IMG/VR virus record: IMGVR_UViG_3300022934_000126
Location: 1-28,346 of that record
Direction: 5' to 3' (one strand)
Origin: a virus
Length of the DNA stretch: 28,346 nucleotides
Numbering within the stretch: position 1 is the first letter of the stretch; each line of letters starts with the position of its first letter. Under the pieces are notes generated by a model. It did no database searches. It had not been told where the DNA came from and saw only the letters and a program-made list of their open reading frames with translations. Shown piece after piece: positions 1 to 28,346 of this stretch. The translations under genes were made by a program, and so were the position numbers.

Positions 1-811
1 CAATGCCGTTTGCATCTTTCGCAAGGTGCATCCCACGACGTTGTACTTCCTGTGCTAATCGTACAGAATTTTCTCCATCGTCTACAAGCCGTTGATTGCC
101 CATGATGCTTTCGTACTGAGGTTCAATGATAGCTTCTAAGGCGTCATCAGACGCAGTCCTGACCGCTTCTGAAAATTCATCTGGCTTCATTCCAATTATG
201 GCATCCCACGCTTCATCCATAATTTCAAATTCTGCGGTTTCAATAGCAACTTGGGCGTCCTTGTTTGCCTGTCCAACGGGCAGGCCCTCAAGTTCGTCTA
301 ATATTCCATATTGCTCATCAATTTGACCGCGTAGAATACGTATGTTCTGCATAGCCATATCAAGCGGATTGATTGCCGCTCTACCACCCGCCTTTGTAGC
401 CTTTGTCACAACATCCGTAATAACATCTGGCGCGACGGCTGCTACGGGAACCGCGGCCGCTGCTCCTTGCAAGAACTTACGACGGCTAGGATCAGCGAGA
501 GTGTCTTCGGCAATATCTTTTGTGGCACCCGTGGGGGTCAGGATATCCATCAAAACGGCTTTAGCGGGCTGCTTTGCCGCGGCACCCATGCCGATCATTC
601 CAACAGGAAATAATGTCTCTACACCTGCTTCTATCGCGGCTGCCCTGCGTTCGTCCGCAGGAAGGTCAGAATCAAACGCTCTACCAGAAGCCGCCATACC
701 CCGCATGATACCTTGCGCAGGATCAATCGCGGATAGAAGGTCCATCGCACTTTTACCCATGCGTCTAAATTCTGGCGGAATGTAGTAAGAAATACCGCGC
801 CCATCAGCCAT
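1..811 (-). CDS. Putative virion protein, 3' part cut by window edge
   Basis: An open frame runs from an ATG at 811 to the window edge, giving 270 residues with no stop. The start overlaps the end of the 863-aa gene by 8 nt. The alternative ATG at 804, in another frame, soon meets a stop. The N-terminus (MADGRGISYYIPPEFRRMG) is followed by a Gly/Ala/Met-rich stretch at residues 31-80. Residues 109-128 carry SRRKFLQGAAAAVPVAAVAP, which resembles a twin-arginine signal but sits inside the protein. Residues 150-270 are acidic and look helical. From memory, marine phages carry similar proteins next to large internal virion proteins. Placement in the ejection or internal protein cluster is inferred from context; no enzymatic motif is visible in the part present. 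Confidence 0.75.
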   Translation of the reverse strand, partial: MADGRGISYYIPPEFRRMGKSAMDLLSAIDPAQGIMRGMAASGRAFDSDLPADERRAAAIEAGVETLFPVGMIGMGAAAKQPAKAVLMDILTPTGATKDIAEDTLADPSRRKFLQGAAAAVPVAAVAPDVITDVVTKATKAGGRAAINPLDMAMQNIRILRGQIDEQYGILDELEGLPVGQANKDAQVAIETAEFEIMDEAWDAIIGMKPDEFSEAVRTASDDALEAIIEPQYESIMGNQRLVDDGENSVRLAQEVQRRGMHLAKDANGI

Positions 812-3395
812 TGCCTGTACCCTGTCCCAGTGAACCTATGCCCGTTTCAAATAGAACGTATTCCGGTCCTGTACCTTGAATGATATCATAGCCGGAATAT
901 GTCTCGCCAGTGTCACCGATAGTCTTTTCACGGAATTGATAGGTCGTATTAGTGATAGGGTCGTATGCGACGTCACCGATATCGCCTTGTGAAAAGTCAA
1001 AGTCAGGGCCAATTACATTGTAATTGTAATTACTTAAGTCGGACACCTGACCAAACAGAGGCTGTAAGCGAGCGTCGCCTGATGGGGTAAATCGACGGGT
1101 ATGTGGAACTAGAATATCGGATACGGTTGCCGGTGTGTAACCACCGTAAAAACCACCTATACCCGCACGTCCAAAGACGCTTTCTGTGTCGCCGATTTCG
1201 GTTTCATCGGTGGTTTTTTCATCGCCAGTTTGTGGCTCACCGCCGCCACCGCCGCCGCCACCGCCGCCGCCGCCACCGGGCGGGTCCACTTGAGGACTCT
1301 TGTTGTGTGATAGAACGCCTTCACAAACGTAAGTGTGCGCATCTTCGACGGTCAAAACGACAATGTCGCCAGAACCTTGAGGTTCTGTAGAAATCCAGCT
1401 TGAGGTCGGACCTGCTCCTGACTTATTTAATACGACTTCATCGCCATCTTGAAGCTCCGAGACTTTTACCCATTCGTCGCGATTATATGAGAACACCTTA
1501 TGCGTTGGAGAACACGTAATGACTGCGGAATCAAACAAAACTCTTACGATATTATCCTGTTTGATTTCCTTATGCGTAATGCGGTGTTTACCCCACTTTT
1601 TTGTTTCCTCATGAGAGGTATAAACCACATCGCCAACTTCCACTTCGCCAGCGGGCTTTAAAATGCCGTTAGCTAAAGTGATCCGCATGTCAGGTGTTGG
1701 ACAGGAATCTGTAACGTCGTCCTTTGGTTGTTCCTTCAGAACTAATTCGCCGTCGGCGTTGGTGCCTAAAAGGTCACCGCCGCCGGTAGGATCATAACTT
1801 GTTCCGGGGCCTACTAATTCATCCCCGCCAAGCGTTGAGTAACCGCCGTCCCCATCGTGTACAACCAGACCAGAGCTATCACCGGTATCTAAGAGAAGTT
1901 GCTTTCCCGCGGTATCAACAATTGCAGGGGTGTTTGTGGGAAGATCAGTATCGTTTAAGAAGTCAGATGTCTTTTTCTCAGACAAGTCTAAAATGACATT
2001 TCCGTCGCCATCATACTGTACGTTTTTGTTTTCGTCTAAAAGAGGTCCGTAGTAAGTACCGTTTTCCGCCAAGTCTTTAGACATGTTATAATCATCGGAA
2101 TTAGGGTCCGTGGACCCCGGAAATTCGCTTACGGTGCTGTAATCGTGAGGGTCTGCTCCACCATAGGGGACATAAACGCTTCCGTCGGCGTTGGTTGCCA
2201 AACTAGCCTCTTCATTAGGGTCTAGCCCGCCGACTACTGTCACTTTTGTAGCAGGATCGTCGTTACTACCATCCCACTCTAAAATAGGAGGATTACCCGG
2301 ATTAGCGGGTTCGTCTGGAACTTGCTTGCCGCCGATATTGGAAACGCCCGCTTCACCCAGACTCGTCCCTAGCTCCTTATAAGCGTCTAAGGTGCTTTGA
2401 TCGACTTCATCGTATGGAGTTGCGTCGGTACCGGGATAGTCCGTCACAAGTTCGCCATCTACATACTCTTTTCCGTCGAAAGGAGTAAGGATGTTTGTTA
2501 TGGTTTCAATTAGCGAATTTGATTGACTCTCGCTAGGTCCGACAACGTCATAACCGTCAGATGTGTCCCAATCCCACTTGTCCTCACGATCAACGTCGTA
2601 GTTTCCGCCGCTGGGAGACGTAAGTGTACCATCGCCGTTATCAGTCCAACCAAGGTTTACTAAGGCTTGCTCTCCCGCGCCAAGTGGTACTTTAATTCCC
2701 ACTAGATCATTAGTGTCAATATCGCCTGACAGGGAGCCTTTTATTATGTCGTCCATGATTTTATCATGAGCTTCACTGATGCCGTATTTTGGACTATCGG
2801 CTACAGCATCGGCTACTGCCTTTTGAGCTACGCCAGCGTCGGAGCCTAAAACGATGTCAGCACTGCTATCAGAAATTGCCTTATCAATGCTCGAATCCGT
2901 AGCAACTGTGACGCTCCCCCCACCTTCTGTTGCATACGTGGTCGTGGCGTCGTTATCATCTATGTTTGCCGCAGTAACCTGTTTGTCTGAGCTTCCAACA
3001 GCAAGATCAGCGTCTTTTGCTCCTGTCTTTACATTACCACGCTCGGGCTTATTGCTTTCATCAGCAGGACTATGAGCCACGCCACCTGTTCCGCCGCTTG
3101 CAACATAATCCTCATGGCTGCCGGCATAGAAGCTATCGCCACTTCCACCTGCACCGCCGCCGTCAAACATGTCGCTTAAGCTTGTATAGCCAAACAAATA
3201 CGCCGGTACATTACCCGGTCCGGGGACCGTGGGCGCATTGCCGCGATAATCCTGCAATAAACGTTCTTCTTGCGGGTTAATGTAAGCCAACATGTGCGGT
3301 TGGCCGCCAATCTCTGTCTTTCTTGGGATGAAAGAAGCGATTCCGCCGTCCGATCTTTTAATAACTTGCTTTGAAAACATCGGGCGGTTCATCAT
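804..3395 (-). CDS. Putative virion protein with embedded Hint (intein-like) domain, 863 aa
   Basis: The N-terminus (residues 2-23) holds RPMF and KRSDGGIASFI, and is followed by a conserved-looking segment MLAYINPQEERLLQDY. Residues 80-560 are acidic, low in complexity and rich in Asp, Gly, Ser and Thr, so probably extended or disordered. Residues 565-698 form a Hint domain (see separate entry). Then come 13 glycines in a row (707-719) and a C-terminal region of about 140 residues rich in Gly, Tyr and Phe. The frame overlaps the upstream 1313-aa stop: ATG at 3395 gives an ATGA overlap and ATG at 3392 a TGATG overlap. AGGAAG lies just upstream, so either Met could start it. It sits at the end of a run of large internal-type virion genes. 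Its molecular role is unknown; self-processing is inferred from the Hint residues. Confidence 0.85.
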   Translation of the reverse strand: MMNRPMFSKQVIKRSDGGIASFIPRKTEIGGQPHMLAYINPQEERLLQDYRGNAPTVPGPGNVPAYLFGYTSLSDMFDGGGAGGSGDSFYAGSHEDYVASGGTGGVAHSPADESNKPERGNVKTGAKDADLAVGSSDKQVTAANIDDNDATTTYATEGGGSVTVATDSSIDKAISDSSADIVLGSDAGVAQKAVADAVADSPKYGISEAHDKIMDDIIKGSLSGDIDTNDLVGIKVPLGAGEQALVNLGWTDNGDGTLTSPSGGNYDVDREDKWDWDTSDGYDVVGPSESQSNSLIETITNILTPFDGKEYVDGELVTDYPGTDATPYDEVDQSTLDAYKELGTSLGEAGVSNIGGKQVPDEPANPGNPPILEWDGSNDDPATKVTVVGGLDPNEEASLATNADGSVYVPYGGADPHDYSTVSEFPGSTDPNSDDYNMSKDLAENGTYYGPLLDENKNVQYDGDGNVILDLSEKKTSDFLNDTDLPTNTPAIVDTAGKQLLLDTGDSSGLVVHDGDGGYSTLGGDELVGPGTSYDPTGGGDLLGTNADGELVLKEQPKDDVTDSCPTPDMRITLANGILKPAGEVEVGDVVYTSHEETKKWGKHRITHKEIKQDNIVRVLFDSAVITCSPTHKVFSYNRDEWVKVSELQDGDEVVLNKSGAGPTSSWISTEPQGSGDIVVLTVEDAHTYVCEGVLSHNKSPQVDPPGGGGGGGGGGGGGEPQTGDEKTTDETEIGDTESVFGRAGIGGFYGGYTPATVSDILVPHTRRFTPSGDARLQPLFGQVSDLSNYNYNVIGPDFDFSQGDIGDVAYDPITNTTYQFREKTIGDTGETYSGYDIIQGTGPEYVLFETGIGSLGQGTGNG
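1239..1277 (-). repeat. Poly-glycine tract (13 Gly codons)
   Basis: Thirteen consecutive GGC/GGT codons encode Gly707-719 of the 863-aa protein, starting eight residues after the Hint domain. The mixed codons make this a trinucleotide-repeat-like tract that could slip in frame and vary in length. At the protein level it looks like a flexible linker between the Hint module and the C-terminal domain. Confidence 0.9.
1302..1703 (-). other. Hint domain, bacterial-intein-like (BIL) type, residues 565-698
   Basis: This segment of the 863-aa protein is 134 residues long, the size of a minimal Hint fold without an endonuclease. It starts with Cys565 in a block-A-like context (CPTPDMRITLANG), followed by VEVGDVV. 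The block-B-like part is ITCSPTHKVF, with His632 three residues after Ser629 where inteins usually have Thr. GDEVV follows. The block F/G part is VEDAHTYVCEGVLSHN, ending in His697-Asn698. The next residue is Lys699, not the Cys/Ser/Thr of canonical inteins. A-type BIL domains are known to tolerate other +1 residues and can cleave at either end, sometimes with splicing. Activity here is inferred. Confidence 0.88.
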
Positions 3396-6300
3396 AATAG
3401 GCTTCCTATTCCTTGATTTGAATTGATCATATCAGAGATCGGATCGTTGGGAAATAGCGCGGCATACCTAGACCTTGCCGCAGGTTGCGGTGAAGGTGGT
3501 GTTGTCTGAGGGACAGGCGCAGGGGCTGCGGCAGGTCTAGGTTGCGCCACAGGCGGGTTGGTGGGAAGCACCCGCCGCGGTGTTAGTGAAGCCTCGTCAT
3601 TGGGGCTTGGCTCGGGAACCGTGATCTGTGGTTCCTCGTCTACGATTGTTTCTTCTGTTTCACGCACAATGGGTGGTGCGCCACGGCGGCCAATGGCTGT
3701 CGCGCCCACAAACCCTTTGTTTGCCAATATCTGAGTAAGGCGAGCCGCAATGTTTCTTTTCTGCGGTTCTGTTTTACCCTTAGAAAGCATAGTTGCTAAC
3801 AGGTCAGGGTCTTTAAACATTTCGGTCATGACATCCATTTTTAGCGACTCTGGCATTTCTGCAAAAATCTTTGAGTAAACAGACCGGAAGACTTTAGAAC
3901 CTGCTCCTGCCGCTACAAGCGAACCCGCTCCGGTATCGCCGGGTATCATGCTTTGCATTCTTGCACCTGCGGAAGCACCTGCAATACGCAAGTAAAAGTC
4001 CATCATGGGTCCAACAGCTTCCACAAGCTCGTCTAGGTTCATGTCACCTGACGCAACAAAGCTTTCCATTTTAACAAGTTCCGTTGCTAACCCTCTAAGA
4101 CGATCCATCTCTGGTTTTGTCATGACATCGTTTTTGAGCATCCAATCCGCAAGACTAATTTTGTTTTGCGAATTGCGGTGCGGAGCAAATATCGTGTCAA
4201 AAAACTCACGAGAACTAAATGTTGGGCTACTTCCACCAGACTTAATCATAGCAGCTTCGATAAAAGCAGAGCGTAACCCTCGCAAAGCTTCTTCTCTTGT
4301 ATGCTTTACACCATCCGCAGTTGTCCACTCCGCTGGAGCCTTTTTAACGACTTTAAGAAGTTCATTCCAAGCAGCAACAGGCTTTTTTTGTGCGTTAGCA
4401 ATTGCTTTTCCTGCCGCAGTTTGAGGGTTTTCTGTTGTTCCGGGGAGCAAATCCATAAAGGATACTTGCTCCTTTAGTTCATTAAGCTGTTCGCGTTGTT
4501 TTGCTAAATCTTCATCCAACAATACACGAGCAGTTTGAACATTATTTAAATCTTCTTTCAAGGCAGGCATCGCAGAAAGAATGTCTCTACTGTCCTGACG
4601 ATCCATCCATCTTCTAAGTGTTTTTATATTAACTTCACCCGTAGCAGGATCAAAAGATTCCGCCCGAATGTTGCGCAAAATGCTTTCGGTCACGCCTCGA
4701 ATTGTGCTAGTTGTTTCTACTGCGCTCTCAACATTTTTTAATACGTCTGGATACTTTGATAAGCTTTTACGGTTGTTTTTCAACCACTTATTTAAGCGCA
4801 TCGTATCTACAAGACCTGTTTCCGGATTACGAGAATAGTCCATCGCACGATTTAGCGTTTTTTGTAAATCTGGATTTCCGGCGTTTGTGGCAATGTTTGT
4901 CAAAGCTTGAGTCAGTTCAAACTGCCCGACTTGGTCAAGCTGTTTTAAGCGAAGATAGCCTGCATCAGCTTGAAACACATCATTTGCAATTTGTTCAGGT
5001 GCAGTTCTTAAAGCACCTGATTTATCTTCTTGTAAAACATCTTTCACAAAAGAGCGAGTAAAGGCGTCATTTAAAGCGCGACTATATGCCCGAGCCGTAT
5101 TATATGCGGCATCCCCCGTGTCAAAGTTATCCAAATCCCGCATTAAGGCTTTTGCAAAGCCATATGATAAACGTGATAAGTTATCTTCACCCGCGGCTGC
5201 AAATTTTTTACCCTTAGACAGAGCAAGACTGTACATGTCATAAATTTCAGTAGCCGTAAGAGGTTTGAACTCAACTTCTTCGCTTGCAGCCAATAAGTCT
5301 GGATCAGGCTCACGGGATTTAAGAAGTTCTAAATTTGCTAACCGATCAAACGCAGTTGCAAGTTTACGAGCATTCGCATTGTCATCAAACTCACGGTTGC
5401 TTGCACGTTGGCGTAAATTCTGAGCCTGTCCTCTAATGTAAGCAATACGCTCGTTAATGTCTTCAATACCCTCGGCCGTAGCTTCTACATTTGCTAAAAT
5501 GCGTTCATCGGCTGTGCCTAAAAATTGATCTGAAGACTTCTGATAACTATCATACGCGCGTTCTAAGTCCTTGCTCATCGTGGGCCGTGAGCCGTCGCCC
5601 CCGTCTGATGGTACAAGCCCTAACTCACGTTCTTTACGGCGAACAAAGTTAAGTATTGGTTTAAGGTCTGGAGCAATGTCATCTAACGCCTCTTCCGTTT
5701 CAGGAAGGTTGTTGTTCACCCACTCGATAAACTGCGGCGTGTCTGTTACATTACCCTGCTCATCAATAAACTCGCTTATGGCAAAGTCTTTTGGAACCGA
5801 AGACCAAAGACGCTTTTCGTTTTGGCGAGCGGCATTTAAACGGGTGTCTAAAATCCCATAAAGCTGCTCACCAAGTTTTGCCTGACGCTCTTGACCACCA
5901 CCCACTTGTTCATAGGCGTCAAATACGCGTTTCCACGCCCCCGCTAAGTCTTGCTCCATTCCATTTGCAAAAACAGCCTGTGCTAAATCAGCCGCGTCTT
6001 GAGTAGCGTCTTGCCCACCAATTGCATACAATGCATTTATTGTATTGCGTAAAGCACGAGTTGCTTGCAGGTTTGCAGACGCACGTTCTTTACCAACACC
6101 TGTGGTTAATTTTTCTAAAGATTTTTCTAATGCTAGAAGGGCTGGGGACCCTGATTTTAGAGCCGCGGTCAATTGAATAGGGTTGCCCTGCTCGTCAACT
6201 AGGAGGTCTGTAAACTCATTTGAACCTAAACGTTCAATAATTTGATCGACATCCTCCCCGGATTCTTCCAAAACAGTAAGTATGTAGTTTCTTACTTGTT

Positions 6301-7333
6301 CTTGACGTTTATCGGAAATGAACGTCAACGCCTTATCAAGATTACCTTCTTTTACAGCTTTATAAACGCCTTTACCTAAACCAATGGAACCTTTTACTTG
6401 CATCGCTAAAAGATTAGCCACGCCGGAGGCGGTGACCGCCCCTCCAAATTCAGCACCTAAACGAGGAATTGTTGCGCCCGGAAAGTTTTCTTCCGCAATC
6501 GCAGCACCTGTAGTTGCACCGGCTCCGGCAGCCGTTTCAAAGGCTAATGTGGATTTTGGGGCCGCTGCCGCGGTAGTGCCTAAACTACCTACGGTATTTT
6601 CGAGAAACTCCGCAACTTTCAAGCCACGAGTGGATTCAAAAGGGCCTTGTACATCACCCATTCTTTTTGCCAAAGCGGCTTTAGCCGCTTCAACACCGAA
6701 ATTAAGCTTTTTGGGGACCATAAAGGGTAACGGCAGCCACGCCGCAGCACCCATTGCTGTTTTACCGGCTTCATATGCCGCAGTTTGTCCGGGCAACATC
6801 GGTGGTTCTTCGCCCATAATTTCATCAGCAACCTGCTCGCCCATGAAGTAACCGCCGATAGAAGCTAATGTGCCTGTAAGTAAGGGAACACCAAAGCGCA
6901 CCGCCGCGGTAGGTAAGGTTACTGGAGGCACCCCGGAAGTCAAAGCCTGACCCGCTGCAAAGCCGCCCATAAAAGTGGGGACCGACGCAGCTTGCGGGAT
7001 GGCTTCGCGCTTTACGCCTTGCATAAAATTGCCACCCGTGATCGGATTGCCTTCTGGGTCATAAGCAAAAAACTTAATGATCTCTTCGTTTGAAAGCTTA
7101 CGTTCGTTAGGAGCAAGGTTTGCTAGGCTAGGAAAAAGTTCAAAGGCAGGAGCTGTACCCTCTCTTAGACCTTGATAAGTAAGGTAGTTGGGGTCGTCAT
7201 ATTGATTGCTTAAAGTTCCCGCTAAGTTTTCTGCAAACTCACCAATGTCGTTATTATAAACCGACATGATCTTATCAAACGTCGGTTTATCAAACTCAAT
7301 AAATGGGATGTCTACTTCAGTTTCTTCCGCCAT
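3392..7333 (-). CDS. Very large putative internal/ejection virion protein, 1313 aa
   Basis: The N-terminal 110 residues are acidic with FIEFDKPTFDKIMSVYNNDI near the start. Residues 114-206 and parts of 250-320 are rich in Gly, Ala, Val, Leu and Ile with few charges, possibly membrane-active. The middle, from about 330 to 1150, is strongly helical and charged, with many Glu, Lys, Arg and Gln runs. The last 100 residues are Pro/Ala-rich and end in RSRYAALFPNDPIS and then QGIGSLL. Size, hydrophobic patches and helical body resemble the large ejected proteins of podoviruses (T7 gp16 class) in general design only. I found no convincing lysozyme or transglycosylase motif. The ATG at 7333 overlaps the previous stop as TGATG, with AAGGAAA upstream. 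Function is inferred from context. Confidence 0.7.
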   Translation of the reverse strand: MAEETEVDIPFIEFDKPTFDKIMSVYNNDIGEFAENLAGTLSNQYDDPNYLTYQGLREGTAPAFELFPSLANLAPNERKLSNEEIIKFFAYDPEGNPITGGNFMQGVKREAIPQAASVPTFMGGFAAGQALTSGVPPVTLPTAAVRFGVPLLTGTLASIGGYFMGEQVADEIMGEEPPMLPGQTAAYEAGKTAMGAAAWLPLPFMVPKKLNFGVEAAKAALAKRMGDVQGPFESTRGLKVAEFLENTVGSLGTTAAAAPKSTLAFETAAGAGATTGAAIAEENFPGATIPRLGAEFGGAVTASGVANLLAMQVKGSIGLGKGVYKAVKEGNLDKALTFISDKRQEQVRNYILTVLEESGEDVDQIIERLGSNEFTDLLVDEQGNPIQLTAALKSGSPALLALEKSLEKLTTGVGKERASANLQATRALRNTINALYAIGGQDATQDAADLAQAVFANGMEQDLAGAWKRVFDAYEQVGGGQERQAKLGEQLYGILDTRLNAARQNEKRLWSSVPKDFAISEFIDEQGNVTDTPQFIEWVNNNLPETEEALDDIAPDLKPILNFVRRKERELGLVPSDGGDGSRPTMSKDLERAYDSYQKSSDQFLGTADERILANVEATAEGIEDINERIAYIRGQAQNLRQRASNREFDDNANARKLATAFDRLANLELLKSREPDPDLLAASEEVEFKPLTATEIYDMYSLALSKGKKFAAAGEDNLSRLSYGFAKALMRDLDNFDTGDAAYNTARAYSRALNDAFTRSFVKDVLQEDKSGALRTAPEQIANDVFQADAGYLRLKQLDQVGQFELTQALTNIATNAGNPDLQKTLNRAMDYSRNPETGLVDTMRLNKWLKNNRKSLSKYPDVLKNVESAVETTSTIRGVTESILRNIRAESFDPATGEVNIKTLRRWMDRQDSRDILSAMPALKEDLNNVQTARVLLDEDLAKQREQLNELKEQVSFMDLLPGTTENPQTAAGKAIANAQKKPVAAWNELLKVVKKAPAEWTTADGVKHTREEALRGLRSAFIEAAMIKSGGSSPTFSSREFFDTIFAPHRNSQNKISLADWMLKNDVMTKPEMDRLRGLATELVKMESFVASGDMNLDELVEAVGPMMDFYLRIAGASAGARMQSMIPGDTGAGSLVAAGAGSKVFRSVYSKIFAEMPESLKMDVMTEMFKDPDLLATMLSKGKTEPQKRNIAARLTQILANKGFVGATAIGRRGAPPIVRETEETIVDEEPQITVPEPSPNDEASLTPRRVLPTNPPVAQPRPAAAPAPVPQTTPPSPQPAARSRYAALFPNDPISDMINSNQGIGSLL

Positions 7334-10176
7334 CAGTTGCGTTTCCTTGACTTAACGTTCTGTTCCATAAGTGCCGCTGCCTCATTTTTAGCGTCAGTTG
7401 TACTTGGGCTAAACGCGTCGGTTACAGGACCGATCATGTTTTGTAGACGTTGAATCTCAAACAGCTTTTGTTTGAACAACGCGGATTGCGAGGAATCTAA
7501 GGGCTTACCGCTACCCAACTCATTTAGAATGCGACGTTTTTCGTTAGACAATTCTGTTGAGAGCGAAATAAGTTTTCTAGCTTCTGTTTCAGGGTTAGCA
7601 AACAATGCTTGTTCGTTTGGAAACAATTGTTCCGTTGTCTGCAAATCCGCCACAGCAAAACGAGGCGACGCTGCAAGTGCGGAACGTCCCATGACCCGAA
7701 GCATTTTAATATACTGACGAGCGTCTTGCTTGTTTCGGCCAACGGTAAAGTAACCGCCACTGATACCACCAACTACTGAGTCAAGACCGGCGGAGACTTT
7801 TGCCCAGAAGCCTGTGCCAGTTCGTGCCGCATTAAACGCGTCGGCAACTTCTTTCATTTCTTCTGAACTTAATGGATTTCCGTCGGCATCAGTCATTCCG
7901 CCGATTAAGATAGCGTCCATTTCTGCCAATTGCTGTAGGGCGTTCAAGCGAACTTTCTCTTTTTGAGCTACGTCATATGCAACGCTGTTGTTAACTTCAT
8001 AAGCATCGCCCGGAACTGCTTGAACCTCGCCATTTTCGTCAACGTACGTTCTGCCACCGTCATAACTTGTACGAACGCCTTTATCAGGAATGAGGAAGCC
8101 GCGTGGAGTAACGCTTGCAGTAGATATTTTCTGCATACTCGCTTGGCCACCACTTGCGGAAACCTCATTAACCAAAGCAATAGCTTGCTTACCCTGTGGT
8201 GAGGTGATATCAACAATGGTCGTAACAGGAGTACCGGATGCGTTGGGCAACGTAACTTGTGCGTACTCTGGTTCTGGAGCATCCGGTGTACCAAAGATTG
8301 GCTTGACCTCACCTGTTGCATTATCGATTGCAACAAGCTGACCATTTCGATTTTGGAACGTGAGGTTACCTTTAAGTGCAAGAATTGCTTTTTCCGTTTC
8401 AATTTGTTGAGTGGCTCTCACCTTAATGAGCGCACGGTCTTCTGCCTTTTTGCGCTCTTCAGCGTTCAATTCACGCCGTAACGCGCGTTGTTCAGCCTCA
8501 ATTTCTAGGTTGGTTTCCATAGCCAAGCGACGGCCAAACTCAATTTTGTCCCGTTCTTCTTTATTCAACTGACGATTCAATGCGCGTTCTTCGGCTGCAA
8601 TTTCAGCCTCAATGGCTGCTTTAATATCAAACAACTCGTCTGCGCGGTTTCTGTCGTACTGTGTTTGCTCAGTCGCTGCGGCAAGAGCAAGGTCATGAGC
8701 TTTTGAGTCTGCCGTCCAATTACCAGAATTAAGAAGCTCGTTATACTTTTGACGACCCTCCGGCGTTTTAACATTGAAACTCTGTGAAGTGCCCGGATTA
8801 GCCAAGCTATAAAGAACTTTATCCTGAACTTCTCGCGATTCTGTGATTTGAGCTTGTTCGTCCGCTTTAACTAACTCATAAGCAGTCTTGTCTTTAGTAT
8901 AATTACCGTCGGGTCCAATCTCTTTAAGAATAACTTTGAAATCGGCATCCGTATTTATTGGGAAATCAACTGGGTTTCCTTTTCCGTCTTTTGGATATAA
9001 CGTAATTAGCTTTTGATCGGTGTCCTTATCTGGCTGTGTGCCAAGGTTAAAAGGAGTAGAGCCGGGATTATCTTTAAGTTTTTGTTCAAACGCTTGGGCC
9101 TGTTGTGGATCATTTATATTAAAAGAACCTAAATCTTTGCCGTCTGCACTTACCACGCGTTTGTACTCAGGATTTGGGGTTTTAGTTGCTGTTTTTGTAG
9201 CAACAGCTTTATCATATGCCTGTTGCGCACTTACGTCAGACTGTGACGCCGCAATTGAGCTTTGCAACGCGGCTAAATCCATCTGACGTCTTTCAGCATC
9301 CATAGCCTGCTTGGCATCTAGTTGGCCCGCGGCCCGTGATCCGATCTTCTCGAACAACTGCGTGGATTGCGCGGCATTCATCAGACGTTCCGCAGGAGAC
9401 ATTGCACGGTCTGTCGGAGCACCCGCAGCTAAAGCCGCTTGAGCAATATCAAACAGCATCTGCGCCTTTGTCATCTTTTTGCGCTCTTCAAGTTGCGCAT
9501 CTCGTGAGGCTTGATCGCCTAAAACACCAGAATAAAGCTTCTGAAACTCAGGCATGTATGCCGCCGCACCCGCCGCTACTTCGCCGCCGGGTGCAAAATG
9601 GCGGACTTCGCCGCCTCGGTTAAAATTTCTAGGTGGAGTGTTGCCCGCCCCCTGCATCATGAGTTGGCCAACGCCCTGTCCCATTGGCGTGGGTTGCCCA
9701 GAGGGCATTTCCATGTCTATCGTGCCCGCAAGGCCCTGCATCAATTCGCCAATGCCACTATCAATTGCGCCTTCTTCCGTCATCATAATTGTCGGCTGAA
9801 CCATGGCCAAAACACTTTCCGGTGTTTTGTTAGCATCAACCTCACCAACATACTGAGCAAGTTCCGTGTACCGCGCTTCAAGGGGCTTTTCGTTTCCTCT
9901 AATTGCGTCGATCATGGACTTCGGATCATCGGCTTGATCAATATTTGCCATCATCTGAGCCGACGCAATCTCACCGGCTTGTCGTCCTGTGGCCTCTGCT
10001 TTTGCGGTGGCCTCTTGCATAAAATTTGATGGAGCCGGTGGGGGTGCCATTGGAGCCGGTGCGGGCGATGGGGGTGCCATTGGAGCCGCAGACGGTGCTA
10101 CGGGGCCACCGGCTTGTCGGAACATGGGCCGTTGCATAACAGAGCCGCTTGGAAGTGGTCTAAAACCTTTATTCAT
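7333..10176 (-). CDS. Putative internal virion protein with long coiled coil, 947 aa
   Basis: The N-terminus contains MQRPMFRQAGG and then a Pro/Ala-rich stretch (residues 25-52). NRGGEVRHFAPGGEV lies at 187-200. Residues 220-330 are helical. A long charged coiled-coil region spans about 495-600 and includes two copies of an Arg/Glu/Leu-rich segment 33 residues apart (starting at Glu525 and Glu558). The C-terminal 170 residues (from about 775) hold a hydrophobic patch, WAKVSAGLDSVVGGISGGYF, then an Arg/Leu-rich helical domain with SPRFAVADLQ and FANPETEARKLI. From memory, this C-terminal domain recurs in marine phage virion proteins. The start overlaps the previous stop as TAATG. An internal or ejected role is inferred from size, helicity and neighbours. 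Confidence 0.7.
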   Translation of the reverse strand: MNKGFRPLPSGSVMQRPMFRQAGGPVAPSAAPMAPPSPAPAPMAPPPAPSNFMQEATAKAEATGRQAGEIASAQMMANIDQADDPKSMIDAIRGNEKPLEARYTELAQYVGEVDANKTPESVLAMVQPTIMMTEEGAIDSGIGELMQGLAGTIDMEMPSGQPTPMGQGVGQLMMQGAGNTPPRNFNRGGEVRHFAPGGEVAAGAAAYMPEFQKLYSGVLGDQASRDAQLEERKKMTKAQMLFDIAQAALAAGAPTDRAMSPAERLMNAAQSTQLFEKIGSRAAGQLDAKQAMDAERRQMDLAALQSSIAASQSDVSAQQAYDKAVATKTATKTPNPEYKRVVSADGKDLGSFNINDPQQAQAFEQKLKDNPGSTPFNLGTQPDKDTDQKLITLYPKDGKGNPVDFPINTDADFKVILKEIGPDGNYTKDKTAYELVKADEQAQITESREVQDKVLYSLANPGTSQSFNVKTPEGRQKYNELLNSGNWTADSKAHDLALAAATEQTQYDRNRADELFDIKAAIEAEIAAEERALNRQLNKEERDKIEFGRRLAMETNLEIEAEQRALRRELNAEERKKAEDRALIKVRATQQIETEKAILALKGNLTFQNRNGQLVAIDNATGEVKPIFGTPDAPEPEYAQVTLPNASGTPVTTIVDITSPQGKQAIALVNEVSASGGQASMQKISTASVTPRGFLIPDKGVRTSYDGGRTYVDENGEVQAVPGDAYEVNNSVAYDVAQKEKVRLNALQQLAEMDAILIGGMTDADGNPLSSEEMKEVADAFNAARTGTGFWAKVSAGLDSVVGGISGGYFTVGRNKQDARQYIKMLRVMGRSALAASPRFAVADLQTTEQLFPNEQALFANPETEARKLISLSTELSNEKRRILNELGSGKPLDSSQSALFKQKLFEIQRLQNMIGPVTDAFSPSTTDAKNEAAALMEQNVKSRKRN

Positions 10177-11408
10177 TACAAAATCCCCGCCTGTTTGGCT
10201 CCACCGTAGGCACTTAACCCAGCAATACCGGCACTAGCTGCCTGCATAAAGGGTGAAGCATTACTACCGCTGCTCATGGTTTGTGTAGACTGTGATGTTG
10301 GAATCCCTGCATACACGTCAGATAGGAAACCAAGCTGCTTATAAGGCTCTTGGTAATTCTGCTCGTCGGTTAAACGCTGCGCATCCAAAATCGCTTGCTC
10401 ATTAGACTGCTCCATTCCGCCTGTTGTCATTAGGTTATTAATATCACCGGCTGCTAGGTTAGCTTCTAATTCACCCAAGCCCGCGGTCACCACGCCTTGG
10501 TTACTTAGTTGATCTGCCATGCCCGCTTGACCCAAAGCTCCGGCCTGACCGAGTTCACCAATGCCCAGACCAAGCTGACCCTCAGTAGATGCCGCGGTAA
10601 TGGTGCGATCTTTGCCGCTTTCAAAAGCCGTTTGAGCACGAGTTGCCGCATCTTGATAGCCTCGCATACGCAAGTCCGCCACAGTCGAGGCCAAACTCTT
10701 TTCAAAGGCTTCTTGGCGTGGATCAAGTTCCCGCGCTCGTGCGCGTTCAAAACCACTCTGTCCGTAAGCACCCGCAGACACCGCTTTGGCGGCAATGTCG
10801 CTTTCTCGCATCGCCTGTTGAGATTGAAAGTTACTTCTTAGATCAGCAATTGTACGGTCAATTACTTCCTGCTCATAAGGGTTCATAAAGACTTGAATGC
10901 CCGTGGGATCAAACTCGGCTCCGGCCCCGGCTAACGACTCAATTCCAGCTTCCGCCGCCGTAACCCCCTTATCAGTGGCCTCTTCCATGCCCGTGATTGC
11001 GTCTTCGGTGTAGTCTTTAGCGGTTTGAACGTCGCCTAAACCCTCCGCGATATACGGCTTATAAGAACCAACGCCCGCTTCGGCCTTCTCAATAGCTTCT
11101 TGCTGACCCTTGGTAAGTCCGGCAACCTGATAGTCTGGCATTCCGAACTCAGCGTCGAGAGAAATTTTACCAATGTCTTCGGCAGTATAGTCTATAGCGG
11201 GAAGATAGCCATCTTCGCCTTCAACGCCCTCGGCAGGCATGGACAGGCGTTGCGCAATCTCTGCGTCGGATAAACCTTCGGCTCGCAGGTTTTGAACCTG
11301 CTTTCCAAACATCTCATTGCGAATTAAGCCCTGAGTGTCCTCTAAAAGACCTAAACGATATGCTTCAATCTGCGGGTCTTGTTTTGTAATTGTTGTTTGT
11401 ACGGTCAT
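10176..11408 (-). CDS. Conserved marine phage virion protein, 410 aa, putative internal protein
   Basis: The protein is acidic and mostly helical, with an Ala/Gly/Gln-rich C-terminal half. A recognisable core lies at about residues 165-230: VFMNPYEQEVIDRTIADLR followed by an Arg/Gln/Ala-rich helix and SAGAYGQSGFERARAREL. I recall this FMNPYE...GAYG/GAFG pattern from many uncultured marine phages beside internal virion proteins, but cannot name a characterised homologue. The C-terminus (ASPFMQAASAGIAGLSAYGG) is small-residue-rich and possibly membrane-interacting. ATG at 11408 overlaps the upstream stop by 4 nt (ATGA). It could equally be a tail-associated protein. Confidence 0.68.
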   Translation of the reverse strand: MTVQTTITKQDPQIEAYRLGLLEDTQGLIRNEMFGKQVQNLRAEGLSDAEIAQRLSMPAEGVEGEDGYLPAIDYTAEDIGKISLDAEFGMPDYQVAGLTKGQQEAIEKAEAGVGSYKPYIAEGLGDVQTAKDYTEDAITGMEEATDKGVTAAEAGIESLAGAGAEFDPTGIQVFMNPYEQEVIDRTIADLRSNFQSQQAMRESDIAAKAVSAGAYGQSGFERARARELDPRQEAFEKSLASTVADLRMRGYQDAATRAQTAFESGKDRTITAASTEGQLGLGIGELGQAGALGQAGMADQLSNQGVVTAGLGELEANLAAGDINNLMTTGGMEQSNEQAILDAQRLTDEQNYQEPYKQLGFLSDVYAGIPTSQSTQTMSSGSNASPFMQAASAGIAGLSAYGGAKQAGIL

Positions 11409-12793
11409 GCCACAACTCCACCTTCAAACGCCCGCATCATATCATACATCTTTCTGACGCCCTGTTCACGGCTACCGTTTCCTGCACCGCGAACTGCGCG
11501 AGCAGTCATTACAAATTCACCGTCAGACAGCATTGCGGGAATGTCATCAGAAGTCTCTGTGCCCGGACCTGCAATATACCCTTGGCGACGAGGATACATT
11601 TCACCGCCTTGAGCAGCATACTGCGGCAGATAGCTTTGGAAGATATAGTCTTCCTGTTTAGGCTGTCTGCGCTTGCGACCAAGAGTAGTGCCAAAAGGCA
11701 TACGTGCAAATACGCTATATTTTTCAGGATTCTGCGCATACAACGCTTGAGAGGTAATACCGAAAGGTGAGTCATCCAAGTTGACTTCAGGTGTTTCAAA
11801 GGCACCTGTCGCTGCGGCCAAGCCTGTACCAACCGCGGCCAAGGGTCCGTATCTAGAGAGTAGGCCCGGCTGCTGTAGCGCGACTTGATCTTGAGCCATC
11901 TTTACAACCGCGTCTTTGCCAAGAGTTTCAACTAAATTAGGGTTGTCTTTTACAATAGTCGCAACTTGATTTAGCTGCTCTGCGGGAGTCGCAACCTTGC
12001 GATTAGGGCTTAAATACTTCTCAAAGAAGTTTTTAGGCTCTGCTTGTGAAATAGTATCTGGCGGCGGTAAATCGGGTGCATTCTGTTGAAGTGTAGTTGT
12101 CGTCTTAATCGGAGATGCCGCGGGTGCTTTTCCTGTAATGAACTCTTTAACTTTTGGATTAACAGCCAAGCGTTGACCCGGTGTGCCAAGAGCCGCTTGA
12201 CCCCACTGTTCACCAAAACCTGTTTGCATACCCGAAAAAATGCCGCCGGCCAAAGCACCAAAGGCCGCATTTTTCACGGCGTCTTTGAAGTTCCCGCCCT
12301 GTATAAGTGTAGTAATCCCCGCGCCTAAAGCACCAGAACCCACTGCGCCAAGGCCCGGTAGCAGCATGTTAAGGCCGATTGGAATTATAATCGGAGCGAT
12401 CTTCTTAAAGACGTTTTTGATCCCTTTGACCAACTTCTTCAAGAAAAACTCGGGCTGACCTGTGACAGGGTTAATGCTGTTGGCACCAGAACCTACCGTA
12501 TAACGCTCCATGTCCACGTTAGACCGATCAAACGCTTGAGTAAGCTCTTTGGCTAATTTAGGGTTTTCTTCCAGAATCTCAGGAGAAACCGCGATCTCGC
12601 CTGTCTTCATGTGCACAAGCTGATCATCACCGTTGCGCCCATAAGACGCCATACGGTTACCTACTTCAACCATAGAATTAATGCCCCGAGGGGCACCAAA
12701 AGCTAAGACATTATCCTCAACTTCGTCCATGTTGGACGTCAGAAAGGAAGCCAGACCACCTTCGGGTATTCGTTTTAAAGAGTTGTATTTCAT
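11405..12793 (-). CDS. Putative internal/ejection virion protein with membrane-active segment, 462 aa
   Basis: I place the start at ATG 12793 rather than the GTG one codon upstream, because GAAGG lies 7 nt before this ATG. Residues 7-18 read KRIPEGGLASFL, closely matching the N-terminus of the 863-aa protein. Residues 58-110 contain LVHMKTGEIAVSPEIL and YTVGSGANSINPVTG. Residues 115-150 form a basic amphipathic helix (EFFLKKLVKGIKNVFKK) running into a hydrophobic Ile/Leu/Pro/Gly stretch, followed by Gly/Ala-rich sequence to about 190. Residues 409-438 hold GPGTETSDDIPAMLSDGEFV, a motif I recognise from many phage virion proteins. A role in membrane interaction during DNA entry is inferred from the amphipathic segment. 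Confidence 0.72.
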   Translation of the reverse strand: MKYNSLKRIPEGGLASFLTSNMDEVEDNVLAFGAPRGINSMVEVGNRMASYGRNGDDQLVHMKTGEIAVSPEILEENPKLAKELTQAFDRSNVDMERYTVGSGANSINPVTGQPEFFLKKLVKGIKNVFKKIAPIIIPIGLNMLLPGLGAVGSGALGAGITTLIQGGNFKDAVKNAAFGALAGGIFSGMQTGFGEQWGQAALGTPGQRLAVNPKVKEFITGKAPAASPIKTTTTLQQNAPDLPPPDTISQAEPKNFFEKYLSPNRKVATPAEQLNQVATIVKDNPNLVETLGKDAVVKMAQDQVALQQPGLLSRYGPLAAVGTGLAAATGAFETPEVNLDDSPFGITSQALYAQNPEKYSVFARMPFGTTLGRKRRQPKQEDYIFQSYLPQYAAQGGEMYPRRQGYIAGPGTETSDDIPAMLSDGEFVMTARAVRGAGNGSREQGVRKMYDMMRAFEGGVVA

Positions 12794-12851
12794 CACAAAG
12801 CCTTCAGATTACCCGTATACTAACAAATATATACCACAGTTTCCATCACAA
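12794..12851 (-). promoter_or_regulatory. 58-nt gap with candidate promoter or processing site
   Basis: This is the longest non-coding gap in the window and precedes the internal virion gene block. On the minus strand it is AT-rich and contains TGTGGTAT running into TATATTTG, with the 8-mer at 12831-12838, 38 nt before the ATG. TTGTGA, overlapping the upstream stop codon, lies 18 nt before TATATA and could be a poor -35/-10 pair. The same 8-mer occurs in the 15268-15319 gap. GAAGG, 7 nt before the ATG, is the ribosome binding site. The promoter reading is weak. Confidence 0.3.
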
Positions 12852-13082
12852 TCACAACGTCGATCCGCCCATAGATTGCGGCATCGTTACAGAGATACTT
12901 GTATTACGCCGTTCTACCCCGGTCCACGGTTGTCCACAATCAGGACAATTGCCGTTTGGATAAGATGCAATCTCTTCGGGCGTATCTACAATATTAGGAC
13001 AGTTTCCGCAGTGTAACGTGTCACTGCTCGTAGAAGGCCGCCAAGAAGAGCCATCATTCATTGTTATTATTGTATCTGTCAT
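12852..13082 (-). CDS. Small zinc-ribbon protein, 76 aa
   Basis: Two CxxC pairs, Cys25-Gly-Asn-Cys28 and Cys46-Pro-Asp-Cys49, are 17 residues apart and followed by GQPW. This is a typical four-Cys zinc-ribbon arrangement. The N-terminus is polar and the C-terminus is Ser/Thr/Met-rich without charge. ATG at 13082 overlaps the stop of the 98-aa gene by 4 nt (ATGA). Its position between a tail nozzle-like gene block and the internal proteins suggests a small structural or assembly factor. DNA or RNA binding is possible for a zinc ribbon, but nothing else here supports it. Confidence 0.75.
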   Translation of the reverse strand: MTDTIITMNDGSSWRPSTSSDTLHCGNCPNIVDTPEEIASYPNGNCPDCGQPWTGVERRNTSISVTMPQSMGGSTL

Positions 13083-13375
13083 GTTGTTGTCACCTGTACA
13101 GTTCCCACTGCCCCCGTTCCCGAAACCCCACGAGGGTGAGGCATAGAAGGCAAAGATATTTTCACAAAGCCGCCTTGTTGAAAAAGCGCATTCTCTTCAA
13201 GATTATAATCGTCAGATTGCAAGGCTGTCAAAGTTAAAGCCGTGTTGCGCCCCTCTCCGGGGTTTTGCATCTGTTGCAAAAACACAGAAAACGCGCGTAC
13301 AACTTCTGCCATGTACTGTTGATTATACTCCACCGGAGCAACTGGAAAAAACGGACGGACAAGGTTTCTGCTCAT
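13079..13375 (-). CDS. Conserved phage structural-module protein, 98 aa
   Basis: The N-terminal half is a helix-like segment (YNQQYMAEVVRAFSVFLQQM) followed by NPGEGRNTALTLTALQ. The second half has ALFQQGGFVKISLP, and the end is Thr/Val-rich. I recall proteins with this layout (helix, then an 'R-T-LTAL' strand, then a Gly-x-Val-Lys-Ile motif) in the tail modules of uncultured marine phages, where they carry no function. ATG at 13375 overlaps the 631-aa gene stop by 4 nt. It may assemble with the nozzle-like protein encoded just upstream. Function unknown. Confidence 0.7.
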   Translation of the reverse strand: MSRNLVRPFFPVAPVEYNQQYMAEVVRAFSVFLQQMQNPGEGRNTALTLTALQSDDYNLEENALFQQGGFVKISLPSMPHPRGVSGTGAVGTVQVTTT

Positions 13376-15267
13376 CGTCTACCATCCGGTCTGAGATCGT
13401 ACCTCAAAGTCCCTAAACGCCACGATGTCCCTGTTTGGTCTGAGCTAACATTAACGGACATTTGACGCCCACGAAGGCGAAGGTTCACATATTCCGTACT
13501 TTCCGAAACAGAGCTTTCTGTTTCCTTTAAAAAACTTCCACTCGATTTGTTACGAACCCGCGTTTTGATGTCTAAAACAGGAGCAGGCTCGGTAGAGTTC
13601 CTGAAAGAAACATCGGGAAGAAGCCGTTTTATAAAAACAAAGTGTTCCCCGTCACCAAGGTCCATAGGCGCAGAAGTCACAAACGAGTTAATGGCAGTGG
13701 GCGGCGACGTGCTTCCGTCATCAAAACCGTTTTCATGGTTGTAGAGATACCCATCGTTTCCAGCGGCAATGGGATACTCGTGAATACCATGATCAATCCA
13801 TGCGGTCCGAGACAATGTTCCATAATACCAAGAGTTCTCCAGATAATTAAACACAACGTATTTGTCATTGTTCTCGCTACTTGCAGAAGGATAAAACCAC
13901 CAAACTTCTGAATGACTAGAATTTAATGCCGCGGTTACTTTTAAGCTTTGCGAATAGTTAAAGTCATTAAACACTGAGTCTTTTACAGTACAGGGTATGC
14001 GTTGAACGCTACCACCAAACATATAAAACTCACTCTCGCCCATCCAATACACGGAATCATCTACTGCAACGGCAGATTTCGGACTCGCAATAGTAATGTT
14101 TTCTGAAACGCCTTGTACGCCAAAGGTAAAAGGAGGTCCTAAAAACTGCATGGCGTAGAGTGTAGTGTCTGTAAACACCATGATCTGTTGACGTGTTTCA
14201 ACCGCGGTAACAATCTCTGAGCCAGAGCCTAACCTCAAATCACCAGCGGTGTTTTCTAAAGTTGGCGTCCAATCTGTTAAGGACGCTTGGTCCGAAAATC
14301 TTATCAAAAGGGGGTCTTGGACGCCGGTATTTCCAACTGCATCGCAGCCAAACGCAATAATATGACGGTCCCTGTCGGAAACCAGAATCTTGCGAGCTAC
14401 GGTGGGTGTGTCAGACGCGCCACTTAATGAGTCTAAGCTTACGGCTCGTGTTTCCGTGCCCAAGCTGGAATCCCAATAATATATATTACCGTCATGTACG
14501 TTAAATAAAAGGTCTTCTCCGAAGTTATCTTGATCATACAAGCGAAGCTGCGCACCAGTTACAGTTGTACTGGCCTCAGACCCCCATGTTCCTCTGGACC
14601 AAGTTGAAGCACCCCAACCAGACCCACTAATAGCAGTATCAAGGCCCGTGTTGATTTGATATTCGCCTATCGTGGAAGACCCGCCGTTACCTGTGTCAGA
14701 AGCATCAGCCTCAACAGGTGTGTCTACTATTTGACCGTCTTCTGTAATTTGATCAATAGAGGTATTGGCCTGTCGAGCTTGAATGGTGTAAGAGTTACCG
14801 GTGGGTACGCTAATAATCTCATATTCTTGATTTAGAACATCGGCGGTGATGTTTCCGCCCAAACTAACTGCATCTGAAAAAGTTACAAAATCGCCCGCCA
14901 CTGCTCCGTGCGAGTTATCTGTAACGGTTATTATTGAACTTCCAGAAGTTGCAGAAAAAGTTATTTCACCGGCTGTAGTAGTTTCGCGAATAGGCGTAAT
15001 ATCGTAATAAGTAGCCCCTGTCTCAACGTAAAACTTCAAATTAGTGCCAACACCAATGTATTTATCGCCACTTAAAGAAACCCACGGATGCAAAGAGCGA
15101 CAAGCCCCTAAAAAAGAATTTAAAGACGTTTTTGCCCAACCACCGATTTTTTCTGGAAAACCTAAGCGAAACCTTATTTTATCGCCATCAACCCAACCAC
15201 CCTCATTAGAATAAGGGGTGATCTCTGTATTTATTCCGGGCTTAAAGTTAAATTTAGAAAAAGGCAT
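13372..15267 (-). CDS. Putative tail nozzle / stabilisation protein with beta-propeller-like body, 631 aa
   Basis: The N-terminus, FKPGINTEITPYSNEGGW and then DKIRFRLGFPEKIGGW, is the hallmark of a phage family that I associate with P22 gp10-like packaged-DNA stabilisation proteins and T7 gp12-like tail nozzles. Residues 100-165 form a beta-rich insert (SSIITVTDNSHG, GDFVTFSDA). Residues 215-230 hold a Trp-Gly cluster. Residues 255-510 have repeated strand motifs such as NIYYWDSS, QIMVFTDTTLYAMQF, SVYWMGESEFYMFGG and DGYLYNHENG, consistent with a beta-propeller. The C-terminus is Arg-rich (LRLRGRQMSVNV, then WRLGTLRYDLRPDGRR). A 52-nt gap precedes the ATG. The family link is from memory and the exact role is inferred. 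Confidence 0.72.
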   Translation of the reverse strand: MPFSKFNFKPGINTEITPYSNEGGWVDGDKIRFRLGFPEKIGGWAKTSLNSFLGACRSLHPWVSLSGDKYIGVGTNLKFYVETGATYYDITPIRETTTAGEITFSATSGSSIITVTDNSHGAVAGDFVTFSDAVSLGGNITADVLNQEYEIISVPTGNSYTIQARQANTSIDQITEDGQIVDTPVEADASDTGNGGSSTIGEYQINTGLDTAISGSGWGASTWSRGTWGSEASTTVTGAQLRLYDQDNFGEDLLFNVHDGNIYYWDSSLGTETRAVSLDSLSGASDTPTVARKILVSDRDRHIIAFGCDAVGNTGVQDPLLIRFSDQASLTDWTPTLENTAGDLRLGSGSEIVTAVETRQQIMVFTDTTLYAMQFLGPPFTFGVQGVSENITIASPKSAVAVDDSVYWMGESEFYMFGGSVQRIPCTVKDSVFNDFNYSQSLKVTAALNSSHSEVWWFYPSASSENNDKYVVFNYLENSWYYGTLSRTAWIDHGIHEYPIAAGNDGYLYNHENGFDDGSTSPPTAINSFVTSAPMDLGDGEHFVFIKRLLPDVSFRNSTEPAPVLDIKTRVRNKSSGSFLKETESSVSESTEYVNLRLRGRQMSVNVSSDQTGTSWRLGTLRYDLRPDGRR

Positions 15268-15319
15268 GACGCATCCTCGGTGACTACGTTTTTACAATAC
15301 CACAACCCTTTTGCAGTTT
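15268..15319 (-). promoter_or_regulatory. 52-nt gap with candidate promoter or processing site
   Basis: This is one of three gaps above 50 nt. The minus strand contains TGTGGTAT (15297-15304) followed by TGTAAAA, 30 nt before the ATG of the nozzle-like gene. The 8-mer is shared with the 12794-12851 gap at a similar distance from its ATG. GAGGA lies about 6 nt before the ATG as a ribosome binding site. No convincing -35 box or terminator hairpin is visible, so the regulatory reading rests mainly on the shared 8-mer. Confidence 0.25.
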
Positions 15320-15766
15320 CTAGCGAACAGGTTTAGGCGGCCATTTTAGGCTTCGGGGATAACCCTCCTGATGCTCAATTTCGCGCATATATCGTCTAAA
15401 TGATACAAGCTTTTCTGGCACAGGCGTGTTTTTTTCAAGGTAAAACATCACGTCGTCCAATGTTCCGGCTAACTCATCTTTTACGCGCTCTTTAATTTTC
15501 TCAAAGATTATCTCGTCAGGCAGCATCTTGACTTCGTGGTTTTGTCGCCAAGCTCCCTCTTCAAAAATGACCGTTGTTTTTACCTTTTCTGTAAAAGGGT
15601 CGTAAGGAGGAATTGGCGTGGGCATAACTTTAAACACATTGAAAGCATTCAAAGTTTCTTCGGGAATTTGAGAGGGAAAACTTACGTTTTTGTGACGACG
15701 TTTCAATTCTCCTTCAAAAAAAGGAAACTTCTCTACTTCGTTGTCTTCCCCGATCAAAACGTACAT
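15320..15766 (-). CDS. Tail-assembly-chaperone-like protein, 148 aa
   Basis: I choose ATG 15766, which overlaps the upstream stop as TGATG, over the TTG one codon earlier. The N-terminal half is a small strand-rich domain (YVLIGEDNEVEKFPFFEG, then NVSFPSQIPEE) with YDPFTEKVKTTVIFEEGAW. The C-terminal third is helical and ends with FRRYMREIEHQEGYPRSLKW and PPKP. This 'YR..LR.i..Q.g.P..i.WP..P' ending is what I recall from the phage tail assembly chaperone family often written next to fibre genes. Its position directly after a giant tail protein gene fits a chaperone for that product. Assignment is moderate because only the C-terminal motif is clear. Confidence 0.6.
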   Translation of the reverse strand: MYVLIGEDNEVEKFPFFEGELKRRHKNVSFPSQIPEETLNAFNVFKVMPTPIPPYDPFTEKVKTTVIFEEGAWRQNHEVKMLPDEIIFEKIKERVKDELAGTLDDVMFYLEKNTPVPEKLVSFRRYMREIEHQEGYPRSLKWPPKPVR

Positions 15767-18700
15767 CAAACTTTGTACTCACCTATAAGACCGCTGCTTA
15801 CAACAAAGAACCGAGTGCCGTCGCTGTTCCAATCAAAGTAGCCCCCAGAAGCACCCCAATATGCGTTGTTGGTAAAGTCATTACCATCCGGAGGAGAATC
15901 GTATTCAAACTTAAAGCTTGTGAGTGGCGTAGCCGTTGATATGTCATAAGGCGTTGATAGTGAAAATGCGAGAATGTACTTGTCTGACGAGCTTAATTGT
16001 TGGTCACTGCCACCTTTTTGCAGCATGTAAAGATAATTACCACTATCTTTAAACATAAGGTTTACAAAATAGGGCATTGCACCGGAGGTAAAGGGCCACG
16101 TAAAGCCGCCGTCCGGTAAAACTTCTTTATGAACTGCCGTTCCCTCAATAGCGATAGAGGCTGTTGTAGGGTCATACTCCGTGGAAAGGTTTACTTTATG
16201 GGTATAAATCCCAGTATTGCCATATTCGCCACGAATATAAATACTATTTCCATTGCTAGGGTGCCAACGAATAGCATTTACATCCGCGCCAATAAAGCCG
16301 TATTTGCCCCATGTCTCATTCGTATTAATTTCTATGTTATCCCAAACACCCGTGGTGGTAATGTCCCATGGAGTACCCATGGTTGCCATCCAAAGTTGCC
16401 CAGCATACGCAATAATAATGTGTTCCCCGTTACTGCTTATGTCAAAAGAATAAATACTAGACGCAGAAACAGAACTGGTTACTATATTATAGCCGTAGTG
16501 AGAAGCCGTCGATAAATCCCATGCGGTTGTTAAATTAAACTGATGCACAAGTAAGTTACTACCTTGGTAGTAAGCTTGCGGATAGGCTAATGTCGAGTTT
16601 GCTCTACCTATAATATAAATCGAGGTGCCATCAGACTTCCATCTAAACTCATAATTACCAAACGCAATTGTTCTTGGAACTACACCGTCTAGTACGGGGT
16701 CAGCCCAATACCATATGTGCGAACCACCGTCATGAGTCATGGTTTTAAAGCTAAGTTCCGAACCAAATTCAGTTTTTAGGATGTAGTCACCCCCGGTTCC
16801 GTCCATGCCACGGAACATTTTTGTTCCGGTAGAATCAATATAAAGGCCCTGCGTTCCAGTGCTACCTCCAACCATATAATACGTGTAATACCTGTCATCA
16901 TTACTTGGGGCAGTACTTGGAAGAGTAGAAGGGTCCCAATTTGTACCAAAGTCAAACCTATAAAGCTGAGTCTGTTGCGCAACGCAAAGCTTTGACCCAT
17001 CCGATTTTATCCAAATACCCGCCGCAAAATCGTCATTAATTAAGGACATCGTTTTATAATTATCCGGAGTGGTTGTGCTTGCTATAGACGTGGGGTCCCA
17101 TGCGGTGCTCATGTCCCACTGAAAAATATACTCCGTGTTGCTGTTATAGCTCAAAGCATACATGTAAACTGCGGAGCCATCTGGCTTAAAAAACATCTTA
17201 TCTTGTTGCGTTGAGGCTCCGTAAGCCATAGTACCGAAAGTAAACGTTTTGTCTGGGGTAGAACCACAAGAGCCTAAATCATAAGCGGTTGAGGCAGCAT
17301 AACGTTCCAAGATTCCCGCACTGGCACTTCTAGTTAATCGGAAAAGGTAATTTCCATTATTCCCCCAAGCTATGTCTCCGCCGAACGGGCTGCTACTGAC
17401 AGATAGAGTAGCGTTAGCCGTAGCCGAAGTCGTGGATAAATCCCATGCTGTGGACAGACTATATTCAGTTACCGTGTTTGAGGATGCCTGATACAACTTT
17501 GTTCCCGTGGGATTCATAGTCAGACAGTTAGTCGTCGTATTAACATCCGTTTGTCTCCAAGTGTTATCCGGTTTCCCCGGATCATTAAGTCGTATGTCGG
17601 AAACATCATAAGCTGTGCTTAACGAATAAATACGAATACAGTTTAAGGTGGTGTCCAACAAATACGCTTTTGTACCATCGTTATTAAAAGAAAAGCTTTC
17701 TATAGAAGTTTTATAGGCAAGGTTATCGCTATAGGGACCAAGTAAGTCGTTTGTTTTTGTTCCACCATCGTAAGTAGTGACCCCATAAGCTGTGGGTGGC
17801 GTAACTGTTTTAGCGTAATCCCCATCTAAATTTAAACAAGTGTAAGTGCTTCCAGAGCTATCAAACTCCAATCCCGTGTTGTTGTAATTATTAGTATCAC
17901 CTGTTTCAGTAACAATAGCCCTTCCGAAACCAGAAGTGTCCATAGTGGAAATGTCGCCAGCGGTCCCTAACGGAACAGTGTAAAGACCGGGGGGCATGGG
18001 TGCCGGCAATGTGGGGTTACCACTTGTATTAGCGTAGCCGTAAACGGCAAGTGTGAGTTCGTCTTTAGCGTCATTAAACATCATACTTGAGGCTTCATTA
18101 AAAGCACTTGTTCGATAATATTTATTCAAATAATCAAAATCGACGAAGGAAGACGGATCAAAAGCGGAGCTGTAATTAAAACAACGTAAGCTTGCCCCAC
18201 TAAAGATAGCTAGTAGATTTTGCCCGTCTTCGGACCAAGTTTGAGAAAAGGACGGAAGCCCGCTGGAGTTATAAAAATTAGTGCCCGAAGTGACATAGCT
18301 AGAGGTTCCAACATTATATGCCGTAGAAAGTGTTTCCTCGAACAAATAATAAGGGTCGGTAGAATCGTTGTAATGACGCCCTATCAAAAGTTTAGACCCG
18401 TCCGCATTAAAATTAATTCCGTTTATAGTCCAAGAAGTACCCCAGTGTGAATTAGCCGTACTAGACGAAGACAAAGTGAGCGGTGGATTGTACATCCGAG
18501 AGGGCATTTCAAGTTTAACGCTGCTTAGGGAGGATGCGCTTGCCGCCCCATTGTAGATAGCCGAACTTATGCCTTGGTTGCTCGTAAAAATACGCGTAAA
18601 TGTGGAAGAATCAGTGTAAACATTAAAACCTGCTCCCATTCGTTGAGGAACTGAACCAGCTAACACTGCACCATACTTTGCATTACTGGTTTTTGTGCTC

Positions 18701-19437
18701 CAATCTAAGGTACTCAAATCAAAGGCCGTAGTCATTTCTACCGCCGTAAATATTAAACTAGTATCGTTTATGTATAAAACTGTTCCGTCAGAGGACATGC
18801 CCTGATAGGTGACATCCGCCAAGCCCTGTCCGGATATGGATGTAATATCGGTATCCGCAGTAACCCCTGTACTTAAATCATAAGCAGTTGTTAAGTTGAA
18901 AACCTTTATGCTCGTACCAAAGTTATGTATTACATAGTAAACTGTGCCGTCACCATTAAACATACCCACCCCTTCACTATTTGTAGATGACGGATCAACT
19001 ACGGAAGTTATTGTGGTTAGAGTAAGAGTTGAAGAAGGGTCCCAAGCAGTTGCAAACTCACATTGATATAACCTTGTATACCCGGTATCTATAAAATAAA
19101 ACTTTGTGCCATCATCATTTACAGTAAGGCCCCTAGGAGAACTTGTAAACCCTGTATTAATTTGGGTGCGTGAATCACGGGTAGCACTGCCCATGTCCCA
19201 TGGAGTAGATAAGGTGTAGGCCTCAAAAAAAGCACCCGAGGAACTGTTGTTATTGTTGACGACCATTTTGGTGCCATCACTTTTAAACACAACCCCTACG
19301 GGAAACTCGGAGTCATTTACTTCATACTTGTAAACGTTATTATAACCGGTGCCTCCTACAAACACAGCTTGATCAAAAGTCCATGGGTCACCACCGCTGC
19401 CCCCGGCCCCCATTTGTACCTTACGAGACACACTCAT
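15766..19437 (-). CDS. Giant putative tail protein built of propeller-blade-like repeats, 1223 aa
   Basis: The frame opens at 19473, but ATG 19437 shares a base with the upstream stop (TAATG) and removes an unlikely Cys/Arg-rich leader, so I start at MSVSRKVQMGAGGSGGDPW. Almost the whole protein is made of about 18-19 units of roughly 60 residues. Each has a strand like 'F..DGTKxYxxD' followed by 'IxxYxLSTAWDLST'. Clear examples are IRIYSLSTAYDV, VTEYSLSTAWDLST, IFQWDMSTAWDP and VHQFNLTTAWDLST. Such units are expected to form blades, giving two or three stacked beta-propellers. Similar 'LSTAWD' proteins occur in cyanophage and other marine phage virions from memory. It may act as a tail spike, fibre or decoration. 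No enzyme residues could be assigned. Confidence 0.78.
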   Translation of the reverse strand: MSVSRKVQMGAGGSGGDPWTFDQAVFVGGTGYNNVYKYEVNDSEFPVGVVFKSDGTKMVVNNNNSSSGAFFEAYTLSTPWDMGSATRDSRTQINTGFTSSPRGLTVNDDGTKFYFIDTGYTRLYQCEFATAWDPSSTLTLTTITSVVDPSSTNSEGVGMFNGDGTVYYVIHNFGTSIKVFNLTTAYDLSTGVTADTDITSISGQGLADVTYQGMSSDGTVLYINDTSLIFTAVEMTTAFDLSTLDWSTKTSNAKYGAVLAGSVPQRMGAGFNVYTDSSTFTRIFTSNQGISSAIYNGAASASSLSSVKLEMPSRMYNPPLTLSSSSTANSHWGTSWTINGINFNADGSKLLIGRHYNDSTDPYYLFEETLSTAYNVGTSSYVTSGTNFYNSSGLPSFSQTWSEDGQNLLAIFSGASLRCFNYSSAFDPSSFVDFDYLNKYYRTSAFNEASSMMFNDAKDELTLAVYGYANTSGNPTLPAPMPPGLYTVPLGTAGDISTMDTSGFGRAIVTETGDTNNYNNTGLEFDSSGSTYTCLNLDGDYAKTVTPPTAYGVTTYDGGTKTNDLLGPYSDNLAYKTSIESFSFNNDGTKAYLLDTTLNCIRIYSLSTAYDVSDIRLNDPGKPDNTWRQTDVNTTTNCLTMNPTGTKLYQASSNTVTEYSLSTAWDLSTTSATANATLSVSSSPFGGDIAWGNNGNYLFRLTRSASAGILERYAASTAYDLGSCGSTPDKTFTFGTMAYGASTQQDKMFFKPDGSAVYMYALSYNSNTEYIFQWDMSTAWDPTSIASTTTPDNYKTMSLINDDFAAGIWIKSDGSKLCVAQQTQLYRFDFGTNWDPSTLPSTAPSNDDRYYTYYMVGGSTGTQGLYIDSTGTKMFRGMDGTGGDYILKTEFGSELSFKTMTHDGGSHIWYWADPVLDGVVPRTIAFGNYEFRWKSDGTSIYIIGRANSTLAYPQAYYQGSNLLVHQFNLTTAWDLSTASHYGYNIVTSSVSASSIYSFDISSNGEHIIIAYAGQLWMATMGTPWDITTTGVWDNIEINTNETWGKYGFIGADVNAIRWHPSNGNSIYIRGEYGNTGIYTHKVNLSTEYDPTTASIAIEGTAVHKEVLPDGGFTWPFTSGAMPYFVNLMFKDSGNYLYMLQKGGSDQQLSSSDKYILAFSLSTPYDISTATPLTSFKFEYDSPPDGNDFTNNAYWGASGGYFDWNSDGTRFFVVSSGLIGEYKV

Positions 19438-20336
19438 TATGCAAACTCCTGTCCGCCTACAAATCCGTACCAATTTGTGCCACCATCGGTGGTGTACAAG
19501 GTGTAAATATCAACTGCGCCAGACGCCGTACTAAGAGTGGGAGCGGAACCGCCTGCCCAACTAACGGAAGCTGGCCAAGCAAAAGTACGCGCAGTTGTGT
19601 CCTGAACAATTTTTAAGGTTAATGCATAAGACGTACCAGATGCCGGAGGGTTACTTAAAGTCAACGTCGTGACGTTCTCTGTGAGCGTCGTTTGAAAGAC
19701 GTTTGCGCTTTCGCAATCTACCGTCAAGGTTCCTGACGAAGACGATATGGCAGCATACGTCTCATTATAACTTTTTGCTTTAAACTCTTCCGAAACGTAC
19801 ACGTCACCATTAGCGTCTGCCGTCAGCGTTTTACTTGCTTCTGACGTACCCAACGTTGTGATGTCGTTATAATTTACTTCGGCAGCCGTTGCGGTAACGC
19901 CAAGTTGACTCAACGTAATTTGAAGCAACGTTGTTAAATCCTTGACCTCGGCTCCTGCGCCCGCGCCATCACAATATACAATCGCCGCGTCACCGTTAGC
20001 TATCGTCACATTACCCCCAGTGCCTTGCGTTAATACAACGCTTTGTCCGCTAGTATTGTAGGCAAAGTACAAATGCGATGCATCATTAGGGGCAATCGTG
20101 ACGGTGTTTGTACCAGAGGGCGAACCGCCAAAAACTAAAACTCGATACTGCCCATCAGATAAGGCACCATCAGTTGTCGTTAATGTATGCGTTGTGCCGC
20201 TTAAAGTAATCGTCCCCACCCCATTTAGGATGCGGTCTATCATCTGTAAGTTTACGTTTGTTGTATCACCCCATGTGCCAGACTGTTCACCAGTAGCAAT
20301 GAGTTCGATACCAGAGGAGGTATAAGTACTAGCCAT
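19437..20336 (-). CDS. Phage tail fibre protein, 299 aa
   Basis: Residues 9-39 hold GIELIATGEQSGTWGDTTN and then an Ile/Asp/Arg-rich helix (QMIDRILNGVG). This is a widespread N-terminal module of phage tail fibre proteins in my recollection. The middle is Thr/Ser/Gly-rich beta structure with TNTVTIAPNDASHLYFAYN. The C-terminal domain has LTLKIVQDTTARTFAWPASV followed by WAGGSAPTLS and DGGTNWYGFVGG, again a recurrent marine phage fibre ending. A 9-nt gap separates it from the 537-aa gene. It probably forms part of a fibre with neighbouring repeat proteins; the receptor is unknown. Confidence 0.8.
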   Translation of the reverse strand: MASTYTSSGIELIATGEQSGTWGDTTNVNLQMIDRILNGVGTITLSGTTHTLTTTDGALSDGQYRVLVFGGSPSGTNTVTIAPNDASHLYFAYNTSGQSVVLTQGTGGNVTIANGDAAIVYCDGAGAGAEVKDLTTLLQITLSQLGVTATAAEVNYNDITTLGTSEASKTLTADANGDVYVSEEFKAKSYNETYAAISSSSGTLTVDCESANVFQTTLTENVTTLTLSNPPASGTSYALTLKIVQDTTARTFAWPASVSWAGGSAPTLSTASGAVDIYTLYTTDGGTNWYGFVGGQEFA

Positions 20337-20345
20337 GTTTTATCC

Positions 20346-21959
20346 TTATGCTGCCTCTATTTCTGTCCATATAGTATCTGAGGCGGGTTCTTCGTCAGTA
20401 TAACTTGTTCCGGGCGTTGGAGCAATCTCCGTATACTCAGTGGTTACTTCGGGTGTTATATCAGAAAAAGTTGTTCCCGGGGAGGGATCAATAGGAGCAT
20501 AGACCGTATTAGCGTCTGGAACCACTGGCTCCCAGAAGAATAGCTCCCCAACAATACCCGTTGCAGCAACTCCGCGTAATGTTACATTAGCTTTACCCGT
20601 TACCGTTACTTCATCAACTTGACCTGTGGCTTCAACACCAGAAACAATTACATTAACGTCGGTGGATACAGTTACAGAACCAACGTTGGCTGTAACCTCA
20701 AACCCAGTGACAGGAATGTTGACATCCGAGCTTATATCTACGTCGCCTACTTCGCCCGTTGCCTCCACGCCATTAAGATCAACGTTTGCGTCACCAACAA
20801 CCGCAACCTCGTCAACACTTCCGGTTGCCTCTAAGCCTGTGACATAGATATAGTTGTTAGAAACAATGCTGACAGTTCCAACAGACGCGATTGCTTCAAC
20901 GCCATCAACCTCAGTATTGGCATCGCCAGTGACCTCTACGCCCTCAACCTCGCCAACCGCCTGCAAACCAGTAGTAGGCACGTTTGCGTCACCTATGACG
21001 GTTGCATCGCCAATTTCTCCAGAAGCAGAGACACCTTCAACAACTACATTAGCGTCGGCGGTAACTTCAACTACGCCTACTGAACCGGTAACTTCAAAGC
21101 CAGTGACAGGGATTACTGCATCACCAGAAACCTCGGCGTCTCCGACTTCACCCGTGGCCTCTAAACCTGTGACAGAAACATTAGCTGTTCCAATAACACT
21201 TACAGAGCCAGTGCTGCCGCTTACTTCAAACCCTGAAACAGAAACATTGGCCGCACCTGAAACAGAAACAGCCCCAACACCACCAGTGGCTTCCAAACCA
21301 GTGACAGGCACGTTGGCCGCACCTGAAACAGAAACAGCCCCAACGCTGCCGGTGGCCTCCAAACCGGTAACGTTTATGTTCTGATCTGTGGTAACACTTA
21401 CACTGCCGACGCCACTGGTCGCTTCCAGACCCGTGACAGGAATATTTGCTTGGCCCGAAATTTGTACAGAACCTACATTGCCTGTAGCTTCTAAACCTGT
21501 AATCGTGATATTGGCGTCGCCAACGACACTTACAGAGCCAACGCCCTCGGTAGCTTCTAGGCCGGTAACGCTGGCAACCGCAGAGCCAATCGCGGTGACC
21601 GACCCCACACTGCTTATGGCTTCTAGACCAGTGACGCTTACATTTGCTGCCGCATTTACGAGGACAGAACCAACGCCACTCGTAGCTTCCAATCCCGTAA
21701 CAGGTATGTTGGATTCGGTGGTAACGGCCACAGAACCGACCGATCCCGTGGCACTTAGATCAAAGTTCGCGCCCCACGTACCAGAACCCCAAGCCCCAGA
21801 ACTCCAGCCGCTTATCGGAACAACGCATTCCCCAGTAGCAACAACTGTAGTTGCATCTACCGAAGCTGTGGCCGAAACGCCAGTTACGAATACCTCAACG
21901 CCGAAACCAGCGGTATCTTCGGCCAAAGGAGTCGCAGCTAAAGGAACAAAACCTAACAT
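20346..21959 (-). CDS. Repeat protein with 19 in-register 22-residue units, putative tail fibre/decoration, 537 aa
   Basis: Residues 1-64 include VTGVSATASVDA and a Trp-Gly cluster, GWSSGAWGSGTWG (51-63). From residue 65 to 482 the protein consists of 22-residue units with consensus V-T-G-L-E-A-T-G-x-V-G-x-V-x-V-x-x-x-A-N-V-x. The conserved Gly of each unit falls at exact 22-residue steps with no insertion or deletion. The tail (483-537) has acidic Thr/Pro-rich repeats such as SPGTTFSDITPEV and PTPGTSYTDEEP. The pattern suggests a long beta-rich filament or solenoid. AGGAGA precedes the ATG. Similar Val/Thr/Gly repeats occur in marine phage proteins from memory. Function is inferred only from location among fibre genes. 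Confidence 0.8.
   Translation of the reverse strand: MLGFVPLAATPLAEDTAGFGVEVFVTGVSATASVDATTVVATGECVVPISGWSSGAWGSGTWGANFDLSATGSVGSVAVTTESNIPVTGLEATSGVGSVLVNAAANVSVTGLEAISSVGSVTAIGSAVASVTGLEATEGVGSVSVVGDANITITGLEATGNVGSVQISGQANIPVTGLEATSGVGSVSVTTDQNINVTGLEATGSVGAVSVSGAANVPVTGLEATGGVGAVSVSGAANVSVSGFEVSGSTGSVSVIGTANVSVTGLEATGEVGDAEVSGDAVIPVTGFEVTGSVGVVEVTADANVVVEGVSASGEIGDATVIGDANVPTTGLQAVGEVEGVEVTGDANTEVDGVEAIASVGTVSIVSNNYIYVTGLEATGSVDEVAVVGDANVDLNGVEATGEVGDVDISSDVNIPVTGFEVTANVGSVTVSTDVNVIVSGVEATGQVDEVTVTGKANVTLRGVAATGIVGELFFWEPVVPDANTVYAPIDPSPGTTFSDITPEVTTEYTEIAPTPGTSYTDEEPASDTIWTEIEAA
20514..21767 (-). repeat. Nineteen tandem 66-bp coding repeats
   Basis: The unit start positions in the protein run 65, 87, 109 and so on to 461, a constant step of 22 residues (66 bp). 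Most units have diverged in DNA sequence, but two adjacent units (centred near 21262 and 21328) share an exact 32-bp stretch at 66-bp spacing, which points to recent duplication. The whole array stays in frame. Confidence 0.92.
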
Positions 21960-22013
21960 GTTGTCTCTCCTTTAACTTTGAAGCCCCTTATCTAATACAA
22001 AAAGATAAGTAGA
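21960..22013 (-). other. 54-nt gap with 7-bp inverted repeat
   Basis: CTTATCT at 21987-21993 pairs perfectly with AGATAAG at 22003-22009 around a 9-nt loop. It lies just after the stop of the 80-aa gene and upstream of the 537-aa gene. The stem is AT-rich and has no T-tract after it in the transcribed direction, so a classical intrinsic terminator is unlikely. An mRNA-end protection or processing hairpin is possible. The rest of the gap holds the AGGAGA ribosome binding site of the repeat protein. Confidence 0.35.
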
Positions 22014-22256
22014 TTATGACCGCCAGTATGTACGACCAGCCGCAATGGCGTCGTTTATTGGCGTTAAATCTTTACCAGCCGTTTCGAACTTGTCGTCCAA
22101 AATCGTCATTTCAAGATATTGAACCATCGCGCCGACTTGCTCTTTCTTCTCATGATCTTGAGATTCGCGCATTTTCATGTTAGCTATGACGCTTGTGATA
22201 ACATCAACATAGTGCAAAAGTCCCAAGTATTCTTTTTCTAACTCATTTACAGCCAT
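22014..22256 (-). CDS. Small helical protein in fibre module, 80 aa
   Basis: I do not recognise a named family. The N-terminal two thirds reads as one or two amphipathic helices (LEKEYLGLLHYVDVITSVIANM, then a charged stretch and VGAMVQYLEMTIL). The end is polar with PINDAIAAGRTYWRS. AGGAG sits 9 nt before the ATG, and only 3 nt separate it from the stop of the S74 fibre gene. A small helical protein beside a trimeric fibre gene could be an accessory or assembly factor, but this is context only. Confidence 0.65.
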   Translation of the reverse strand: MAVNELEKEYLGLLHYVDVITSVIANMKMRESQDHEKKEQVGAMVQYLEMTILDDKFETAGKDLTPINDAIAAGRTYWRS

Positions 22257-22259
22257 TGA

Positions 22260-24914
22260 TTAAGCTCCTTCTAGTGCTGCTAGTCGCGTTTCAAGCGCGT
22301 CACATTTTGCTGACAATTCCTGAACCGCTTTTACAAGAATTGGGTATGAACGAACATAGTCCGCTTCCAATTTGTCTGGATTATCCAACTTTACCAACCG
22401 AGTCCGGCTTGTGGAAGAGTGTTCTAATTCTACGTCAAATAACTCTTGCGCAATAAACCCCATGTCAGGCTTAGGACCTAACGATCCATCACGTCGGTCC
22501 CAAGTAAACTGTACCGGACGCATGTCGTTGATAAAGTCTAGACCATAAGGCAGGTCTTCAATCGCCGTTTTGTCCCGTTCATCGGACAAACTACTAATGG
22601 TTTGAACGTTGCAACGTAGGCTGGAAATATTGTTGTCACCTAGAGTTATTTCATTTGCCGCTGAACTAGAGGAAGCCATGGCCTCGTTGCCAATCAGCGT
22701 ACAATTATACCCGGTCTGTAGTTCATTCGTCGTTGTTCCACCTTGAGCGTAACCCGCATTTCTACCTATACAAGTATTATTATACCCGGTCGTAAGGCTC
22801 CGACCGGTCCTAAACCCAATACCAGTGTTACCATACCCCGTATTAATTTGATATAAAGTTTCATACCCGGTTCCGACGTTCTCGTAACCTGTGGTATATT
22901 GGTATAAACTTCTATAACCCGTGCCCGTGTTATTATACCCCGAGGACTGGGAATTAACGCCTCTTCCTGATTCATACCCAAAAAAGTGATTACCGTTACC
23001 GGTGCCATATACACCGGACCAATAACCCACAAAAGCGGTATATAACCCGGTATTAACGTTTCCGGAGTAGTAACCCACCGACGTACCGTAAGAACGAACT
23101 GCGGAATAAGCACCTATGGCAACGGCTTGTGTATCAGAAGTTGTTTTAACATCCGAATCATATCCAACGCATGTAATATTGTCGCCGGTGTATATGCCAT
23201 TTCCAGCATAACCACCTATGGCAACGTTATAGTACGGAGAATTGGTGCTACTTCTGCCTAAAGCATCGTAACCTATCCCAACGGAATAATAGTGAAATCC
23301 GTCAGACACTGAATAAGGTCCAATCGCGACAGAATAGTCCCCATAACCATCATTTGCCGCATAATAACCTATGTTTGTCATGTAGTCTTTGCCGGTGGTA
23401 TTGTACTGGTTACAGTAGTAACCTATGTTTACGTTTCCGCTCCCACCAGAAGTGCCACTACTACCCCCGTAGCCTGAGTACATACCTACCGAAACATTGT
23501 AACTACCTGTGCCATTGTACGCGCCAGCACTAAATCCCGCCGAGACGTTTCGTGTACCTGTATAGATACCCTGACCCGCTGAATAACCAATATGAGTGTT
23601 TTCAGATCCGGTTGTAAAATTATTACCCGCAGAAGCACCAATCAAGGTGTTGTAAGAACCACTTGTTAAACTCGCACCGGCTAAAGCACCAGTTAAAGTA
23701 TTGTAAGCCCCAGTAGCGGTGCGTCCTGAGTCATAACCCAGAAATGTATTATACGCGTTTGTGGTAACATCATTTCCCGCATTATAGCCCAGCGCGGTGT
23801 TGTAATACCCACTACTGTTGTTCTCCAACGCCATAGTGCCAACTGCGGTTATGCCTGTACCACTAGTCTGTTTGCCAGCAAAAGCTCCAATCGCAACAGT
23901 AGAGCTTGTAGTGTTTATCCTTCCGGCATTATAGCCAACACAGGTTGTATAGTTTGAAGTACTGTTATTTGTATTAGGCTCATAGCCAATACTTACGTTT
24001 CCAGTGCCCGTCGTGTTTGAATTGTGCGCATATGCCCCAATCGCAACATTGTGACTGCCTGTTGTCGTATTATCAAGGTTCGAACGACCCACCGCCACGT
24101 TGTTGTTGCCAGTAGTCATTTGACGCATAGGGTATGCGCCAATCGCCACGTTGTAAGTACCCGTCAGGGACGTATTCAAGGCATCTAAACCGATAGCTAT
24201 ATTTGACGTGCCGGTGTCGTCAGGCCATGGGCTTCGCCAAAGCATCGCCGTACCCGTTTGATCTGGGATAGTGAACGTGCGGTCAGCCGTAGGATCAGTG
24301 ACGGTTACTGTTGTTTCATAGTCGTCATCTGTAGCACCTTCAAAGATCAAATCATACGTGTTTTTTAACTGTATGTCGCTTTGAAACTGCACCGTTCCTT
24401 CACCTGCTCTTATTAGCAGGCTTCCGCCGCTTGCGTTACCTTGCGATTGTAGATACGACCCTGCGACTACGGGTACAGGTAGACCAGAGCCAACTGCGGA
24501 TAGTGATAGATTACCCGCATAGCCAATACCAGAGGGGTTTTCGGTCACTGTAATAGTTTCATAAGCCGTAAGTTCGCCATTAATATCAACGTCGCCCGTG
24601 AAAGTCCCGCCACTCGCTGGAACAATATCCTGTGCCGCCGCCGTAAGAAAAACAACAGCCTCGCCAGAAAGACTTAACAAAGAGCCTGTAGAACTTTCGG
24701 TCAGTGTCCGAGATAGCGTTGTACCAGATGCCGTGTAAGTGCCGGTCCCAACCTCCCAAGCATCGCCGTCTTCGATTGTATAACGAACAGTATCGCCGTC
24801 TGTAACGCCCCCTGCGGCAAAGGTTTGATACCCGTCCTCTGCCGCACCAAGTGTAATTGTTCCAGTGCCGGTTGTCGCCGTGACGACTTTAACTCTGTTC
24901 GCTAATACAACCAT
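22260..24914 (-). CDS. Tail fibre/spike with S74 intramolecular chaperone, 884 aa
   Basis: Residues 1-98 match a common phage fibre N-terminal module ([20 protein letters not shown], then LSRTLTES and [11 protein letters not shown]). Residues 102-225 include [16 protein letters not shown] and [16 protein letters not shown]. Residues 236-760 are about 25 short beta-helix-like repeats of the form 'TTGxxNTxIGxxAG', resembling head repeats of trimeric adhesins. Residues 777-884 are the S74 chaperone: SDERDK supplies the Ser777/Lys782 pair, followed by [16 protein letters not shown] and a C-terminal heptad coiled coil. In known S74 fibres (endosialidase-type) the chaperone trimerises, folds the fibre and cuts itself off before this Ser. 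The start overlaps the previous stop as TAATG. Receptor binding is inferred. Confidence 0.9.
22263..22586 (-). other. Peptidase S74 / intramolecular chaperone domain
   Basis: This covers residues 777-884 of the 884-aa fibre. The Ser777-Asp-Glu-Arg-Asp-Lys782 hexapeptide has the Ser and Lys five residues apart, as in the known self-cleaving dyad. Predicted cleavage falls between Leu776 and Ser777 and would release a 108-residue chaperone. The last 25 residues ([20 protein letters not shown]) form the expected coiled coil. Confidence 0.9.
22635..24209 (-). repeat. Tandem trimeric-adhesin-head-like repeats in the fibre shaft
   Basis: This covers residues 236-760 of the 884-aa fibre. Units of about 19-24 residues repeat the pattern 'G-x-x-N-[TV]-x-[IL]-G-x-x-[AS]-G', for example [17 protein letters not shown] and [15 protein letters not shown]. 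Unit length varies more than in the 537-aa neighbour. Tyr and Asn become more frequent towards the C-terminal end. The pattern is expected to form a trimeric left-handed beta-roll shaft. Confidence 0.82.
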
Positions 24915-25348
24915 TATGCAATCCGAATTATAGCGTTAGACGCATCTGCCGTTGGGAAGATTACTTGAAAGTCGCCGGAACTTGATGATTTATCGGAACC
25001 AAAGTCCAACACAACAACCGACGGATCACCTGTTGCAGTGTCATTATAAATCAAAGCACCACGCGCGGTGATTGTTGCGCTTGACCAAGTAACATCGGCA
25101 AAGTCGGTAAAGGCTGTTGTGCCGCTCGACGTTGGTGTTACGTTAGTCAACGTCTCCCCCGTCGCAGTATACCCAGTACCACTAACTTCGTTTGTAGCAG
25201 TATAAGCTGTTGTGGCCGCAGTAAACGACGCATTGTTATCATATAGAGCAATCTTAAAGGTATTGCCTGTAGAGTTTGTGAAGTCGTGTGTACCTGTCAG
25301 CAACTCTTGCTTAAAAGATGTACACATATAGTTTCCAGTAAAGGCCAT
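24914..25348 (-). CDS. Beta-rich phage structural protein, 144 aa
   Basis: The sequence is Thr/Ser/Ala-rich and reads as a beta sandwich: [14 protein letters not shown], then [24 protein letters not shown], and a C-terminal part with [20 protein letters not shown] and DFQVIFPT. The combination 'F...LL.G.H.F...FKIALY....Y..TNEV.G.GY' is one I recall from many marine phage genomes close to tail fibre genes, with no characterised member. It starts 1 nt after the upstream stop, with GGAGA 7 nt before the ATG. It probably decorates the tail or supports fibre attachment; this is inferred from neighbours. Confidence 0.75.
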
Positions 25349-25349
25349 G

Positions 25350-25646
25350 TTAAAGTCTCCTTATAAGTTCAGCCATTTCGGGATGTCCCGCATCATTAAG
25401 TGCATTATACACAGTTGTGCGGTCACTGCGAATAGCCTGTCGCATATAGTATGCCACGAGCTTTTCGATGTGCTTTGAGAAAGCACGAGCTTGGTCCCGT
25501 ATACCCGGATGTGCGTCATCCGATACCGATATAATTTTTTCAACGCACTGTTCCGCAAGCTCATCGGGCGTGAATCCACGGTTGTCCGTAGTACGGACCC
25601 CAACGATAGGAGTATCTTTTGGTACGCTTACCTTAAATTCAAACAT
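25350..25646 (-). CDS. Conserved helical protein of the connector/tail module, 98 aa
   Basis: A strand-like N-terminus (FEFKVSVPKDTPIVGV) is followed by helices with ELAEQCVEKII, HPGIRDQARAFSKHIEKLV and MRQAIRSDRTTVYNALNDAG, ending in HPEMAELIRRL. The segment 'IRDQA..F...I......YM.QA.RSDRTT.YN.L..AGH..LAE.IRRL' is one I remember as common in marine phages, always small and without assigned function. The start overlaps the previous stop as TAATG. It lies between the adaptor genes and the fibre genes. Function unknown. Confidence 0.75.
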   Translation of the reverse strand: MFEFKVSVPKDTPIVGVRTTDNRGFTPDELAEQCVEKIISVSDDAHPGIRDQARAFSKHIEKLVAYYMRQAIRSDRTTVYNALNDAGHPEMAELIRRL

Positions 25647-26296
25647 TACTGTTTAGCCCTTATCACCATACCAGTGCGGTATTGATCTGTAGTTTCCTTT
25701 GCTTCACCTAGCATCTTAACACCAGTTACCGCTTCTTGGAATCGTTGATTATACATAGCCATGACATCCTGCTCACCCTTCATATAAATGTAGGCTTCAA
25801 TCAATGATCCATAGAGTAACGTCATTTCTGCGTTTGTACTCAACCAAGTTGTAGAATCCTCCGCCCCTGCCGTAATACTCACAGGACGATAAAAATAATG
25901 CAGTTCAGCCGTGTAAGTTGTGTCTGGAGTTGGACCTAAAATAAAGTTGTCCACATCAAATTGTCCGTAATAACGTGGCGCACCTGTTGTTGTAGCGTCC
26001 GGTGTATACGTCTGGATAAAACTTACATCTTTAAACTCTACAAAAAACTTATCTCCATCCGCACCCGCTAAACTAAGAGAGTATGGAGCTAAGAAATCTG
26101 TCGGACACGCTAAGTATTTGTTGCTTGCTGTAGTGCTCGCTGTAGCATTTTTACGAAACAAGCTCAGTTGTACAGTTTTTAGAATCCTTTCCTCCGCTTG
26201 GCGAATAAACAAAGGTATATTCGTTATAAACGAAGATTCGTCGTTTTCTGTGTAATCCTGTATTGCTTGCTTTAACTGTGCGTATGTAAAACTCAT
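25646..26296 (-). CDS. Phage head-tail adaptor-like protein, 216 aa
   Basis: The N-terminus, MSFTYAQLKQAIQDYTEND and then FIRQAEERILKTVQL, is the typical opening of phage adaptor proteins of the SU10 adaptor / T7 gp11-like group. The middle has the strand motif CPTDFLAPYSLSLAG and an 'APRYYGQFDVDNFILGPTPD' core, followed by YTAELHYFYRPVSIT. The C-terminal helices (LLYGSLIEAYIYMKGEQDVM) complete the family layout. Such proteins form a ring between the portal and the tail. ATG at 26296 overlaps the upstream stop as ATGA. Family placement is from pattern recognition; together with the 222-aa protein it would make two stacked neck rings. Confidence 0.8.
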   Translation of the reverse strand: MSFTYAQLKQAIQDYTENDESSFITNIPLFIRQAEERILKTVQLSLFRKNATASTTASNKYLACPTDFLAPYSLSLAGADGDKFFVEFKDVSFIQTYTPDATTTGAPRYYGQFDVDNFILGPTPDTTYTAELHYFYRPVSITAGAEDSTTWLSTNAEMTLLYGSLIEAYIYMKGEQDVMAMYNQRFQEAVTGVKMLGEAKETTDQYRTGMVIRAKQ

Positions 26297-26598
26297 GACG
26301 TTACCACCGTAATTTTTCCAACCTGACCAAATCCGGCAGGCGGTAATAGCTTTGGTGCCTCAACTGTAGGAAGACCAACATAAACAGACATTGTGGCCTT
26401 TACATCCGGCCGTGCATCTTTCAACGCTTGAGCGTCAATCACTTTTCGAAAAGGACCAAGCTGTGGCTGCTTTGGCTCGTACTCATCTCGACCTACTAAT
26501 GCCCCGGTCCATTCTTTTCGCATGTCTTTATACCGATACCGGAACCCGGATCGATCTGAGATTGCATATGAGTTTTTTCCGGTAGCAAACTTTGACAT
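26293..26598 (-). CDS. Conserved marine phage protein of the neck module, 101 aa
   Basis: The protein starts SKFATGKNSYAISDRSGFRYR and continues with YKDMRKEWTGALVGRDEYE and KQPQLGPFRKV. The pattern 'SDRSG...Y..M.KEW.G..V...E.E.K.PQ' is highly characteristic, and I recall it in several families of marine phages between neck and tail genes, always uncharacterised. The second half includes DAQALKDARPD and a Pro/Leu/Gly-rich end. It is basic overall in the first half. It overlaps both neighbours (TAATG before, ATGA after), which implies coordinated production with the two adaptor-like proteins. Function unknown. Confidence 0.78.
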   Translation of the reverse strand: MSKFATGKNSYAISDRSGFRYRYKDMRKEWTGALVGRDEYEPKQPQLGPFRKVIDAQALKDARPDVKATMSVYVGLPTVEAPKLLPPAGFGQVGKITVVTS

Positions 26599-27266
26599 TA
26601 GCTCGTCCTAAAATACTCGTACTGAGGCACTACGTTGAATGATGCCCGATCACGATCTTCGGCCATCGCACGTTCAAACTCTTCTTCGTACACTGCTTTC
26701 AAAAGCTGTATGCGCTGTGGCGCACGTTTCATAGCAATGTAATACGCTAAACCAGCCGCCAAACAAGGGTAGAACCTAAAGGGCATATCAAGCGTGTTTG
26801 TTTGAGCGTCCGCGTCGTCCATTCTGGTAAGAGCATCATAAACGATAACATCGGTGCTGTTTTCCGGAACAGGCCAGACTTTCAAGTTAGGAGTTATCTG
26901 ACGATCCAAGAAAAACTGAGAAGGGCGGCCCGTCGTTGTTTTATTAGGGATAGATAAATAAGAATCGCGACTTATTCGATCCAAGGCATAATCAGTTCCA
27001 CTTCGGCGAACGACCACAGACAAAACATCGATTATGTCGGTTCCTAAAGCGTAATCACCGTCGTTTTCCGTCAAGGTAATTGTACGCTGTTTTATAGTCC
27101 ATTGATTCAAACCACGGTTTGCCCATTCTGCAAGCATAAGATTCATTGAACGCTTTGCAGTTTTCAGATCATACCCCGTGCGAACCTCCAAGCCACAACG
27201 CTCAAAAGCCTCTTCGATGTAATCCGCTACATCAAGCTCAAAATCTTTGCTTCCAGAAGTTGTCAT
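26598..27266 (-). CDS. Phage neck/tail adaptor-like protein (gp4/gp11-like), 222 aa
   Basis: Residues 5-60 form helices with DVADYIEEAFERCGLE and then LKTAKRSMNLMLAEWANRG. A strand follows (WTIKQRTITLTENDGDYALG), with DIIDVLSVVVRRSGTDYALD next. The centre contains GRPSQFFLDRQITPNLKVWP, and the C-terminus has LDMPFRFYPCLAAGLAYYIA plus a charged helix. This order (helical bundle, strand domain, 'P..Y' strand, C-terminal helix ending in an acidic tail) fits ring-forming adaptors such as P22 gp4 or T7 gp11. The start lies 3 nt after the stop of the 45-aa gene. The exact equivalence to either reference protein is uncertain. Confidence 0.75.
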   Translation of the reverse strand: MTTSGSKDFELDVADYIEEAFERCGLEVRTGYDLKTAKRSMNLMLAEWANRGLNQWTIKQRTITLTENDGDYALGTDIIDVLSVVVRRSGTDYALDRISRDSYLSIPNKTTTGRPSQFFLDRQITPNLKVWPVPENSTDVIVYDALTRMDDADAQTNTLDMPFRFYPCLAAGLAYYIAMKRAPQRIQLLKAVYEEEFERAMAEDRDRASFNVVPQYEYFRTS

Positions 27267-27269
27267 AAC

Positions 27270-27407
27270 TTACTTCTTCTTCTTTACCGCACCACCAGAA
27301 CGCATCTTTTTCAAGATGCCTCCGCCACGCATTTTCTTCACCATGCCGCCACCGCGTAGCTTTTTCACAGGCCCACCGCGCATTTTCTTTTTAGGTTTCA
27401 TCGCCAT
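27270..27407 (-). CDS. Tiny Lys/Arg/Gly-rich repeat protein (KKMRGGG repeats), 45 aa
   Basis: This short gene was found by reading the gap between the 194-aa and 222-aa genes. It encodes MAMKPKKKMRGGPVKKLRGG and continues with MVKKMRGGG, ILKKMRSGGAV and a final KKKK. Four near-copies of a '(V/I)-x-K-K-[ML]-R-G/S-G-G' unit follow each other. ATG at 27407 lies inside the end of the 194-aa gene (17-nt overlap), and AGGAGA is 7 nt before the ATG. The stop is 3 nt before the next ATG. I recall similar KKMRGGG peptides in marine phage genomes beside neck genes. A nucleic acid binding or scaffold role is a guess from its charge. Confidence 0.78.
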   Translation of the reverse strand: MAMKPKKKMRGGPVKKLRGGGMVKKMRGGGILKKMRSGGAVKKKK

Positions 27408-27975
27408 CGATCAGTCTCCTATAAAGTTTTTCTCTTTGAGCAAAAATAGCTTCTACATCATAATCTTTAGCATACTCTTCGTAATATCCCAAGGCTTTGA
27501 GTTGTTGCGAAGACTTATACACTTTTGACAGACGCTGTATGAAAATCATAGCATACTCTTCAGAAACAAGCTGCTCAAAAGTAGTTTCATCTAAATAAGA
27601 ACTTTCGTCATCGTGCGGATGAAAACCCATAAGCCACATATCACGATCTATAAAAAACCCTAGAGAAATAGCCTCATTAAGCTGTTCAAGGTAATCGTGA
27701 AAAGCCTCTGGGTCTTTTTTGTACGTTAAATCTACCACAATCACTAAATCAAAGGCGTCATCAAACTGCGATATTGTACTGTAAATAGCTTGATAATTGT
27801 TTTCGTACTTATACAGCACCGCAACACGGCCCTCTGTCCACGCTTTTTTGGCGTAGGGGCACGGTGGTAAATTATTGAAATACGGGTTAGGCTTTTGCAA
27901 AGTATGCGCAGACCACGCAAGAATTTCTGCGTATATGTCTTTCTCTAAGTCTGGTTTATACGCAACTGCACTCAT
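27391..27975 (-). CDS. Conserved phage hypothetical protein with PCPYAKKAW motif, 194 aa
   Basis: The N-terminal part holds LAWSAHTLQKPNPYFNNLPP and then CPYAKKAW around Cys39. Strands VAVLYKY and DLVIVVDLTYKKDPEAF follow, then a helical segment and FIDRDMWLMGFHPHDDES. The C-terminal third is Tyr/Leu/Lys-rich helix. The 'NLPPCPYAKKAW ... HPHDD' arrangement faintly resembles the DUF1415 family pattern (NLCPFA near the start), but length and spacing were not checked. From memory similar proteins are found in cyanophages and other marine phages. ATG at 27975 overlaps the previous stop as TAATG. Function unknown. Confidence 0.7.
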   Translation of the reverse strand: MSAVAYKPDLEKDIYAEILAWSAHTLQKPNPYFNNLPPCPYAKKAWTEGRVAVLYKYENNYQAIYSTISQFDDAFDLVIVVDLTYKKDPEAFHDYLEQLNEAISLGFFIDRDMWLMGFHPHDDESSYLDETTFEQLVSEEYAMIFIQRLSKVYKSSQQLKALGYYEEYAKDYDVEAIFAQREKLYRRLIDGDET

Positions 27976-28346
27976 TAGCTTACAGAACCCTTTGTACGTT
28001 TACGGCGATTTGACAACACTTTTCCACAGCCTCGTGCTACGACCCCTTGGGTGTTTGCTTTCGGGGTCGGCCTCTTGGCCTTGGTTGCTTCGATGGGGCC
28101 GCCTTGGGCTTTGAATTTGACTTCCGCGGCTTTGGTGTTTTTGACGTTGGTTTTGCCTTTTGCGCCTTCTCGCTTCTTTTTACGGGCTGTGGCGGCTCTT
28201 TCGGACTTGGAGAGACTATTCGCTTTAGACCTTGGAAGGCATCTGTCAGGATTCTTTTTATCCTTTGAAGTGCCGCACTTACCTTTAATTTTACCATCGG
28301 TTCCTATCCTTACCCAGTCTTGGTCCCGCCATTTTTTAAGCTCGCC
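27975..28346 (-). CDS. DUF5872-like Lys/Arg-rich protein, 5' end cut by window edge
   Basis: The frame is open from the window edge to a TAA at 27975-27977, giving 123 residues. It begins KKWRDQDWVRIGTDGKIKGK three residues in. CGTSKDKKNPDRCLPRSKA and LSKSERAATARKKKREG then follow, a pattern I recognise as DUF5872: W...WV.I....GK...CG.......P.C.P..KA...S...R..A...K. The C-terminus, GVVARGCGKVLSNRRKRTKG, is a basic Cys-containing tail I recall from other small marine phage proteins. It is strongly basic throughout. The stop shares a base with the next ATG (TAATG). A different minus-strand frame, 28037-28297, also lacks stops but lacks this family pattern and the coupling. The role is unknown; nucleic acid binding is plausible. 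Confidence 0.82.
   Translation of the reverse strand, partial: GELKKWRDQDWVRIGTDGKIKGKCGTSKDKKNPDRCLPRSKANSLSKSERAATARKKKREGAKGKTNVKNTKAAEVKFKAQGGPIEATKAKRPTPKANTQGVVARGCGKVLSNRRKRTKGSVS

Follow-up and report, generated by a model that had tools for sequence, protein, structure and literature searches.

On balance, we favor the view that phage virion proteins carry a distinct family of Hint domains whose thioester would be resolved without canonical splicing and with the participation of a lysine that flanks the domain. The domain considered here lies in an intact reading frame for an 863-residue protein, on the minus strand of a 28.3-kb virus record that is possibly a fragment (IMG/VR record IMGVR_UViG_3300022934_000126); "the window" denotes all 28,346 nucleotides of it. 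An earlier sequence-only reading had proposed an intein-like domain at this place, and the positions it gave for the domain, Cys565, Ser629, His632, the Asp-Ala-His-Thr-Tyr motif, His697-Asn698 and Lys699 are all exact (Table 1).

Table 1. Positions, in the window, of the Hint-bearing gene and its parts
Feature	Window positions	Strand	Basis
863-residue virion-module protein with Hint domain, intact frame	804..3395	(-)	
Hint domain of 134 residues (565-698)	1302..1703	(-)	profiles, AlphaFold model, Foldseek
Cys565 (Cys1), block A nucleophile	1701..1703	(-)	
T-x-H-E family motif, Thr593-Ser-His595-Glu596	1608..1619	(-)	
Block B, Ser629-x-x-His632	1500..1511	(-)	
Val680 at block F:4, where inteins have Asp/Asn/Cys	1356..1358	(-)	
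Block F, Asp-Ala-His-Thr-Tyr (residues 685-689)	1329..1343	(-)	
Block G, His697-Asn698	1302..1307	(-)	
Lys699 (+1), conserved flank lysine	1299..1301	(-)	
N-terminal part, residues 1-564	1704..3395	(-)	
C-terminal part, residues 699-863, poly-Gly linker at its start	807..1301	(-)	
Near residues 517-520, site of the extra Hint in orthologue L001; uninterrupted in the window protein	1836..1847	(-)	

Library models match the domain weakly, yet beyond chance. With the domain alone as query, PT-HINT (PF07591) gives E=9e-7 and 29.6 bits, compared with 25.1 bits for the whole protein and a cut-off of 27.7; Intein_splicing (PF14890) gives 2.4e-7, which is under its cut-off, and intein_Cterm (TIGR01443) gives 16.6 bits, its cut-off being 15.6. 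A single-sequence search of the PDB returned the Mtu RecA inteins and Hedgehog at E ~2e-3, and a search with a profile of 21 viral relatives returned an intein (7cfv, 2.7e-9), the A-type BIL structure 2lwy (4e-9) and gp41-1 (8e-9). The AlphaFold model of residues 556-707 (pLDDT 89.9, pTM 0.83) has an all-beta, Hint-like fold, and its top Foldseek match is BIL2 of Tetrahymena BUBL1 (E=8e-12, TM 0.84), followed by the Ssp DnaB intein, CthBIL (2lwy) and Hedgehog. The profile matches to Hint and intein models and to a BIL structure, together with the predicted fold, thus bear out the domain that had been proposed from the letters of the sequence.

With its Hint fold and motifs A, B, F and G, the domain belongs to the HINT superfamily, within which several classes could be set aside. 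Assignment to the class 1 (canonical) inteins is contradicted by Lys699 at +1, by Val680 at F:4 and by the site itself, a non-conserved, partly Gly-rich linker instead of a conserved host site; class 3 inteins lack Cys1 and use a block-F cysteine as nucleophile, whereas Cys1 is present here and F:4 is valine. B-type BILs have no likeness to intein block G, which is present here as SHN. A Hedgehog Hog domain was rejected on the C-terminal His-Asn, behind which 165 residues follow without a Pfam match, and a toxin Hint (PT-HINT) because no toxin domain lies behind the Hint and no other Pfam domain was found in the 863-residue protein. A-type BILs are defined by Cys1, a terminal His-Asn and a non-nucleophilic +1 residue (PMC4031507), and all three are found in the domain. 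To that extent the designation "BIL-type" in the sequence-only reading stands, but it does not extend to kinship with the bacterial A-type BILs of the CthBIL kind, which carry Ala at +1. On our tree, where CthBIL relatives are the only BIL rows, these form a 100/98 clade of their own, and no grouping of the virion family with them was found; a 100/99 branch separates the SHN Hints from the BIL, intein and VHN rows, a split that we regard as a moderate result because few columns and long branches enter into it. One long-branched terminase intein falls on the SHN side, and a divergent SHN row (the second protein of L010) falls opposite.

Comparison with individual systems reveals the same mixture of likeness and difference. 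The C. thermocellum BIL (2lwy) shares the Hint fold (TM 0.77/0.84), Cys1, the His of blocks B and F, the terminal His-Asn and the missing +1 nucleophile. However, its bacterial relatives (n=19) start with CFVAGT, end with VHN, have Ala at +1 in 17 cases (Val and Asn in one each) and mostly carry C-terminal tails of ~65-165 residues, whereas the virion family has a CPxP-type start, SHN, Lys at +1 or +2 and, in most members, T-x-H-E; it lacks D/N at F:4 and is not part of the BIL clade. BIL2 of BUBL1 (PDB 6y75, 6tmm) is the nearest solved fold and is likewise a Hint behind an N-terminal partner, but its context is eukaryotic and ubiquitin-like and its identity is just 17%. The Hedgehog Hog domain resembles the family in fold (1at0, TM 0.75), in its Cys1 thioester and in the common Gly at -1, but it belongs to an animal protein and has no C-terminal His-Asn. 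The class 1 inteins of phage terminases and helicases share the fold and blocks A, B and G; C, S or T at +1, D/N/C at F:4 and residence in packaging and replication enzymes are features of their own.

The family was collected by protein, alignment and DNA-pattern searches of viral contigs. The pattern scan fixed only AHTY-x6-SHN and left the flanks unconstrained, and its matches were then confirmed by profile; the distinct domains with this AHTY/SHN core, among the matches listed, make up a set of 96. All 96 of these, among the matches listed, have lysine at +1 (59) or +2 (37, in the contexts IK, VK, LK, YK, RK, MK, DK, SK, NK and AK), and the same is true of 49 of 49 clusters at 60% identity. 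Among the matches listed, the 69 full-length members invariably have Cys1 and the block-B His (69/69 each), block B reads SxxH in 57 and TxxH in 10, and the Thr and His columns of T-x-H-E are more than 90% conserved. The serine of block B, which had been remarked upon as standing in place of threonine, is thus present in the window copy but not peculiar to it. Gly or Ser at -1 is common in the family.

The position of the lysine is less constant than its presence. On a tree of 74 rows at least 14 changes between +1 and +2 can be counted, which indicates that the lysine is kept but not its exact place. The Hints are either embedded in linkers rich in G/P or placed at the C-terminal end, where a short tail follows; +1 lysine goes with internal Hints (43/52) and +2 lysine with terminal ones (27/36; p=6e-8, kinship ignored). 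There are also exceptions. An earlier, profile-defined set had the lysine in 33 of 36, the three others being L003 (ISK), the first Hint of L011 (LVGK) and the second protein of L010 (VY), and outside the scanned core L232 and L272 have an internal RR, while jumbo cyanophage NCTB has NAP and NAV. The tail-fibre locus of that phage (LT598654) resembles the family in its C-terminal Hints with tails of 3-7 residues, two of three behind a Gly-rich linker, but its sequences are divergent and its tails are KVD, APVDQKH and AVMVAKK, so that the lysine rule holds in one of three; its annotations read "putative phage tail protein, contains intein domain" and "large intein domain protein". A second Hint lineage in virion-like proteins, CFxxGT...VHN, has lysine at +1 as well.

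Many of the proteins that carry these Hints are assigned a virion role by association. An early-alignment profile scan of genome contigs gave no confirmed relatives, and family queries against cultured phages either came back empty or led to true inteins and to records of uncultured gut phages at 24-29% identity. A human gut phage (MT835519, L148:3001-3345) has a C-terminal Hint ending SHN-IKQQEQLQ that is 47% identical to the Hint of L226 from environmental contigs, so the family is present in the gut too. The pattern matches L252, L271, L297 and L315, whose contig names do not start with 33, are presumably isolate genomes, going by the IMG numbering; if so, they would offer cultivable hosts.

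It is informative to set these figures beside those of other Hints. A scan of the same kind for Y-x-A-N-G-[VIL]-[VIL]-V-H-N in viral contigs yielded 105 viral Hints with C (89), S (6), T (2), K (7) or A (1) at +1, that is, C/S/T in 97 of 105. Judged by their C-flanks, the C/S/T cases resemble inteins of terminases, helicases and other enzymes, apart from one T case, which follows a Gly linker. Most of the seven K cases belong to Gly-linker or array proteins, and in three of them, which are divergent, the protein ends VHNK-stop, so that the lysine is the entire C-extein. Block F:4 is D, N or C in 88 of 96 inteins as opposed to 3 of 96 members of the SHN family among the matches listed (K 42, T 12, R 11, V 8; Fisher p=1e-40, kinship ignored). 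Two trivial origins of the lysine were considered and dropped: as a by-product of basic C-termini, since lysine is found in just 1-4% at +3 to +20 (2% in the 60%-identity cluster set, among the matches listed), and as chance after any HN, since, of 391 non-Hint HN pairs, 34 (8.7%) are followed by Lys at one of these two places, +1 or +2.

These comparisons bear on two parts of the sequence-only reading in opposite ways. Its doubt about canonical splicing, raised by a +1 residue other than C/S/T, is strengthened by Val680, given that D/N/C is absent from F:4 in 93 of 96 relatives among the matches listed. Its treatment of the lysine as merely a missing nucleophile is not supported in that form, because a residue that is fixed throughout the core, among the matches listed, and that forms the whole C-extein in three divergent members seems to have a function in the module.

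The phage is SU10-like, and the setting of the gene on the minus strand is that of the virion. The block includes genes for two SU10-type adaptor proteins, for an S74 tail spike and tail-fibre proteins, for a virion protein that matches phrog_3287 (4.6e-74) and for a product with a weak match to a DNA ejection protein (6.5e-4); the Hint protein gene is the last of three large genes behind the putative ejection protein gene and closes this neck/tail/ejection block. The location of the earlier reading's "phage virion protein" in a virion module is therefore well supported, while the narrower term "internal or ejection protein" is drawn from gene order. Neighbouring virion-block proteins (window 804-3395, 7333-10176 and 11405-12796, all minus strand) have common short N-terminal motifs (RPMF..GG, GG.ASF). 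Also on the minus strand are a 537-residue protein of ~30-residue repeats (VTGLEATGSVGxVxVxG; 20346-21959) for which no Pfam family was found and, amid the tail-fibre genes, a 1235-residue protein without a PHROG match (15766-19473).

Orthologues L001 and L002 carry two Hints in tandem, of which the second is the counterpart of the window Hint. The first stands as SGLVTHTASGGNDS-Hint-KKPYGGYATLGG, in contrast to the window protein, which reads straight through as SGLVVHDGDGGYSTLGG; the extra Hint of L001 brings short flanks of its own. The C-terminal part of the window protein is 84% identical in L002. Omega is 0.08-0.13 for the Hint against 0.38 for the N-flank and 0.46 for the C-flank, and on these values the Hint is under strong purifying selection, tighter than that on its flanks. 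Synonymous divergence is higher in the Hint (dS 1.6-2.1) than in the flanks (0.74 and 0.26), so that Hint and flanks may differ in history. Homologues of the N-terminal part occur without a Hint in many other viruses, with conservation over the first ~110 residues; no relatives came back when the C-terminal flank served as query.

The Hint is optional in other proteins as well. A virion-like protein of ~770 residues from large phages (L016:7540-9855 and its orthologues L152-L197) occurs with or without a C-terminal Hint: among 46 loci at 53-100% identity most have a short tail and stop at nearly one common point, seven distinct orthologues continue with a linker, an SHN-type Hint and a tail of 6-10 residues, and one more (L179/L180) has a CFVAGT-type Hint, again with lysine at +1. 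The N-terminal protein thus exists naturally without the Hint, as expected if that part can work alone. The predicted structure of a Hint-bearing member (pLDDT 44) was unusable. Near these loci there is often a collagen-like tail-fibre gene with a Hint at its end too. Tandem arrays of two to four Hints are found at L320:1-1624, L348:1-1969 and L401:5730-7950 (+), which end VHNK-stop, and in L232 and L272, which have Pro-rich spacers. In L119, L120 and L122, Hints that are 87-98% identical stand between strongly different low-complexity flanks, which suggests module shuffling.

In Hint domains, Cys1 and the block-B His generate an N-terminal thioester, and an Asn with a penultimate His can cyclise. 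Given the fold and the invariant catalytic residues, Cys565 would undergo an N-S acyl shift that leaves a thioester at Ser564. Without C/S/T at +1 and without the F:4 coordinator, the trans-esterification of class 1 inteins could not follow; instead, the thioester may be resolved by another route in which the +1 or +2 lysine would act as a base, as an amine acceptor or as the N-terminus freed by Asn cyclisation, and Asn698 could bring about cleavage on the C-terminal side. Overall, a flexible linker in a virion protein would undergo a programmed change, with the N-terminal part released from the Hint and perhaps re-joined to the C-terminal part. Several observations speak against this reading. 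Exceptions to the lysine rule exist outside the core (L003, L011, L010, L232/L272 and NCTB); tandem arrays of up to four Hints are poorly compatible with simple self-excision; and if N-terminal cleavage were the sole task, there would be no need to conserve the Asn and Lys that follow. Such arrays and the VHNK-stop ends are ill-suited to plain excision and leave some probability to readings in which the lysine is an acceptor or a cross-linking residue.

It is possible, though clearly less probable than the general reading just given, that the domain cleaves at both ends. A-type BILs, in which +1 is not a nucleophile, undergo cleavage for the most part and, to a lesser extent, ligation by way of the free amine on the C-terminal fragment (PMC4031507; PMC7664689), and the window domain has their complete set of parts, a model that resembles BIL structures, and a family in which -1 is commonly Gly or Ser. 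Cleavage through the Cys565 thioester and cyclisation of Asn698 would then be independent, the freed alpha-amine of Lys699 would sometimes attack to give occasional aminolytic ligation, and the gene would yield residues 1-564 and residues 699-863 as two mature virion proteins, along with a free Hint. In that case lysine would be favored only as leaving group or N-terminus, yet in 37 of 96 relatives among the matches listed it is at +2 and is neither; where a terminal Hint is followed by 4-20 residues or by a lone Lys, there is no worthwhile second product to be made; and bacterial A-type BILs of the CthBIL4 kind have Ala instead. A more doubtful proposal is that the epsilon-amine of the +1 or +2 lysine, or of a lysine on a neighbouring subunit, attacks the Cys1 thioester to form an isopeptide bond, joining the N-terminal part to the C-tail or to another subunit before Asn cyclisation frees the Hint. 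This would account for a lysine that is fixed yet mobile between +1 and +2, even as the lone C-flank residue, and for the absence of the Asp/Asn by which inteins assist their +1 nucleophile, a position here often taken by Lys or Arg; moreover, the nearest fold, BIL2 of BUBL1, has been proposed to transfer a ubiquitin-like domain to a nucleophile. A precise nucleophile would, however, be expected at a single fixed position, and we know of no natural Hint that forms an isopeptide bond with a lysine acceptor. We likewise hesitate over the broader claim, unlikely at present, that these domains are a separate phage class in which the fixed lysine, not Cys/Ser/Thr, accepts the N-terminal acyl group, so that the virion protein is re-joined or cross-linked by an isopeptide bond (side-chain splicing).

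Readings without catalysis are less probable still. Tandem arrays that resemble adhesin repeats, and the optional presence of the Hint at the ends of orthologous virion-like proteins, would suit a catalytically idle module that serves virion fibres as a beta-rich linker or in receptor binding, its lysine being structural. We consider this improbable, as a binding module should have no need of a catalytic set that includes Cys1 and the block-B His in 69 of 69 and Lys in 96 of 96, among the matches listed. That the domain is a canonical intein which, deprived of its +1 nucleophile, has survived by chance is barely credible: fold and blocks are the same, but a large family retains Cys1, both His and the Lys, the omega of the Hint indicates strong purifying selection, and the linker and terminal sites are unlike those of inteins.

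Domain databases and some depositors already call such proteins "Hint" or "intein domain"; in the full-text literature searched, which covers few subscription papers and preprints, no paper on the virion Hint family or the lysine rule was found. Hint domains that lack a +1 nucleophile are usually taken as crippled inteins. A large Hint family in phage structural proteins, in which lysine is the rule, the catalytic residues are retained and a key intein coordinator is gone, speaks for another reaction on virions, one under selection, and the lysine behind the Hint, first seen as a defect, probably takes part in its chemistry. Such a reaction could serve as a tool for cleavage or ligation and, if side-chain splicing proved true, the Hint would be a natural ligase of the intein family that acts on virus particles.
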